A DNA stretch of 64,000 nucleotides from Zeimonas sediminis. GTDB taxonomy: Bacteria; Pseudomonadota; Gammaproteobacteria; Burkholderiales; Burkholderiaceae_E. The position numbers were made by a program, and so were the translations under genes. The stretch covers positions 1,736,001 to 1,800,000 of the forward strand of contig NZ_JAMQYE010000001.1 of the NCBI RefSeq assembly GCF_023721795.1, written 5' to 3'. Within the stretch, counting starts at the first letter, position 1. Each line of letters opens with the position of its first letter. Under the pieces are notes generated by a model. It did no database searches and was not told where the DNA came from. It was given only the letters and a program-made list of their open reading frames with translations. Positions 1 through 64,000 of the stretch are shown piece by piece.

Positions 1-521
1 TCGATCAACAGTCCGAGTCGATTGCACTCGCGCACAACCTGCATCCCGAAGTGAGTCAACCCGCGGTTCTCCGGCTCCAGGCAGCCGTCGCCGAGGAGAT
101 TGCGCTCCATGTAGGTAAGCTGAAATGAGCGCAAGCCCAGCTTGTGCAGGAGCCTGAGGCGCTCGCGCTGCGAACCAATGCAACTCGGGCTCTGGATGCC
201 GAGGATCACCCCCAACTGCCCGTTCTTCTTTGCCTCGAAGATGTCCTCGACTCGCTCGACGTGTCGAACCTTCGGGCTCATCTCGAAATTCAGCAGGTTC
301 TCGTAGATCGCAAGCTGAGCCTGCTCCCAGGTGGGGTTGTAGTTGGGCTCGGAGACGAGGGTGACGTGCAGCACGTTCCAGCCCCAGCCAACCAGGCTTT
401 CCTCGTACGTCGAGCCCGGGGGCGCGGCTGGCGTGGGATGAACCACGGCACCACCGAGGCCGTCGAGGACTATCGCGTCGCCGAGGATCTCACGCGCACT
501 CTGTGTCTTGGGTTCCGCCAT
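1..521 (-). CDS. M19-family (renal dipeptidase-like) peptidase, partial
   Basis: N-terminal 173 codons of a protein that runs off the left edge. The stretch around residues 100-172 has the membrane-dipeptidase (M19) pattern: a strand LGVILGIQ, a leucine-rich helix, then LTYMERNLLGDGC and GLTHFGMQVVRECNRLG. In the family this precedes the metal-site DxSH motif, which is off the window. These enzymes are zinc-dependent hydrolases of dipeptides or of related amide substrates; some Burkholderiales members sit in catabolic loci and their substrates are unknown. Start chosen at the ATG at 521; no strong Shine-Dalgarno is seen. It lies downstream of the LysR gene on the same strand, 92 bases away. 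Confidence 0.82.
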   Translation of the reverse strand, partial: MAEPKTQSAREILGDAIVLDGLGGAVVHPTPAAPPGSTYEESLVGWGWNVLHVTLVSEPNYNPTWEQAQLAIYENLLNFEMSPKVRHVERVEDIFEAKKNGQLGVILGIQSPSCIGSQRERLRLLHKLGLRSFQLTYMERNLLGDGCLEPENRGLTHFGMQVVRECNRLGLLI

Positions 522-597
522 TCCGCCAACTCGCTTTTCGTGGGAGTCGGACCAGTCTAGAGAGCGGATCCATTAATCACAAATTTAACTTTATTGC

Positions 598-624
598 CAG
601 AGCATTAATTTAATTAATGCTCTG
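598..624. terminator. Perfect AT-rich hairpin at end of LysR gene
   Basis: Two perfect 13-base arms (CAGAGCATTAATT and its complement) around one central base. The hairpin overlaps the LysR stop codon and lies 77 bases before the M19 start. There is no clean U tract on either strand, so a factor-independent terminator or attenuator is plausible but not certain. An operator is the alternative reading. Confidence 0.4.
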
Positions 625-1507
625 CCCGCCTTGGCAGGGTCTCCTTCAGATGACTGACGAACGCATCGACGATGCGCGAGGAGGTCGCATTTCGTGGGCG
701 CAACAGGAGCGCCCGTATCTCCACCGTCGGCTCGAGCGGCACCATCACCAGGCCTTCGAGCGGGCGCGCGAGGAACAGGGCGGTTTCCATTAGCGCGATC
801 CCCGCACCATGGAGGGCAAGGGTGACCCCGGTCGCCGAAGTGCCGGTCTCGACCACGATATTCAAGGAGGCGTCCGAGGCACTCAAGACCCTGTCGACAT
901 GAGGTCGAAGGACAGCCTGGGAGAGATACGTGACGACAGGATATGGTCGAAGATCGCGCAACCTGAGCTTCCTGCGACGGGCAAGCGGGTGAGTCGCCGG
1001 CATGATGCAGCCGATGACCGCACGCATCACCTCGTCGACCCGTACCACAGCGCTCGAAGCAGGCTCGTAGGCGACACCCACGTCCACTTCACGGTTGATC
1101 ACCCGGTCGAGCACTGCGGACGATGGCAGCGCCCGAAGGCTGACACGAACGCCCGGGCGCCGGGCCACGAAGGTCGCCACGGCCTTCGCGACAAAGCCGT
1201 CGCACAGCGGACCGGATGCAGCGATCGACAGGACGCCGCGGGAACCCCCTGCCAGGTCCTGACTGAGGCGTTCGAGGTCCGAGATGCGCCCGAAGATCTC
1301 GGCGACGTCAGGGAGCAATGCCTTGGCTTCCGGGGTAGGCTGCAAGCGACCGCCGCTGCGGTCGAAGAGCTTCATCTTCAGCCGACTCTCGAGCTGCTTC
1401 AACGCGATGCTAACGGCAGGCTGGGTGACGTTGAGGAGCCGGGCGGCCTCGGTGATCGAGTTGGTGCGCATGATCGCGTAGAAGACCTCGACATGGCGCA
1501 GGTTCAT
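614..1507 (-). CDS. LysR-family transcriptional regulator
   Basis: 297 aa, the usual length of the family. Residues 1-60 are a LysR winged helix-turn-helix (MNLRHVEVFYAIMRTNSITEAA, then LNVTQPAVSIALKQLE); residues about 90-290 form the periplasmic-binding-protein-like effector domain. It probably senses a small metabolite and controls a neighbour such as the M19 peptidase downstream or the RidA-family gene upstream; that link is inferred from position only. The ATG at 1507 is preceded by a GGGAG-type ribosome site. Nothing is missing from the domain layout. Confidence 0.93.
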   Translation of the reverse strand: MNLRHVEVFYAIMRTNSITEAARLLNVTQPAVSIALKQLESRLKMKLFDRSGGRLQPTPEAKALLPDVAEIFGRISDLERLSQDLAGGSRGVLSIAASGPLCDGFVAKAVATFVARRPGVRVSLRALPSSAVLDRVINREVDVGVAYEPASSAVVRVDEVMRAVIGCIMPATHPLARRRKLRLRDLRPYPVVTYLSQAVLRPHVDRVLSASDASLNIVVETGTSATGVTLALHGAGIALMETALFLARPLEGLVMVPLEPTVEIRALLLRPRNATSSRIVDAFVSHLKETLPRRAEH

Positions 1508-1594
1508 TGCGATCGATCTCCCGATTTCCAGAGGTAGTGCGAGATTCTAGCCAGCACCACAGCCGTGCCGTCCAGCGCATCCGGGAAACTGCCC

Positions 1595-2076
1595 TCACAC
1601 TCTCTTGATGGCGACCTCGGCGGCAAGGATCACCGGGCAGCTCAGCGGCGTGGCCGATACCCCCATGGCCGCTCGAGCGTGCCGCCCGCGTTCGGGCCCA
1701 AAGATTTCGATGATCAGGTCCGAGCAGCCGTTGATCACGTTCGTCGTGCGATCGAAACCGGGGGCCGCCAGCACGAACCCGTCGACTCGGAGCCAGGCCA
1801 CTATACGGTCCAGATCCCCGAGCTCGCGTGAAAGGCTGCCGAGCATCGACATCGTCGCGAGCTGCGCAGCCCGATTCGTCTCGTCGGCAGTGACCTCGGC
1901 GCCAACACGTCCGAACGGGCGATGCTGCCATCTCGCGCCTGCGGGCCATGACCGGCCACGCAGACCCGATCGCCGAAGGAACGAGTCCACGCAAAAGACA
2001 GCTTCACGCCGGGTGGCGAAATCACCGCCGGTGGGAGGAACAGGTCGAGTTCGTTCAGACGCTCTTCGACGACCAT
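1595..2076 (-). pseudogene. RidA/YjgF-family gene broken by a frameshift
   Basis: Translation from the ATG at 2076 (GGAGG site 7 bases upstream) gives about 55 residues ending in AGHGPQARDGSIA. The rest of the fold (PFGRVGAEVTADETNRA onward to position 1595) is in another frame. The second copy of this gene at 35530-35781 has four extra bases at the matching point (GCCGGCCCGTTC against GCCCGTTC, near 1917), so a 4-base deletion explains the break. RidA-family proteins are small trimeric proteins, often imine deaminases, and commonly accompany amino-acid or amide catabolism. A sequencing error is possible but less likely for four bases. Confidence 0.75.
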
Positions 2077-2124
2077 GATTTCCTCCCAAGGTCGATCGAC
2101 ATCGGTGTTACCCGTGCGGGCAGC

Positions 2125-2198
2125 GTTCGGCATCCGCACCCCGCCCCGCAATCTGGTGGGCCCCCTGGGAGTCGAACCCAGCACCAACGGATTATGAG
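2125..2198. repeat. Left copy of island attachment repeat (attL-like)
   Basis: 74 bases in direct orientation with 36431-36504, 72 identical. The first part (2125-2153) lies beyond the tRNA 3' end and the rest is the tRNA 3' half. The match stops abruptly at 2198, inside the tRNA anticodon loop, as expected for a tyrosine-recombinase crossover within a tRNA gene. Confidence 0.85.
2154..2198 (-). pseudogene. 3' half of a CAT-anticodon tRNA (displaced fragment)
   Basis: 45 bases identical to the 3' half of the intact tRNA at 36460-36538, from the anticodon loop through the T arm, acceptor 3' strand and encoded CCA. The 5' half is absent: the bases beyond 2198 do not form a D arm or acceptor partner. 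It is therefore not a working tRNA but the scar left when the island rebuilt the gene at its other end. Confidence 0.85.
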
Positions 2199-2512
2199 AC
2201 CAAATCAGACCGTCGGTGGGGGCTCGAAAGCCGAAGAAGCGCAACGGATTTTTCGGCGCCGCATCGCCGCGGGTCGAAAACCGAACGTATTCCGAACCTA
2301 TCCTCGGGGTCGGTCGCGCTCCGAACCGGGAAGTCGAAGGGAATCAACGGAGTAGGCGGGGGCGGACCGAACCGATTCCGAACCGCGGGCCCGGCTCACC
2401 TCTCTGAGCACACGTCGCCCCCGTTCGTCCGCCTTGTCTAGTTCGCCCCGACAGAACAGCCATGCCGGGGCTCGGCGAGATGGGGCACCGACACCAGGGC
2501 ATCAATCCGTTC
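2199..2512. other. Island left border, no gene seen
   Basis: 314 bases between the tRNA fragment and the stop of the acyl-CoA synthetase. Short open frames here have no recognisable sequence or ribosome sites. The segment is rich in CGAA/CCGAAC-type short repeats near 2270-2385. I see nothing else. Confidence 0.5.
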
Positions 2513-4648
2513 TCAAGCCGGCTGCGGCGCACGCTCGATGACCATTGCAGGCATCGGCATCGCCGACCGCCGAGTCACCAACGCGTCAAGGATCCACGCC
2601 TTATGCGGCGTCAGCAGCAAAGGGTTGATCTCGATTTCGTCGAGTCCCGCGTCCATCACCGCTTCCTGCAGGATCTCGACCGCACGTGCGAGTTCGGAGA
2701 TCGCCAAAGCTGGGCGACCTCTGAACGGTCCGAACAACGACGCGCAGCGCAAGTCGGCAAGCACTAGGCCCAGATCTCCGCTAGAAAGCCGGCCAATGTG
2801 CACCGCATAGTCCCGATCCACCTCGATCTGCACTCCGCCGCGACCGACAACGGTGACAAGCCCCATCAGTGGATCACGGCGAACCGTCACGAACAGCTCG
2901 ACTCCTTCGGCGGATAAGCGCTCCTCGACCAGGACCCCGTCGATCTTCGCCTCTGGCCTGTGTCGGAAAACATCGGACAAGATCTGATGAAATGCGGCCA
3001 CCACCTCGCCTGGCTCGGCACTGCAAGGCACGACGCCACCGACTTCGCTCTTGTGAGGCACGTCGGGTGACACGATCTTGAGAACGAGTCGACCGCCGAC
3101 GGCAGTCGCGGCCACTACAGCGGCCTCCGCATCGGTGCAGACCGACCCGCGGGGGATATCAGCTCCCTTCTCCCGCAACCAAGCCTTCACCGCGGCTTCC
3201 GTAGCTAGCGACACGCCCGCATCCGCATCACTGAACTCGTTGCCATCCCGCCCCTCGAAGCGCGGCTTCGCGGACGCCCTGGACATCGCTGCAAGGGCTT
3301 CGCCCGCCTGCCCGAGATCACGAAACGCGACCAACGATCGACTCCGACTGAGCGCCGCCCACTCGGCATCGGTTGCCGCTTCCCAGATCACCCAGATCGG
3401 ACAATCGATCTCGTCCGCCATCCGCTCCATGATGGAGATCTTCTCGAGTCCGCCCATCAGGGTCGGCGAACTCGTGAACATGTAGACCACCAGGTGGTTG
3501 AATGCGGGGTTGGAAATCAGGCCGCGCAATGAGGACTCGAAGCTCGCCGCGTCGAATACAGCGGGCCCCATGTCCAGCGGATTGGAGGGGGACAGGAAAC
3601 CAGGCAGTTGCTTACCGAGCAGGTCGCGTTGCGTCGCATCGAGCTTCGGCATCGACAACCCCAGCCGCTCAGAGTGATCCGCCCACAGAGCACAGGCCCC
3701 TCCTGAAATGCTCGCATATGCAACTCTCGGCTCACCGTCGGGCACTCGGCCCGTCAGCGCCTTCAGCGTCCACAGGAAGTGCTCCGACGACGAGCACAGG
3801 ACGACCCCGAGTTGCCGGCACAGCGCGCGGAAAGCGTCTGCGTCCCCGCTCATCGACGCCGTGTGCGACGCCACGGCTTCCGCGCCACGGTTCGAAAGCC
3901 CGGAGCGCAAGACCGCGATCCGCTTCCCGGCGGCCCGGCACTTCATCGCGGCCTTCGCGAATCGCTGACCATCGTCCAGCCCTTCGAGATACAGGCCTAT
4001 GACGTGCGTGCTCGGATCTTCGGCCAACCACTCCATCGCCTCCACCGGGGTGACATCGGCCGAGTTCCCGAACGTCCCCACGCAGCTGAACTCCAGCCCA
4101 ACCTCTACCTGTCCGCGCACGGCAAGCGAGATGGCCATCGCCCCGCTCTGCGTAAGCAGGGCGACCTGACCGCCTCGGACCACGAAGCGCTCCGTCAGCT
4201 GCGACAGAGACATGGGCAGCCCCTCCGTGCAGTTGATCAGCCCTATCGATTGCGGCCCTACAATTCTCAGCCCATTCGTCCGGGCTCGCTCGACGACTTT
4301 GCGCTGGGTAGCCGCCCCGGTTGCGCCAGACTCCGCGAAGCCCGCCGCGAGAACGACGAGAAAGCCTGCACCGGCGGCGATTGCATCATCTACCAGGGAC
4401 TCGATGCCCGCAGAAGGAGTTCTCGCGAGCACGACATCTGGCGATGCCGGCAAATCCCGCAGTGATCGATATACAGGCAAGCCATACAACTCCGGGTAAC
4501 GAGAGCTGACTGGATATATTTCGCCAACCCACCCGGAGTGAACGAGATCCTGCAGGGTTCGGGTTCCCATCCGCGTGGGATCGTTCGGGCAGGCGCCGAC
4601 GACTGCAATGCGCCTGGGGCGGAAGAGCCTTTCGAGTTGGTGCGTCAT
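2513..4648 (-). CDS. ADP-forming acyl-CoA synthetase (acetate--CoA ligase family)
   Basis: 711 aa fusion of the alpha and beta parts of NDP-forming acyl-CoA synthetases. Residues 1-130 are the CoA-binding Rossmann domain (IAVVGACPNDPTRMG); the middle is the succinyl-CoA-ligase-like domain with the conserved His segment VASHTASMSGDADAF; residues about 480-705 are an ATP-grasp domain ending in DEIEINPLLL. It would reversibly couple an acyl-CoA to ATP formation; the acid is unknown. The ATG at 4648 lies 4 bases past the IclR stop codon; an alternative ATG at 4681 would overlap that gene. It is the last gene of the catabolic operon and has a paralogue at 38764-40908. Confidence 0.88.
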   Translation of the reverse strand: MTHQLERLFRPRRIAVVGACPNDPTRMGTRTLQDLVHSGWVGEIYPVSSRYPELYGLPVYRSLRDLPASPDVVLARTPSAGIESLVDDAIAAGAGFLVVLAAGFAESGATGAATQRKVVERARTNGLRIVGPQSIGLINCTEGLPMSLSQLTERFVVRGGQVALLTQSGAMAISLAVRGQVEVGLEFSCVGTFGNSADVTPVEAMEWLAEDPSTHVIGLYLEGLDDGQRFAKAAMKCRAAGKRIAVLRSGLSNRGAEAVASHTASMSGDADAFRALCRQLGVVLCSSSEHFLWTLKALTGRVPDGEPRVAYASISGGACALWADHSERLGLSMPKLDATQRDLLGKQLPGFLSPSNPLDMGPAVFDAASFESSLRGLISNPAFNHLVVYMFTSSPTLMGGLEKISIMERMADEIDCPIWVIWEAATDAEWAALSRSRSLVAFRDLGQAGEALAAMSRASAKPRFEGRDGNEFSDADAGVSLATEAAVKAWLREKGADIPRGSVCTDAEAAVVAATAVGGRLVLKIVSPDVPHKSEVGGVVPCSAEPGEVVAAFHQILSDVFRHRPEAKIDGVLVEERLSAEGVELFVTVRRDPLMGLVTVVGRGGVQIEVDRDYAVHIGRLSSGDLGLVLADLRCASLFGPFRGRPALAISELARAVEILQEAVMDAGLDEIEINPLLLTPHKAWILDALVTRRSAMPMPAMVIERAPQPA

Positions 4649-4652
4649 GATG

Positions 4653-5417
4653 TCAGCCCAGTCCCGTGCCGTCGGGGTCATAGCCCAACTTTCGAGAAAG
4701 TTCCTTTGCTATTCCGGAAAGAAACTTTCCGGCGTCGTGTAGACGCGCCTCTGTCATGCGGTCCGATGGCCCGAGGATCGCCAGCGCCGCGATGGCATGC
4801 GAACGTCCAACAAGTACTGGCGCGGCCGCGCCTGAGACGCCCTCGCGCCAGCCATCCCGATTTATCGCGTAGCCGGACGCGTGCACGGCCTGGATCTCGT
4901 CGCGCAAGCGATCGGGATCCGTGATCGTAGACGGGGTATGCGTCTTTACTCGTCGCAGAACGCGCCGCACTTCATCATCCGGCTGGTAAGCCAGCAAGGC
5001 CTTCCCGCTTGCAACGCAGTACGCCGGCGCTCGAAGGCCGGGCTCCGAGCTTGCACGGATCGGTGCGTTGTTCTCGATCTTGTCCAGATAGATGATCTCG
5101 GCGTTGTGATAAATCATGATGTGCGCCGACTCACCGGTTGCGCGAACGATGCGCTGCAGGAACGGCCTCGCGACCTCGGACAGGCGCAAGCGTGATACGA
5201 CGCGTGAGCCAATCTCAAACATCTTGTAGTTGAGCTGATAGACCGGCCCCACGTCGAATCTCACCACGTAGCCCTGATCGACCAGCGTTGTCAGGATGCG
5301 GTGCACGTTGCTCTTCTGGTATCCGAGGTCACGTGCAAGATCCGAAACACCCCTGGGCGCTTCGCTCAGCGCGAGCATCTCCATGACCCTCAGGGACTTG
5401 ACGAGCGACTTTTCCAT
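4653..5417 (-). CDS. IclR-family transcriptional regulator
   Basis: 254 aa. Residues about 5-65 are the winged helix (LARDLGYQKSNVHRILTTLV) and residues 80-245 the IclR effector domain (SEPGLRAPAYCVASGKALLA, then GWREGVSGAAAPV). It sits inside the catabolic operon, 3 bases after the acyl-CoA ligase stop and 4 before the next start, so it probably controls this operon in response to a pathway acid. A candidate operator is the perfect TGGAAC-N3-GTTCCA palindrome at 9450-9464 upstream of the first gene. Confidence 0.92.
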   Translation of the reverse strand: MEKSLVKSLRVMEMLALSEAPRGVSDLARDLGYQKSNVHRILTTLVDQGYVVRFDVGPVYQLNYKMFEIGSRVVSRLRLSEVARPFLQRIVRATGESAHIMIYHNAEIIYLDKIENNAPIRASSEPGLRAPAYCVASGKALLAYQPDDEVRRVLRRVKTHTPSTITDPDRLRDEIQAVHASGYAINRDGWREGVSGAAAPVLVGRSHAIAALAILGPSDRMTEARLHDAGKFLSGIAKELSRKLGYDPDGTGLG

Positions 5418-5420
5418 CTT

Positions 5421-7112
5421 CTAGCGCCCTTGGCGATCGCCGCCCCTCGGAAGACGCCGTGCCATTTCCTCGCGCATCAGATGCTTCTGTGCCTTCCCGG
5501 TCACCGTCATCGGAAATGACTCCACAAACTCCACATGGCGAGGCACCTTGTAATGAGCCATTCGCTCCCGGCACCATTGCCTCAGAGAATCGGCATCCAG
5601 ATTCGCACCGGGCTTCTTGCGAATCCAGGCACATACTTCCTCGCCGTAGCGCTCGTCAGGGACGCCGAAGACCTGGACCTCGGCGACGGCCTCATGCTGA
5701 AACAGCAGTTCCTCTATCTCGCGCGGGTAGATGTTCTCCCCACCACGAATGAGCATGTCCTTGATTCGTCCGACAACGCGGCAGTAGCCGGCTTCGTCAA
5801 TCGAAGCGAGGTCGCCCGTGTGCATCCAGCCGTTCGCGTCGACGGCCTCGCTGGTGCGGTCCGCATCGCCCCAGTACCCGATCATCACGCTGTACCCTCG
5901 GGTCAGCAGCTCCCCCGTTTCGCCTCTGGAGACTGTGCGTCCAAGGGAGTCGACCACCTTCACTTCGACGTGAGGGTGAACCGTTCCAACTGTCTCGGCC
6001 CGGAGGGAAACTGGCGCGTCGATCTGCGTCTGGAAGCTCACAGGGCTCGTCTCGGTCATTCCGTAACAGATCGTGACCTCGGTCATCCCCAGCTCCCGCA
6101 TAACCCGGCGCATGATCGCCTCAGGGCACGGCGCCCCGGCCATGATTCCGGTCCTCAGGCTCGCCAGGTGGCGTGGCTTATTGCCTTGCTCCTCCAGCAG
6201 TGCGATGAACATGGTCGGCACACCGTAAAGGGCCGTACAGTTTTCCGCCTCCGCGGTGTCCAGCACGGCGACCGGATCGAACCCTTCGCCCGATAGAACT
6301 ACGGCGGCACCATGCGTCAGGGCACCCAGCACACCCATGACCAGACCGAAGCAGTGGTAGAGGGGGACGCACAGGCAGAGTCGATCCTCCGGCGAGAATC
6401 TCAGCGTCTCCCCGACGAAGAAGCCGTTGTTCAGGATGTTCCGATGCGAAAGGGTCGCCCCCTTCGGCGCTCCCGTTGTGCCACTGGTGAACTGGATATT
6501 GACCGGCTCGGCGGCGTCGGTCGCCTCGATCGCTTCACGGAGCGCGCGCTCCGACACCGAAGTTCCGGCTGCAAGCAGCGCCGCCCACGTCATCCATCCC
6601 GGCGAAATGGCGGGAATGTCATCGAGTGCGACGACTCTCTCCAGCTGGGGGAGTCGAGCGCTCTCGGCTCCCTGGGTAAGCGACGCTAGCATTTGATAGT
6701 AGTTCGAGCCCTTGTGAGCTCGCTGCGCAACGACGGCGCGACAGCCAGACAGCCTCAGAGCATGCAGCGCCTCCGGTTCTCGATACGCCGGATTGATTGT
6801 CACGAGTATCAAGCCGATTCGGCCCGCGGCGAGTAGCAGGAGCACCCATTCCGCACGATTCGCTGACCAGATCCCGATGCGGTCTCCCTTCTTGAGACCG
6901 ATCGCGAGCAATCCGCGGCCGACCGCATCGACCTGCACGAGCAACTCACGATATGAGAGCCACAGCCCTTGAGCTGGGCAGATGAGCGCGTCGCGTTCAC
7001 CGTATTCCTGGCATGTTCGATCGAGGAACAAGCCGATCGGCTCCTCGATCAGGGGAACGTCAGTTCGCCCCTGAACATGACTCGGCAACGACATCGAACT
7101 CGGCTCGCTCAT
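5421..7112 (-). CDS. AMP-forming acyl-CoA ligase
   Basis: 563 aa from the ATG at 7112, which follows an AGGGA site. All core motifs of the adenylate-forming superfamily are present: phosphate loop FTSGTTGAPKGATLSH, A5 motif YGMTETSP, A7 motif GDL, hinge GRIKDMLIRGGENIYPREIEE and the C-terminal catalytic lysine in VTGKAQKHL. It activates a carboxylic acid with ATP and CoA; the close match to medium/long-chain ligases suggests a fatty or aromatic-chain acid, but the pocket cannot be read by eye. It lies 7 bases after the AhpD-like gene, so it is co-transcribed. Confidence 0.92.
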   Translation of the reverse strand: MSEPSSMSLPSHVQGRTDVPLIEEPIGLFLDRTCQEYGERDALICPAQGLWLSYRELLVQVDAVGRGLLAIGLKKGDRIGIWSANRAEWVLLLLAAGRIGLILVTINPAYREPEALHALRLSGCRAVVAQRAHKGSNYYQMLASLTQGAESARLPQLERVVALDDIPAISPGWMTWAALLAAGTSVSERALREAIEATDAAEPVNIQFTSGTTGAPKGATLSHRNILNNGFFVGETLRFSPEDRLCLCVPLYHCFGLVMGVLGALTHGAAVVLSGEGFDPVAVLDTAEAENCTALYGVPTMFIALLEEQGNKPRHLASLRTGIMAGAPCPEAIMRRVMRELGMTEVTICYGMTETSPVSFQTQIDAPVSLRAETVGTVHPHVEVKVVDSLGRTVSRGETGELLTRGYSVMIGYWGDADRTSEAVDANGWMHTGDLASIDEAGYCRVVGRIKDMLIRGGENIYPREIEELLFQHEAVAEVQVFGVPDERYGEEVCAWIRKKPGANLDADSLRQWCRERMAHYKVPRHVEFVESFPMTVTGKAQKHLMREEMARRLPRGGDRQGR

Positions 7113-7119
7113 TTCGTCC

Positions 7120-7707
7120 CTACCGTGCGCGCGCGTGATACTCACGATTAGCATGCATTCCCGTGCCGATCGCGAGGCGGTTAGACATCGCATAGAACGA
7201 GGCAGTCGCGACGATGTCCCAGATTGCCCGGTCGCTATAACCCACATTCCGAAGCGCCTGCCTGTCGTCTTCGCCAACCTCCTCGGGCTTGTCGCTCAGA
7301 CGCACGCAGAAAGCGAGCATCGTCCGCTGCGCCGGCGTCAGATCGGCGATCCGGTGGTTCATGACGAGAGCCTCACCAAGCAGCGGGTCCCCGGAAAGCT
7401 CCCTTACCGCCTGCCCGTGAGAAACCAGGCAATAGTGGCAGCGGTTACGCGCCGAAACCGTTGTCGCGATCATCTCTCTCTCGAGTCGCGTCAACTCCGA
7501 GTCCGCCAGCATCACGTTGTTGTAGAAGTCGGCGAAAAGCCGAAGCTTGGACGGATCGAAAGCATGCGCGACCAGGACGTTGGGGACGAATCCAAGCTTC
7601 GCCTCGCACTTGGCGAAGTACGCAAGCAAGTCCGCCGGCATGGTGTCCGCGTCAATATCCGGAAGCGCAAGCGCAGTGACCGTACTGGGTTGGGGACGGT
7701 TTGGCAT
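7120..7707 (-). CDS. AhpD/carboxymuconolactone-decarboxylase-like peroxidase-related protein
   Basis: 195 aa. The central segment has the AhpD-type redox pair in RCHYCLVSHG (CxxC followed by His), within the helical repeat typical of uncharacterised peroxidase-related enzymes. Such proteins reduce peroxides or act as carbonyl or decarboxylase enzymes depending on the subfamily; the role here is unknown. The ATG at 7707 follows a GGGAG site. It is placed between the hydratase (7-base gap) and the ligase (7-base gap), so it is part of the same catabolic unit. Confidence 0.85.
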   Translation of the reverse strand: MPNRPQPSTVTALALPDIDADTMPADLLAYFAKCEAKLGFVPNVLVAHAFDPSKLRLFADFYNNVMLADSELTRLEREMIATTVSARNRCHYCLVSHGQAVRELSGDPLLGEALVMNHRIADLTPAQRTMLAFCVRLSDKPEEVGEDDRQALRNVGYSDRAIWDIVATASFYAMSNRLAIGTGMHANREYHARAR

Positions 7708-7714
7708 GATCGGG

Positions 7715-8452
7715 TCAACTCCCAGTGAATTTCGGCGCCCTTCGGGAGACGAAGGCGTCCTTTCCTTCCGCGAAATCGCGGCTCTCGATCATCTCGCGAA
7801 CGCGCTCCATCGTTCGAAGAGCATGCACCGTTGGGCTGTCCGGCAGGACATGATGATCGACACTCTCTTTCAGCCAACGAACAACAAGCGGGGCAGCATC
7901 GGCGATGTCAGTTGCATACTGCATCGCGGTGTCCACGAGCTCAGGCGATGGAACGACAGCATTGACGAGCCCCATCGACAAGGCGCGCTGCGCGGGCACC
8001 GGCTTCGCCCTGAGCATCACCTCCATAGCGAGCTTGTGAGGTATCCGCGCCGCCAGGCCGCTGATCAATCCGTATGCCAATCCGACGCGAGGCTCGGAGT
8101 AAAGCATCTGGGCATCGTCGGCCGCGATGCAAAGGTCCGCGGCCTGTACCAGAGCCATGCCGACTCCCACGGCGTAGCCCTGCACTGCGGCAATGACCGG
8201 CTTCGACACCGGCACGGCAACGCCGGGAACTCCTTGCCATACATCTGCGGGCATGGCTTTCAGATCCGCGCCAACGGTGAAGTGTTTGGACCGTCCACCC
8301 GTCACCACCGCCACGCGCTGCTCGCTTGCCTCGAACCTGCGCCACGCTTCGCACAGCGCCGTTACCATCGCGTCGTCGAAGGCATTGTGGGCCTCCGGCC
8401 TGTCGATGATGATGCGCGCCACCGCGCCCACGTTTTCGTAGAGGATCGACAT
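7715..8452 (-). CDS. Enoyl-CoA hydratase/isomerase (crotonase family)
   Basis: 245 aa crotonase fold. The oxyanion-hole segments are visible as KHFTVGADLKAM (about residues 55-68) and VQGYAVGVGMALVQAADL (about 90-108). The usual catalytic glutamate positions are not clearly conserved, so hydration, isomerisation or another CoA-ester reaction remains open. Start ATG at 8452. The gene lies 16 bases before the TctC receptor stop and 7 bases before the AhpD-like start, in the same operon. Confidence 0.9.
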   Translation of the reverse strand: MSILYENVGAVARIIIDRPEAHNAFDDAMVTALCEAWRRFEASEQRVAVVTGGRSKHFTVGADLKAMPADVWQGVPGVAVPVSKPVIAAVQGYAVGVGMALVQAADLCIAADDAQMLYSEPRVGLAYGLISGLAARIPHKLAMEVMLRAKPVPAQRALSMGLVNAVVPSPELVDTAMQYATDIADAAPLVVRWLKESVDHHVLPDSPTVHALRTMERVREMIESRDFAEGKDAFVSRRAPKFTGS

Positions 8453-8468
8453 TTTCTGAGGCTCGGGT

Positions 8469-9425
8469 TCATTGACTCTTCAGGTCAGCCTTCTGGATCA
8501 GCTCGCCCCAGCGCGCCGTTTCACGCGCGAGGAACGCCCCCCACTGCCCCGGCGCCATCGCCTCCGGTTCGAAGCCACGCTCGATCAACTGTCGCTTGAT
8601 CTCCGGATCAGACAGTGCGTTGTTGATGCCGACATTGAGCCGCTCGATCACATCTGCGGGGGTGCCCGCGGGGGCCATCACACCGAACCATGCCGTGGCC
8701 TCGAAGCCCGGCAGAATGCGCCCGACCGGCGCGAGATCCGGAAAGACCGCCGACACCTGCTCGCTCGCGACCCCCAGGAATCGGATCTTTCCGGCCTGCT
8801 GCATCCCCTTAAGTGCGAGCTGGCTGTCGAGGAGCATGTCGATTCTCCCAGCGGCAAGATCGGTAGCCGCCGCGGCGCCGCCTTTGTACGGCACCAAGAC
8901 GAGCTTCCCCCCTGTCAGCTGGGAGAACAGTTCGCCGCCGAGATGCGAAGCTCCGCCTGTTGCGGACGAGCCGTAGCTAAGCTTGCCCGGGTTCTTGCGG
9001 GCATCGTTGATCAGCTCGCCTACGTCCTGGTGTCCTCCAGCCGGCACGGCAAGCAACAGGGGAACTTTTCCGAGAAACGCCACTGCCGCAAAGCTCTTCT
9101 CGCTGTCATAGGGAAGGTTCTGCATCAACCAGGGATTGATCGCATGGCTGGTGTAGTTCATCAGAAGGGTATAGCCGTCGGGTGCAGCACCGGCTACCGA
9201 GCGTGAGGCGATCGAGCCGCTTCCGCCAGCCCGGTTCTCAACGATGACCGGCTGCCCGAGCGAGGTGCTCAGGTGCGCGCTGATCGTTCGAACGACAGTG
9301 TCCGCTGTGCCTCCCGGAGGTGCCGGCACCACGATCGTCACCGGCTTGGTCGGGAAAGCCATCGCTGTGCCGCAAGCAGCGGCGAGCAAGACGCCGGCGA
9401 ATGCTCGGGAAAGAAAGTTTTTCAT
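8469..9425 (-). CDS. Tripartite tricarboxylate transporter receptor (TctC/Bug family)
   Basis: 318 aa periplasmic solute-binding protein. A signal peptide spans about residues 1-24 (hydrophobic run ending AACGTAMA). The mature start FPTKPVTIVVPAPPGG, the GSGSIASRSVAGAAPDGYTLL segment and the C-terminal helices match Bug receptors. It would capture a carboxylate for TctA/TctB permeases, which are not in this window, so it must work with permeases encoded elsewhere or as a sensor. The ATG at 9425 is preferred over the GTG just upstream because of the GGAG site. It is the first gene of the operon. Confidence 0.93.
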   Translation of the reverse strand: MKNFLSRAFAGVLLAAACGTAMAFPTKPVTIVVPAPPGGTADTVVRTISAHLSTSLGQPVIVENRAGGSGSIASRSVAGAAPDGYTLLMNYTSHAINPWLMQNLPYDSEKSFAAVAFLGKVPLLLAVPAGGHQDVGELINDARKNPGKLSYGSSATGGASHLGGELFSQLTGGKLVLVPYKGGAAAATDLAAGRIDMLLDSQLALKGMQQAGKIRFLGVASEQVSAVFPDLAPVGRILPGFEATAWFGVMAPAGTPADVIERLNVGINNALSDPEIKRQLIERGFEPEAMAPGQWGAFLARETARWGELIQKADLKSQ

Positions 9426-9449
9426 CACGTTGTCTCCACGTCCTGATTC

Positions 9450-9464
9450 TGGAACGCCGTTCCA
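9450..9464. promoter_or_regulatory. Candidate IclR-type operator
   Basis: Perfect palindrome TGGAACGCCGTTCCA (TGGAAC arms, 3-base centre), 25 bases upstream of the receptor start. IclR-family operators are often short palindromes of this kind. The operon contains its own IclR gene at 4653-5417. Confidence 0.55.
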
Positions 9465-9752
9465 TCAAACGACGGGCGCAGTTTGGCCGCCGATGACTCG
9501 GGATGGCAACGTGAAAATTTGGAACACTAACCTGCAGCACAGGCTGATCGGAAGAAGCCGACGCTTGCCGGGCGCCCCGGCCTGTCGAGTCAGCGCGTCA
9601 CAGTGCTCTCAACCCCTAGCGGGACGAGACCCTCTGGACCTACTACTTAGCCTTGGCATGGTCGTACTTCGAACGGTCTTATGTCGACAGCCAGCTACAC
9701 GATGCCCGGGGGCACAGAGGGGAGTCGCCAAACCTCGGAAAGCGCAAGCGCT
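9465..9752. other. Non-coding segment upstream of catabolic operon
   Basis: 288 bases between the operator and the stop of the XRE gene. It must contain the promoter of the catabolic operon, but no clear -35/-10 pair could be assigned. A second half-site-like TTGGAAC occurs near 9520. No gene is seen. Confidence 0.4.
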
Positions 9753-10184
9753 TCACACAGTTGCCAGCCGGGCTTGAACTTCGCGCTTCCCAACGCCTCG
9801 CAAGCTCGCCAGCTTCTCCACCTGCTCAGGGCGTGGCTTCGTCACCCCTCGCTCCCAGTTGTAGATTGTCTGGGTCGATACGCCCATCATTTTCGCCAGA
9901 GCGGCAGCCGAAAGCCCAAGGCGCTTGCGCGTTGGCGCAAGGCCCTTCGGAACGAACCGAACCTGCTTTGGAGCGGATCCTGCCGGCGTCCCTTTCTCAT
10001 CTCTCTTCACCCCTCGCTCCAGTACCCCCACCTGGCGCTTGAGTGCGATCACTTCCGCCTTGAGCTTCGCGATCTCCCGATGCTGCAGCGCCAAGGCGCT
10101 CTTCGACTTCAGCAGACTTGCCCGGATCTCCTTTCGGGCAAGACGCGTGATCTCTTCTCTCAGGGCCTTCGCGATGTTTGGCAT
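9753..10184 (-). CDS. XRE-type helix-turn-helix protein with N-terminal coiled coil
   Basis: 143 aa from the ATG at 10184 (AAGG site 8 bases upstream). Residues about 5-65 are Lys/Glu/Leu-rich with heptad spacing (a likely coiled coil, for example LREEITRLARKEI). The C-terminal third is a clear XRE HTH (LGLSAAALAKMMGVSTQTIYNWERG). It is probably a DNA-binding regulator that dimerises through the coil. It is followed on the same strand by nothing for about 290 bases and preceded by the 398-aa gene at 10296-11492, with which it may be co-transcribed. Its target is unknown. Confidence 0.8.
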   Translation of the reverse strand: MPNIAKALREEITRLARKEIRASLLKSKSALALQHREIAKLKAEVIALKRQVGVLERGVKRDEKGTPAGSAPKQVRFVPKGLAPTRKRLGLSAAALAKMMGVSTQTIYNWERGVTKPRPEQVEKLASLRGVGKREVQARLATV

Positions 10185-10295
10185 GCATGCACCTTCGACG
10201 TAGCGAAGGGGCATTATGGGCACCAGGCAACAAGCGCCGCAATCAAAGAACTCAACTCGGGCAAAGATGTCTGTGCACCCTACGCCGCAAACAGC

Positions 10296-11492
10296 CTAGG
10301 CAGTCGCCTGCGGCACTCCGGTAATGCAAACGGGCACGTTCCCCTGCTCGACGAGCGCCCGGTTAACGGCTGAGGCAAACCCGCTAGCCGACAGCTTCTT
10401 CTCGGCCAGAAAGCCGAAATGCGCACTGTCAGCATTCAGGACCACGTCTCGTGCGCGCAGCCGACTGGCCAATTCGATTGCCGGCTTCTCTTCCTTGGAG
10501 GGGAACATTCGTTGGACTCGCCCAGGAAGGGCAGAGAAAGCCTTGCTGCCCACCGAGGTCGCTTGCGTGCGGAGGTCATCCAGCCAATCAATACCCTTAT
10601 TGGTCCCATTCACGAAGTCGAGAGTCGCAACGAGTTCGCGGGTCGGCAACTCGTTTACAAGGCTGGCGTCGAGCAACCGCTGGGGATCATCGCCGAGCAT
10701 CAGTCGGCCGCAATGCCGACGAGCCAGCGTTCGCCAAGCCTCGTAGTTCCGCATCAATTCTTCGTGCGCCGCCTCTCGCATTCCCAGTTCATTGGTCGCA
10801 AGGGCCGCGCCCATGAAGGACAAGGCGAAATACTCGTCAACCCCCTCGACCTCGCCAATGCTCTCCGCATCTGCCCACAAGTCTCGGTAGTAGTGCGTGA
10901 GCATGGTGAACGTCGACTTAGCCTGCATCAGGAGATCGTGTCGCACCCGCTCATCCTGGGCCGTTTCTGCCTGCCGAAGATAATCGATCGCTGCCAGGAG
11001 CTGGGCTCTCTGCTGGCTCTGAATGAGCGCCCGAATTTTCGCGACTTGCTTTTGTAGGGCATTGAGCTTGGCGTCTATCTTGCTAAGCCGTTGGCTCAGA
11101 TACGCGAAGCCTGCTATCGACGTGACAAGCCCCAGGCCTGAGAGCGCCGTGGTCGCCATCGACAGCGAAAGGACCTTGTCGACCGTCTGCTGCAACACCT
11201 GAACGTCTCGGCTCAGCATGTACATCTGCCCAACATTGACGACCGAGCCGACGGCAGCCATAGCCGGAAGGGCCATGGCAGCAGCCGGTCCAACCGCAGT
11301 GGTCAGAGCGGCGGCGCCAGGTATCAGAGACGCCAACGACGCTGCACCCGCCGGCTGCGCCAAGTGGGCCACGATCTGCCCTAAGCCATTGCGAACGACC
11401 CCACCGTGGGCAGTGAGGCTCCCGTTCAACAGGCCTACGGCGAGATGCCCAGGAATTTCCCGGGCCACTGTCAACCCCAACTCCGAGAGCAT
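10296..11492 (-). CDS. Unknown protein with hydrophobic segments and a central coiled coil
   Basis: 398 aa, not recognised. Residues about 47-92 are Ala/Gly-rich and hydrophobic, and 108-131 form a second hydrophobic stretch (SLSMATTALSGLGLVTSIAGF). A heptad helix follows (about 132-160, LSKIDAKLNALQKQVAKIRAL), then a mostly helical soluble part with no known motif. This order resembles helical membrane-perturbing proteins, but that is only a structural impression. The start at 11492 has a strong AGAGGAGA site. Its neighbours are an XRE regulator downstream and a WYL regulator upstream, a context often seen around defence or toxin genes. Confidence 0.75.
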   Translation of the reverse strand: MLSELGLTVAREIPGHLAVGLLNGSLTAHGGVVRNGLGQIVAHLAQPAGAASLASLIPGAAALTTAVGPAAAMALPAMAAVGSVVNVGQMYMLSRDVQVLQQTVDKVLSLSMATTALSGLGLVTSIAGFAYLSQRLSKIDAKLNALQKQVAKIRALIQSQQRAQLLAAIDYLRQAETAQDERVRHDLLMQAKSTFTMLTHYYRDLWADAESIGEVEGVDEYFALSFMGAALATNELGMREAAHEELMRNYEAWRTLARRHCGRLMLGDDPQRLLDASLVNELPTRELVATLDFVNGTNKGIDWLDDLRTQATSVGSKAFSALPGRVQRMFPSKEEKPAIELASRLRARDVVLNADSAHFGFLAEKKLSASGFASAVNRALVEQGNVPVCITGVPQATA

Positions 11493-11664
11493 CGCTCGTC
11501 TCCTCTTTGTATGTTTTCCGGCTTACGCAGTCTACGACCGAGAATGGCGCCGCCAATCATTCAAATAATGAAATACGAAACGGCCCCGGATAACCGCCCC
11601 ACCTGCTCTGCCGAGGCCAGCCCGTGGAATCCCGCCCCAGACGGCAGCGGCCCCCGAGCAATCG

Positions 11665-11832
11665 TCATTTCCGAATCACAGCCGTCCCCGTTCGATTTCC
11701 TTTCTCGTCATAGATCTTGATCACCTGATTCGGCCAGTACATCGTGTCACTGACCGACGTCGGCTCGGTGTAGGCCGAGGCACACCCGGCCAGCAGGCCC
11801 ACTAGAAGAGCCGAGAGACAGGCAGTTCGCAT
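11665..11832 (-). CDS. Small predicted lipoprotein
   Basis: 55 aa. The N-terminus MRTACLSALLVGLLAGCASA is a signal peptide with the lipobox LLAGC, so Cys16-17 would be lipidated and the roughly 39-residue mature part anchored in the envelope. The mature part (YWPNQVIKIYDEKGNRTG) has no known domain. The ATG at 11832 with a GGAG site is chosen over an upstream in-frame start because it places the signal peptide at the N-terminus. Function unknown. Confidence 0.75.
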   Translation of the reverse strand: MRTACLSALLVGLLAGCASAYTEPTSVSDTMYWPNQVIKIYDEKGNRTGTAVIRK

Positions 11833-11894
11833 ATGAAGTTCTCCACGGGTTCCATCAGGTAGCGGCGGCAAAGCCGGCGGTCGGAGGCGTCAGG

Positions 11895-12809
11895 TCAACG
11901 CACCTTCGGCGCGGTCAGATAATCGGCCAGCCCCCTTTCCATCTCCGCCTGCAACCCGTCCGGACTGATGATGCGTATGTACGGAATCCAGTACCGCACC
12001 ACGGGCACGATCTGGTTTGGATGCCCCACGACGGCGGACACGATCAGGCCGCCGTCGCCCAACTCCATCTGGATGACCTGGTTGGCGATCAACTTGCGGC
12101 GCTTGAAATAGCCCGAGACCTCGCTGGAGATCTTCAGCACGATCTCGGTCCGGTCCTCGGTGAACCAGATGCCGTCTTCTTTCGCCAGCGTCTCGTCCAC
12201 CGACGGATCGGGCTCGAACGCATCCTCCGACACCAGCAGACCGTCGATCCGGGTGAAGGCGAAGGTCTTCAACTTGCCCGCGTCGCGGGCGGCCAGGTAC
12301 CAGATGCCCTTGAGGTTCAGCAGCTTGTACGGCTCGAGGTCGCGATAGGCCTTCGAGACTTCGCCCTTCAGGTAGCGAAAGCCGACTCGCCGATGCCCGA
12401 CGATCGCTCGCTCCAACTCGCGGAACTGGGCCTCCTTTCCCGAGAGGTCCTCATAGTTGTGCCCCTTCACCAGCAGCGCCGACTGGATCTGGCTGTCGAA
12501 GATGTCCCGCAGGAAGTCGTCCGAGAACGACGGAAACAGACCCCGGACGCCGGCCAGCGAGGCGAAGCGTTCAATGTCCCGTGTGCTGAGCTTGCCGAGG
12601 AAGGTGGCGTCTAACCGATAGCGTCCATTGACCTTCGTGATCGGCAGGTAGGCGAAGCGTTCGTTCAGGTCGCGCTGGATGGTCCGGAGGTTGACGCCGA
12701 ACTCGGCCGCGAGGTCGCCCGGATCGAGGCTCTCGCCCTGGTTGAGCTTGACCAGGATCTGGGCCAGCCGATAGACGAGCGTGTCGTGATTACGTTGGTC
12801 CAAGAGCAT
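11895..12809 (-). CDS. WYL-domain transcriptional regulator
   Basis: 304 aa. The N-terminal helix-turn-helix (about residues 10-60, DLAAEFGVNLRTIQRDLNE) is followed by a WYL domain whose signature IWYLAAR lies at residues 169-175, and by a C-terminal WCX-like domain (about 215-300). WYL regulators bind ligands such as nucleic acids or nucleotides, and BrxR/CapW-type members repress phage-defence genes. Start ATG at 12809 after a GGGGG site. It is placed between the lipoprotein and the integrase module, so it may control the island's cargo. Confidence 0.92.
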   Translation of the reverse strand: MLLDQRNHDTLVYRLAQILVKLNQGESLDPGDLAAEFGVNLRTIQRDLNERFAYLPITKVNGRYRLDATFLGKLSTRDIERFASLAGVRGLFPSFSDDFLRDIFDSQIQSALLVKGHNYEDLSGKEAQFRELERAIVGHRRVGFRYLKGEVSKAYRDLEPYKLLNLKGIWYLAARDAGKLKTFAFTRIDGLLVSEDAFEPDPSVDETLAKEDGIWFTEDRTEIVLKISSEVSGYFKRRKLIANQVIQMELGDGGLIVSAVVGHPNQIVPVVRYWIPYIRIISPDGLQAEMERGLADYLTAPKVR

Positions 12810-12853
12810 GATCCCCCTGTTGCCCCGCAGATGACGGTCGAGTGCCGCATTGG

Positions 12854-13051
12854 TCAGGGCAGCTTGCGCAGTCTGCCCGGCCGATTCCGGATCGGCCAGA
12901 ACTTGCGGATCAAGAATACGATCCCGAGCACCGTGGCCGCCATCACGATCACGAAGAGCGCGTAGGACAGCAGTTTCACGGTGACGGACATCGCGCCGAA
13001 CTGTGTGAAGAACAGGGCCGAGAAGCCGAACAACACAGCGATCCAGAACAT
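12854..13051 (-). CDS. Small two-span membrane protein
   Basis: 65 aa with two hydrophobic segments, about residues 2-20 (FWIAVLFGFSALFF) and 26-50 (LLSYALFVIVMAATVLGIVF), and a basic tail (RKFWPIRNRPGRLRK). No family recognised. The ATG at 13051 has an AGGAGA site. It lies 44 bases upstream of the WYL regulator on the same strand, so co-transcription is likely. The 292 bases between it and the integrase stop hold one copy of the 19-bp motif described separately. Confidence 0.7.
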   Translation of the reverse strand: MFWIAVLFGFSALFFTQFGAMSVTVKLLSYALFVIVMAATVLGIVFLIRKFWPIRNRPGRLRKLP

Positions 13052-13191
13052 GGGGTTCTCCTGGTGGATGACGGGTGGGCAGTCAGGTTGCCGTGGCAGC
13101 GCGACAGGTGATGTCGTTTCTTCAGGGGGTCCCCGAACCGGGGGTAGATCCCGCTACCTAGAGAGGGCAGGCGTAACGTCGGCGAGCGCGT

Positions 13192-13221
13192 CAGGTTTTC
13201 AGGATTTCAGTTCGCCAGACC
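13192..13221 (+). repeat. Copy 1 of integrase-module repeat
   Basis: Begins CAGGTTTTCAGGATTTCAG and matches 17190-17219 at 26 of 30 positions in direct orientation. It lies just past the integrase 3' end, so the two direct copies bracket integrase, winged-helix protein and primase-ATPase. Confidence 0.6.
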
Positions 13222-13343
13222 TTCAGCGCCCCAGCCCCGGGGCCACCCCCGCCCGACCGTCGCCCGACCTGGCCCGCAGGCGCGCCGCCGGGACGAGGCA
13301 TGGGGTCGCCATCCCCCGCCCCGAACGACGCCCCTCGGGCCCA

Positions 13344-14636
13344 CTACGCCACCTGAGCGGGCACCCCCGGCCGCGGCTGCTGCCCGTCCGCCCCGCCCTC
13401 ACCCGGGGGCATCGGGTCGGCAGGCATGCCCTCGGCCTGCGGCACCTTCATCGAGGCCTTGATGATGACGGACGCACTGTTGGCGGCGTCCTGCAGCGAC
13501 TTCGAGCTCAGGTGCGCATAGCGGGTGGTCACCGACGGATCGCTGTGGCCGAGGACCTGCTGAACCTCATACAGGCTCCGGCCCGCGTTGACCAACAGCG
13601 AGGCGTACTGATGCCGGAGGTCATGGACCCGAAGGTGCGGCAGACCCGCCTCCTTGCGCAGCTTCTCCCAGACCTTATGGATTGTGGTGTAGGGCCTGCC
13701 CATCGAGCCGTCTTCGTTCTTCCAGCGGTGATTGATGAAGACGTGCTCGAACTTGCCCTCGGTCTCGACCTCATCGAGGACCTCCAGCGCACTGTCGTTC
13801 AGCGGCACCGAGCGCATGCGCTTGGACTTGGAGTTCGTCGCCGGGATGCGCCAAACGCGGTTGGCCCGATCGATCTGGTCCCAGGTGGCCGTAAGCGCCT
13901 CGCTAAGCCTTGCCCCGGTCGACAGCAAGAACAGCGCGATCTGGCAAACACCGCGGGCGCTATCGGTTCGGAGGACTTCCAACAGGGCCGCGAGCTGCTC
14001 TGCGTTCAGGTAGTTCTCGACCTGGTTGTCGACGCGCAGCAGCGGAATACGCTCAGCCGGGTTCTTGTCGACCAGGTCCCAGGACACCGCCAAATTGAAG
14101 CATCGCTTAATCAGCCGAAGGTGGTGATCGGCCGATGCCGGGGACAGGCCATCATCGAGCAGGCTGGTGTGAAATTGCTGAATCTCGTGGCGCGAGATTT
14201 GGTTAAGCCGTCGCCCGCCGAACTTCGGCTGAATGCGCAGGCGATGAAGCTGCTCGTCACGTGCCCAACTGCGCTTTCGGGGCTTCACATAGGGTAGATA
14301 GTGAGCTTCAAAGAACTCGTCCCAGGTGATGACAGCCTTTTGGGCCTTGACCTGGCCGCGAGGGTCAGCCCCCAGGGCGATCTCGGCCTTAAGCTGCCTG
14401 GCCTTCTTACGGGCGTCGAGCAGGGCAATCTCGACCGTGCGGCCGATTTTCTGGTGACATGTCTTGCCAGTCGCGTCCTTGTATCGAAGGTAGTACGTCC
14501 CTTGGCCAGGGGCCGTCGCGCGCACCTCGACGTACAGGCCGGGGACGTCGCTATCGCAGTATTCAATGCGTGTCTTGCCGGACGGGCACTGCAGCTGGCC
14601 GGCGATGAACTCGGCCGTCAGTTTGATAACAGGCAT
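13344..14636 (-). CDS. Tyrosine-type site-specific integrase
   Basis: 430 aa from the ATG at 14636, which has an AAGGAGG site. The N-terminal arm-binding part (1-100) and SAM-like core-binding domain (about 105-195) precede the catalytic domain. All catalytic residues are visible: Arg243 in TGARLSEA, His338-x-x-Arg341 in HDLRHQYAS, His364 in LGHSDPSV and the nucleophile Tyr373 in RYAHLS. It would integrate and excise the element, most likely at the CAT tRNA gene, although it is not beside either attachment repeat. A Pro/Gly-rich tail of about 35 residues follows the catalytic domain. Confidence 0.95.
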   Translation of the reverse strand: MPVIKLTAEFIAGQLQCPSGKTRIEYCDSDVPGLYVEVRATAPGQGTYYLRYKDATGKTCHQKIGRTVEIALLDARKKARQLKAEIALGADPRGQVKAQKAVITWDEFFEAHYLPYVKPRKRSWARDEQLHRLRIQPKFGGRRLNQISRHEIQQFHTSLLDDGLSPASADHHLRLIKRCFNLAVSWDLVDKNPAERIPLLRVDNQVENYLNAEQLAALLEVLRTDSARGVCQIALFLLSTGARLSEALTATWDQIDRANRVWRIPATNSKSKRMRSVPLNDSALEVLDEVETEGKFEHVFINHRWKNEDGSMGRPYTTIHKVWEKLRKEAGLPHLRVHDLRHQYASLLVNAGRSLYEVQQVLGHSDPSVTTRYAHLSSKSLQDAANSASVIIKASMKVPQAEGMPADPMPPGEGGADGQQPRPGVPAQVA

Positions 14637-14713
14637 GGCGCCTCCTTGAGTTCGAAAAAATGGGGGACGGAGCGGCGGGCACGCGCAGCGCGAAACCGAC
14701 CGCCCCGGGGCGC

Positions 14714-15025
14714 TCACTTGAGCCTGTAATACTTCGGGTAGTTGTACTTGCGCTTCACGGGCACCAGGGCGACCGAGCCGCGATCGACCAGATCGCGCAG
14801 GCACATGCCGACCCGCCTCGCCGCCAGGGTCCCAAGGCATGCCCAGAAGGCCTCGCCGCAGATCTGCCGGGCGGTATACGCCTTGCCCGGTTCGAGCATC
14901 GGGATCATGGCCTCCACCTGCCGACGCACCGCCTCGTAGAGCCGCCGGTGGACCCGGCCAAAGCGGCCGCCGAGCTCAAGCCAGTCGCCGCCGGTCGCAG
15001 CGCCGCGCGGGGGTCGATTACACAT
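14714..15025 (-). CDS. Small winged-helix-like DNA-binding protein
   Basis: 103 aa. Residues about 45-95 (YTARQICGEAFWACLGTLAARRVGMCLRDLV) look like a helix-turn-helix followed by a basic wing (VPVKRKYNYPKYYRL). The ATG at 15025 overlaps the end of the primase-ATPase gene by 8 bases, so the two are translationally coupled. A role in replication initiation, excision or regulation of the element is plausible; I do not recognise the family. A longer reading frame reaches 15169 but has no ribosome site. Confidence 0.65.
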   Translation of the reverse strand: MCNRPPRGAATGGDWLELGGRFGRVHRRLYEAVRRQVEAMIPMLEPGKAYTARQICGEAFWACLGTLAARRVGMCLRDLVDRGSVALVPVKRKYNYPKYYRLK

Positions 15026-16862
15026 CGCCGCACCCTCCTGCCTGGTCCGTCTCCGGGGCCTCGGTCGCCGGCCCAGCCTCGCCGAGCAGCGCGAAGACCT
15101 TCGCCCCACGCTCGCGAACGACGAACTGCCACCGGTGTCGGGCGGGGTCAGCGCCCGTGTAGGCCTCAAGGATGCGGACCGCCTGGCGCTTGCTCACACC
15201 CGCGCGCTCGGCCACGGCATCGGCCAGGCGCATCTTCGTGTCGATGCCCTCGCGAACGCACGCCTGCACGTGGGCGATGAGGTCGGCGTCGCTGCGCTCG
15301 GCCTCGGTCCGCTTCAGGGTCAGCAACTCCGACTGATCAACCTCCTCGACCGAGGCGAGGAGCTCGTCGTAGGAAATGTCGGGTTCGATGCAATACCGAT
15401 ACGCGGCTTTGAGCGCGACGTTCCCGCGGCGCTTGATGTTTTCAAGCTCCACGACCCGCTCGGTGTCGCCGGGCGATGAATCAAGCGGTCGCAAGATGTG
15501 CACGCAGTCGGCATCGTCCCGGACATCGGTCGTGCCGGCAAACACTGGCTTCCCGTCAGAGCCCAGGTACTTGTTGGTGTGGGCCAACCCGACGATGGTG
15601 CCGCCCTTCACGATAAATTGTCGGGCGACCTTCATGAACGCACTGGCCCGCGATTTGTCCATCAGGTCGGTGAACTTCTTGAGCGTGTCGAGGATGACCA
15701 CAACACCTCGCGCCTGGTCCTCAGCGGTCATCACGCGCAGCGTGTCCAGGAAGTTGGTCGAACTGAATTCGCGATAGCCGTCGACGAGCAGGTGGAAGCC
15801 GCACTCGTCCGCGATCCGCAGCTTTTCCAGCAGGCCCTGAGCGTGATCGTCAACGTTGATGTAGTACACGCGGGCTGGATCGACTCGGCCCAGGCGGGTG
15901 GCCTCCCTCAGGAGGTGCAACGTAAGCAGCGTCTTGCCGCCGTTCGGTGGCGCGTAGATCGCCGTGAACTGGCCGACCATCGCGATCCTCCCGAGCAGCG
16001 GGATCTGTTCGACAGCGTTGCGTTCAACCTCGCCAGCCCGGCCTCGCAACGAAAACTTATCGAGTGCCGTCGGGCGGGGCCGATCAGGGGCGCACTGCTT
16101 GCCGTCCTCGCCGAGGGCCATGTCGTCGACCGGCGCGAACGGCGGCTCGACAGCGGCCCAAACATTACCCGGCTCCACGCCCGTTGCCTCGACGATCTGC
16201 ACCGGGGCGATCATCGGGCAGGGCGTGACATCGACTGGCGGGCGAACTCCCGATGCCAATCGGCGGTTGTGCTCGATGATCGCGGCGATCAAGTCCTGCC
16301 CCACCTCGGCCAGATCCGCGAGAGTCTGCGGCCCTGCCCCGAGGAGCCCTCGCCCCTCGCTGGGGGGCAGCGACAAGATGACACCCGCAGCCGCAATCCC
16401 AATATGGAGGGGAGGCCGTGACTGTTCACTCAACCAGTCGGACGTCGGGCGCGAACCGGGTGAACATCGAAACCAGTGGCGAATGCCAGTGGAACCGCCG
16501 TCGATCATGGTGGGGGTGATGCCGTGCGCCTCTTCAATCGCATCGAGGGCGCGCTGCGCATCGAGGGAACTCACCTCGAACACAACCAACTCGTCGCTGA
16601 GGACGACGCCGAAGTCGTGATCGGGGTGCTCGCGCCAATATGCGTCGACCGCATCAGCCGACAGTTGATCGAGCCAAGCCGACGCACCCCCGGTGCTCAG
16701 CTCACCACGGCCAATAGGGATCACACTAAAGCCCGCGCCGAGCCAGCGCAGGGCAGCTTCGGCGCGAGACTCGAAGGCCGGCGCGGCTGAAGCGGGGGAA
16801 AGGGTAAGACTCGGGTCGATCGGCGCAATGCCCGACCCGGAGCCGACGAGGTTGCTCGTCAT
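15018..16862 (-). CDS. Primase-polymerase-like N-terminus fused to a RecA/AAA-type ATPase
   Basis: 614 aa from the ATG at 16862 (GTGGAG site). Residues about 30-200 resemble the bifunctional primase-polymerase domain of plasmid and phage elements (AALRWLGAGFSVIPI, DHDFGVVLSD, GGSTGIRHWF). The metal-binding DxD of active enzymes reads FEVSS at about residues 95-99, so this domain may be inactive. The C-terminal half is a hexameric-helicase-like ATPase with Walker A PPNGGKT (about 305-311) and Walker B VVVILDT (about 387-393). It probably replicates or loads a helicase on the excised element. Confidence 0.82.
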   Translation of the reverse strand: MTSNLVGSGSGIAPIDPSLTLSPASAAPAFESRAEAALRWLGAGFSVIPIGRGELSTGGASAWLDQLSADAVDAYWREHPDHDFGVVLSDELVVFEVSSLDAQRALDAIEEAHGITPTMIDGGSTGIRHWFRCSPGSRPTSDWLSEQSRPPLHIGIAAAGVILSLPPSEGRGLLGAGPQTLADLAEVGQDLIAAIIEHNRRLASGVRPPVDVTPCPMIAPVQIVEATGVEPGNVWAAVEPPFAPVDDMALGEDGKQCAPDRPRPTALDKFSLRGRAGEVERNAVEQIPLLGRIAMVGQFTAIYAPPNGGKTLLTLHLLREATRLGRVDPARVYYINVDDHAQGLLEKLRIADECGFHLLVDGYREFSSTNFLDTLRVMTAEDQARGVVVILDTLKKFTDLMDKSRASAFMKVARQFIVKGGTIVGLAHTNKYLGSDGKPVFAGTTDVRDDADCVHILRPLDSSPGDTERVVELENIKRRGNVALKAAYRYCIEPDISYDELLASVEEVDQSELLTLKRTEAERSDADLIAHVQACVREGIDTKMRLADAVAERAGVSKRQAVRILEAYTGADPARHRWQFVVRERGAKVFALLGEAGPATEAPETDQAGGCGDV

Positions 16863-16903
16863 GGCTACTCCACAAGTGCAGGTTCTTGAATGCCGCCGGA
16901 GTC

Positions 16904-16915
16904 CTGACCGGTCAG
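16904..16915. promoter_or_regulatory. Perfect 12-base palindrome upstream of the primase-ATPase gene
   Basis: CTGACCGGTCAG, 42 bases upstream of the ATG at 16862. Its position suits an operator of the primase/winged-helix/integrase transcript. The regulator is unknown; the winged-helix protein at 14714-15025 is one candidate. The whole gap 16863-17230 holds this site and two repeat copies but no gene. Confidence 0.45.
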
Positions 16916-17107
16916 CCCGCACTTGCGGAATAATGAGACTAGGGTGCCGAAGAAGTTGCTCGCCGCGGCGTCGGTCAGGTCCGAGTGCTCGCCGCGTCGG
17001 CAGGCCTCAGTTTACCCGCGCCCCCGGGGCCGTCGTCAAGTGCGGCGCGCGCTGCTGCCAGTGCCGAGGCGACAGCTTCCCCGCCGCCGCTGCGACGGCC
17101 CGCGCCC

Positions 17108-17126
17108 CCGAAAATCTGAAAACCTG
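17108..17126 (-). repeat. Inverted copy of the 19-bp motif
   Basis: On the minus strand it reads CAGGTTTTCAGATTTTCGG, sharing the 11-base core CAGGTTTTCAG with 13192-13210 and 17190-17208. With the 17190 copy it forms an inverted pair about 63 bases apart. Confidence 0.55.
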
Positions 17127-17189
17127 CGAACCTGGCCCGGCCGACTCGGTGCGCCGCCAACGGCGACATCGCCCGGTCCAGCGCGAGCC

Positions 17190-17219
17190 CAGGTTTTCAG
17201 GTTTTCAGTTTCCCAGCCC
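17190..17219 (+). repeat. Copy 2 of integrase-module repeat
   Basis: Begins CAGGTTTTCAGGTTTTCAG; 26 of 30 bases match 13192-13221 in direct orientation. It ends 12 bases from the ArdB-like stop codon. It could be an integrase arm site, an iteron or an old attachment site. Confidence 0.6.
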
Positions 17220-17230
17220 GCCGCCGGGCG

Positions 17231-17650
17231 TCAGTCGATCGCCTGCAGGATCGCCCCAGCCTCCGCGTGCTCGAACATGAGCTCCCGCAACAGGTGGTAC
17301 TGCCGCGCACAGGTCTCGGCGAAGACCTCGGGCCCACCGAACGACAGGTGGCTATAGGCATAAAGGCACGCCGTGATGCCCAGCGCATCGGCCGACATCG
17401 CGCCGTCGAAGCCGTTCGGGCTGACCACGCGCATCGCCTGCTCGGACTCCGGCGCCATGTAGAACGCACCGTTGCTCAGCGCGTACATCGCCCAGAGGCC
17501 ACCGGTGTAGTCCGGCGACAACTGCTCGGCCATCGTGAAGATGACCGGCTCCAGGCACATCGGGAACTGCACGCCGAACAGCGCCGCCGGGTGACGGACA
17601 CGCTGACCCTCGTCGAGGGCCATAACTGCTATTGCCGGGCTCGCTTGCAT
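17231..17650 (-). CDS. ArdB/KlcA-type antirestriction protein
   Basis: 139 aa, the usual size for the family. The hallmark block DYTGGLWAMYALSNGAFYMAP is followed by NGFDGAMSADALGITACLYAYS, and by YHLLRELMFEHAEAGAILQAID at the C-terminus, all matching ArdB/KlcA. These proteins inhibit type I restriction enzymes in vivo without binding DNA as a mimic. They are usually carried by plasmids and integrative elements to survive entry into a restricting host. The ATG at 17650 has an AAGGAG site. It is notable that this island also carries a type I restriction locus. Confidence 0.9.
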   Translation of the reverse strand: MQASPAIAVMALDEGQRVRHPAALFGVQFPMCLEPVIFTMAEQLSPDYTGGLWAMYALSNGAFYMAPESEQAMRVVSPNGFDGAMSADALGITACLYAYSHLSFGGPEVFAETCARQYHLLRELMFEHAEAGAILQAID

Positions 17651-17783
17651 CGTGATTTCTCCTTGATTGAATGGGTTGCCCTCCCCTGCTCCCTATCCAC
17701 GTGACATCGCCTCCGCAGCAAAGCGGATCGCGTGATCGAATCGGGGGAACAGTCGGGAGGGGTGAAGCGGAAGGAACTGCGGT

Positions 17784-17828
17784 GTGCTGCGGGGGTACTT
17801 CGTGGGTGCTGCGGGGGGTGCTTCGTGG
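17784..17828. repeat. Short G-rich tandem repeat
   Basis: Two adjacent near-identical units of 22 and 23 bases (beginning GTGCTGCGGGGG and ending CTTCGTGG), followed by a partial third. It lies in the 273-base gap 17651-17923 between two small genes. No gene or hairpin is evident there; a regulatory role or replication slippage are both possible. Confidence 0.5.
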
Positions 17829-17923
17829 GTACTGCTGGGAACGGCGAACTGCGGGGCCTACATGACCTGCCGTGGTGAGAACATCGCGACCGACATTGCG
17901 TCGATGCCGCGTGGCGGGTGGTG

Positions 17924-18091
17924 CTAGTGCGCGAAGCGGTCGGCCGCCTCGTCCGCGGGGATACGCGCAAGCTGCAGCGCGCGATCGTTCACCGCACCGG
18001 CGAACAGCGCATCAGGGACATCGAGGGCCAGCACCGCTGCGATCGCATCGGGAAGGCGGTCCTGGAAGTCCAGGTGGTCAAGGTCGAGCAT
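17924..18091 (-). CDS. Small acidic protein of unknown function
   Basis: 55 aa (MLDLDHLDFQDRLPDAIA...), acidic and probably helical, with no recognised motif. The ATG at 18091 has an AAGGAG site, which is partly inside the end of the preceding small membrane-protein gene; only two bases separate that gene's stop from this ATG. The coupling supports both being real. A longer in-frame reading to 18322 lacks a start site and is not used. Confidence 0.6.
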   Translation of the reverse strand: MLDLDHLDFQDRLPDAIAAVLALDVPDALFAGAVNDRALQLARIPADEAADRFAH

Positions 18092-18093
18092 GG

Positions 18094-18270
18094 CTATCTC
18101 CTTCGGTTGTTGAAGACCCAGGCCGTGAGGCAAAGGGCAAGGACGACGAGCATCGGAATCGGCTGCACCCAGAACAGCAGCGCAGCCAAGGCGAGAAGCG
18201 CCCAGTCCAGAAGGCCGAAGGCCAGGCTGGCGAGCGCGAGGACGGACAGGCTGAGAGCGATCAGCGTCAA
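18094..18270 (-). CDS. Small hydrophobic membrane protein, TTG start
   Basis: 58 aa if started at the TTG at 18270, which has a GGAGG site 5 bases upstream. The translation is almost wholly hydrophobic with two spans (LIALSLSVLALASLAFGLL and a second run LLALAALLFWVQPIPMLVVL) and ends with the basic NNRRR, a typical inside anchor. Its stop codon is two bases before the next ATG. There is no family match by eye. The unusual start and small size make it easy to miss. Confidence 0.55.
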   Translation of the reverse strand: MTLIALSLSVLALASLAFGLLDWALLALAALLFWVQPIPMLVVLALCLTAWVFNNRRR

Positions 18271-18355
18271 GCAGACCTCCGGGTTGGGGTGATAGGGAGA
18301 GGGGCGCGTCCAGGAAGGGCACGACGCGTGAGACGGGAGAGGGACAGGGAAAGGG

Positions 18356-18376
18356 GGGTCGGTATAGGGTCGGTAT
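18356..18376. repeat. Helically phased direct repeat
   Basis: GGGTCGGTAT occurs twice with one base between (18356-18365, 18367-18376), an 11-base period that would put both copies on one face of the helix. It lies about 85 bases upstream of the small membrane-protein start and could be a regulator site. An imperfect hairpin follows at about 18378-18405. Confidence 0.4.
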
Positions 18377-18492
18377 TGCTTTTCGGCTTCATTGCAAAGC
18401 CGGAAACCCGTTACCGTTCAAGGACTATGGAAACTCCAAGCGCCAGCACCAGCGGACACTGACTAGCTGGGAGTGCCAGCCGGAAGGAAGCG

Positions 18493-19062
18493 CTACTTCC
18501 TGGCGCGAGGCTTCCCCGCCGGGACAGGTTTTGTGGTGCCCGGCTTGGTGGTGGCGCCCGGCTTCGAGGCCTTGGCAGGCTTGGCGGCAGTCGGCTTAGG
18601 CAATGCCGCCGCAGGCTTCTTCGCTGCACCGGCCGGCAGCTTCTTCTTCGGGCTCAGCGGCGTGTCCATCATCGCCTCGACCTGCTTCTCGAAGGCCACG
18701 ACGTTGCCGAGCTCCCAGCAGCGGCGTTTGGACGTCGACGGCTGCACCAGGCCCTCGTTCCTGAGCACCGCCATCAGGAAGCCCGGGGTGTTCGTGGACT
18801 TGCCGGTGAACAGCGTGTTCAGCACGCGCGAGGTGAACGGCCCGGCAGGCGGCAGGCGCTCGACGATGTCCGACAGCGGCACCCACTCTTCGCTGAAGAA
18901 GCCCCCGCCCGAGTTGGCGTGGATCTTCAGCTGGATCTCCGAACCCAGGATGCCGACGTGATAGGTCAGCTTCGACTTCCGGGTGATCGACGGGCAGGTC
19001 TCCACAGCAAGGACACGCACCTCGCCTTCGAGCACTGCGGTTGCAGTCTTGTCCTTCTTCAT
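18493..19062 (-). CDS. Unknown protein with histone-H1-like Lys/Ala/Pro tail
   Basis: 189 aa from the ATG at 19062 (AAGGAG site). Residues 1-130 form a globular part of unknown family (CPSITRKSKLTYHVGILGSE, later PGFLMAVLRNEGLVQPSTSKRR). The last 50 or so residues are a Lys/Ala/Pro/Thr repeat tail (KKLPAGAAKKPAAALPKPTA...) like those of bacterial histone-H1-like and nucleoid proteins, which suggests nucleic-acid binding. It is co-directional with the element's other small genes. No catalytic motif is seen. Confidence 0.7.
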   Translation of the reverse strand: MKKDKTATAVLEGEVRVLAVETCPSITRKSKLTYHVGILGSEIQLKIHANSGGGFFSEEWVPLSDIVERLPPAGPFTSRVLNTLFTGKSTNTPGFLMAVLRNEGLVQPSTSKRRCWELGNVVAFEKQVEAMMDTPLSPKKKLPAGAAKKPAAALPKPTAAKPAKASKPGATTKPGTTKPVPAGKPRARK

Positions 19063-19117
19063 GGTCACTCCTTCAGGTTGATGGGATGGATCGCGAAGCC
19101 CTTCACAGGGGTTCCCT

Positions 19118-19492
19118 TCAAATAAGGTGGTCGGATTTGCGCAGTGGCTCGATGAAACTTATGGCCCCCGGGTGTGCACGCAGGACATCCGCCAGGTCGA
19201 CCATGCGCACATCGACTGCGCCAAGCTCAGCCAACTGAAGCTGCGCACGTTCGACGTCGGCGGTCAGTGCCCAACGGGTCTCACCGCCCAAGGTCATCTG
19301 CAGCGCGGTCACGCCAAGCAGCGCCCCGGGGTGTCGCTGCAGCAGCATCAGGAGGGCCAGGCGCTCGGCATCCACGCGGGAATGACCGGCGTCGAACTCG
19401 ACGATCCCGGCGCGCTCCTCGAACCACTCCCGATCGTTCTCGTCCAGGCGCGTCACAAGGTCAGCCACCAGGGCATCAAGGGGTTGTTGCAT
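19118..19492 (-). CDS. Unknown 124-aa element protein
   Basis: 124 aa, acidic and Leu/Ala-rich, mostly helical in appearance (MQQPLDALVADLVTRLDEND, ERLALLMLLQRHPGALLG). No motif recognised. The ATG at 19492 has a GGAGA site 6 bases upstream. It lies between two other small unknown genes on the same strand (55 bases to 19062, 72 bases from 19565), so it is probably part of one transcript starting near 19955. Confidence 0.65.
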   Translation of the reverse strand: MQQPLDALVADLVTRLDENDREWFEERAGIVEFDAGHSRVDAERLALLMLLQRHPGALLGVTALQMTLGGETRWALTADVERAQLQLAELGAVDVRMVDLADVLRAHPGAISFIEPLRKSDHLI

Positions 19493-19564
19493 TCGGTCTC
19501 CGGAAATGAGAACGCCACCTCGATGGGTGGCGCTCAGGGGTTAAGGGAGAGGGGTCGTGGCGGC

Positions 19565-19954
19565 TTAGGGTGCAGCGGTCGCATAGGTCTCGCAGAAGTT
19601 GAGCAGCTCGGCGCTGATGCCGTCCTGCTTGGGGATGAAGATGACGATGCCGAAGTCACCGTCGCCGGGGACGATCACAAGCTCGTAGAACCCGGGGTGC
19701 TCCTCCAGGATTTCAAAGCCCGGGGTGAACCCGTCGTCGCCGAAGCGGGTGCCGTCCCAGGGGTCCCGGAGGATTACGCAGCCGAGTGCCTGCTCCAGCT
19801 GCTCAACGGTGTCGCCTGGCTCGACCACGACGACGGGGCCGTGAAGGTCCGGGTCGTAGTCCTCGCCGTCGGTCATGTCGGCGATGCGCTGCTGGGCGAT
19901 CGGGAGGATGTCGGGAAAGGCCGCGGGGACTTCGGGATCATGCAAAACGAGCAT
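19565..19954 (-). CDS. Unknown acidic 129-aa element protein
   Basis: 129 aa, strongly acidic (DMTDGEDYDPDLHGP, VVVVEPGDTVEQLEQALGC) with beta-strand-like valine runs in the C-terminal half (YELVIVPGDGDFGIVIFIPK). Not recognised. The ATG at 19954 has a GGAGGT site; the longer frame to 20137 overlaps the divergent nuclease gene and is rejected. It appears to be the first gene of the minus-strand small-gene series, divergent from the defence operon at 20118 across a 163-base region that must hold both promoters. Confidence 0.7.
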   Translation of the reverse strand: MLVLHDPEVPAAFPDILPIAQQRIADMTDGEDYDPDLHGPVVVVEPGDTVEQLEQALGCVILRDPWDGTRFGDDGFTPGFEILEEHPGFYELVIVPGDGDFGIVIFIPKQDGISAELLNFCETYATAAP

Positions 19955-20117
19955 GTATTGACCTCCGTTTGTCGTATTGGAATGGGCCAGGCTTGACCCG
20001 GAATTGCCTTGTCGGAAAACTCCTAGAGGGAAAGCAAACACCGACCGACCTGGACCGGCTGGCCTTGAAGCAATGCGTGGGTGGGCGGAGAACGCTGCCG
20101 CACAGGGGGAGACACGA

Positions 20118-21704
20118 ATGATCTCGGAAGGACTCATCCGGACCTATTTCGAAGCTGATCGCTCCGCGGTGAAACAGCGGTACGACCTGCTTTTCCCTGC
20201 CGCCTCGAAACGCGCGGCCCTGAGCGGCATTGAAGCCAAGGCGCCGAGCAAGAAGAGATCGGGGAGTTCGGCGGCCCAAGACCTTCCCCCCGCCGAGCCG
20301 ATGGAACCGCTCCCCGAGGGCGCGTCATTGCGCGATCTCACGAAGGCGGTCTTGCGAAACCTCGGGAGGATGCTGCACTTGCCAAAGGAGAGCACGGAAG
20401 AGTTGCAGAGTGCGAGCCTTGAACTTGGGATCTTTGACACTGGCGCGCTCGTGCATTTCCTAAACGAACTCAATGGAAATGGCACGACGAACGAGTACGT
20501 TCTTGAGGGGCTCACGCTCCTCCTTGGCCCGAAGCTCGCGACTGCGATCGTTCACAACTGGGCGCCGCTCGCCTGCTTTCCCGTTGACACCGATTTGCCT
20601 TATCCGCGCCTGAAAGCGCAGTTCCGGGCGGCGGGGATTGAATACGACGACGGCGAGCAGCATCTGACAGCAAGCGTCTTAATCAACATCTCTTACGCTG
20701 TTAGTGACTATCTCCAGAAACACAAGCTTGAACCCTGGCAGGTTTGGGCCCTCGTCTACGACCTAGGGCCGCGGCTCTTGCCTGAGCAGCGCCCATTCCC
20801 GACGGATCCGCCCCCAAGAATTTGGCTAACAGCCGCCGGCCCCGAAAACTACGCATCGGTCGACGCACATCAGCCAACGGATCGAGAGGTTTGGTCGGCG
20901 AACCCAAGAGCAAAGTACGGCGACTTGTTACTGATGTACTGTCGCGCTCCGAGATCTGCGATCGTCGGCGTCTATCGCTGCATGGCAGACGCCTACCGCG
21001 ACCCGCTCAATCAATATTGGACCGGTGTGTGGACGGAGATCGGGGAGAAGCTGCCCCTTCCGTACATCACCTTCGCGGAAATGCGAAGTGATCCAATTCT
21101 CAAGAACTGGGCGATGGTCAAAATGCAGTTTCAGGGGCTAATGAAGCATGCAATCCCAGACGAGTACTGGAAGCGACTGCAGGAGATGGTCGCCGCCAAG
21201 GACGCCAACGCGGGAGCACTGCTATCTGCCTATGCAGCCTCGGCCACTGGCGTCCGTCTGTTGCGCACATCCCCAGGGGAGATGACGGAGAAGGACTTCG
21301 AAGACACCGTCCTGCTTCCACTCCTCGGTCGGCTCGGTTGGCAGCTCGGGAAGTCATTGGATCGGCAAATCGAGATGCCGATCAAGGTTGGTTCCGGCCG
21401 CCCCATCCTCGCCCGCGCTGACATCGTGGGCTACAAAGGGCCCCTGGGCTCAGACGTCGCAATTGTGATCGAAAGCAAGCGATCGATCCGAAACTCGGCG
21501 GAGTTGGAGCAGGCGATGCTTCAAGCGGAGTCCTACGCGGGCAGACTCCGATGCACCCGGTTCGCTGTCGCTGCGCCCGAAGGGATCTGGGTGTACGAAA
21601 TGTCGTTCCCGAGCCAGAGCCGCGCCCTGACGGATCAGCCTGTTCCTCTGGAGGAAAAAAGCGTCGGCCGCCTTCGTGAGTTGCTCGGGCGGCGCAATGG
21701 CTGA
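20118..21704 (+). CDS. EVE-domain protein fused to a PD-(D/E)XK nuclease domain
   Basis: 528 aa from the ATG at 20118 (GGGGGAGA site). Residues 1-230 are an unknown helical region. Residues about 235-358 are an EVE (PUA-like) domain: RIWLTAAGPENY, KYGDLLLMYC, SAIVGVYRC and LPLPYITFAEMRSDPILKN. Residues about 390-495 form a restriction-type nuclease like HsdR N-termini, with Asp435 in LARADIVGY and Glu452-x-Lys454 in VIESKRS. EVE domains read modified bases, so this is probably a modification-dependent or modification-guided nuclease. It is the first gene of a four-gene operon and divergent from 19954. Confidence 0.85.
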   Translation: MISEGLIRTYFEADRSAVKQRYDLLFPAASKRAALSGIEAKAPSKKRSGSSAAQDLPPAEPMEPLPEGASLRDLTKAVLRNLGRMLHLPKESTEELQSASLELGIFDTGALVHFLNELNGNGTTNEYVLEGLTLLLGPKLATAIVHNWAPLACFPVDTDLPYPRLKAQFRAAGIEYDDGEQHLTASVLINISYAVSDYLQKHKLEPWQVWALVYDLGPRLLPEQRPFPTDPPPRIWLTAAGPENYASVDAHQPTDREVWSANPRAKYGDLLLMYCRAPRSAIVGVYRCMADAYRDPLNQYWTGVWTEIGEKLPLPYITFAEMRSDPILKNWAMVKMQFQGLMKHAIPDEYWKRLQEMVAAKDANAGALLSAYAASATGVRLLRTSPGEMTEKDFEDTVLLPLLGRLGWQLGKSLDRQIEMPIKVGSGRPILARADIVGYKGPLGSDVAIVIESKRSIRNSAELEQAMLQAESYAGRLRCTRFAVAAPEGIWVYEMSFPSQSRALTDQPVPLEEKSVGRLRELLGRRNG

Positions 21705-21831
21705 CCTGGCAACTCTGAACCCATGTTCTGCGATTAGGAATCACTGCAGATTGAGACGCTTCCTCGGTTGGCAGGCGCCTCTCCCGAGGTCAATCACAGG
21801 CTCGGATTCGTTCTCGCTCGGAGGCTGCTGA

Positions 21832-23481
21832 ATGAAGGTTGAAACAGCCTGGGTTTCACCACCGCAAGCGATCGGCGGTCTCGATCATCTCGGCACACAA
21901 GCTCCGTGCATCTTGGTCTACGGTCAGTTGCTGCCTGGGATCACCAACGTCACCGATCGCGCGCGTTATTACTCGTTCTATCCCTGGCTGATTTGGTCAT
22001 TTGACCAACGGTACGCCAAAGACGACGAGGCGCGATTCGTGGAGTTCTTCCGTCGCGCAGATTGCCTGTTCACACTTATCTCCGAGCGTCACGCCCGAAA
22101 GACCGACGGCATCAACGAGCGACACGGCGTCGCGATGGTCGGGAGAAACCAACTGACGCCGGCACTGGATCGCCTGGAGAAGGGCGAGCCCATGGTCCTT
22201 TCGAAATACACATCGCAAGAGTCGCCTCAGCGCTATTTCAAGAATCCGTTAGGCGGTCTTTCCCAGTATTACGCGGGGACCTTGAGCGAACTGCAGCTGA
22301 TGGATGCCTCTACCAAGCCGTGGATCAAGTACACGAAGGAGTTGGGCGCACCTCTAGCTCAGCAGGTGGAGTCGCATATCAACGCCAACCGGTTCTGGCA
22401 GGTGGTCGAGAGCGACAGCGTCACGGCTGAAGACCTTGACTCCTTAAGTGACCTGTGTGCGTGCCAGCTGCCTCGCAGCGCCGATGAGCGCAATACGCTT
22501 GTCGATCTATTTTTCGATCGAACCAACTCTCACGCACAAGAAGGGCTTCAGCGCAGACGCTCACTTGGGCTCATTCTGCATCTGGCCCGTTCGCTCCCAA
22601 AGGATCATGACCTAACGGAATCAGTTTTTCGGGCATGCACGTATTCGGGAGCGCTGCCAGGGCGCACCCCCTGGACGGTGCCCGAGGCATTGCGCCACAC
22701 ACTGGCCTGTTGGACGGTATATCAACGAAACGATCTGCTGTCTGTGGCTTGTCAGACGATATTTGGGTTGTCGCTTCGTGAACTGGACACCCAAGACGCC
22801 GCTCAGAGGATCGCCCATGGGTCGATCGAATCCTTCGCTGAAGCCTTCTCCAAGAGCATGCCTGTTTCGGCCGTCGCCCGAAGCCTGAACGCCAATTTGA
22901 TGGGCGATTTCCTAGACCAGCTCACCAAGTCCATGCCCCCCGTCGACTTCTGGGAACATGAGGAGCATGAGGTACAGGTTGCGCTCCGAATGTTGGCCGC
23001 CTGGCCTCAAGGCGACGATCTCCAGGGGATGCTCAGACGAGCGGTGACCGTCCTGGCCTTGTTGGCCTGCCGCGACGACGCCTCTCTACCGCCTTACGGC
23101 GATGTCGCCATGCCACCCGAAGCGCTCGCTGACTATCCGATCAACTTGGCGAGTTTTAGAGCCCGGGTTGCAGCGTGGCGACCCATGAATTTTTCGGCGT
23201 TCATCGCCGATCTCGTTACGTGGTGCCTTAGTACACATCTGCGAGTTGCGCTGCGCAAGCTGAGGCACTCTGGGCGGTCGACCTTCCACCTGCGACCTTC
23301 CGAGCGCGGCCTGGAAGTTGTTGGCGAAATACCGCCACCGGCTGCGACCACTCCGCGCTTCCGTCAGGCGGTTCAGATTCTGCGCGATATTGGTGCTCTA
23401 ACTCGCGACGCGTCACCGCCGAGCCGCCAGACCAGGCCATCGAGCCTCGGGATATCGCTGATGGCGGAATCGAGTGTTTGA
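21832..23481 (+). CDS. Unknown 549-aa protein of candidate defence operon
   Basis: 549 aa; I do not recognise the family. The N-terminus has a strongly patterned segment (AIGGLDHLGTQAPCILVYGQ, then GITNVTDRARYYSFYPWLIW, residues about 12-55), which looks like a conserved core; the rest is helical with no P-loop, HxK or nuclease signature visible. The ATG at 21832 has a GGAGG site. It lies 127 bases after the EVE-nuclease gene, and its stop overlaps the PLD gene start by 8 bases, so the products are probably made in fixed ratio and may form a complex. Confidence 0.8.
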   Translation: MKVETAWVSPPQAIGGLDHLGTQAPCILVYGQLLPGITNVTDRARYYSFYPWLIWSFDQRYAKDDEARFVEFFRRADCLFTLISERHARKTDGINERHGVAMVGRNQLTPALDRLEKGEPMVLSKYTSQESPQRYFKNPLGGLSQYYAGTLSELQLMDASTKPWIKYTKELGAPLAQQVESHINANRFWQVVESDSVTAEDLDSLSDLCACQLPRSADERNTLVDLFFDRTNSHAQEGLQRRRSLGLILHLARSLPKDHDLTESVFRACTYSGALPGRTPWTVPEALRHTLACWTVYQRNDLLSVACQTIFGLSLRELDTQDAAQRIAHGSIESFAEAFSKSMPVSAVARSLNANLMGDFLDQLTKSMPPVDFWEHEEHEVQVALRMLAAWPQGDDLQGMLRRAVTVLALLACRDDASLPPYGDVAMPPEALADYPINLASFRARVAAWRPMNFSAFIADLVTWCLSTHLRVALRKLRHSGRSTFHLRPSERGLEVVGEIPPPAATTPRFRQAVQILRDIGALTRDASPPSRQTRPSSLGISLMAESSV

Positions 23482-26005
23482 ACCCGTTTCAATCCTCGAT
23501 GTCATCAAACGCGGTGGCTACGAGGCGTCACTGCTCACAACGTTCAACGCTACCCTGCCGTTCTACGAGGAGGTTCTCCTACGAAAACTCGTGGGAGCAG
23601 GATGCCGTCACAACGTTGTGCTAATGGATCGCTCTCAGTGCGCCATTTCGTGGTCCAGCGAAATGACAAGGCCGAGGCTGGCCGGTCACGCCTATACCCT
23701 GCTACCGATCGGCGCACCAGGAGCCTTTCATCCGAAGCTGTGCATCCTTGTCGGCCCCAAGAAAGCCTCAGTCTTGATCGGGAGCCACAATCTGACCCTC
23801 TCCGGGTTCGGCTTTAACCGCGAGGTCACCAACTGGATTGAGGTGAGCGGCCCCAAAGACACAGAGGGCGGGGCATTGCTGGCAGACGCATGGCGGATGG
23901 CGAGTCAATGGATCGAGATGGAGCGCGGGAAGACCTCTGACCATATGATTGGGGCTGCCCTCGCGCTCGCCAATTTCATCAGTCCTCTCGTCGTCAATGC
24001 TGAGCGGTCAAAACGCGCCTTTGCTCTGACTCACACTCCTCTCGGGCCGCCGCTGTTCGATCAGATTTCCGACAGCATCTCATTCGACGTACGCCGCATC
24101 GCGATAGTTGGCGCCTTCTTCGACAAGGAGTTTGGCTTTATCGATGCGGTCGGTAAGCGCTGGCCGAAAGCGCAAGTTGTTGTGGGCGTCGATCCGGACT
24201 CAGTGCAAATGCTTGCGGCTCCGCCCAGCGGCTCGACCTGCTACGTGGACGTCCGGAAGTTGTGGCCAGAGCAGCATCGTTACATGCACGCCAAGATGCT
24301 TTGGTTCGATTCGGGCGGCGATAGCGGCGCCTTTGTAAGTGGTAGCGCGAACCCGAGTCGGCCTGCTTGGATGGGACCACCCACATCGAGCAACGTGGAG
24401 GCTGTCCTACTGCGGCTCGGTCGCGACGCGCACGAGGCCGCCGAGTCGCTCGGCTTACTCGGCATCTTTGATCTGGATAAGTTGGACCCTAGCCTATTCA
24501 AAGGCATCGCGATACGGAGCGCCACGGAGATTCCTTCGACTGACTCTGCGCCGGTTCCCCTGTGGACTGGGATCGCAAGCGGTCAATCCAGCGAGATACG
24601 CATCGGCAGACGAGGCAGCAAGGCGAAAGTCGATCTTGTCATCTTGTTCAACGCCAGCATGGAAACGCTCGGTGAGATTGGCAGCCCACAGGCAATCGAA
24701 GACGATCTGATCATCGTGTTCGCGGACGACATCGCGCGCGTCCGATCCTGCCTGCTCTACGCGAACGGCGCCTTGGTCGCTCGCGCCATGATTCATCATC
24801 CGGAGCTAGTATCCGCGTCCTCGCAATCCTCGCGACAACATCAGATTCGGACCGCGCTGAGCGGCCTCGGCTCATCCGAGGGGGACATCTCCAAGGTTAT
24901 CGCGTCGGTAGAGCGCGTCATCTTTTCGGATGAGACGCAGAAGGAGATGGAGGCGGTCCTTCGGGAGGCCAAGGCGAAGCACCCGGACAAACCCAAAACC
25001 CCGGGGCCTGAATCGCTTGCCGTCAGCACAGCCGATTTGCCGAAAGAGAAGAAGAAGATTCGCCTCTTGAAGTCTGGCGACCTTGCGTACTTACTCGACG
25101 TCCTGCTGCACCACCTCAAAGAGGGGTTGGACCGCCCGCCCCCCGGGGTCGACGCCAGCGGGCTCACTGAAGAAGGACTAGTTGGCACGGAGGGAAGCGA
25201 AGTGGAACGACCTGCCGAGCCGATCCTTCCACCGACGAGCCTGAGCGACTCTGATGTTGCCCGTGCAGTTTGTCGCCGGGCCCGAGCATTGACCCGGCGG
25301 ATGGTGGATCAACTCCGGTTAGCTAGTTCCGATCACTCCCGCAGAGCATCATCGCTCCTGCAGCTCATCGCCGTCCTTGCGCTCGTGCGTGAGCTGCGAC
25401 ACCTCGACAAGACGCCGCGCTGGAAGGCTACAGGTCAGCTACTGGTGGAAGAGAAGGATCGTCGATACCTCCTGGACGAATCCCTGACGTACCTCCTTGG
25501 TTCATCTTCACGCATGCTCGCGGAGCTCGACAGCGGCGACGTCGATACCGAGGAGGGCGCCCAATTGAGGGTTCTGCTTGTTTGGTTGGCCTGGGATCTG
25601 GGCGAGGAGCTGACGGAGCAGATCGGGCGACACTGGGATACTAGCGAGCAGCAGGCCAAGCTCCGCGCCAACGCGACGTTCTTGAAACTGCTGCCCCCAA
25701 TTGCGGAGGACGCTGCCGCCCGGGCCGAACTCGAGCAGAGCATTTCCCGAACGGTGCGCCAAACCCCTGAAGCCTCGCTCCGCGCAAGCAAGTGGCTGCA
25801 GAGCCATCTGCAATACGGCGCCGCATGGGCACGAGGCGTTTGCAGCGATGATGTCCTTCAAGTCGGAGGGTATTGCCGTGTCCCCGGCGTCGTGGAGGAA
25901 CCCCGTATCGTCCTTGCAGTCACCGAAGGCATGGTCGACTTCTGGGACTACGACAAGAAGCGGAGTTTCTCGCGCGACCGGGTCGTCGCTGTCGCGCCCG
26001 CCTAG
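23474..26005 (+). CDS. Large protein with two PLD-type HxK motifs
   Basis: 843 aa, GTG start overlapping the previous stop. Two phospholipase-D-superfamily half-sites are visible: His86-x-Lys88 in AFHPKLCIL with GSHN at 103-106, and His272-x-Lys274 in YMHAKMLWF with SGSAN at 289-293. One chain can thus form a full PLD nuclease active site. Residues 300-843 hold no helicase motif; they are helical, with a Lys/Pro-rich linker near 490-520. PLD nucleases act in several phage-defence systems, cutting DNA without metal. The C-terminal half may bind partners. Confidence 0.85.
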   Translation: MFEPVSILDVIKRGGYEASLLTTFNATLPFYEEVLLRKLVGAGCRHNVVLMDRSQCAISWSSEMTRPRLAGHAYTLLPIGAPGAFHPKLCILVGPKKASVLIGSHNLTLSGFGFNREVTNWIEVSGPKDTEGGALLADAWRMASQWIEMERGKTSDHMIGAALALANFISPLVVNAERSKRAFALTHTPLGPPLFDQISDSISFDVRRIAIVGAFFDKEFGFIDAVGKRWPKAQVVVGVDPDSVQMLAAPPSGSTCYVDVRKLWPEQHRYMHAKMLWFDSGGDSGAFVSGSANPSRPAWMGPPTSSNVEAVLLRLGRDAHEAAESLGLLGIFDLDKLDPSLFKGIAIRSATEIPSTDSAPVPLWTGIASGQSSEIRIGRRGSKAKVDLVILFNASMETLGEIGSPQAIEDDLIIVFADDIARVRSCLLYANGALVARAMIHHPELVSASSQSSRQHQIRTALSGLGSSEGDISKVIASVERVIFSDETQKEMEAVLREAKAKHPDKPKTPGPESLAVSTADLPKEKKKIRLLKSGDLAYLLDVLLHHLKEGLDRPPPGVDASGLTEEGLVGTEGSEVERPAEPILPPTSLSDSDVARAVCRRARALTRRMVDQLRLASSDHSRRASSLLQLIAVLALVRELRHLDKTPRWKATGQLLVEEKDRRYLLDESLTYLLGSSSRMLAELDSGDVDTEEGAQLRVLLVWLAWDLGEELTEQIGRHWDTSEQQAKLRANATFLKLLPPIAEDAAARAELEQSISRTVRQTPEASLRASKWLQSHLQYGAAWARGVCSDDVLQVGGYCRVPGVVEEPRIVLAVTEGMVDFWDYDKKRSFSRDRVVAVAPA

Positions 26006-26061
26006 CTAACACATACCCGCAAATTCCCGCACGCAAAGGTTGCGTCGCACTGGAGCACCCC

Positions 26062-27156
26062 ATGCGAGAAGCGCTCTCCACAACCGCCGGGCCCGAACCT
26101 GCGACTGGTCGACTCCGTGAGATTCTCATCTCTAAAGATTCCCGTTTCAAGAATTTGTTCGACTCACTTCAATCGGCTCAACTCGCCCTGGCGCCGAAAC
26201 AAGACTGCATCTACCAGTATCCATCTGCCAGTCAGACCACGGCCGTCCACAACGCAACAGCGAACAATGAAGCCCTCCGTCACGCCCTTGCTACGGCCAC
26301 GCATGGGGACCAGACTGTAGCGCTGCCAATTGCAGCGCACATGTACTTTCTGGGATCGATCGCCACGCGCTTAGCTGCATTCCGTTGGACGAGGAAGAAG
26401 GCGATTTCCGAGGCGCTCGACATCATCGCGGTCTGCATCGACCGTGGAGCACTCTCGGCTGCACTGCTGCAATCTCGCGCCAGCCTCGAGCAGGCAGGCG
26501 GACTCCTGCTGTTCGACAAGGACATTGCGGGCATCCCTAAGCCTTCGTCGGATAACGCGGCACGCACTCAGTGGCTCGTAGCGGTAAACGCCGCACTCGG
26601 AAGCCGGGCCAAGGGCATGCGCATTGACTGGGAAGACGTACTAGCTAAGGGATTGCGACAAGGCCGCTCGAAATCCTATAAACCCGCCGAAGGCGTTCAA
26701 TCCCTCGAAGCCCGAGATCTCATGAAGGGAATTGATGCGCTTGACCGGGAGATCAAAGGGACTCGCAAGGTTTATGACTTCCTGAGTGAATTCGCACACC
26801 CGAACATCGGTATTTTCTCGCTGGGCATCGAAGACTTCGCCCACGAGACGCTCAAAAGTGGACTACGTATATACACGCGAACGTATTCAGCAAAGGGGCG
26901 AGGCGCATATGTGACTGAACAGTTGGCGAGCATCTTCTTTGAGACACTCGAGGTCGTTCATGCCGTCAGCGCGCTTGCCCAGCAGAGCGACACAAGATTG
27001 GGGACACTAGAATCCGACCTCACTTTGCAGAGTCGCTCCGCCATTCGAACCATTCTTCGCCTGTACCCATGGACCACCAAACGCACGGATCCCTGTCCGT
27101 GCTTTTCTGGTCGCATCGCTGACGCCTGCTGTGGACGACGCCTGCGATTAGGCTAG
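26062..27156 (+). CDS. SEC-C zinc-motif protein, last gene of candidate defence operon
   Basis: 364 aa from the ATG at 26062 (GGAG site, 56 bases after the PLD gene). The C-terminus, residues about 343-359, is a SEC-C motif (DPCPCFSG...CCG; two Cys pairs) that binds zinc, as in SecA and many unrelated proteins. The rest is helical; RKVYDFLSEFAHPNIG at 235-250 is a motif seen in unclassified helical proteins. It may recruit partners or sense infection; the function is unknown. It ends 171 bases before the convergent hsdR stop. Confidence 0.8.
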   Translation: MREALSTTAGPEPATGRLREILISKDSRFKNLFDSLQSAQLALAPKQDCIYQYPSASQTTAVHNATANNEALRHALATATHGDQTVALPIAAHMYFLGSIATRLAAFRWTRKKAISEALDIIAVCIDRGALSAALLQSRASLEQAGGLLLFDKDIAGIPKPSSDNAARTQWLVAVNAALGSRAKGMRIDWEDVLAKGLRQGRSKSYKPAEGVQSLEARDLMKGIDALDREIKGTRKVYDFLSEFAHPNIGIFSLGIEDFAHETLKSGLRIYTRTYSAKGRGAYVTEQLASIFFETLEVVHAVSALAQQSDTRLGTLESDLTLQSRSAIRTILRLYPWTTKRTDPCPCFSGRIADACCGRRLRLG

Positions 27157-27327
27157 ATTTCTCACCGTATAGCATGCGGTGGTTGCTTCTTAGCGCCCCC
27201 CTAGGATTTGATGGTTCGCTTCACACCGAGGGCATTTCACAGTCACCAGGTGAGCTTTCGGCTCTGTTTCACGGAATAGACGCCGCTCACAAAATATCTT
27301 CACGGTTACCCGCAAGCCGATCGCCGT

Positions 27328-30300
27328 TCACCGCACCCCCGCCGCCCCGCCCCGATACACGCTCTGCCCCGCCCCAAAGTAGTTCTCGTAGACATGCGCG
27401 AACGTCTTGGCCCGCTTCTCCTTCTTCAGCTCCACCGTGTACGCCTTCGGCAGCTGGATGAAGTAATCCCGAATCGTCCGCTCGACGTCGGCCTTGGTCT
27501 GCGTCTTCAGCTTCCAGTCCAGTACGAGCTTTTCGGCCTTGAGCTTGGCCAGTAGTTCCTTGGCCACTTTCTTCACCTCGTCCTTTTCCTTCTCGGTCAG
27601 CTCGGGTTCCGGCTTCGTCAGCAGGTCGAAGATCGCAAGCTCTTCTTCGGTCAAGTTCTCGCGGTGGGCCCGTTGCTCTTCTTCGGTCAGGTTCTTGGCG
27701 AAGGCCATCAGCTCCTTGAAGAAGGCCTCCAGGTTGTGGCTCGATGAGTTGTAGGACTCGATCAGTTTCTGAAACTTCTCCAGGAAGTCGACCCGGCCCT
27801 TGTTCTCCCGGACCATCTTCTCCAGCTTCTTCTCGATCTGGCCCTTCAGCTTCTCGGTCTCGGTGGCCTTCTTGCCTTCCTCGAACTTCTTTTGCAGGGC
27901 GGCGAAGTCGATCTGTGACAGGTCGATCAAAGCTTCTGCCGCCGGTCGCTCACCGATGCGGTAGCCCTCAGTGGCGATCGAGTCGTCCAGCAACGCGTCG
28001 AGGTCGTTCATCACCCCGGAGATGTCCGGCGGCGGCCGCAGGGCCTTGATCATGGCGCCGAGGTAAGCCACCAGCACCGAGGTCGGCGCATGGGCGTTGG
28101 CTTCCGGATCAGGGAGGATCGCCCTAAACGTTCGGGCCACCTGACCCGCTAGCAGCAGATACGCCCGGGTCTTGTCCTCCCCTGCCTGGAGGATCACGTC
28201 CATCGCCTTCTGAAGGGCTTCCAGACGCTTTACTGGCGGGGTGATCACGATGCCCTTCAGGTCGATCCCGAGGGCCGCACAGAAGCCTTCAGCCTCGCGC
28301 AGAAGCTCCTCCAGTTGCGCCACCAGCGCCGCCTTGGCCTTGATCGGCATTTGCCCCGGCTGGTTGGGCTTGGCGTAGATGCGCAGTGCATCCTGAAGGT
28401 TGCGGAAGATGCCCACGTAGTCGACGATCAGACCGGCCGTCTTGCCAGGCGCCACGCGATTGGCCCGTGCGATCGTCTGCATCAGCGTGTGGTTGCGCAT
28501 CGGCTTGTCGAGGTACAGGGTCGAGCAAGTCGGCACGTCGAAGCCCGTGATCCACATGGCGCAGACGAACACCAGGCGCAAGGGACTGTCCGGATCCTTG
28601 AACTGCTCGTCCAGGTTCTCGGTGACCATGCGCTGACGGTGCGGGACGATGTCCAGCCCCTTGGCCTCCAGCTCCTCGACCTCGTTCTGGGACTGCGAGA
28701 CCACCACCGCCATGTCGGTGGACTGCATCACCTCGATCTTGTCGGCGAGCGTTTCCCTGGCGTCGCCGGTGGCGGTTTTCAGCTGGGCCTGGAGTTCGGC
28801 CAGGTGCCGCCTCCAATGCGCCTGCACCTTGTCGTACATCCGCACGGCCGTGGCCTTGTCGATGCAGACCATCATGGCCTTGCCCCGATAGCCACGACCC
28901 AGGAAGTGCTTCACCAGATCGGCGGCAATCGCCTCCAGGCGGTCGTCGCGGGTGATCAGGTGGTACTCGCGAGCGAACTCCCGCTCCAGCTTCTTCTCCT
29001 GCTCTTCGTCGAGCTCCGCGTCTTCCAGCAGTTTCTCGATGTCGCGGTTCAGGTTGTCATTGACGATTTGCAGCTCGGGCGTTCGGTTCTCGTAGTACAG
29101 CGGCACCGTGGCGCCGTCTTCGATGGAACGGGCGAAGTCGTAGACCGACACGTAGTCGCCGAACACCTCGCGGGTGCGCTCCTCCTCTCCGGCAATCAGC
29201 GGGGTGCCGGTGAAGCCGAGGAAGGCCGCATTGGGCAGGGCGTTCCTCATGTTCAGCGCGAACACGTCGTACTGGCTGCGGTGGGCCTCGTCGGTGATGA
29301 CGACGATGTCGCCCCGGTCGGAGATCTTCGGATAGGCCTCGCCCTTCTCGGTGCGGAACTTCTGGATCAGGCTGAAGACGTAGCGGTGATCCTCGCGCAG
29401 CAACAGCTTCAGGTTCTCGGCGCTGGTGGCCTGAACCTCTGCACCGGTGATCGCGCCCGTGGCGGTGAAGTTCTTGTAGATCTGGTCGTCCAGTTCGGAC
29501 CGGTCGGTGACCATCACGAAGGTCCACTTCCCCGGCAGCTTCCTCAGCACCTTCTGGGTGAAGAACACCATCGACAGGCTCTTGCCGCTGCCCTGGGTGT
29601 GCCAGAACACGCCGAGCTTCTTGGCTGCCTCGGCATCGCCGGACTCCCGCAGCTTGACCATCTGGGCGATTGCCTTGTTCACCCCGAGGTACTGGTGGTT
29701 CTTGGCGACCTTCTTGATCAGCCCGCCACGTGCCGTCTCGAACACAGTGAAGTTCTCGACGAGGTCGAGCAGCCGGCGCTTGTCGCACATGCCGCGGATG
29801 GCGGTCTCAAGGGACGTTGATCCCGCCTCGGTCTCGTCGTCGATCCTCCGCCATTCGAAGAAGTGCTCCCAGGGGCTGGTGAGCGTGCCCACCCGGGTCT
29901 GAGAGCCGTTGGACAGGATGACGAAGGCGTTCGGGTGGAACAGCTGCGGGATGCTCTGGCCCTTGTAGTCCTTCAGGTTGTCGTCGTAGGCCGACTTCAG
30001 CGGAACATGCGGCCCCTTCAGCTCGATGAAGACCAGCGGGATGCCGTTGACGAAGCCCAGCAGGTCGCAGCGTCGCTTGTACATCTCGCCCGACACCCAC
30101 ATCTGCTGGGCGAGGAAGAAGTCGTTGTTGTCTGGGTGGTTCCAGTCGATGACCGACAGCTCGACCGTTTGCGGGTTGCCGTCGCTGTCGGTGATCTCCA
30201 CCTTCACCCGGTCGCGCAGCAGCTTGTAGAAGGCCTGGTTGGCGTTGACCGGGAGCTGCTTGGAGCGATCTTCGGTCAGTTGCTCGATGGCCTGGTCGTA

Positions 30301-30534
30301 GGCGGAGGCGGGATAGCCGGGGTTGATGCGTTCCAGCGCCTTGCGAAGACGCGGCACGAGGATAACCTCGGCGGCGGACTTTCGCCCTTCGGTGCCATCC
30401 TGGCCGAAGGTTTCGGTGTAAAGGTTGGCGGTCTCCCAGCCAAGTGAAGCGAAGCAGTCGATCGCGGGAATCTCGACAAGGGTGAGCTCCCCATAGCCGG
30501 CTGTTACCTCCTTGGCCGTGAAAACGGAGGTCAT
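27328..30534 (-). CDS. hsdR: Type I restriction enzyme, HsdR (R) subunit
   Basis: 1068 aa, a normal length. The N-terminal nuclease has Asp157 and Glu171-x-Lys173 (CDLLGFVNGIPLVFIELKGP). The SF2 motor has Walker A in HTQGSGKSLSMVFF, DEAH box VVITDEAHRSQYD, and motif VI near TIARANRVAPGKTAG. A coiled C-terminal region would contact the methyltransferase. The complex cuts unmodified DNA after ATP-driven translocation. It is transcribed last in hsdM-hsdS-hsdR with a 4-base overlap to hsdS. All motifs look intact. Confidence 0.97.
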   Translation of the reverse strand: MTSVFTAKEVTAGYGELTLVEIPAIDCFASLGWETANLYTETFGQDGTEGRKSAAEVILVPRLRKALERINPGYPASAYDQAIEQLTEDRSKQLPVNANQAFYKLLRDRVKVEITDSDGNPQTVELSVIDWNHPDNNDFFLAQQMWVSGEMYKRRCDLLGFVNGIPLVFIELKGPHVPLKSAYDDNLKDYKGQSIPQLFHPNAFVILSNGSQTRVGTLTSPWEHFFEWRRIDDETEAGSTSLETAIRGMCDKRRLLDLVENFTVFETARGGLIKKVAKNHQYLGVNKAIAQMVKLRESGDAEAAKKLGVFWHTQGSGKSLSMVFFTQKVLRKLPGKWTFVMVTDRSELDDQIYKNFTATGAITGAEVQATSAENLKLLLREDHRYVFSLIQKFRTEKGEAYPKISDRGDIVVITDEAHRSQYDVFALNMRNALPNAAFLGFTGTPLIAGEEERTREVFGDYVSVYDFARSIEDGATVPLYYENRTPELQIVNDNLNRDIEKLLEDAELDEEQEKKLEREFAREYHLITRDDRLEAIAADLVKHFLGRGYRGKAMMVCIDKATAVRMYDKVQAHWRRHLAELQAQLKTATGDARETLADKIEVMQSTDMAVVVSQSQNEVEELEAKGLDIVPHRQRMVTENLDEQFKDPDSPLRLVFVCAMWITGFDVPTCSTLYLDKPMRNHTLMQTIARANRVAPGKTAGLIVDYVGIFRNLQDALRIYAKPNQPGQMPIKAKAALVAQLEELLREAEGFCAALGIDLKGIVITPPVKRLEALQKAMDVILQAGEDKTRAYLLLAGQVARTFRAILPDPEANAHAPTSVLVAYLGAMIKALRPPPDISGVMNDLDALLDDSIATEGYRIGERPAAEALIDLSQIDFAALQKKFEEGKKATETEKLKGQIEKKLEKMVRENKGRVDFLEKFQKLIESYNSSSHNLEAFFKELMAFAKNLTEEEQRAHRENLTEEELAIFDLLTKPEPELTEKEKDEVKKVAKELLAKLKAEKLVLDWKLKTQTKADVERTIRDYFIQLPKAYTVELKKEKRAKTFAHVYENYFGAGQSVYRGGAAGVR

Positions 30535-31841
30535 GCGGCGATGGCCTCCTCGGGTTCGGGCAGGGAGGAGACGTCGAGTTCGCCGGAGATCAGCTTGGGT
30601 AGCAGGAGGTCTCGGGTGGCGCGGAGGTTGGCGTTCTTAGAGGTCAAAGTAATTGTCATCTGCCTCATGGGTGCGACCAACTCGTCGAACCTCTCTTGAA
30701 CCACCAGGGGTGGGAGCATGAAGGTAGCTTCAGCCACTCGCCCACGCCCAAGTTCCGTCTGGCCGGTGGCACCGACCCCCTGCTGTTCGAAGTACTGCTC
30801 ATTCGCGAGCAATGCCAGACCGTAGAAGTGCGTGGTGACCTGCTTTCCAGGTCTCACAATCGTCACGTGCGTATCAACGGTGCAGTTTGGGCGCTCATCC
30901 AGAACCTGAGCCACCCGACCAAGGGTTCCCACGCCTGTGGAATTGATCAGGACATCTCCGTACCGAATGCGCTTGTCTGCAGGGATTGCCTTCGACTGTC
31001 GGCGAGCCAGATCGTAATTCAGCTTGTGGTCTCGGATGCACTTCTGATTGATGACAGTTCCATCTGCCAAATCGTCGTACTTTGGCGTCAAGCCCCGGTT
31101 GATGTACTCGGAAACCGCGCCAAGGGTGGTGTGTTCCCACTCCTCTGGGATCAACCCACACTCCGACTCCACCATCTTCACCTGCTCATGCCCCGGAAAG
31201 CGAAAGCGGACGAACCACTCCTCGTAGATTCTCCGGGCTACTTCTTCCAGGATTGCGATGCGTCGCGTGTTGTTTTCGATCAGGTCGTCGTAGGCGGACA
31301 GGATGGAGGCGATGCGGCGCTGGGTCTCTAAAGGAGGCAGGTCCACCTCACACTCATCTAAGAATGCCTCAAACTGAAAGTTACTGATTCCCGTGGACTG
31401 AACCTGCCACTGAGCAATCCGCCGATCGTCATACAAGCACCGCAGGACGTAGTAAATGAACCTTCCGTCAACCAAGGTGGTGTCAGGGACGATTCGCTTA
31501 CAAAAACTCGCAGGTATGACGTTGCCCCCAATCGACGCAAGCAATCGATCAGAGCAATACAGCGACCGGCCAACTGGCTGGTCTTTGCTGCCACCGGATA
31601 CCTCGAAGATAAGGTCACCGACCTCCAGCTTTCTAGACTTCAGATTGGAGATTTTGTGGAAACGTCGAGGAACGCTCTGCACGTTGCCGATCAAAGCACC
31701 TGGGATATCTGTGCCACGAATCACCGCCGCCGGCTCATAATAATCAACTGACGCGGACTCGCTCCCCCACCCTCCGCCTATATAGTCTTTGAAGAGGGGG
31801 CGTAACGTCGTCCTCGACCAGAGCTGATCACTTCGTCGCAC
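30531..31841 (-). CDS. hsdS: Type I restriction enzyme, HsdS specificity subunit
   Basis: 436 aa with the classic two-repeat layout: target-recognition domain 1 (about residues 5-170), a conserved helical spacer ([20 protein letters not shown], then [20 protein letters not shown]), target-recognition domain 2 (about 225-385) and a C-terminal conserved helix ending in [13 protein letters not shown]. It sets the bipartite DNA target for both methylation and cleavage; the target cannot be read from sequence. It overlaps hsdM by 14 bases and hsdR by 4. Its base composition is more A+T-rich than that of its neighbours, typical of exchanged specificity genes. Confidence 0.95.
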
Positions 31842-33378
31842 TGAGGACTCCCAGTATCATTTCCGAGATGTTCCGCTCCAAAACCGATGCCTCGCTATTC
31901 AGCGATTCAAGCCTTTCACCGAGTTCTTCTAGTCGCTCAAAGAAATCGATATCTTCCGCCGCTCGATCGCCAACCCCAACGTACCTCCCCGGATTCAGAC
32001 TCCACCCCTGCGCCTCGATCTCCGCGAGCGTCACCGCCTTGCACACCCCGGCGATGTTTCGGTAGACCCCTTCAGGAAACTGCTGCCCAAGCGCCTCTTG
32101 GCTACCCGCCTCGGTCTCAGCTTCCTCTCCGCGCCAAAGCCGCACGATATTAGCCATGAGCTCGATCTGTTCGGGCAAGAAATCGCGGATCGCCCGGCTG
32201 ACCTGCCGATAGAAGCCCCGCGCATCGATGAACAGCACCTCGTCCTTCCGGTCACCTTTGGCCTTGGCTTTGTCGAAGAACCAGAGCGTGCACGGCAGGG
32301 TGACCGTATAGAAGAAATTCGGGCCGACCGATACGATCACATCCACGCCGCCGGTCTGGATCAGCTTCTTGCGGATTTCCAGCTCCATACCCCGCGCGTC
32401 TCCCGCCGAGTTCGCCATGACGAAACCGGCGCGCCCCCTTTCGTTCAGCGCGGTGTAGAACAGCTGGATCCAGAGGTAGTTCGCGTTGTCGGTAGTCGGG
32501 ATGCCGAAGGGAAACCTGGGGTCATCCTTCACCCGCGCCTTGTCCACACCCGAGACGTTGAACGGCGGGTTCGCCATGACGAAGTCGAACTTTCCGAGGG
32601 CCTTATGCGGGTCCTCGTAGTAGGTGTTGGACTCCCGGATGTCCCCGGACAGGCCATGCACTGCGAGGTTCATCTTCGCCAGCTTGACCGTATCGTTGGC
32701 CTTCTCGGCCCCGAAGACGGTCAACTCCTCAGCGGCCCGCTTCTTGTGGCGGCTGACGAACTCCGCACTCTGTACGAACATGCCGCCCGAGCCGCACGCG
32801 GGGTCGAAGATCTTTCCGTGGTACGGCTCGATGATCTCGACGATGAGCTTGACGATGCTGGTCGGGGTGTAGAACACCCCGCCCTTCTGGCCTTCCGCCA
32901 GCGCGAACTTGCCGAGGAAGTACTCGTAGATCTTCCCGAAGGCGTCACCTTCGATTTCCTCCAGGCCGTTCAGCAACCGCAGCAGCTCGACCAACACCGC
33001 GTTGGGCAGCTTCCCGTAGGAGCGCGGCAGGACGCCCTTCAGCTCCTCGTTCTCGGCCTCGACCGCCGCCATGGCCTCGTTCACGGCCTTGCCCAAGTCG
33101 TGCCCTTCCGCCAGGTCGAGCAGATAGGAGAAACGGGCGTTGTCGGGCAGGTAGAGCGCCCCGTCGGCCTGGTAGTCGAACTTCTCGATCTCAGAGGCGT
33201 CCAGCCCCTTCTCCATCAGCTTGGCCTCGGCCTCATGGAAGCGCTTCTCCGCGTAGCGAAGGAAGATCAACCCAAGGACCGGGTTGGAGAACTCGGAGGG
33301 TTTCAGGCCGGTGTTCGCCCACAACTGGTCAGCGGCGGCCCACAGGCGGTTCTCAATCTGGTTCAGATCAACTGACAT
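31828..33378 (-). CDS. hsdM: Type I restriction enzyme, HsdM adenine methyltransferase
   Basis: 516 aa from the ATG at 33378; a GTG at 33393 is the alternative and neither has a good ribosome site. The N-terminal helical HsdM domain (about 1-130) precedes the N6-adenine methyltransferase core with motif [12 protein letters not shown] and catalytic motif IV ANPPF. Two HsdM plus one HsdS form the methylase. First gene of the operon. The 276 bases from 33379 to 33654 hold its promoter, but I could not pick one; no other gene is seen there. Confidence 0.96.
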
Positions 33379-33654
33379 TGGTGAACTAGGCACTTAAGCG
33401 AGTATGACGGGCTAAGCAACATGCTCTTGGCAGCCGAAATCTAGCATGTCATTCTCGCCCTCTGAATGGCAAAAAAAGGCCGGCGCAACGGCTAGATGCT
33501 GCACGCCAACGCCGTTCGTCCGCCAGCAGCCCGAACTACTTGACCTCGCCGCATTTCAGCCAGCAGCATTTAACTCAGGCCGTCAACTCCAACCGCACTA
33601 GCTCCCGAGGAGCACGAAAGTCTCGGGTGACTCACGACGCCCGAAGAGCAATAG

Positions 33655-33912
33655 GTGGGACTCATCAAAATTACCGCGCACGTGATCAACCGCGCCACTT
33701 CCACAGTAGTAGTCAAATACACCTCGGACGTCCAGAACCGACGCCTGGCGCTGAAGCGCCTGATTCAACAGGCGATCAGCGTCGAGCGGCGGCGCGAACT
33801 CGACCTCTACAAGCGATATGCGTCTGATCCGGACTTCAAGCGGGCGTTTGATGCGAGCGTGTCGAGGTTGCTTTCCTCGGCTGCGTGCAAAACGCTTGTG
33901 GCTCGGGCGTAA
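33655..33912 (+). CDS. Possible small protein preceding Kiwa genes
   Basis: 85 aa with a GTG start and only a weak GAAGAG site. The translation (MGLIKITAHVINRATSTVVV..., basic helix RRLALKRLIQQAISVERRREL) is plausible protein with a mixed strand/helix pattern, but no family is recognised. It ends 17 bases before kwaA, which suggests an operon. It could be a spurious frame; start and reality are both uncertain. Confidence 0.4.
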   Translation: MGLIKITAHVINRATSTVVVKYTSDVQNRRLALKRLIQQAISVERRRELDLYKRYASDPDFKRAFDASVSRLLSSAACKTLVARA

Positions 33913-33929
33913 CCGGACAGGACTTTCAC

Positions 33930-34523
33930 ATGCAATTGCGCCTACTTCCCGCTCTGATCTTGTTCTTGGGCTCCTATTTCCCGTTAAGCCTGATCCTACT
34001 GATACAGGACATTAAAGAGACATCTTGGCAGGCTCCTCTTTGCAGAATTACGGCGGCTTCTTCCTGCTATCTTCCCGAGCTTGCAAACCCCAGCAGAGCC
34101 CTTGGCCTCCTCGGGATTTGTGCCGTAAGTCTTATCATTTTCATGATCTTGATGAAGAACCTCTCAGGCTATTCAAGTCTGGAGGTCGTCGACTCGAAGT
34201 CGGTCCCGAACGATCTCATCAACTACGTTTTCCCTTACGTTGTCTCTTTCATGGGACTCGATTTGGGCGTCGATGGAAAGTTCTTCGGCTTTTTGCTGTT
34301 CGTCGTGCTGATGTTCGCCATCACTTACCGATCTGGTCAGATTCTGATGAACCCCTTCTTGCTGGTGGCTGGCTGGCAGCTGTACGAACTGAACATCGTG
34401 ACCGAGGGGCGCAAGCGCTGCGTGAGGGCGCTTTCCAGAGAACAAGTCAAGCCTGGTGATCACCTTGAGTCCTGCTTGGTCCATGGGATTTACGTTCTGC
34501 ATCGGGGAGAAAAATGTCAATAG
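33930..34523 (+). CDS. kwaA: Kiwa anti-phage system membrane protein KwaA
   Basis: 197 aa from the ATG at 33930 (AGGA site). Four hydrophobic spans are visible: about residues 3-25 (LLPALILFLGSYFPLSLILL), 56-75 (ALGLLGICAVSLIIFMILM), 95-110 and 113-130 (FFGFLLFVVLMFAITY). A small cytosolic tail follows. Size, topology and, above all, the adjoining KwaB gene identify it as KwaA, the inner-membrane sensor of Kiwa, which detects phage at the membrane and works with the DNA-binding KwaB. It overlaps kwaB by 10 bases. Identification rests mainly on context. Confidence 0.8.
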   Translation: MQLRLLPALILFLGSYFPLSLILLIQDIKETSWQAPLCRITAASSCYLPELANPSRALGLLGICAVSLIIFMILMKNLSGYSSLEVVDSKSVPNDLINYVFPYVVSFMGLDLGVDGKFFGFLLFVVLMFAITYRSGQILMNPFLLVAGWQLYELNIVTEGRKRCVRALSREQVKPGDHLESCLVHGIYVLHRGEKCQ

Positions 34524-35446
34524 CGGAAGCTCTGCAATCCTTCGGTGCCTTTGATGTTGCTGAGTCAAGAGCATCGCTTTGGGTCTTCAAAAAGCGTCCC
34601 GCGACGGGAAAAATGAATCCCTTTACAGCGGTGTCCGTTGTGATGGGAGGTGCCCTGAGGGATCAGCTCAAGGCGCTGGCAAAGAGTTACCAAGCTAGCC
34701 ACACACTTGCCGAGGAATACAGCTTACTCAGCCAAACCAGCGAGGACGGCTTTCTTGCCGTACGCCGCGAAGAGACGCTATTCCCAAGCCTCCAAGGACT
34801 GATTGACCAGCCTTCGGAGGAATGCTCGGTGAAAAACGTCAAGCAACTGAACAATGCCGCTGGGTATGTGCTTCGCCTACGTCACGGTGAATCGGTGATT
34901 TACTGTGTCAAGAAGGCGAACGCAGACTGGGCTACTCGCAAGAAGAAGGGGATGATGAACATCTTCTTCACCGAGGCTGGGCTCGACATCATGGACAGCC
35001 CGTCATTCAGCATCTCTCGAAGTTTTGATTTCTTCGTGGTTGGCGAATACGTGCTCATGACGAACAAGCCAGCCTTTGAATCACTGCTGAACCACAAGGA
35101 TACCTATGAGGAGGCCTACGCTGCACTGAAACAGGAGGCTGGATTCTCAGCGGCGATTGCAGACTTCACTGTGTTTGACGCCTTCATCGGGAAAAATGCT
35201 ACGCACTTACGCCGAATCGCCGTGATTAAAGCGCGGGGGTACTACAAAAACCCCGACTACATGACACGCCTCCGCGAGATCAATGGGCTACGTGGGTGGG
35301 GCATCCAGTTTGATGATCAAGGGAGAATCGTTGCTACCCCAGAGAAGATGCGCGATATCTTGCACGTCCTGCTTGATCACCGTCTGCGCTCGGAACTCTC
35401 GGACAATCAGTACGACGTGCCTTCAACCACACCCGTGGGGCAGTGA
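34514..35446 (+). CDS. kwaB: Kiwa anti-phage system protein KwaB (DUF4868)
   Basis: 310 aa, the normal size for KwaB. The C-terminal half has the DUF4868 pattern: FDFFVVGEYVLMTNKPAFES, then LRRIAVIKARGYYKNPDYM, then RDILHVLLDHRLRSEL near the C-terminus. KwaB forms dimers, binds DNA and blocks phage replication in partnership with KwaA. The ATG at 34514 is inside the end of kwaA, a translational coupling. Downstream to 35529 no terminator with a U tract is evident. Confidence 0.87.
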   Translation: MSIAEALQSFGAFDVAESRASLWVFKKRPATGKMNPFTAVSVVMGGALRDQLKALAKSYQASHTLAEEYSLLSQTSEDGFLAVRREETLFPSLQGLIDQPSEECSVKNVKQLNNAAGYVLRLRHGESVIYCVKKANADWATRKKKGMMNIFFTEAGLDIMDSPSFSISRSFDFFVVGEYVLMTNKPAFESLLNHKDTYEEAYAALKQEAGFSAAIADFTVFDAFIGKNATHLRRIAVIKARGYYKNPDYMTRLREINGLRGWGIQFDDQGRIVATPEKMRDILHVLLDHRLRSELSDNQYDVPSTTPVGQ

Positions 35447-35529
35447 GCAGTGCCAGTCACCGCTCGCCTGGTGATGGTGGCGATATGGCGACTCCATCGT
35501 AGAAGGCCAACCCCAAGATGTTTGCTTTC

Positions 35530-35781
35530 TCAGTTTTTGGCGTGCCCTTGGGAGTCACGTTGTGAACCTCGGTTCGCTTCCTCGGCAGTGACTTCAGCAC
35601 CGACACGTCCGAACGGGCCGGCGATGCTGCCGTCTCGCGCCTGCGGGCCGTGCCCGGCCACGTAAGCCCGATCGTCGAAGGCACGAGTCCACGCGAATGA
35701 AACATTCACGCCCGGTGGCGGAATCACCGCCGGCCGAAGGTAGAGATCGAGTTCGTTCAGGCGATCCTCGATGACCAGCAC
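35530..35781 (-). pseudogene. Truncated RidA-family gene copy
   Basis: From the GTG at 35781 about 70 residues (MLVIEDRLNELDLYLRP..., AGHGPQARDGSIAGPFGRVG) align with the RidA-like gene at 1595-2076 at roughly 80 percent identity. Homology ends near 35566, and the frame runs on for a few unrelated codons (SQRDSQGHAKN) to a stop. The C-terminal half of the fold is missing, so it is not functional. It lies 7 bases downstream of the secreted-protein gene. Confidence 0.75.
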
Positions 35782-35788
35782 TCGCGCG

Positions 35789-36370
35789 TCAGAACTTCTT
35801 TGCCTCTCGCTTTCGCAGCTCTTCGTCGGCGCGACTGTTATTAGCGTTCACCGCTTTCGCATACGGAACGTGCTTGTACGTAACGGAGATCATCGTCGGC
35901 GCAGCCATGTCCGGCGAGAGGGTGATCCGCACATCGCCGGCACCGAACACGAAGTAGCGACCTTCCATTCCTAGTGCCTTAGCTACGGCCGCATTGGTTT
36001 CCTTTTCAGGCGCAGGTTGATATTTCTCCGATAGCGTCTGAAGGACCGCGTCCCAGCGGTCACTACGCAGCGTCATCGACAACCACTTAAGTCGCCGATC
36101 GGGGCCGAAACTGTAGTAGACGGTTTGAAGGCCCGTAACGCCGAAAGCATCGGTCCCCGTAACGACTAGCCCGTTCGCGCCAGGAAGATCGACCCTGTCG
36201 ATAGGAGGCACTACGTAAGCCATTGCCCCGGCCGGCATCGATCCTTTCACGTCATCCAGCGTGGACTGGTCGATGGTGACGCCGAGCACTGTCACCTCGG
36301 CACGTGCATGGCTGACCAGGAGAGCGATCCCGATCGCAATAAGGGTTTGAAGAAGAGGAGGCCGACGCAC
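35789..36370 (-). CDS. Predicted exported protein of unknown function
   Basis: 193 aa with a GTG start at 36370 and an AGGA site. Residues 1-24 are a signal peptide (LLQTLIAIGIALLVSHARA, cleavage after ARA). The mature part (EVTVLGVTIDQSTLDDVKG, YYSFGPDRRLKWLSMTLRSD) has alternating strands and helices, with no family recognised. It sits between the RidA remnant and the tRNA, just inside the right end of the island. Its presence between RidA copy and attachment repeat is a difference from the left end. Confidence 0.75.
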   Translation of the reverse strand: MRRPPLLQTLIAIGIALLVSHARAEVTVLGVTIDQSTLDDVKGSMPAGAMAYVVPPIDRVDLPGANGLVVTGTDAFGVTGLQTVYYSFGPDRRLKWLSMTLRSDRWDAVLQTLSEKYQPAPEKETNAAVAKALGMEGRYFVFGAGDVRITLSPDMAAPTMISVTYKHVPYAKAVNANNSRADEELRKREAKKF

Positions 36371-36430
36371 AATTATCCTGCGTGTTCAGGGATCATCCGG
36401 GAATAGGGCTTGGCTACCTGCCACCCCTCA

Positions 36431-36538
<108 letters not shown>

Positions 36539-36661
36539 GCGCCGCCGATGATACCCGCTCGGGATCGGCCGGCCGTCTCGATCCGCCGCGCGGGAAACCG
36601 GCCCCGGCCGACCCTTCCGGTATCGTTACGCCCCTGCCCTCTCCGCGCCGCACCGCCCTCC

Positions 36662-37936
36662 ATGACCCAGTCCGATCGCACGCTGTTCTGGCTCGCCGCC
36701 GCCTCGTTCGCGAGCATGGCGTCGATGCGGATCTGCGATCCGATGCTGCCGGCGCTGGCCGACGACTTCGGCACCACCGCGGCCAGCACGGCCGGGGTGG
36801 TCACGCTGTACACGATCGGCTACGGCTTCTCGCAGCTGGCGCACGGCCCCTTGGGCGACCGGATCGGCAAGGCGCGCTACATCGCGGGCGCAGCCATGGC
36901 CGCCGCGCTGGCCTCGCTGCTGTGCGCGCTGGCGCCGGGGCTGGCCATGCTCGAGGCCGCGCGGCTGGTCACCGGCTCGATGGCGGCGGCGATCATCCCG
37001 CTGTCGATGGCCTGGGTCGGCGACACGGTGCCCTACGCGCAGCGGCAGGCCACGCTCGCGCGCTTCCTGAACGGCACGATCCTGGGCCTGATCCTGGGCC
37101 AGGCGCTGGGCGGCCTGCTGGCCGACACGCTGGGCTGGCGCTCGGCCTTCGTGCTGCTGGCGGCGATCTTCGCGACGGCGGGCTGGAAGCTGCGCGCCGT
37201 GGTGCGCGCAGGGGCTGCCGCGAGCGCCCAGGCCGCCACTGAAGGGCCCGAGGCGAGCGGTGGCGCAGCCGCGCGCGCCACGCCCGATGCCGCCGGGTCG
37301 AGCGCCGTGCAGCCCCCGCCGGGCGCCGGCGCATCGTCCGTGCCCTCCGGCGCGCTGGCCCGCTACGCTGTGGTGCTCCGCTCCGCCTGGGCCCGCGCGA
37401 TCCTCGCCATCGTAGCGATCGAGGGCCTGTTCGCGTTCGGCGCGCTGGCCTTCATCCCGACCTCGCTGCACGAGCGCGCCGGGATCCCGATCTGGCTGGC
37501 TGGCGCGATCGTGGGCAGCTTCGGCTTCGGCGGCTTCGCCTACACGCTGAATGCGGGTCGGCTGTTGCGGCGCTTCGGCGAGAAGGGCCTGGCCCTAGCC
37601 GGCGGACTGGTGTTGGCCGCGGGCTTCGGGCTGGTGGCGGCGGCGCCGGGCTTCGTTCCCGGCGTGATCGCCTGCGTGCTGATCGGGCTCGGCTACCAGA
37701 TGCTTCACAACACGCTGCAGACGCACGCCACGCAGATGGCGCCCTCGGTGCGCGGCACCGCGGTGGCCTTGTTCGCGATGTGCCTGTTCATCGGGCAGTC
37801 GGCGGGTGTCACGCTGGCGGCGAGCGCGGTGCCGGCGGCCGGCTTCGCGCCCGTGTTCGTGGCCACGGCGCTCGGGCTGGCGGCGACCGGCGCGGTGTTC
37901 GCGTGGCTGCTGCAGCGGCGCGCCGCGGCGCACTGA
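36662..37936 (+). CDS. Major facilitator superfamily transporter
   Basis: 424 aa with two blocks of six hydrophobic spans separated by a Gly/Ala/Pro-rich cytosolic loop (about residues 190-235). The MFS loop 2-3 signature appears as GPLGDRIGKARY (about residues 62-73). The pattern fits drug-efflux or metabolite-export carriers; the substrate is unknown. The ATG at 36662 is chosen because the transmembrane region starts right after it. It is the first gene right of the tRNA and 52 bases upstream of the enoyl-CoA hydratase on the same strand. Confidence 0.9.
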   Translation: MTQSDRTLFWLAAASFASMASMRICDPMLPALADDFGTTAASTAGVVTLYTIGYGFSQLAHGPLGDRIGKARYIAGAAMAAALASLLCALAPGLAMLEAARLVTGSMAAAIIPLSMAWVGDTVPYAQRQATLARFLNGTILGLILGQALGGLLADTLGWRSAFVLLAAIFATAGWKLRAVVRAGAAASAQAATEGPEASGGAAARATPDAAGSSAVQPPPGAGASSVPSGALARYAVVLRSAWARAILAIVAIEGLFAFGALAFIPTSLHERAGIPIWLAGAIVGSFGFGGFAYTLNAGRLLRRFGEKGLALAGGLVLAAGFGLVAAAPGFVPGVIACVLIGLGYQMLHNTLQTHATQMAPSVRGTAVALFAMCLFIGQSAGVTLAASAVPAAGFAPVFVATALGLAATGAVFAWLLQRRAAAH

Positions 37937-37988
37937 ACCCCCGCGGCGCCGCCGTGGCGCTCGCAACGGAGATCGAGGAGGAACGAGG

Positions 37989-38777
37989 ATGAGCAAGCAC
38001 CCCGGCACTGCCGACATCGGCGTGGACCTGGCCGACCACGTGGCGATCGTCGAGATGCGGCGCCCGCCGCACAATTTCTTCGACATCCCGCTGATCGCCG
38101 GCCTGGCCGGGATCTTCGAGTCGCTCGAGGCGGACCCGGACTGCCGCGCGATCGTGCTGTGCGCCGAGGGCACGGCCTTCTGCGCCGGCGCCGACTTCCG
38201 CACCCGCGATGCGGCACCCGAGCAGCCTAGCCCGCGCGGCCTGAACCCGATCTACCACGAGGCGCTGCGGCTGTTCGCCTGCGGCAAGCCGGTGGTCGGC
38301 GCGATCCACGGCCCGGCTGTCGGCGGCGGGCTTGGCCTGGCGCTGGTGCCCGACTTCCGCGTCACCTGCCCCGAGGCCCGCTTTTCGGCCAACTTCAACC
38401 GGCTGGGCATCCACCCGGGCTTCGGCCTGTCGGTGACGCTGCCGCGGCTGGTCGGCCCGCAGAAGGCGGCGATGCTGCTCTACACCGGCCGGCGCATCGA
38501 CGGCGAGGAGGCGGTGGCGATCGGACTGGCCGACGTGCTGGTGCCGCAGGGCGAGGTGCGCAACGAGGCGATCCGCCTGGCCACCGAGATCGCGACCTCG
38601 TCGCCCCTCGCGGTGCAGTCGACCCGGGCCACGCTGCGCGCGGGCCTGGTCGACCAGATCCGGCTGGCCGTGGCGCGCGAGAGCACCGAGCAGAACTGGC
38701 AGTTGAAGTCGGCCGACTTCGCCGAGGGCGTGAAGGCGATGGCCGAGCGCCGGGCGCCGGTGTTCAGCGGGAAGTAG
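37989..38777 (+). CDS. Enoyl-CoA hydratase/isomerase family protein
   Basis: 262 aa crotonase fold. Oxyanion-hole segments TAFCAGADFRTRD (about 60-72) and IHGPAVGGGLGLALVPDF (about 104-121) are clear. The segment ANFNRLGIHPGFG has Asn where active hydratases often have the first catalytic Glu, so hydration is not assured. The ATG at 37989 follows GGAACGAGG. Its last 14 bases overlap, tail to tail, the end of the acyl-CoA synthetase on the other strand. It probably acts on CoA esters made by that enzyme. Confidence 0.92.
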   Translation: MSKHPGTADIGVDLADHVAIVEMRRPPHNFFDIPLIAGLAGIFESLEADPDCRAIVLCAEGTAFCAGADFRTRDAAPEQPSPRGLNPIYHEALRLFACGKPVVGAIHGPAVGGGLGLALVPDFRVTCPEARFSANFNRLGIHPGFGLSVTLPRLVGPQKAAMLLYTGRRIDGEEAVAIGLADVLVPQGEVRNEAIRLATEIATSSPLAVQSTRATLRAGLVDQIRLAVARESTEQNWQLKSADFAEGVKAMAERRAPVFSGK

Positions 38778-40908
38778 GCGAGCGCAGCCCGATCAACGCG
38801 TCCACCCCCACGATCCGGCTCCCCGAGCAGATCAGCGGGTTCAGGTCCAGCTCGGTGATCCGGTCGCGGTGATCCGACGCGAACTGGCCGACCCGGCACA
38901 CGATGTCGGCCAGCCGCTCGAGGTCGACCGGCTCGCTGCCGCGAAAGCCCTGCAGAAGCGGCGCGCCCTTCAGGCCGCACAACATGTCGAGCGCCTCCTG
39001 GCGCCCGAGCGGCGCCAGCGCCACCGCGCTATCGCGCATCAGCTCCACCATGATCCCGCCCAGCCCGGCCACCACCGTGGGCCCGAACTGCGGATCGATC
39101 CGCGCGCCCACGAACACCTCGACCCCGGCGCCCACCATCGGCTGCACCAGCACGCCGCGGATCGCGCCGGCATGCGTGAGCTTCAACGCGTTGGCCATGA
39201 TCTCGGCGTGCGCGGCGCGCACTGCTTCCTCGCTCTGCAGCCCCAGGCGCACCACGCCGGCCTCGGTCTTGTGCGGGATGTCGACCGACTCGACCTTCAG
39301 CACGACCGGAAAGCCGGCCTCGCGGGCCGCGGCCGCCGCTTCGTCGGCCGAGGCCACGAGCCGGTCCTGCACCATCGGGATGCCGTAGGCCGCCAGCGCG
39401 GCCTTGGCCCGGCTCTCGGTGAGCACCGCGGCCTGGGTCGCGTCGATCGACTCGCCGACCGACCGCACGACCTCGTCGGGTACGAGCGGGGCCGGCGCCT
39501 CGCGCCCGGCCTCGGCCTGCCGCCACCACCAGTGCCACTTCGCCAGCGCGTCGAAGCACGAGCCCATCGAGCGGAACACCGCGACCCGTTCCGACTGCTC
39601 GGCGATCGTCGCGCCCGGCCCCTCGAGCCACTGGGTGAGCCAGGCGATGCAGGCGATCTTGCCCTGCTCGCGCGCGAGCGCGTCCAGCACCCCGATGCGC
39701 GGCGTCGCGGTGTCGTAGGCATAGCCGAACGGCACCACCAGCGTGCCGTAGGCGGGATCCGACAGCAGCGCTTCGGCCACCTTGCGGAACGAGGCCGGAT
39801 CGCTGATCACCTGCGCGGTGACGTCGCAGGGGTTGCGGGCCGACCCGAACTCGGGAATCGCGTCGACCAGCACCGCTCGGGTGGCCTCGCCCGGCTGCGG
39901 CAACTCGACCCCGCGAAGCTCGCCCTCGTCGGCGGCCATGATCGCCGCGCCGCCCGAGGTGGACGCGACCGCGACGCCGGCCGCCAGCGGCTTCGACGCC
40001 TTCGCGAAGAACGAGGCGGTCTCGACCAGCGCGGCGAAGTCGTCGACCAGCACGATGCCGGCCCGCTCGAACGCAGCGCGATACGTCTGGTGCGAGCCGG
40101 CCAGCGAGCCGGTGTGCGACAGCGCGGCGGCGGCGCCCTGCTCGCCGGTGGCGATCTTGAACACGATCACCGGCTTGCCGCGCGAGCGCGCGAGCTGCGC
40201 CGCCTCGATCAGGCGCATCGGGTCGGCCATGCCCTCGAACACGCAGGCGATCGCCTTGCAGGCGTCGTCCTCGGCCAGGTAGGCGACGTAGTCGGCCACG
40301 TCCACGTCGGCCGAGTTGCCGGCGGTCAGCACGTGGCTGAACGACACGCCGTGCTCGATGGCCTGCGCCAGCGCGAAGCCCAGCGCGCCGGACTGGCTGG
40401 CCAGCCCCACCGACAGCGGCCGCGGCGCGTCGATCACCGCCGAGGCCGCGAAGGACACGATCGCGCCCGACGCGTAATTGACGACGCCCAGGCAGTTGGG
40501 CCCGACCATGCGCACGCCGCCGCGGCGCGCGGCCTCGACGATGCGCGCCTGCTCGGCCGCGCGCTCTGGCTTGCCGGTCTCGGCGAAGCCCGAAGCGAAC
40601 ACGATGACGCCGCCCACGCCGAGCCTCGCGCACTCGTCGACCACCGCCTCGACCTGCTCGCGCGGCGCCGCCACGACCACGCAGTCGGGCACCTCGGGCA
40701 GCGCCGACAGCGACGGATGGCAGGGTCGCTCCTCGATCCGCTCGTAGCGGGCGTTGACCAGGTGCAGCCGGCCCTTGTATCGGGACAGGTTGCGCAGGAG
40801 CCGCAGGCCGAACGAGCCCTCGCGCGCCGACGCGCCGACGATCGCGATGCTCGCGGGATCGACCAGCCGGCGCAGGTCCGCGTGTCGATAGAGTGGCCGA
40901 CTGCCCAT
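38764..40908 (-). CDS. ADP-forming acyl-CoA synthetase (acetate--CoA ligase family)
   Basis: 714 aa from the ATG at 40908 (GAGGAG site). Layout as in the family: CoA-binding domain (IAIVGASAREGSFGLR), ligase-CoA domain with the conserved His in ALSHTGSLAGSHQTY, and C-terminal ATP-grasp (GFPVVLKVESVDIPHKTEAG, ELDLNPLICS). It links acyl-CoA to ATP synthesis or the reverse. It is a paralogue of the island gene at 2513-4648 and pairs here with a convergent enoyl-CoA hydratase. The acid is unknown. Confidence 0.92.
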   Translation of the reverse strand: MGSRPLYRHADLRRLVDPASIAIVGASAREGSFGLRLLRNLSRYKGRLHLVNARYERIEERPCHPSLSALPEVPDCVVVAAPREQVEAVVDECARLGVGGVIVFASGFAETGKPERAAEQARIVEAARRGGVRMVGPNCLGVVNYASGAIVSFAASAVIDAPRPLSVGLASQSGALGFALAQAIEHGVSFSHVLTAGNSADVDVADYVAYLAEDDACKAIACVFEGMADPMRLIEAAQLARSRGKPVIVFKIATGEQGAAAALSHTGSLAGSHQTYRAAFERAGIVLVDDFAALVETASFFAKASKPLAAGVAVASTSGGAAIMAADEGELRGVELPQPGEATRAVLVDAIPEFGSARNPCDVTAQVISDPASFRKVAEALLSDPAYGTLVVPFGYAYDTATPRIGVLDALAREQGKIACIAWLTQWLEGPGATIAEQSERVAVFRSMGSCFDALAKWHWWWRQAEAGREAPAPLVPDEVVRSVGESIDATQAAVLTESRAKAALAAYGIPMVQDRLVASADEAAAAAREAGFPVVLKVESVDIPHKTEAGVVRLGLQSEEAVRAAHAEIMANALKLTHAGAIRGVLVQPMVGAGVEVFVGARIDPQFGPTVVAGLGGIMVELMRDSAVALAPLGRQEALDMLCGLKGAPLLQGFRGSEPVDLERLADIVCRVGQFASDHRDRITELDLNPLICSGSRIVGVDALIGLRSPTSR

Positions 40909-40987
40909 CGCGCTCTCCTCGTGTTGGCGGCGCATCGTAGGCAGCCGGTCCGGCGAGCGTCAAGGCGCCCGCCTCGCCGGGGGTCCG

Positions 40988-41923
40988 CTATCTGCGCCGA
41001 AGGTACAGGTTGTTCGCGACCAGCGCGCCGACCACGATCGCCGCGCCGACGATCTCCGAGGTGCGAAAGCTGGCGCCCTCGGCCGCGCGGAACGCAAAGG
41101 TGACCACCGGCATCAGGTTCAGCAGCAGCACCGCGTTGACCGCACCGATCCGCCTGGCGCCGAAGTTCCACATGAACATCGCCAGCACCACGCCGATCAG
41201 CGACACGTAGGCGAGCCGCCAGGTGGCCGCGGGCAGCAGGTCGTCGACCGAGTAGGTGGCGCCGGCCAGCCAGGCGATGCCCCATGCGATCAGCACCATC
41301 GCGACCGCCGGACCGCTGGTCAGCGCCGACACCCGCACCGTGGACCAGCCGTGCAGCCGCGTGGTGATCAGCACGTAGGACACCCACGCGACCGCCGCGC
41401 CGAAGGTCAGCAGGTTGCCGAGCGCCTCGCCGCGCACCGCCGGCGCCGGGTTCAGGATCGCGTCGCCGCCGCGGGTGACCGCGATCGCCACGCCGGCGAA
41501 GGCGAGCGCCAGGCAGGCGAGCGTGAACGCGGGCGGGCGCTTCTTCCAGATCGTCCAGTCGGCGATCGCGGTCATCGCGGGCTGCAGGCCGAGGATCAGC
41601 ACCGCGATCTCGGGGCGGGTGCGCGCCAGCCCGGTGATCATCAGCAGCGCCGAGGCGCCCATCGCCAGGCCCGCCACGAACACCAGCCTGAAGTCGCGGC
41701 CGTGCGCGACGAAGGCGCGCACGCCCTCGAGCCACAGCAGCAGCGGGATGAACGCGAGGAAGGCGACGCCGTAGCGCACCACGGTGATCGAGAAACCGTC
41801 GAGCGCGGGGAAGATGCCCTTGGCGATCGGCAGTTGCCCGCCCCAGACCAGCACCGCGAACAGCGCGGCGCCGAGCCCTCGGCCCAGTCCTGCCGGCGAG
41901 GCCGGCCCGCCCGGCGCGCTCAC
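40988..41923 (-). CDS. EamA/DMT-family transporter
   Basis: 311 aa with ten hydrophobic segments in two repeats of five, the EamA layout (first repeat FAVLVWGGQLPIAKGIFPAL, second LLTFGAAVAWVSYVLITTRL). The family exports amino acids, metabolites or drugs; the substrate is not predictable. The ATG at 41923 overlaps the stop of the DUF2788 gene by 4 bases (ATGA), so it belongs to the small membrane-protein operon 40988-42997 downstream of rpoD. Confidence 0.92.
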   Translation of the reverse strand: MSAPGGPASPAGLGRGLGAALFAVLVWGGQLPIAKGIFPALDGFSITVVRYGVAFLAFIPLLLWLEGVRAFVAHGRDFRLVFVAGLAMGASALLMITGLARTRPEIAVLILGLQPAMTAIADWTIWKKRPPAFTLACLALAFAGVAIAVTRGGDAILNPAPAVRGEALGNLLTFGAAVAWVSYVLITTRLHGWSTVRVSALTSGPAVAMVLIAWGIAWLAGATYSVDDLLPAATWRLAYVSLIGVVLAMFMWNFGARRIGAVNAVLLLNLMPVVTFAFRAAEGASFRTSEIVGAAIVVGALVANNLYLRRR

Positions 41924-42129
41924 GGCGCCAGGATCGCCTGCAGGATCGACTTGGCGATGAAGCCGAGGATGCCGAAGGCGAGCACGAAGAACAGGATGAA
42001 GGTCCCGAAGCGGCCCGCGTTCGACTCGCGCGCCAGCTTCCAGATGATGAACAGCATGAACAGGATGAATCCGCCGACCCCGAAGGTCATGCCGAATTCG
42101 GCGATCTGTTCCTCGGTGAAGCCGAACAT
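41920..42129 (-). CDS. DUF2788 small membrane protein
   Basis: 69 aa from the ATG at 42129. Two hydrophobic spans flank a short conserved loop (FILFMLFIIWKLARESNAGR, then FGTFILFFVLAFGILGFIAK), the DUF2788 pattern common in beta- and gammaproteobacteria; function unknown. The start is chosen because family members begin just before the first span. It is flanked by overlapping membrane-protein genes on both sides (1-base gap to the DUF2189 gene, 4-base overlap with the EamA gene). Confidence 0.85.
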   Translation of the reverse strand: MFGFTEEQIAEFGMTFGVGGFILFMLFIIWKLARESNAGRFGTFILFFVLAFGILGFIAKSILQAILAP

Positions 42130-42130
42130 C

Positions 42131-42997
42131 TCAGCGCCCGCGGCCGCCCGGGGCGCCGCCGCTCCGGGCATCGCGCGCCGCCTGCGCGCCGCCCGTTTCG
42201 GGGCCGGGCTCGACCAGGTCGCGATACGCGTGCCAGGTGGCGTGCCCGAGCAGCGGCAGCACGACGACCAGCCCGACCACGGTAGCGAAGCCCAGCAGCG
42301 TCAGCGCCATGATCGTGGCCGCCCACACGCCGAGCGAGACCGGGTTCAGCCCGACCGCCGCCACGCTGGTGCGGATCGCGGTGGAAAGAGGCAGGTCGCG
42401 ATCGACCAACATCGGCACCGAGATCGCGGTGACCGCGAACACGATCGCCGCGCCGAGCCCGCCGGCCATCAGCCAGACGAGGAGCCAGGCGTCGCCGGCC
42501 GCGAGGAACTGCCGCAGGTAGCCGCCGACGCCGCCGACTTCGGCGGCCGCACTGCCCACCGCCAGCCGCACCAGCAGCGAAGAGAAGCCGACCCAAAGCG
42601 TGCCGGCCACCGCGAGCAGCCCGCCGAGCGCCGCGAGCCGCGCGCCGCGGCGCTGCCACACGGCGATGAGCGCGAGCAGGCCCAGCGGGGGCAGCGCCTC
42701 GCCGGACTGCAGCCTGCGGCTGAGCTCGTGGAAGCCGGTGACGAGAATCGGCGCGACGATCACGAAGCCGGTGAACGCGCCGGCCAGCAGCCCGGAATCG
42801 CGCCAGCCGATCGCGACGATCGCCAGCGCGCCCGCCAGGAAAAGCAGGCCGTGCAGCGCGCTCGCGACCGGCACGCGGGCGAAGTCGCGCCAGCCGGCGG
42901 CGAGCCAGCCGAGCACGTGCGCGGGCGTGATCTCGCGCAGCGCGGGCAGGCCCGGCGGGGCGCTGCCCGGCCCGGAGCTTTCGGGGGAGGCGGACAT
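42131..42997 (-). CDS. DUF2189 integral membrane protein
   Basis: 288 aa with about six hydrophobic spans after a Ser/Pro/Gly-rich N-terminus. The segment [20 protein letters not shown] leading into the first span, and the repeated pattern [13 protein letters not shown], are typical of DUF2189 proteins. Function unknown. The start at 42997 lies 20 bases past the rpoD stop, so it could be read through from the rpoD operon. Confidence 0.85.
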
Positions 42998-43016
42998 CCG
43001 GCGCTCGCCCCTTCGA

Positions 43017-45746
<2,730 letters not shown>

Positions 45747-45948
45747 TGGATGATTCGCCTTGGACGTGTTGCCTGCGCGCCGGATCGCGCCGCCTTTCCG
45801 GGACGTGAAAGGATTTAACGGCCCGGACCCCGGTTACGTCGACATCGGCGCGGCGGCCTTGCGCGCGGGTCGTTCCGCTCGCGGCCCTGACCGGCCATGG
45901 GGTCCCTGAAGAGCCAGGCGGCTTTTGGCAGGGTAACTAAATATTATA

Positions 45949-47910
45949 TCAAGACCTGGCCCGAAGAGCCATAAGTGCTTGATATCGCTCGCGGTCCGCC
46001 TCGGTCCGGAGGCCGCCTCGCGCCAGCTCGTCGATCTGGCGGCGGATGTGCCGGTCGCGCAGCTGGTCGACCGCCGCCGACAGCTCGGCTGCGGCCTCGG
46101 CCGCCGACAGGTCGGCCAGCGCCGCCGCGTCGGACGCCATCGCGCGCTCGAAGGCCCTGACCGACGCCGGATCCCCCTGCCGGAGGCTCTCGACCACGTT
46201 GCCGGCGGTGCTGCCCGGCGGCAGCGCCGCCACCGTGTCGATCCAGTCGACGAGCTCCGGAGAAAGCCACTCGCCCTTCTCGACCGCCGAGGCCAGCCCC
46301 GGGTGCAGGGCGACGAGCAGCCGCAGTCTGGCCTCGAGGTCGGGCCTCGCCACCGGCGGCCGCGGCACCGGCCGGTCGAAGCCGCGCCGCCCCTCCGCGG
46401 GCCCGCGCCAGCGCCCGCTCCGGCCCTGCCATCCGCCCTGGCCCGGACCCTGCCATCCGCCCTGACCCGGACCCTGTTCCCACGGCGGGCCTTCCGCTGC
46501 GGGCCCGCCGCCGGGATGGTGCGCACCTGAGGCCGCGCCCCCGCCCCCGCCCCCGTCCGCGCCGCGCGGCGCACCCGGCGTCCGGCCCTGCGGCTGGCCG
46601 ACGCGCGCCGACTGGGCCGCGGCTTCGGCGAGGTAGCGGTCGACCTCCGCCACCGCGAGCTTGGCCAGCTCGGCGATCCGGTGGACCAATTGCAGCTTCA
46701 GCGCGGGCGCGGCCAGCGCGTGCAGCAGCGGCGCGGCCTCGGCGAGCAGTCGCGCCCGCCCCTCGGGCGTCTCGAGGCCGACCCGCTCGGACAGCTCCCT
46801 GACCATCAGCTCGGACAGCGGCATCGCGCCGGCCAGCGCCTCGCGAAAGCCCTCGGCGCCGTGCTCGCGAACGAAGCTGTCCGGGTCGTGCTCGGGCGGC
46901 AGGAACAGGAAGTCGATCCGCTTGGCGTCGGCCGTCTGCGGCAGGCTGGCCTCGAGCGCGCGCCAGGCGGCCTTGCGGCCCGCGGCATCGCCGTCGAAGG
47001 CGAACACCACGCGATCGGCCAGCCTGAGCAACTTGCGCACGTGGTCCGGCGTGGTCGAGGTGCCCAGCGTGGCGACCGCGTTGCCGACCCCGTGGCGAGC
47101 GAGCATGACGACGTCCATGTAGCCCTCGACCACCAGCACGCAGTTCTCGCGGCGGATCGCGTCGCGCGCCTCGAACAGCCCGTACAGTTCGCGACCCTTG
47201 GAGAACACCGGGGTCTCGGGCGAGTTCAGGTACTTGGGTTCGCCGCGGTCGAGGATCCGCCCGCCGAAGCCGATCACCTGGCCGCGCGGGTTGCGGATCG
47301 GGAACATGACCCGGTCGCGGAAGCGGTCGTAGCGGCGCTTGCGACCGTCGTCGCCGTCGCTGTCGATGACCAGGCCGGCCTCGACCAGCGCGGGGTCGTC
47401 GTAGTCCGGCACCGCCGCCTCCAGCCCCCGCCACTGGTCGGGCGCGTAGCCGATACCGAAGCGCGCGGCGACCTCGCCGGTGAGGCCCCGGCCCTTCAGG
47501 TAGTCGATCGCGCGCGGGCTGTCCTTGAGCCTGCCCCGATAGAACTGTGCGGCGCGCGCCAGCAGCTCGAGCAGCCCGGGCGCGCGGGGGTCGGGCCCCC
47601 GGCCGCCGCCGGTGCCCGGCTCGCGCGGCACCTCCAGCCCGAGCGAGCGGGCCAGGTCGGTGACCGCGTCGACGTAGCCCAGCCCCGCGTGCTCCATCAG
47701 GAAGCCGATCGCCGAGCCGTGCGCGCCGCATCCGAAGCAGTGGTAGAACTGCTTGGTCGGGCTGACCGTGAAAGACGGCGACTTCTCGGCGTGGAAGGGG
47801 CACAGCCCCAGGTAGTTGGCGCCCGCCTTCTTCAGGCGGACGTAGCGACCCACCACGTCGACGATGTCGACGCGGGCGAGCAGGTCCTGGATGAAGCTCT
47901 GCGGGATCAC
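45949..47910 (-). CDS. dnaG: DNA primase DnaG
   Basis: 653 aa. The N-terminal zinc-binding domain is complete (CPFHAEKSPSF...YHCFGCGAHG), followed by the catalytic core and TOPRIM domain (VVEGYMDVVMLARHGVGNAVATLGT, FAFDGDAAGRKAAWR), and a C-terminal DnaB-binding helical domain (about 510-650). The linker at about 440-500 is Gly/Pro/Gln-rich with a repeated GPGQGGWQ unit. It makes the RNA primers for replication. Start ATG at 47910. Confidence 0.98.
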   Translation of the reverse strand: MIPQSFIQDLLARVDIVDVVGRYVRLKKAGANYLGLCPFHAEKSPSFTVSPTKQFYHCFGCGAHGSAIGFLMEHAGLGYVDAVTDLARSLGLEVPREPGTGGGRGPDPRAPGLLELLARAAQFYRGRLKDSPRAIDYLKGRGLTGEVAARFGIGYAPDQWRGLEAAVPDYDDPALVEAGLVIDSDGDDGRKRRYDRFRDRVMFPIRNPRGQVIGFGGRILDRGEPKYLNSPETPVFSKGRELYGLFEARDAIRRENCVLVVEGYMDVVMLARHGVGNAVATLGTSTTPDHVRKLLRLADRVVFAFDGDAAGRKAAWRALEASLPQTADAKRIDFLFLPPEHDPDSFVREHGAEGFREALAGAMPLSELMVRELSERVGLETPEGRARLLAEAAPLLHALAAPALKLQLVHRIAELAKLAVAEVDRYLAEAAAQSARVGQPQGRTPGAPRGADGGGGGGAASGAHHPGGGPAAEGPPWEQGPGQGGWQGPGQGGWQGRSGRWRGPAEGRRGFDRPVPRPPVARPDLEARLRLLVALHPGLASAVEKGEWLSPELVDWIDTVAALPPGSTAGNVVESLRQGDPASVRAFERAMASDAAALADLSAAEAAAELSAAVDQLRDRHIRRQIDELARGGLRTEADRERYQALMALRARS

Positions 47911-47944
47911 GCGGGGAGCTTACCGCGGGCCGCCCTGCGCCGGA

Positions 47945-48394
47945 TCAGCGCCCCGCGAGCTTCTCGCGGACCTTCGCCGAGACCGCGGAGAGGTCCGCGC
48001 GGCCGGCGAGCTTCTGCTTGAGCACGCCCATGACCTTGCCCATGTCCTGCGGGCCGGCCGCGCCGGCGGCGGCGATCGCGGCCTCGATCTCGGCGGCGAC
48101 CTCGGCCTCGCCGGCCTGGCTGGGCAGGTAGGCCGAGAGCACCTCGATCTCGGCGCGCTCGCGGTCGGCCAGGTCCTGCCGGCCGGCCTTCTCGTACTGG
48201 TCGATCGAGTCGCGGCGCTGCTTGCACAGCTTGTCGACGACGGCCACCACCTGGCCGTCGTCGAGCTCGATCCGCTCGTCGACCTCCTTCTGCTTGATCG
48301 CGGCCAGCAGCATCCGGATCGCCGACAGGCGGTCGGCTTCGCGGGCGCGCATCGCGGCCTTCATGTCCTCGCCGATGCGGTTCTTCAGGCTCAT
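47945..48394 (-). CDS. yqeY: GatB/YqeY-domain protein
   Basis: 149 aa, the standard YqeY length. The N-terminus MSLKNRIGEDMKAAMRAREA and the helical repeat ending with GKVMGVLKQKLAGRADLSAV match the YqeY family, related to the tail domain of the GatB amidotransferase subunit and presumed to bind tRNA. It sits between rpsU and dnaG, its usual place in beta- and gammaproteobacteria. Start ATG at 48394; 34 bases from dnaG. Confidence 0.95.
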   Translation of the reverse strand: MSLKNRIGEDMKAAMRAREADRLSAIRMLLAAIKQKEVDERIELDDGQVVAVVDKLCKQRRDSIDQYEKAGRQDLADRERAEIEVLSAYLPSQAGEAEVAAEIEAAIAAAGAAGPQDMGKVMGVLKQKLAGRADLSAVSAKVREKLAGR

Positions 48395-48528
48395 GTCTGG
48401 ATTCCGGAAGTCAAAAACCCGCCGCGGAAGCGATCCGGGGCGGGTTCGGGGACCTGCCGGGGCCGGGGCGCGTGCGCTCCGACGGGGCGCTTTCGCGCCT
48501 TTCTACCCGGCTGTTCGAGGCAAGAAGC

Positions 48529-48741
48529 TCAGTAGAGCTTCTTCGGCAGCATCTGGCTGCGGATGCGCTTGAAATGACGCTTGACGGCGGCGGCTTTCTT
48601 GCGCTTGCGCTCGGCGGTCGGCTTCTCGTAGAACTCGCGCGCGCGAAGCTCGGTGATGATCCCGGCTTTCTCGATCGTGCGCTTGAATCGACGAAGCGCG
48701 ACGTCGAACGGCTCGTTCTCCTTGACGCGGACTGTCGGCAT
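48529..48741 (-). CDS. rpsU: Ribosomal protein S21
   Basis: 70 aa. [20 protein letters not shown] and the basic C-terminus ([20 protein letters not shown]) are diagnostic for bS21, which sits on the 30S platform and helps initiation. First gene of the macromolecular-synthesis operon. The ATG at 48741 follows GGTGAGAG. The 134 bases to yqeY (48395-48528) hold G/C-rich inverted sequences that could attenuate transcription, but no clear U-tailed terminator is seen. Confidence 0.98.
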
Positions 48742-48772
48742 TTAACTCTCACCCCCTTTCATAGAGCCGGAG

Positions 48773-48802
48773 ATCATAGCACGCCCTCCCCGCGCACCGC
48801 AA
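48773..48802 (-). promoter_or_regulatory. Candidate sigma-70 promoter of rpsU operon
   Basis: On the minus strand a -10 TATGAT (48778-48773) is preceded by TTGCGG (48802-48797) with an 18-base spacer, giving a 5' leader of about 25 bases before the rpsU ATG. The -10 is a 5-of-6 match; the -35 only 3 of 6. Confidence 0.45.
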
Positions 48803-48922
48803 ATCCTGCCGTGAGGCCGTTGCCACGGCGCCGCCGTTCGGCAGGCGAGGCCCGGCGCCTCTTGATCGCCCGGGCCGCGTGTGCCTATAAATGAGGCAGC
48901 GTCGCAGGAAAGGAGTTGCGCA

Positions 48923-49927
48923 ATGACGTCTTCGATCGTCCCCGCCGCCGACCCACGCGCCACCGGGGGCTCGCCGATCTCGATCGCGGGCTTCCGCAGG
49001 ATCTACTCGACGAGCCGCGTCGAGTCCGCGCTGGAAGAGCTCGGCCCCAACGGCAACGAGTCGCTGAAGGGCGTCTACGAGAAGATGCTGCGCGCCGGCG
49101 GCGAGCGCTTCAGCGTGAAGCCGGGCGCGATGCCCGACTTCGACGGCCTGGCCGCCGAGCTGCCCAACTTCACCGAGGTGCTCGACGACCTGCGCAAACA
49201 GCTCGCCCTGTGCCTGGAGACCGACGACCCGGTCGAGCTGGCGCCGCTGCTGCTGCTCGGCGAGCCGGGCATCGGCAAGACGCACTTCGCCCGGCGCGTG
49301 TCGCAGCTGCTCGGCACCGGCTACGGCTTCGTGTCGATGAGCTCGCTGACCGCCGGCTGGATCCTTTCGGGCGCCTCGTCGCAGTGGCGCAACGCGCGCG
49401 CCGGCAAGGTCTTCGACACGCTGGTCAACGGCGACTACGCGAACCCGGTGCTCGTGGTCGACGAGATCGACAAGACCGCCGCCGACGGGCAGTACGACCC
49501 GCTGGGGGCGCTGTACAGCCTGCTCGAGCCGGGCACCGCCGCCGAGTTCGTGGACGAGTTCGCGGAGATCCCGCTCGACTGTTCCGAGATCGTCTGGGTG
49601 GCGACCGCCAACGACGCGAGCCGGATCCCGGAGCCGATCCTGAACCGGATGAACGTGTACGAGATCGATCCGCCCGACCGCGACGGCGCCCGCCGGATCG
49701 CGCAGTCGCTGTACCGGGAGATCCGCGACTCGCACTCCTGGGGCGCCCTGTTTCCCGAGTCGCTCGACGACGCGGTCGCCGACCGGCTCGCCGGCGTCGC
49801 GCCGCGCGAGATGCGCCGGCAGCTGATCGGCGCCTTCGGCAATGCCAAGCTCGCGCGCCGCGAGCGGCTGCTTCCCGAGGACCTGAACGCCGAGCGCTCG
49901 ATGAAGCGGCAGCGCATCGGGTTCTGA
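48923..49927 (+). CDS. AAA+ ATPase related to Lon-type ATPase domains
   Basis: 334 aa from the ATG at 48923 (AAAGGAG site). A single AAA+ module spans about residues 100-300: Walker A GEPGIGKTHF, Walker B VLVVDEIDKTAA, sensor 1 VWVATANDASRIP and an arginine-finger segment ILNRMNVYEI. There is no protease domain, so it is not a full Lon. Such stand-alone AAA+ proteins usually remodel a partner; the partner is unknown. It is divergent from rpsU and 121 bases upstream of the GGDEF gene. Confidence 0.85.
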   Translation: MTSSIVPAADPRATGGSPISIAGFRRIYSTSRVESALEELGPNGNESLKGVYEKMLRAGGERFSVKPGAMPDFDGLAAELPNFTEVLDDLRKQLALCLETDDPVELAPLLLLGEPGIGKTHFARRVSQLLGTGYGFVSMSSLTAGWILSGASSQWRNARAGKVFDTLVNGDYANPVLVVDEIDKTAADGQYDPLGALYSLLEPGTAAEFVDEFAEIPLDCSEIVWVATANDASRIPEPILNRMNVYEIDPPDRDGARRIAQSLYREIRDSHSWGALFPESLDDAVADRLAGVAPREMRRQLIGAFGNAKLARRERLLPEDLNAERSMKRQRIGF

Positions 49928-50048
49928 CCGGCAACGGCGCGCCGGAGGCCGGGCGAAGGCCGCTCATCTGCCGCCGACCGGAACGCGCGCGCCCGCCTCG
50001 CCGCCTCGGGCTCTACCGCCGCGCCCGCGGGCGCAGCATAATCGCCGG

Positions 50049-51227
50049 ATGGACCTCGCGATCCCGCTGGACATCCGCTCGATCTTCCTCGTGTCGGGCA
50101 TCGGCAGCCTGCTCGGGGCGGGCTTCCTGTTCGGCATGCGCCCCCGCGCCGGCGAGCTGCGCGAAGCCTTCGGACTCTTCTCGCTCGCGGTCACGATGAT
50201 GGGGGCCGCCTTCATCGGGCTGGGGCTGGGCGGCATGCCCGACTCGGTGGCCGGACGAGTAGCCTCCAACGTTCTCGTCGCCGGGGCCACGGTGGCGATC
50301 TGGCAGGCCTGCAGGCGAGTCGCCGGCCGGGCGGCACAGCCGGCGCTGCTGCTCGTCGCGCTGGGCGTTCTCGCGCTGGTGCTTTGGCCGCTCAGCCTCG
50401 AAAGCGCAGCGCAGCCGCTTCGCCACCTGCTGGGCAGCGTCTGGGCGCTCGGCTTCCTTGCGCTGGCGCTGCGCGAGTTGCTCGCGTCGCCGCCGATGGG
50501 CGACGCTGGGGCGATGCGCCTGGCTCGCGGCACGCTTTGGGTCTTCTGCGCGCTGCTGCTCGCGCGTATCGCGGGGCTCGTCGCCTACGCAGGCCCGGGC
50601 GCGGCCGCCGGCGCCGGCACCGGCGTCCTGCTCGGATGGTTCAACCTGGTGTTCGCGACCGTGCCCTTCGTGCTGACGATCAGCGCGCTGGCGATCGCGA
50701 ACTCGCGGCTCGCCGCCGAACTGGAGCGCCTGGTAGGCACCGACGACCTGACCGGGCTGGTGTCGCGCCGGGTGCTGTTCGAGCGCGGCGAGGCGATGCT
50801 CGAGCGGCTGCCCGCCGACGGCTGCCTGGCGGTGCTGATGATCGACCTCGACGACTTCAAGCGGGTCAACGACGCGCACGGCCACGCCACCGGCGACGGC
50901 GTGCTGCGCCACGTGGCGCGGCTGCTGCGCGAGGCGCTGCGCGACGACTCGCTGATCGTTCGCTACGGCGGCGACGAGTTCTGCGCGCTGGTGCCGGTGA
51001 GCAGCGAGGCCGCCGCCTTCGTGGTCGGCGAGCGGCTGCGGCACGCGCTGGCCGCCACGCCCTGCCCGCTGGTGCAGCCGCCGGTCGCGATCACCGCAAG
51101 CATCGGCGTGACCGTGCACCGGCAGGGAAGTTCGCTTCGCGAGCGCCTGGCCGAGGCGGACCGGCGCGCCTACAACGCCAAGGCCAGCGGCCGCAACCAG
51201 GTGATCGGCGACCGGTCGATGCACTAG
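50049..51227 (+). CDS. Membrane diguanylate cyclase (GGDEF)
   Basis: 392 aa. Residues 1-215 hold about six to seven hydrophobic spans; residues about 230-390 are a GGDEF domain with the intact active site VRYGGDEFCAL and the metal-binding segment LMIDLDDFKRVND. It should make cyclic-di-GMP from two GTP. The inhibitory site, normally RxxD five residues before GGDEF, reads RDDS, so product inhibition may be lost. It is followed 108 bases later by a paralogue of the same layout. Confidence 0.9.
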   Translation: MDLAIPLDIRSIFLVSGIGSLLGAGFLFGMRPRAGELREAFGLFSLAVTMMGAAFIGLGLGGMPDSVAGRVASNVLVAGATVAIWQACRRVAGRAAQPALLLVALGVLALVLWPLSLESAAQPLRHLLGSVWALGFLALALRELLASPPMGDAGAMRLARGTLWVFCALLLARIAGLVAYAGPGAAAGAGTGVLLGWFNLVFATVPFVLTISALAIANSRLAAELERLVGTDDLTGLVSRRVLFERGEAMLERLPADGCLAVLMIDLDDFKRVNDAHGHATGDGVLRHVARLLREALRDDSLIVRYGGDEFCALVPVSSEAAAFVVGERLRHALAATPCPLVQPPVAITASIGVTVHRQGSSLRERLAEADRRAYNAKASGRNQVIGDRSMH

Positions 51228-51335
51228 CGCCCGCTTCCTCGCGGCGCGGCAGTGTCGTGGAAGCAACGGCCGCCCGGCGCCACCCATCGGCCCGCGCTTG
51301 CCGCGGCCGCGTCCGGCCCGGAAGAATCGCGAGCC

Positions 51336-52529
51336 ATGGCGAGCCTCGAATTCGACATCCCGACGGTCTACCTGCTGACCGGCTTCAGCAGCCTAGCCGC
51401 CGGCTGCATCCTTCTCTGGCTGCGCCTCGACCATCGCAACGCCCAGCCGGCGCTGAGCGCGCTGGCAGCGTCGATCTTCATGCTGGGCACGGGCTTCGCC
51501 TGCTTCGCTATGCCCCCGCTGGTCATCGGGCCGGTCGGCCTGACCCTCGGCTACGCAGCCTTCGGCACCGCGGCCGTCCTGCTCTGGAGCGGCTCGGCGC
51601 TGCTCTTCGACAGGCCCCACAGGCGAGGGCCGGCGCTGGCCGCGCTGGCCATCTACCTGGTGGCGATCGCGATCCCGCACCAGCCGACGGCAGCGCACGC
51701 GATGGCGCGGATCACGCTGAACAGCCTGTTCATGACTCCCTTCCTCGTGCTCGGGGCCCTTCACGCGCACCGTTCGCGCTGGGTGAGCCGGCTTCGATCG
51801 GCGAGGCTGATGAGGAACCTGCTGGCCGCCTACGCGCTGGTGGTGGCCTTCAGGCTCGCCGCCTTCCTTCTGCAGGACATCCCGCTGCAGGCCGACGGCA
51901 GCTCGCCGCCGGGCACGATGCGCCTGCTCTTCGCCCTGGCATTCGGATCGATCCCGTTCGCGCTGGCAGTGGTCGCGCTGAGCGTGGCGAATTCCCGGCT
52001 GGCCAGCGAACTGCGCAACCTCGCCGACACCGACGAGCTCACCGGCCTGGTCACCCGGCGCTGGCTCAAGAACTCGGCCGACCGCCTTTTCGAGGCCGCG
52101 CATTCGGGCCAGTGCAGGGCCCTGCTGATGATCGACCTCGACGACTTCAAGTCGATCAACGACCGCTACGGCCACGCCGTCGGCGACGCGGTGCTGCGCC
52201 ACGTCGCGTCGGTGATCCGCGAGAACCTGCGTCCCGATTCGCTGATCGTTCGCTACGGCGGCGACGAGTTCTTCGCGCTGGTGCCGGTGCCCTACGAGCC
52301 GGTCGCCTTCACCGTCGCCGAGCGGCTGCGCGCCGCCATGCAGGGCTCGCCGTTCCGGCACGCCGACGCCGTCATACCGATCACGCTGAGCATCGGCGTC
52401 ACGCTCCATCGCGCAGGTGCCACGCTGTCGCAACTGCTTGACGAGGCCGACCAGCGCGCCTACCGGGCCAAGGCTGGCGGGCGCAACCGGGTCGTCGCCG
52501 ACGACCGGATGATGTCGGCGTCCGCCTGA
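51336..52529 (+). CDS. Membrane diguanylate cyclase (GGDEF), tandem paralogue
   Basis: 397 aa from the ATG at 51336. Same layout as the preceding gene: about seven hydrophobic spans, then GGDEF with active site VRYGGDEFFAL and LMIDLDDFKSIND. The two share nearly identical catalytic segments, which points to a local duplication with diverged sensor regions. The inhibitory RxxD site reads RPDS here too. It should produce cyclic-di-GMP; the signal is unknown. Confidence 0.9.
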   Translation: MASLEFDIPTVYLLTGFSSLAAGCILLWLRLDHRNAQPALSALAASIFMLGTGFACFAMPPLVIGPVGLTLGYAAFGTAAVLLWSGSALLFDRPHRRGPALAALAIYLVAIAIPHQPTAAHAMARITLNSLFMTPFLVLGALHAHRSRWVSRLRSARLMRNLLAAYALVVAFRLAAFLLQDIPLQADGSSPPGTMRLLFALAFGSIPFALAVVALSVANSRLASELRNLADTDELTGLVTRRWLKNSADRLFEAAHSGQCRALLMIDLDDFKSINDRYGHAVGDAVLRHVASVIRENLRPDSLIVRYGGDEFFALVPVPYEPVAFTVAERLRAAMQGSPFRHADAVIPITLSIGVTLHRAGATLSQLLDEADQRAYRAKAGGRNRVVADDRMMSASA

Positions 52530-52581
52530 ACCGTCGCGCTCGGCCCGGCAGCCTGGGCCGACACACGCGCGGCAGCGCGCC

Positions 52582-53868
52582 TCAGCTTCGCCCGACCGCC
52601 TGCCCCGCCACGAAGCCCGAGGCCCAGGCCCACTGGAAGTTGTAGCCGCCCAGCCAGCCGGTGACGTCGACCACCTCGCCGACGAAGTGCAGGCCCGGCG
52701 CGCGCCGCGACTGCATCGAGCGCGGGTCCAGTTCGTCGGTGGCCACGCCGCCGGCCATCACCTCGGCCTTCCTGAAGCCTTCGGTGCCGGTCGGCACGAT
52801 CCGCCAGTCGCGCAGCGCGGCCGCCACCGCGGCCAGCTCGCGGTCGCCGATCTCGGCGAGCCGGCGCGCGGCGATCGCCGCGAAGCGCTCGTCGGCCAGC
52901 CATAGTGCGGCCAGCCGCCTGGGCAGCAGGGCGGCCACCGCGCCGGACAGTTGCTGGCGGGTCGCGCGCTTGGCCTCGACGAGCCGCGCCGCGAGGTCCT
53001 CGCCAGCGGCCAGGTCGATCGCGAGCGGATCGCCCCGCCGCCAGAAGGTCGAGATCTGCAGCACCGCCGGTCCGGACAGGCCGCGGTGCGTGAACAGCAG
53101 GTCCTCGTCGAAGGCAGGGGCGCCGGGGGTGCCCGGCGCGCGCACCGTGACCGGCAGCGCGACGCCGGCCAGCTCGGCATAGGGCTTCCAGGCCTGCGGA
53201 TCGAAGGTCAGCGGCACCAGGGCCGGGCGCGGCTCGACCACCCGGTGGCCGAAGCGCCTGGCGATCCGCAGCCCCAGGTCGGTCGCGCCGGCCTTCGGGA
53301 TGGCCAGGCCGCCGGTGGCGACGACCACCGCGCCGGCCCGCAACTCGCCCGCCTCGCGGGTGCGGACGACGAAGCCGCCGCGCGCGGCGCCGGCGTCGGC
53401 CCCGGCCCCGGCCCCGGCACCGGCCGTTTCGCCGCGACCCTGCGGGCCTTCGTCGGGATCCACCGCCTCGACGGTGACCGGGCGCAGCCAGCGCACGCCG
53501 GCCTCGTCGCAATCGTCGCGCAGCATCGCGATGATCCGCTCCGACGAGTCGTCGCAGAAAAGCTGCCCCTTGTGCTTCTCGTGGAAGGCGATGCCGCGCC
53601 GGCGCACCTGCTCGATGAAGCGCTCGGGCGGCAGCGCGCGCAGCGCGTTGCGCGCGAAGGCGGGGTTCTCGCCGGCGAAGCGGTCGATGCGCCCGGCGTC
53701 GAGGTTGGTGAAGTTGCAACGCCCGCCGCCGGATATCCGGATCTTCTCGGCGAGCCTGGGCCAGTGGTCGAGCAGAGCCACGCGCAAGCCCCGCCGGCCG
53801 GCCTGGGCGGCACAGTACATGCCCGCAGCGCCGGCACCGATCACGATCGCATCGAAGCGCTGGGCCAT
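52582..53868 (-). CDS. HI0933/YhiN-type FAD-dependent oxidoreductase
   Basis: 428 aa. The N-terminal FAD-binding motif IVIGAGAAGMYCAAQAGRRG, the segment EKIRISGGGRCNFTN and the C-terminal GLHFVGEVVDVTGWLGGYNFQWAW are diagnostic for the HI0933-like flavoprotein family, thought to be oxidoreductases of unknown substrate. An Ala/Gly repeat (about residues 150-165) is inserted in a loop. Start ATG at 53868, divergent from tsaD with 73 bases between the two starts. Confidence 0.92.
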   Translation of the reverse strand: MAQRFDAIVIGAGAAGMYCAAQAGRRGLRVALLDHWPRLAEKIRISGGGRCNFTNLDAGRIDRFAGENPAFARNALRALPPERFIEQVRRRGIAFHEKHKGQLFCDDSSERIIAMLRDDCDEAGVRWLRPVTVEAVDPDEGPQGRGETAGAGAGAGADAGAARGGFVVRTREAGELRAGAVVVATGGLAIPKAGATDLGLRIARRFGHRVVEPRPALVPLTFDPQAWKPYAELAGVALPVTVRAPGTPGAPAFDEDLLFTHRGLSGPAVLQISTFWRRGDPLAIDLAAGEDLAARLVEAKRATRQQLSGAVAALLPRRLAALWLADERFAAIAARRLAEIGDRELAAVAAALRDWRIVPTGTEGFRKAEVMAGGVATDELDPRSMQSRRAPGLHFVGEVVDVTGWLGGYNFQWAWASGFVAGQAVGRS

Positions 53869-53941
53869 GGGCGCGGATTATCGCAGGCGCGAGGCCGTGG
53901 CAGGGGCGCGCCGGATCGCCGTCGCGTGAGAAAATCGCGGC

Positions 53942-55015
53942 ATGATCGTCCTCGGCATCGAAACCTCCTGCGACGAGACCGGCGTCGCCCTGCACTGCAG
54001 CGAGCGCGGCCTGCTCGCGCAGGCGCTGCACTCGCAGATCGCGATGCACCAGCGCTACGGCGGGGTCGTCCCCGAGCTGGCCTCGCGCGACCACATCCGG
54101 CGCGTGCTGCCGCTCGCGCGGCAGGTGCTCGGCGAGGCGGGGCTCTCCGTCGGCGACGTCGACGCGGTCGCCTACACCGCCGGGCCGGGGCTGGCCGGCG
54201 CGCTGCTCGTCGGCGCCGGCGTGGGCGCGTCGCTCGCCTGGGCGCTGGGCGTGCCGGCGATCGGCGTTCACCACCTCGAGGGCCACCTGCTGTCGCCGCT
54301 GCTGTCGGCCGATCCGCCGGCCTTCCCGTTCGTGGCGCTCCTGGTCTCCGGCGGACACACGCAACTGATGGACGTGCAGGGCGTGGGGCGCTACGCGCTG
54401 CTCGGCGACACGCTCGACGACGCGGCCGGCGAGGCCTTCGACAAGAGCGCCAAGCTGCTCGGCCTCGGCTATCCCGGCGGGCCGGCGATCGCGAAGCTGG
54501 CCGAGTCCGGCCGGCCGGGCCGCTACGAGCTCCCGCGCCCGATGCTGCGCTCGGGCGACCTCGACTTCAGCTTCAGCGGCCTGAAGACCGCGGTGCTGAC
54601 GCTGGTGCGCCGCGAGCTCGACGAAGGCGCCGGCTCGGGCAACCCCGAGACCACCGACCCGGAGCAGGTCCGCGCCGACATCGCGGCCGAGGTGCAGGCC
54701 GCGATCACCGACGTTCTGGTCGCGAAATCGGTCCGGGCGCTGAAGGCGGCGGGGCGCGACACGCTGGTGGTGGCCGGCGGCGTCAGCGCGAACCGCAGGC
54801 TTCGCGAGCGGCTGGCGGCCGAGCAGCGCAAGGCGGGTTTCCGGGTGCACTTCCCCGAGCTCGCGCTGTGCTCGGACAACGGTGCGATGATCGCGTTCGC
54901 CGGCGCGCTGCGGCTGGCCGCGATGCAGGCGCGCGGCGAGTCGCCCGAACTGGCGGCGCCCGACGGCTTCCAGGTGCGGCCCCGCTGGCCGCTCGACGCG
55001 CTCGAGGCGGCCTAG
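53942..55015 (+). CDS. tsaD: tRNA threonylcarbamoyladenosine transferase TsaD
   Basis: 357 aa. [11 protein letters not shown] at the N-terminus, the metal-binding pair His111/His115 in [10 protein letters not shown], and C-terminal [14 protein letters not shown] are all intact. With TsaB, TsaC and TsaE it makes t6A37 in tRNAs reading ANN codons. The stop codon shares bases with the stop of the convergent ROK gene (CTAG at 55012-55015). It is normally near rpsU in this lineage, as here. Confidence 0.98.
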
Positions 55016-55968
55016 CCTTCGACGACCAGCCGCGCCGCGCCGCGCACGCCGGACGAATCTCCGTGCCGGTTGCGCAGCAGCGGCGTGCGCGCGCGGTCGG
55101 CGAACAGCAGCGGCGCCCAGCGGCGCGGCAACTCGTCGTAGAGTTCGTCGACCTTGCTGAGCCCGCCGCCCAGCACGATCGCATCCGGGTCGAGCAAATT
55201 GATCACGCCGGCGAGCGCCCTGGCCAGCCGGCCGCAGTAGCGGTCGAAGCTCGCGACGGCCTTCGGGTCGCCAGCGCGCATCGCGGCGACGACGGCGGAC
55301 GCATCGCCGGCCTGCAGGACATTGCCCGCCGCGTCGGTCGGTGACACGGCAGCCTGGCTGCCCGGCTTGCCGGCTGACCGCGCGTGGTCCGCCGCCAGCG
55401 CCGGCCCGCTGAGCCATGCCTCGACGCAGCCGCGGCGGCCGCACCAGCAGGCCGGGCCCGGCAACTCCCCGGCTGCGAAGGGCCCGGGCAGCGGGTTGTG
55501 CCCCCACTCGCCGGCGATGCCGTTCGCGCCGTTCAGCACGCGGCCGTTCACGACGATGCCGCCGCCGACCCCGGTGCCGAGAATCACGCCGAAGACCACC
55601 GACAGCCCGGCGGCCGCACCGTCGGTCGCCTCGGACAGCGCGAAGCAGTTGGCGTCGTTGGCGACGGCCACGCGCCGGCCGAGCGCGCGCTCGAGGTCCG
55701 CGCCGAGCGGTCGGCCGTTCAGCCAGGTCGAGTTGGCGTTGCGCACCAGGCCGGTGTGCGGCGACAGCGAGCCCGGGATGCCGAGGCCGATCGACGAAGC
55801 GGCGCCGCAGCGCGCCTCGGCGAGCGCGACCAGCGACGCGATCGCGGCCAGCGTGGCCTCGTAGTCGCCGCGCGGAGAAGGAATCCGATGACGAAAGGTT
55901 TCGCCGCCCGCCCCGTCGAGCACGGCGACCTCGATCTTCGTGCCTCCGAGATCGATCCCTATCCTCAT
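55012..55968 (-). CDS. ROK-family sugar kinase
   Basis: 318 aa from the ATG at 55968. The phosphate-1 motif [14 protein letters not shown], the segment [23 protein letters not shown] and the zinc-binding cysteine cluster [18 protein letters not shown] are typical of ROK kinases such as fructokinase and N-acetylglucosamine kinase. It phosphorylates a hexose; which one cannot be decided by eye. Its stop overlaps that of tsaD. It is 58 bases past the plsY start and co-directional with it going left. Confidence 0.9.
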
Positions 55969-56026
55969 CGATTCACCTGGTGGCGCCAGGCCCGGACCGG
56001 CCACGACCCGTTCGGCCGCAACCCGC

Positions 56027-56707
56027 TCAGCGCTTCCCCGCCCTTCCCTTCCCCCTTCCCGCTTCTCCCTTCCCTGTGCTGCCCCCTTCCCCCTTCCCCT
56101 TCTTCTCCCCGATCCGGCTCTCCTTGCCGGCCATCAGGTTCTGGATGTTCGAGGCATGCCGCCAGATCAGCAGCAGGCTCATCAGCGTGACCGCGGCGGC
56201 GATCGGGTCGGGTCGGAACAGGAACAGGTACCAGAGCGGCGCGAAGATCGCCGACACCAGCGCGGCGAGCGACGAGTAGCGGAAGAACCAGGCGATGATG
56301 ACCCAGGTGAGCAGCGTGCCGACGCCCAGCAGCGGATGCAGCGCCAGCAGCACGCCGGCGGCGGTGGCCACGCCCTTGCCGCCCTTGAAGCCGTGGAAGA
56401 CCGGGAAGAGGTGGCCGACGAACACGGCCAGCGCGACCAGCGCGATCGTGCCGTCGCCGAACCCGAGCGGGCCGGCCAGCCCCTTGGCCAGCAGCACCGC
56501 GACGACGCCCTTCAGCGCGTCGCCCAGCAGCGTGAACAGCGCGGCTTTCCGGTTGCCGGTGCGCAGCACGTTGGTGGCCCCGGGGTTCTTAGAGCCGTAG
56601 CTGCGCGGGTCGGCCAAGCCCATCACCTTGCTGACCACGACCGCGAAGGACACCGAACCGATCAGATAGGCGGCGGCGACCGCCAGCACGCTGTAGAGCG
56701 CGTCCAT
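56027..56707 (-). CDS. plsY: Acyl-phosphate glycerol-3-phosphate acyltransferase PlsY
   Basis: 226 aa. Five hydrophobic segments with the three PlsY loops: [37 protein letters not shown] and the final [16 protein letters not shown]. It transfers the acyl group from acyl phosphate to glycerol-3-phosphate at the inner membrane, the first step of phospholipid synthesis. The last 25 or so residues are a Lys/Gly-rich tail encoded by a CCCTTCCC-type repeat, longer than usual. Start ATG at 56707. Confidence 0.96.
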
Positions 56708-56759
56708 GCTCTCCCCCTGGATCCGCGAATGCGTCGGCGCTGCGCCCGCCCCGCGTGCG

Positions 56760-57245
56760 TCAGTCGACGAGCGCGCAGTTTACCGGTTGGGCGCGCAGCA
56801 GATCGACCAGCACCCGCGGCTCGATCGACACGAGAAAGCCGCGCCGCCCGCCGTTGATCCAGATCTTCGGCAGCTCCAGCACCGACGCCTCGACGTAGAC
56901 GGGCATCGCCTTGCGGGTCGCGAACGGCGACGTGCCGCCGACCAGGTAGCCGGAATGCCGCTGGGCGACCTCGGGCGCGCAGGGCTCGATGCTCTTGCGG
57001 CCCGCCTGTCGCGCGAGGTTCTTCGTGGAGACCTTGCGGTCCCCGTGCATCAGCACGATCAGCGGCTTGCCGGACTCGTCCTGCATGACCAGCGTCTTGA
57101 CGACCGCGTGCTCGTCGACGCCGAGCTGGCGCGCCGACTCGGCCGTGCCGCCGTGCTCGACGTAGTCGTACGGATGTTCGCCGAAGGCGATGCGCTGCTT
57201 GCGCAGCAGTTGCGTGGCGGGCGTTTCGGAGACGTGTTTCGCCAT
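56760..57245 (-). CDS. ybaK: YbaK-type aminoacyl-tRNA deacylase
   Basis: 161 aa, the usual size. The fold signature is visible as [50 protein letters not shown] and [20 protein letters not shown]. YbaK removes cysteine wrongly attached to tRNA-Pro. The true start is the ATG at 57245; the much longer open frame to 60914 is an artefact of high G+C. It is 14 bases from the ketopantoate-reductase-family gene. Confidence 0.93.
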
Positions 57246-57259
57246 GGGGATCGACAGGA

Positions 57260-58273
57260 TCAGGCCGGCTCGCCCTGCGCCGGCAGCGGATAGAGGCCGC
57301 GCACCTGCGCGTGAAGGCGCGCCAGCCCGAGCAGCGCGTCGATGTCGGGCGTGGGCACGCCGACGGCCGCGCCGATCTCGGCGACGATCGTGACGAGCGC
57401 GTCGAGCTCGACCGGCTTGCCGGCGTCGACGTCCTGCAGCATCGAGGTGCGGAAGGCGCCGAGCTTGCGGGTGACCGCGTGCCGCTCCTCGGGCGTGATC
57501 GGGATCGGCAGGCCGATCCGCTCGCCGATCGCGGCCGCCTCGCGCATCGCCCGCGAGACGAAACCGCGAACCAGCGGATCGTCGAGAATGCGGTCGGCGG
57601 TGGCCCCGGTGATCGCCGAGATCGGGTTCATCGTCATGTTGCCCCACAGCTTGAACCAGACGTCCTGCTGGATCCGCTGCGAGACCTCGACCTGCAGGCC
57701 CGCCCGGCCAAGCGCCTCGGCCACCCGCGCGCAGCGCGCGCTGTCGCCGCCGCGCGGCTCGCCGACGATCAGCCGGTCGCCCTGGCCGTGCCTGACCGTG
57801 CCCGGCCGCGGGGCGGCGCAGGCGAAGTGCACCACCGCGCCGAGCACCCGCTCGGGCGGGATCGCGGCTGCGATCCGCCGGCCGGCGTCGATCGCGGACC
57901 ACTCGCGCGCGGCGAGCGGCTCGCTCAGGCCGTGGAAGAACCACCAGGGCACGCCGTTCATCGCCGACAGCACGACGGTGTCGGGGCCGAGCAGCGGCGC
58001 GATCCGCGGCGCGACATCGGCCAGGCCGGTGGTCTTGACGCTCAGCACCACCAGATCCTGCTCGCCGAGCGCCGCGGGATCGTCGGACACCCGGATCGGC
58101 GCGCGGGTCTCGCGCTCGCCGCCTGCAGGCCCTTCGACGAGCAGCAGGCCGTCGCGGCCGACGGCCTGGAGCGTGGCGCCGCGGGCCAGCGCCGAAACCG
58201 GCTGGCCGCTTGCGGCGAGCCGGGCGCCGATGAAGCCCCCGACTGCGCCGAGGCCGACGATGCAGGTTCGCAT
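57260..58273 (-). CDS. 2-dehydropantoate 2-reductase family protein
   Basis: 337 aa. The NADPH-binding motif IVGLGAVGGFIGARLAASG, the segment VVLSVKTTGL and the C-terminal helical domain with KLWGNMTMNPISAITGATAD match the PanE/ApbA family, which reduces ketopantoate in CoA synthesis. Because the family contains many catabolic relatives, I do not assign panE. Start ATG at 58273. Co-directional with ybaK and plsY. Confidence 0.9.
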   Translation of the reverse strand: MRTCIVGLGAVGGFIGARLAASGQPVSALARGATLQAVGRDGLLLVEGPAGGERETRAPIRVSDDPAALGEQDLVVLSVKTTGLADVAPRIAPLLGPDTVVLSAMNGVPWWFFHGLSEPLAAREWSAIDAGRRIAAAIPPERVLGAVVHFACAAPRPGTVRHGQGDRLIVGEPRGGDSARCARVAEALGRAGLQVEVSQRIQQDVWFKLWGNMTMNPISAITGATADRILDDPLVRGFVSRAMREAAAIGERIGLPIPITPEERHAVTRKLGAFRTSMLQDVDAGKPVELDALVTIVAEIGAAVGVPTPDIDALLGLARLHAQVRGLYPLPAQGEPA

Positions 58274-58613
58274 GAGTCCGTGCCCTCCGGGCCGCTTGGT
58301 CGAAAGCCCCGATTCTATCGGCGCGCGCGACCCTGCCGTCGGGACCGGGCAACGTCCGCCCGCGCGCGCGCAGACGCCGATTCCGCCGTTCGTCGGCCCG
58401 CAGCCGTGCGCGGGGCGCGCTTCGCACTAGGATTTCTTCCGACGGTCGCAGCGCGCTCGCCGTCGACGAGCGCCGCGCGCCGCCGCCCCGGCCCGCCTCG
58501 GCGCGCCAAGACTCGACCACGCAACGGAGACCATTCTGGCCACGGTCCGGATATCGGCGCCAGCTTCCGGCCCTGCGGCCGTCAATCGAACCGCCGAACG
58601 CGACGCAGCCGTC
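58274..58613. other. Divergent intergenic region, no gene seen
   Basis: 340 very G+C-rich bases between the divergent PanE-family and GGDEF-EAL genes. It must carry both promoters, but no convincing -35/-10 pair stands out. The GGDEF-EAL frame stays open upstream of its annotated GTG, so the protein could start earlier at a non-ATG codon. Confidence 0.4.
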
Positions 58614-61010
58614 GTGCGGACGCTGCTGAAGCTGGTCATGGCGCTGACGCTGTCGGCGGTGGCCTTCGGGATGCTGGCGGGCGGCACGGACCCGGCAAGG
58701 CTCGCGTTCCGGGCCTTGCTCGCCTCGGTCGCTTTCGGCGGGCTGGTGGCCCTGCGCTTCGGAGGCCCGGCCCTCGCCGTCGCCGTCTTCCTCTACGGCA
58801 GCCTGGCGCTGATCTTCGCCGATGCGCTGCTGCTCGCCGGCATCCGCGCCCCGTCGCTGCTCGCGCTGGCGGCGCTCCCGGCGATCGCCGGCTGGTTCCT
58901 GGGGCGCCGGGCCGCCACGCTGGTGGCTTCCTGCGCGGGCGTCGCCACCTGCCTGGTGGCCTGGCTGGAGCAGGCGGGCCACATCCGCCCCGACCCCGGC
59001 GGCCCCTTCGACCACCTGCTGACGCTGGCAATCATGCTGCCGGTGTCGGCCTTCGTCGGCCTGCACGCGCATCGGCGCTTCCTGAAGCAGTTGCGGATCG
59101 CCCGCGACAACGCCGCGCGCCTGGAGCAGGAGCTCGCCGCGCGCCAGGCCACCGAGCGCGACCTGAAGGCCCGCAACGACGACCTGCGGCTCGTCCACCA
59201 GCTCTCGGCCCGGGTGCAGGGCATTCGCGACGCCGACGCGATGATGAGGGTCGCGATCGAGACCATCGTCGACGTCGCCCGGGCGGAGCAGGTCACGACC
59301 TACCTGGCGGCGCCGGACGACCTTCGGATGCGCCTGGTCGCCAGCCACGGCTTCGACGCGGAGTTCGACCGGGTCGCGGAGAGCTTCACGCTGCAGGGAA
59401 GCTGGAGCGAGGAGGCCTTTCGCCTCGGGCGGCCGCTCGTCTCCGCCGACGTCGGAGCCGAAGCGCTCTACACGCCGGAGATACGGGAGGCGCTGATCGC
59501 GCGCGGGCTGCGCGGCGTCGCGCTGCTGCCGCTGTCCGAGCGCGGAACGCCGCTCGGCTGCGTCGCCCTCTTCTACCGCCAGGGCATCGTCGAGCGCTTC
59601 GGCCCCGGGCAGATCGAGAGCCTCGACGCGGTCGGCCGGACGCTCTCGATGGCGATCGCCAGCGTGCGCCACCTGCAGCACCTTCTGCATCGCGCGCGGC
59701 ACGACTCGCTGACCGGCCTGCCGAACCGCGCCGTCCTTCACGAGACCTTCGAGGCCATGGCGGACCGCCTGCGCGCCGGCGCGCGCCCGGCCGTCATGCT
59801 GCTCGACCTGGACAGGTTCAAGGAGATCAACGACACGCTGGGCCACGAGGTCGGCGACGGCCTGCTCACCGCGATCGCGAGGCGCCTGGAGCGCACCTCG
59901 GGCCCCGGCGACACCCTGACCTGCCGGCTGGGCGGCGACGAGTTCGCGGTCCTGCTTCGCCACGCGGATTCGACCGAGGCCGCGCTCGAGCGCGCCCAGC
60001 GGATCCGCAGGGCGCTTGAGCATCCGTTCGAAGTGGGCGGCATGAGCCTGAAGATCGGCGCGAGCCTCGGTCTCGCGATCTACCCCGGCGACGGGACCGA
60101 CAGTCACCAGTTGCTGCGGGCGGCCGACGTGGCGATGTATCGCTCGAAGAACCACGGGCTCGGCGTCAGCCGCTACGACCGGACCACCGACACCCACTCC
60201 GCGGACAAGCTTTCGCTGCTCGCAGAGCTGGGCGATGCGCTGGAGCGCGGAGAGCTCCTCCTGCACTTCCAGCCCGAGCTGGAGACGAAGAGCGGCCGAA
60301 CCGCGTGCGTGGAGGCGCTCGTGCGGTGGCGGCACCCGAAGCGCGGACTGCTGCCGCCTTCGGAGTTCGTGCCGCTCGCCGAGACCAGCGAGACGATCCA
60401 CGCCTTCACGAGGGCCGTGCTGGGGCTCGCCATGCGCGCCTGCCGCAGGCTGAGGCAGGAAGGATTCGACTGCCAGGTGGCAGTGAACCTGTCCGCGCGC
60501 AACCTGGTGGACGAGCGTTGCGTGCATGACATCGAGCGCCTGCTCCTCGAGCACGGACTGGCCAGCGAGGACATCGTGCTCGAACTGACGGAAACGGCGA
60601 TCATGCACGATCCCGACCAGGTGGCGGGCCTGCTGGACCGGCTCGACCGGCGGGGGGTCGGCCTCGCGCTGGACGACTTCGGGACCGGCTACTCGTCGCT
60701 GGCCAACCTGAAGCGCCTGCCGCTGGACTTCCTGAAGATCGACGCCTCCTTCGTCAGGGACATGACGGTCGACGAGCAGGACGCGATCATCGTCCGGTCG
60801 ACGATCACGCTCGCCCACAACCTTGGCAAGAAGGTGATCGCCGAAGGGGTCGAGGACGCCGACGCCGAGCGGCTGCTGCGGCAGATGGGCTGCGACATCG
60901 TCCAGGGCTACCACCTGGCCCGACCGATGCCGCTCGACGAACTGATCCCGTGGCTTCGCGACAGCGAGGCCCGGCGTGTCGCCCCGGAGGCGCTCGCCAC
61001 CGGGCGCTAG
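58614..61010 (+). CDS. Membrane GAF-GGDEF-EAL cyclic-di-GMP enzyme
   Basis: 798 aa from a GTG with no clear ribosome site; the start is uncertain. Residues 1-155 hold about five to six spans; 195-345 are a GAF domain; 355-520 a GGDEF domain with intact LGGDEFAVLL near residue 440; 530-785 an EAL domain with EALVRW near 566, ELTETAI, LDDFGTGYSSL near 687 and QGYHLARPM. Both catalytic sites look complete, so it could make or degrade cyclic-di-GMP depending on the signal sensed by GAF. Third c-di-GMP gene within 11 kb. Confidence 0.92.
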   Translation: MRTLLKLVMALTLSAVAFGMLAGGTDPARLAFRALLASVAFGGLVALRFGGPALAVAVFLYGSLALIFADALLLAGIRAPSLLALAALPAIAGWFLGRRAATLVASCAGVATCLVAWLEQAGHIRPDPGGPFDHLLTLAIMLPVSAFVGLHAHRRFLKQLRIARDNAARLEQELAARQATERDLKARNDDLRLVHQLSARVQGIRDADAMMRVAIETIVDVARAEQVTTYLAAPDDLRMRLVASHGFDAEFDRVAESFTLQGSWSEEAFRLGRPLVSADVGAEALYTPEIREALIARGLRGVALLPLSERGTPLGCVALFYRQGIVERFGPGQIESLDAVGRTLSMAIASVRHLQHLLHRARHDSLTGLPNRAVLHETFEAMADRLRAGARPAVMLLDLDRFKEINDTLGHEVGDGLLTAIARRLERTSGPGDTLTCRLGGDEFAVLLRHADSTEAALERAQRIRRALEHPFEVGGMSLKIGASLGLAIYPGDGTDSHQLLRAADVAMYRSKNHGLGVSRYDRTTDTHSADKLSLLAELGDALERGELLLHFQPELETKSGRTACVEALVRWRHPKRGLLPPSEFVPLAETSETIHAFTRAVLGLAMRACRRLRQEGFDCQVAVNLSARNLVDERCVHDIERLLLEHGLASEDIVLELTETAIMHDPDQVAGLLDRLDRRGVGLALDDFGTGYSSLANLKRLPLDFLKIDASFVRDMTVDEQDAIIVRSTITLAHNLGKKVIAEGVEDADAERLLRQMGCDIVQGYHLARPMPLDELIPWLRDSEARRVAPEALATGR

Positions 61011-61032
61011 CGGGCCGCCCCACCCGGTTCGC

Positions 61033-61803
61033 TCAGGCCCGGTATCCCGGGTCGATGCGGTCGACCTGCCTGACCAGCGCGTCGAACATGTCGCGCCCGC
61101 CGCCGAAGCGCGGGTCGAACTGCAGCGAATCCGCGGTGCAGCGCCGCTGTATCGCCTCGGGCACCTCGATCGCGGGGCCCATCGCCAGCGTGGCCAGCTG
61201 GATCTCGCAGGCGCGGTTCAGCAGCCACAGGATCGCGAAGCTGCGATGGATCGTGTCGCCCCAGGCGAGCAGCCCGTGATTGCGCAGGATCACCGCCGGC
61301 CGGTCGCCGATGTTGCGCACCAGCCGCGGGCCCTCGTCGGCATGCACGGTGATGCCCTCGAAGTCGTGGTAGGCGAGCTTGCCGTGCAGCTGCGCGCTGT
61401 AGAAGTTGCTCATCGACAGCCCGGCCTGCGAGCAGGCCACAGCCATGCCGGCAGTGGTGTGCGTGTGCATCACGCAATGCGCGCCGGGGATGCCGTCGTG
61501 GATCGCCGCGTGCACGGTGAAGCCCGCCGGGTTGACCGGCCAGTCGGAGTGCCCGACGACGTTGCCCTGCAGGTCGATGCGCACGAGGTTGGACGCGGTC
61601 ACCTCGGAGTAGTGCAGCCCGAACGGATTGATCAGGAAGTGCTTCTCCGGCCCCGGAATGCGGACCGTGATGTGGTTGTAGATCAGCTCGGTCCAGCCGA
61701 GCATCGCGAAGACCCGGTAGCAGGCGGCGAGGTCGACGCGCAACTGCCACTCGGCGGGGTCGATGCCGGATCGCGGCGGCGGGTTTCCGTTGAATGCGGC
61801 CAT
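61033..61803 (-). CDS. Class II aldolase/adducin-family protein
   Basis: 256 aa from the ATG at 61803 (GAGGAGGGAAG site). LGWTELIYNHITVRIPG, the metal-binding HCVMHTHTTAGMAVAC and VILRNHGLLAWGDT match the class II aldolase domain; zinc ligands are the two His of HTHT and the His of NHG. Members act on sugar phosphates or on other carbonyl substrates; catabolic relatives decarboxylate or cleave keto acids. It lies 26 bases downstream of the hydrolase, so it shares its transcript. Confidence 0.92.
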   Translation of the reverse strand: MAAFNGNPPPRSGIDPAEWQLRVDLAACYRVFAMLGWTELIYNHITVRIPGPEKHFLINPFGLHYSEVTASNLVRIDLQGNVVGHSDWPVNPAGFTVHAAIHDGIPGAHCVMHTHTTAGMAVACSQAGLSMSNFYSAQLHGKLAYHDFEGITVHADEGPRLVRNIGDRPAVILRNHGLLAWGDTIHRSFAILWLLNRACEIQLATLAMGPAIEVPEAIQRRCTADSLQFDPRFGGGRDMFDALVRQVDRIDPGYRA

Positions 61804-61829
61804 GCGCTTCCCTCCTCGGGGAACGAGAT

Positions 61830-62594
61830 TCAGAATGCGTCGCGCACCGCCGCCGCGAGTTCCTCGGCGACCACGCCCGGCGCGTCGGCGAGCAGACCGT
61901 GCCCGACGCCAGGCAGGATACGCAATCGGGCGCCGGGAATGGACTCCGCAATCAGCCGGCCGTGGGCCACCGGGCACTGGTCGTCGAGGTCTCCATGCAC
62001 GACGCGGACCGGCAGGCGCAGCGTTCCGAGCAGCTCACGGAAGTCGGCCCGCCTGGCGGACTGCCAGCAGTGCGCGACCGCGTCCGCATCGGCCGGCCGC
62101 GCGTGACCCATGCGGATCGCGCGCTCGCGGGCCTCCTCGATCACCGACTCGACCGGGCCGTTGCCGAACCACGCGGCCCCCCCGCCTGCGCAAGGCGTGC
62201 CGGCGAGCAATACCAGCGAGCGCGCGCCCTGCAGGCCGTGGTCGCGGGCCATCTGCAGGATGACGCTGACGCCCATGCTGAATCCCGCGAGCACGAAGGG
62301 CTGGCCGAGCTCGTCGAGCAGCGCGCGCAGCAAGCGGGCAAAATGCGCGAGGTGGTAGAAGCCGGCGATGTCTGCCGGCACGTCCGCCCCGGCCAGGCGG
62401 CTCCGGTCCGCGAAGCGGACCGAGCGGCCGCGCCCGGGCAGGCTGGGCAGCACGACCCGCACGCCGCTCAAGCGGTCGGTCGCCGCATGCCAGGCCTCGA
62501 GCGAACCCTGGATGCCGTGCACGGCCACCAGCGCGGGGCCGGTCCCGGCAACGTGGATCTCGAGTTCGCCGAGGAAGGGTCTTCGTGCCTGCAT
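61830..62594 (-). CDS. Alpha/beta-fold hydrolase
   Basis: 254 aa. The nucleophile elbow GFSMGVS (Ser near residue 105), the acid Asp in VVHGDLDDQCPV and the catalytic His in GVGHGLLAD form a standard triad. VAVHGIQGSLEAWH supplies the oxyanion strand. Substrates of such enzymes include lactones, esters and C-C bonds of diketones. It leads the hydrolase-aldolase pair and is divergent from the iron-type dehydrogenase. Start ATG at 62594; ribosome site weak. Confidence 0.9.
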   Translation of the reverse strand: MQARRPFLGELEIHVAGTGPALVAVHGIQGSLEAWHAATDRLSGVRVVLPSLPGRGRSVRFADRSRLAGADVPADIAGFYHLAHFARLLRALLDELGQPFVLAGFSMGVSVILQMARDHGLQGARSLVLLAGTPCAGGGAAWFGNGPVESVIEEARERAIRMGHARPADADAVAHCWQSARRADFRELLGTLRLPVRVVHGDLDDQCPVAHGRLIAESIPGARLRILPGVGHGLLADAPGVVAEELAAAVRDAF

Positions 62595-62633
62595 CGCCTG
62601 TCGCTCCGCTGTCCCGACCGGGAAAGATGTGGA

Positions 62634-62639
62634 TATACT
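62634..62639 (+). promoter_or_regulatory. Candidate -10 box of the alcohol dehydrogenase gene
   Basis: TATACT, 43 bases before the ATG at 62683, in an AT-rich island of an otherwise G+C-rich region. No convincing -35 is visible upstream, so an activator may be needed. GATAT/ATATC half-sites flank it (62632-62636, 62646-62650). Confidence 0.3.
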
Positions 62640-62682
62640 AGTTCCATATCAGTCGGATAGCGAACCTGCGACGGAAACAGCC

Positions 62683-63936
62683 ATGTACGCAACTGTCGAG
62701 CCGGACGAACGCGCATTCTTCTGCATGCCCAGCCGGGTCGTCTTCGGCGCGGGCTCGATCAGGAAGCTTTCCGGCCTGTGCGCCCGACAAGGCTGGCGCA
62801 AGGCGCTGATCGTCACCGACACCTTCTTCACCGGCCGGACCCGGATCGTCTCGGATCTCGTCGCCGACCTCGCCGCCGCCGGCATCGGGGCACGGGTCTT
62901 CGACGGTGGCGAGCCCGACCCGTCGGTGGAGCTCTGCGATGCCGCCACCCGGAGCCTGCTCGCGGGCAACACCGACGCCGGGTTCGACCATGTCATCGCG
63001 ATCGGCGGCGGCAGCAACATCGACCTGGGCAAGGGACTGTCACTCACGCTGAAGTTCGACAAGCCCGCCGAGAGCTTCGTCGGCTCCCCGGTGTTCCCCG
63101 GAAAGCCGCTGCCGCTGGTGGCGGTCCCGACCACGTCGGGAACCGGCTCCGAGATCACGGCGGGCGCCATCCTCGCGTATCGCGGATCGGCCACCAAGGT
63201 GGCGATCATGAGCAACGACCTGCGGCCCGCGATCGCGCTTATCGATCCCGAGCTCACCCTGAGCTGCCCGCCGAAGGTCACCGCCGACGCCGGCATCGAC
63301 GCGCTCGCGCACGCGATCGAGTCCTACATCGCGCTCGACGCACGCGACTACGACACCGCCGGCGATCCCGATCCGGCCTACAGCGGCGCCAACCGGATCA
63401 CCCGCTCGTTCGCCCACGAGGCGATCCGCCTGTGCTTCGGCAGCCTCAGGCGATGCATCGAGGCGCCCGACGACCTGGCGGCCCGCACCGCGATGTCTTA
63501 CGCGAGCCTGTTCGCGGCGATGTCCTACGCCAGCGCCGGCCTGCACGGCGTGCACGGCACCGCCTACGCGCTGGCCGGCCTCACCCATGCGTCGCACGGC
63601 AGCACGAACGGCGTGCTGCTTCCCTACGTGATGGACGCGCTGGCCGGCACCACGACCGCGGCGCTCGCCGAGATCGCGCGGCTCGCCGGCGGCGGCCGCG
63701 GCACCGACGCGCAGGCCGCGCGCGAGGCCGCGGTCCTCACCCGCGAGCTCGTCGCGGCCGTCGGCATCCCGACCGACCTGCGCGGCTTCGGCGTGACCGA
63801 GGAGCAGGTTCCCGGGCTGCTCCGCGACGCCCTCGCTGTGACGCGGCTCGCGCGCGCCTTCCCGATCCAGCCGCCCGACGAGGCCTACGCCCGCATCTTC
63901 GCCAATGCCTGGGCCGGCCGCCTCGGCGAGAACTGA
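62683..63936 (+). CDS. Iron-containing alcohol dehydrogenase
   Basis: 417 aa. The NAD-binding segment IAIGGGSNIDLGK, VPTTSGTGSEITAG, the metal-site residues in DAGIDALAHAIESY and HGVHGTAYALAG match the group III (iron-type) dehydrogenase family. It oxidises an alcohol or reduces an aldehyde with NAD(P). Start ATG at 62683. Divergent from the hydrolase-aldolase pair, which suggests a shared pathway for a keto or hydroxy acid. Nothing is recognisable in the last 64 bases of the window. Confidence 0.93.
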   Translation: MYATVEPDERAFFCMPSRVVFGAGSIRKLSGLCARQGWRKALIVTDTFFTGRTRIVSDLVADLAAAGIGARVFDGGEPDPSVELCDAATRSLLAGNTDAGFDHVIAIGGGSNIDLGKGLSLTLKFDKPAESFVGSPVFPGKPLPLVAVPTTSGTGSEITAGAILAYRGSATKVAIMSNDLRPAIALIDPELTLSCPPKVTADAGIDALAHAIESYIALDARDYDTAGDPDPAYSGANRITRSFAHEAIRLCFGSLRRCIEAPDDLAARTAMSYASLFAAMSYASAGLHGVHGTAYALAGLTHASHGSTNGVLLPYVMDALAGTTTAALAEIARLAGGGRGTDAQAAREAAVLTRELVAAVGIPTDLRGFGVTEEQVPGLLRDALAVTRLARAFPIQPPDEAYARIFANAWAGRLGEN

Positions 63937-64000
63937 ACGCGCCTCATGCCGAGATCACGAGTGCCGAGCCGCCCCGCAGCCGCAAAGAAGGGAGCCCGCA

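Follow-up and report, generated by a model that had tools for sequence, protein, structure and literature searches.

The locus considered here, four plus-strand genes packed into 7 kb of a 64,000-nucleotide stretch of Zeimonas sediminis DNA (the whole of which is termed the window), raises the question of whether all four genes form one defence system or whether a smaller unit lies among them. The original prediction took the four together, as a modified-base reader fused to a nuclease, a protein of no recognised domain, a protein with two PLD half-sites and a SEC-C zinc protein, and placed them on a defence island as a single multi-gene system. Recomputation confirmed the four genes (Table 1), with a 127-base gap between genes 1 and 2, an 8-base overlap between genes 2 and 3 and a 56-base gap between genes 3 and 4. 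The island setting also stood, with both the type I R-M system and the Kiwa system nearby matching PADLOC models. The single four-gene system did not: genes 1 and 4 are without relatives at the other loci analysed, and the genes that co-occur are genes 2 and 3. These form a conserved two-gene module (21832-26005) that is probably a helicase-less, Azaca-like defence system.

Table 1. Features of the four-gene locus and of the adjoining defence genes, numbered from the first base of the window
Feature	Position	Strand	Description
Gene 1	20118-21704	+	EVE and predicted PD-(D/E)XK nuclease; ATG at 20118, frame open upstream to TTG 19977
Gene 2	21832-23481	+	ZacA-like core gene; 549 aa, mostly helical
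Gene 3	23474-26005	+	ZacB-like PLD-superfamily phosphodiesterase (predicted); GTG start, 843 aa
First PLD half-site	23729-23824	+	Gene 3 H86, K88, N106, E117
Second PLD half-site	24287-24400	+	Gene 3 H272, K274, N293, E309
Gene 4	26062-27156	+	SEC-C tail; 364 aa; ATG at 26062, frame open upstream to TTG 25873
hsdR	27328-30534	-	PADLOC type I, best E 4e-178
hsdS	30531-31841	-	PADLOC type I, best E 5e-65
hsdM	31828-33393	-	PADLOC type I, best E 1.5e-210
KwaA (Kiwa)	33885-34523	+	PADLOC E=3.7e-74
KwaB (Kiwa)	34514-35446	+	PADLOC E=5.3e-116

Conservation of the four genes

Relatives of gene 2 were sought in plasmids, genome contigs, phages and viral contigs. A tblastn search of plasmids returned 13 records, from which nine neighbourhoods were examined; a PLD gene directly followed gene 2 in eight of these, and the ninth, from Aminobacter, held a remnant only. 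A four-row gene-2 profile run against genome contigs gave 115 relatives, the best 80 of which were kept. Gene 2 had no match in phages and, as a single-protein query, none in viral contigs, where a nine-row profile recovered four loci, one with a gene 2 identical to that of a bacterial locus. The 80 genome-contig, 4 viral-contig and 9 plasmid loci make up the set of 93 other loci, outside which the genome of the window lies.

Both genes were full length in 77 of the 93 loci, and in every one of the 77 they lay side by side, co-directional and with gene 2 first. In nine further loci gene-3 sequence was detected by tblastn directly after gene 2: two of these (L028 and L047) were cut by contig ends, one (L030) had the last half of gene 3 only, and the frames of the remaining six were interrupted, overlapping or mis-called. 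Seven loci held fragments of gene 2 only, and an intact gene 2 lacking gene-3 sequence was found nowhere in the 93-locus set. The two genes overlapped in 76 of the 77 loci, most commonly by 4 bases (32 loci) or 8 bases (12 loci); given that start codons were chosen mechanically, the larger overlaps are unsure. Gene-2 and gene-3 distances agreed (Mantel r 0.97, 78 pairs, 0 of 2000 permutations), as is expected of linked genes. Thirteen near-copies (88% or more) were omitted from the alignments. Conservation across dozens of loci shows genes 2 and 3 to be real genes.

Closer to the host, gene 2 was confined to its own genome among 200 host relatives. Across 299 genomes of the phylum, the gene-2 profile matched the own genome and four others. 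One of the four (G348) is a true ZacA, picked up at E=3.4e-4, and another (G437) is a distant gene-2 relative that stands beside BrxA without a gene-3 match. The pair is carried by the other two, G273, where one stop codon lies inside the gene-2 profile match, and G442. Given that G442 is the same genome as locus L057 of the 93 (100% identical over 18.8 kb), G273 is the sole independent check among these genomes.

Searches with gene 1 and gene 4 (phmmer E ≤ 0.1, tblastn E ≤ 0.01) recovered no relative of either at any of the 93 other loci. Given that genes 1 and 4 lack a relative at every one of these loci and that genes 2 and 3 are adjacent wherever both are full length, the unit consists of two genes. 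The checks proposed with the original prediction, co-occurrence of homologues and recurrence of the gene order in other genomes, came out accordingly: the order gene 2 then gene 3 recurs and the two travel together, whereas the four-gene order does not recur and genes 1 and 4 were never found with the pair. No full-length relative of gene 1 was present in the collections searched (plasmids and the 299 phylum genomes). One plasmid record and four other matches in the 299 genomes (own genome included) covered the EVE part only, the latter in ORFs of 137-228 aa. The plasmid search with gene 4 matched no record, and among the same 299 genomes it gave four other matches. One of these, in 298 other genomes, was full length (29%), and it stands away from genes 1-3. 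Conservation support for genes 1 and 4 as genes is thin.

The domains first assigned from the sequence held in part. The EVE domain of gene 1 (E=2.4e-6, above the Pfam cut-off), the two PLD half-sites of gene 3 and the lack of a Pfam family for gene 2 (none at E ≤ 1) were all recovered, whereas the nuclease half of gene 1 (HSDR_N, E=0.33 only) and the SEC-C tail of gene 4 (E=0.0064) were sub-threshold in Pfam. A D-(16)-E-x-K motif, read by eye, is formed by D435, E452 and K454 of gene 1, which is predicted to be an EVE domain fused to a PD-(D/E)XK nuclease, type IV-like. Genes 1 and 4 are not conserved parts of the module, and under the explanation that is judged probable as a whole they would be separate cargo of the island.

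Predicted proteins and remote homology to Azaca

PLDc_2 matched gene 3 in two stretches (E=3.5e-7, above the Pfam cut-off), and established knowledge of the PLD superfamily is the basis on which gene 3 is taken to be metal-independent with a single composite site. Twelve positions of gene 3 were examined in 78 aligned sequences and eleven were invariant, among them all four residues of the second half-site. In the first half-site H, N and E were conserved in 78 of 78, and the exception, K88, was K in 77 sequences and R in one. The spacing of the first half-site (0/2/20/31) is that of H105, K107, N125 and E136 of BfiI, as these residues are given in an excerpt of PMC4081073.

Foldseek comparison of the gene 3 model (mean pLDDT 86.2) gave Tdp1 as the best PDB match (E 2.8e-9, TM by target about 0.5), followed by F13, polyphosphate kinase and SauUSI; the match to BfiI was weak (E 2e-3, TM by target 0.27). 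PDB sequences searched with the gene-3 family profile gave no match at E ≤ 1. BfiI, Tdp1 and SauUSI, together with the gene neighbourhood, point to DNA as the substrate, and a metal-independent DNA phosphodiesterase is the most likely identity of gene 3. The superfamily also takes in non-nucleases, and F13 and polyphosphate kinase are themselves among the matches to the model.

The gene 2 protein carries the N-terminal motif G-L-D-x-L-G-x-Q ... L-P-G-I-x-N-V-T-x-R-x-R-Y-Y ... W. Across 78 sequences at least 15 of its residues do not vary, including R43, R45, Y46, W52, R74, E219, R241, H469, K476, R509 and D519. The AlphaFold2 model is helical (mean pLDDT 92.3) and had no Foldseek match at E ≤ 0.001 in PDB and BFVD; PDB sequences compared with the gene-2 profile gave nothing useful. 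Weak Foldseek matches to transporters were rejected (TM about 0.1).

Azaca (ZacA-ZacB-ZacC) was reportedly described by Millman et al. in 2022. The PADLOC ZacB model matched gene 3 of the window at E=9.9e-11 over residues 84-317, that is, over the catalytic part and not the whole protein, and matched 57 of 57 members of the gene-3 family. The ZacA model matched 46 of 57 gene-2 family members at E ≤ 0.01, and gene 2 of the window at just E=0.0034 over 38 residues (32-69), such that the claim of a multi-gene unit without an outright name in current profiles was upheld. Three Azaca loci for comparison were found with the ZacA model in the 299 genomes; their tested proteins, which did not include the ZacA of L098 and the ZacB of L099, had E values no higher than 3e-89 against the ZacA, ZacB or ZacC models. 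Alignment of family profiles with hhalign gave P=1.5e-15 for the gene-3 family against the three ZacB proteins (280 columns, covering both PLD half-sites) and P=7.2e-6 for the gene-2 family against the three ZacA proteins (89 columns, N-terminal), compared with P values of 0.32-0.73 for four cross-pairings run as controls. Gene 2 and ZacA have in common the motif D-x-L-G ... P-G ... R-x-R-Y ... P-W; their likeness is confined to about 90 N-terminal residues and does not extend along the full length of gene 2. In two of the real Azaca loci (L099 and L100) the order is A-B with a short overlap, as in genes 2 and 3.

No ZacC helicase was found in the genome of the window, and at 93 placed pairs, the window and the own-genome copy included, none was adjacent on the same strand. 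A ZacC-like helicase lies two or three genes upstream of the pair in L007 and L053, that of L007 being best matched by DrmD; given these helicases, some members of the family may have a motor. The original prediction had found no matching named system. It overlooked Azaca as a named relative, but with ZacC missing the pair is, as judged from its sequences, a helicase-less Azaca-like variant and not Azaca under another name. The open-licence literature searched yielded no account of an Azaca-like pair that lacks the helicase.

Genomic neighbourhood of the pair

In its own genome the pair is carried by an island of about 34 kb with repeats at a tRNA-Met gene as its boundaries, and the type I R-M operon (27328-33393, minus strand) is convergent with the four-gene stretch. 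Gene calls were available for 91 of the 93 other loci, L009 and L046 lying outside this count, although L046 carries both genes by tblastn. One or more hsd genes stood within six genes of the pair in 18 of the 91 loci, with at least two subunits in 13 and all three in 9. In L008, L017, L018 and L051 the pair is enclosed by hsdS and hsdR, all on one strand, and is accompanied in L017 and L018 by GIY-YIG and PIN genes; in L052 it directly precedes hsdR. In others, for example L077, L089 and L090, the pair is flanked by genes of the opposite strand. Given that the remaining 73 of the 91 loci showed no hsd gene within that distance, the linkage is not general.

On the gene-2 tree (84 rows) the R-M label changed 15 times for 19 labelled rows, against a mean of 17.5 when labels were shuffled; the 15 changes imply that linkage was gained or lost repeatedly. 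The background frequency of hsdM was taken from 175 HsdM_N matches in 150 genomes which, at a rounded 4 Mb per genome, corresponds to ~0.3 hsdM per Mb and thus to ~0.4 expected in the 1.34 Mb of neighbourhood. An hsdM-like gene was present in 12 loci besides the window, against ~0.4 expected by chance, a rough comparison in that detection differed between the two counts, the loci include near-copies and clustering is general among defence genes. Type I R-M is a frequent, not a required, neighbour of the pair.

The gene upstream of the pair varies by locus (PIN nuclease, NERD, DUF3644, DUF2130, WYL and others). Elsewhere in the neighbourhoods are GIY-YIG, a DUF1016/YhcG nuclease, an MmeI-like methylase, a Dsr1-like protein, DUF3732, WYL regulators, and UvrD and DpdF-like helicases. 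Such neighbours are typical of defence islands.

Proposed action, alternatives and related systems

The following minimal scheme would account for the pair as an anti-phage or anti-plasmid module. The two PLD half-sites of gene 3 would come together within one chain as one active site; a histidine would form a covalent DNA intermediate, and the strands would be cut singly, in the manner of BfiI. Gene 2 would most likely supply the dedicated helical partner, licensing the nuclease upon recognition of the target or of a motor bound to it. As the pair comes without a ZacC-type helicase gene, either no motor would be needed or the DNA would be handled by other translocating systems of the island, for example the neighbouring type I enzyme. 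An extension of this scheme, bold and on balance rather unlikely, is that a widespread family, composed of a PLD nuclease and a helical partner of a new fold and without the dedicated helicase of Azaca, uses or polices the motor of the adjoining restriction system. The pair would then serve type I enzymes and similar translocases as a plug-in nuclease, with repeated insertion between hsdS and hsdR as a trace of the coupling.

Four other readings bear on the same data. That all four genes constitute one modification-dependent system, with the EVE-nuclease as reader of modified bases, genes 2 and 3 as executors and the SEC-C protein as regulator, fits their co-directional layout, the gaps of 127 and 56 bases and the lack of a strong promoter match inside. 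It is very unlikely in view of the 93 other loci, where genes 1 and 4 have no relative and the gene upstream of the pair differs from locus to locus, and of the one full-length relative of gene 4, which stands without genes 1-3. EVE domains do occur in 37 of 50 pair-carrying genomes (counted per genome and not per contig), but nearly all are short stand-alone proteins. A role as an accessory subunit set of type I R-M, rather than a system in its own right, would explain the nested pairs, the pair directly before hsdR in L052 and the complete type I system that adjoins the pair in the window; with hsd genes near only 18 of 91 pairs, and several pairs set between opposite-strand genes, the constant linkage that such a role implies is absent and the reading is quite improbable.

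The remaining two concern what gene 3 does. It might, like Tdp1, remove proteins or adducts from DNA ends, in repair or in attack on genome-linked phage proteins, without cutting the chain. Tdp1 chains are indeed its best PDB matches (E down to 2.8e-9), but the glutamate at the BfiI position (E117) is invariant in 78 sequences and the neighbours are nucleases and R-M genes, which makes this highly improbable. Abortive infection, in which infection causes gene 2 to release gene 3, host nucleic acid is degraded and the cell dies, is less easily set aside, although still unlikely. A precedent for a toxic PLD effector in a defence system is AgaP, the H105A and K107A mutants of which lost cellular toxicity (PMC11442185, in excerpt), and the dedicated, co-inherited partnership of gene 2 is what an inhibitor would show. 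On the other side, no sequence feature sets suicide apart from direct restriction of DNA. The helicase-less Azaca-like module is the reading retained. If it is correct, at least 115 genome loci from one scan, without a joint name in the profile libraries consulted, join the Azaca lineage, and gene 2 represents a protein of a fold without a PDB match found. The minimal two-gene form would allow the roles of ZacA and ZacB to be tested without the helicase, and a module that settles repeatedly inside type I R-M operons would make functional coupling directly testable.

With Azaca, which is listed as holding a PLD-like domain in an excerpt of PMC10952713, the pair shares remote homology, the ZacA-ZacB order, an overlapping start and stop, and the PLD motifs of ZacB. 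It differs in length (ZacA about 390 aa against 549 aa for gene 2, alike at the N-terminus only; ZacB about 600 aa against 843 aa for gene 3) and in having no adjoining ZacC, the third gene of Azaca. PDC-M27, a PADLOC candidate system, is related through one component: PDC-M27B matched 52 of 57 gene-3 relatives, whereas none of the gene-2 relatives matched any of its models at E ≤ 0.01, and the PDC-M27C models resemble ZacC, no such gene adjoining the pairs. The DISARM DrmC model PDLC02614 matched 39 of 57 gene-3 members, more weakly than ZacB, and DpdK of Dpd matched one of 57; the best gene-3 profile E was 1.8e-18 for ZacB compared with 2.6e-9 for the DrmC/DpdK group. Among the proteins scanned the DISARM set of DrmA, DrmB, methyltransferase and DrmC was not found, the best Drm match of the four proteins being DrmC at E=0.0078, and ten other island proteins had no Drm match at E ≤ 0.001 among the matches listed.

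The EVE-PD(D/E)XK type IV enzymes, for which there is a census by Bell, Wolf and Koonin in 2020 (PMC7641849, in excerpt), have the architecture that is predicted for gene 1, and the likeness is limited to that gene, which does not travel with the pair. BfiI shares the H, K, N and E spacing of the first half-site of gene 3. According to the excerpt of PMC4081073, it builds its site from two subunits and has a DNA-reading domain of its own, whereas gene 3 carries both half-sites in one chain and is accompanied by a separate partner protein.

Boundaries and contents of the island

The 34 kb of the window that are enclosed by direct repeats, which contain the 3' part of a tRNA-Met gene, constitute an island with tRNA-Met as its insertion site. 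Between the repeats, the G+C content is lower (about 0.55-0.67) than past 36 kb (0.69-0.75). Genes for a tyrosine integrase and a primase-polymerase/AAA protein lie mid-island, distant from both ends, and are probably the island's own mobility and replication genes. A set of metabolic genes also falls within the bounding repeats. A WYL-domain regulator adjoins the JukB-like gene, and together these form a possible additional defense unit.

Coordinates of features in the window and in two other loci
Feature	Location	Strand	Remark
Direct repeat	window 2125-2201 and 36431-36507		77 nt, 96% identity
Flanking repeat stretches	window 1863-2075 and 35561-35777		79-84% identity
tRNA-Met gene	window 36460-36538
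Acyl-CoA ligase types, enoyl-CoA hydratase, TctC receptor, IclR regulator	window 2513-9428	-	metabolic
JukB-like protein	window 10296-12809	-	E=6.5e-12, partial match
Tyrosine integrase	window 13344-14840	-
Primase-polymerase/AAA protein	window 15018-16922	-
Distant gene-2 relative	L118 7393-9075	-
DrmD-like SNF2 helicase and 587-aa gene	L007 1946-6819		directly upstream of pair

Relatives of the pair in other loci

At L118, the distant relative of gene 2 (ZacA-like) adjoins a BrxA gene and a 573-aa gene of unknown kind; a match to gene 3 (ZacB-like PLD protein) was looked for at this locus and none was found. The ZacA-like fold may thus have an additional use in BREX-type loci.

At L007, the helicase gene, the 587-aa gene and the gene-2/gene-3 pair are closely packed in one direction, and this locus is possibly a member equipped with its own motor. 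In the Vibrio loci L056 and L057, a WYL-domain gene lies immediately 5' of the pair, the match having been scored on the identical copy in L117. A WYL-domain gene in this upstream place is also met in other regulated defense loci.
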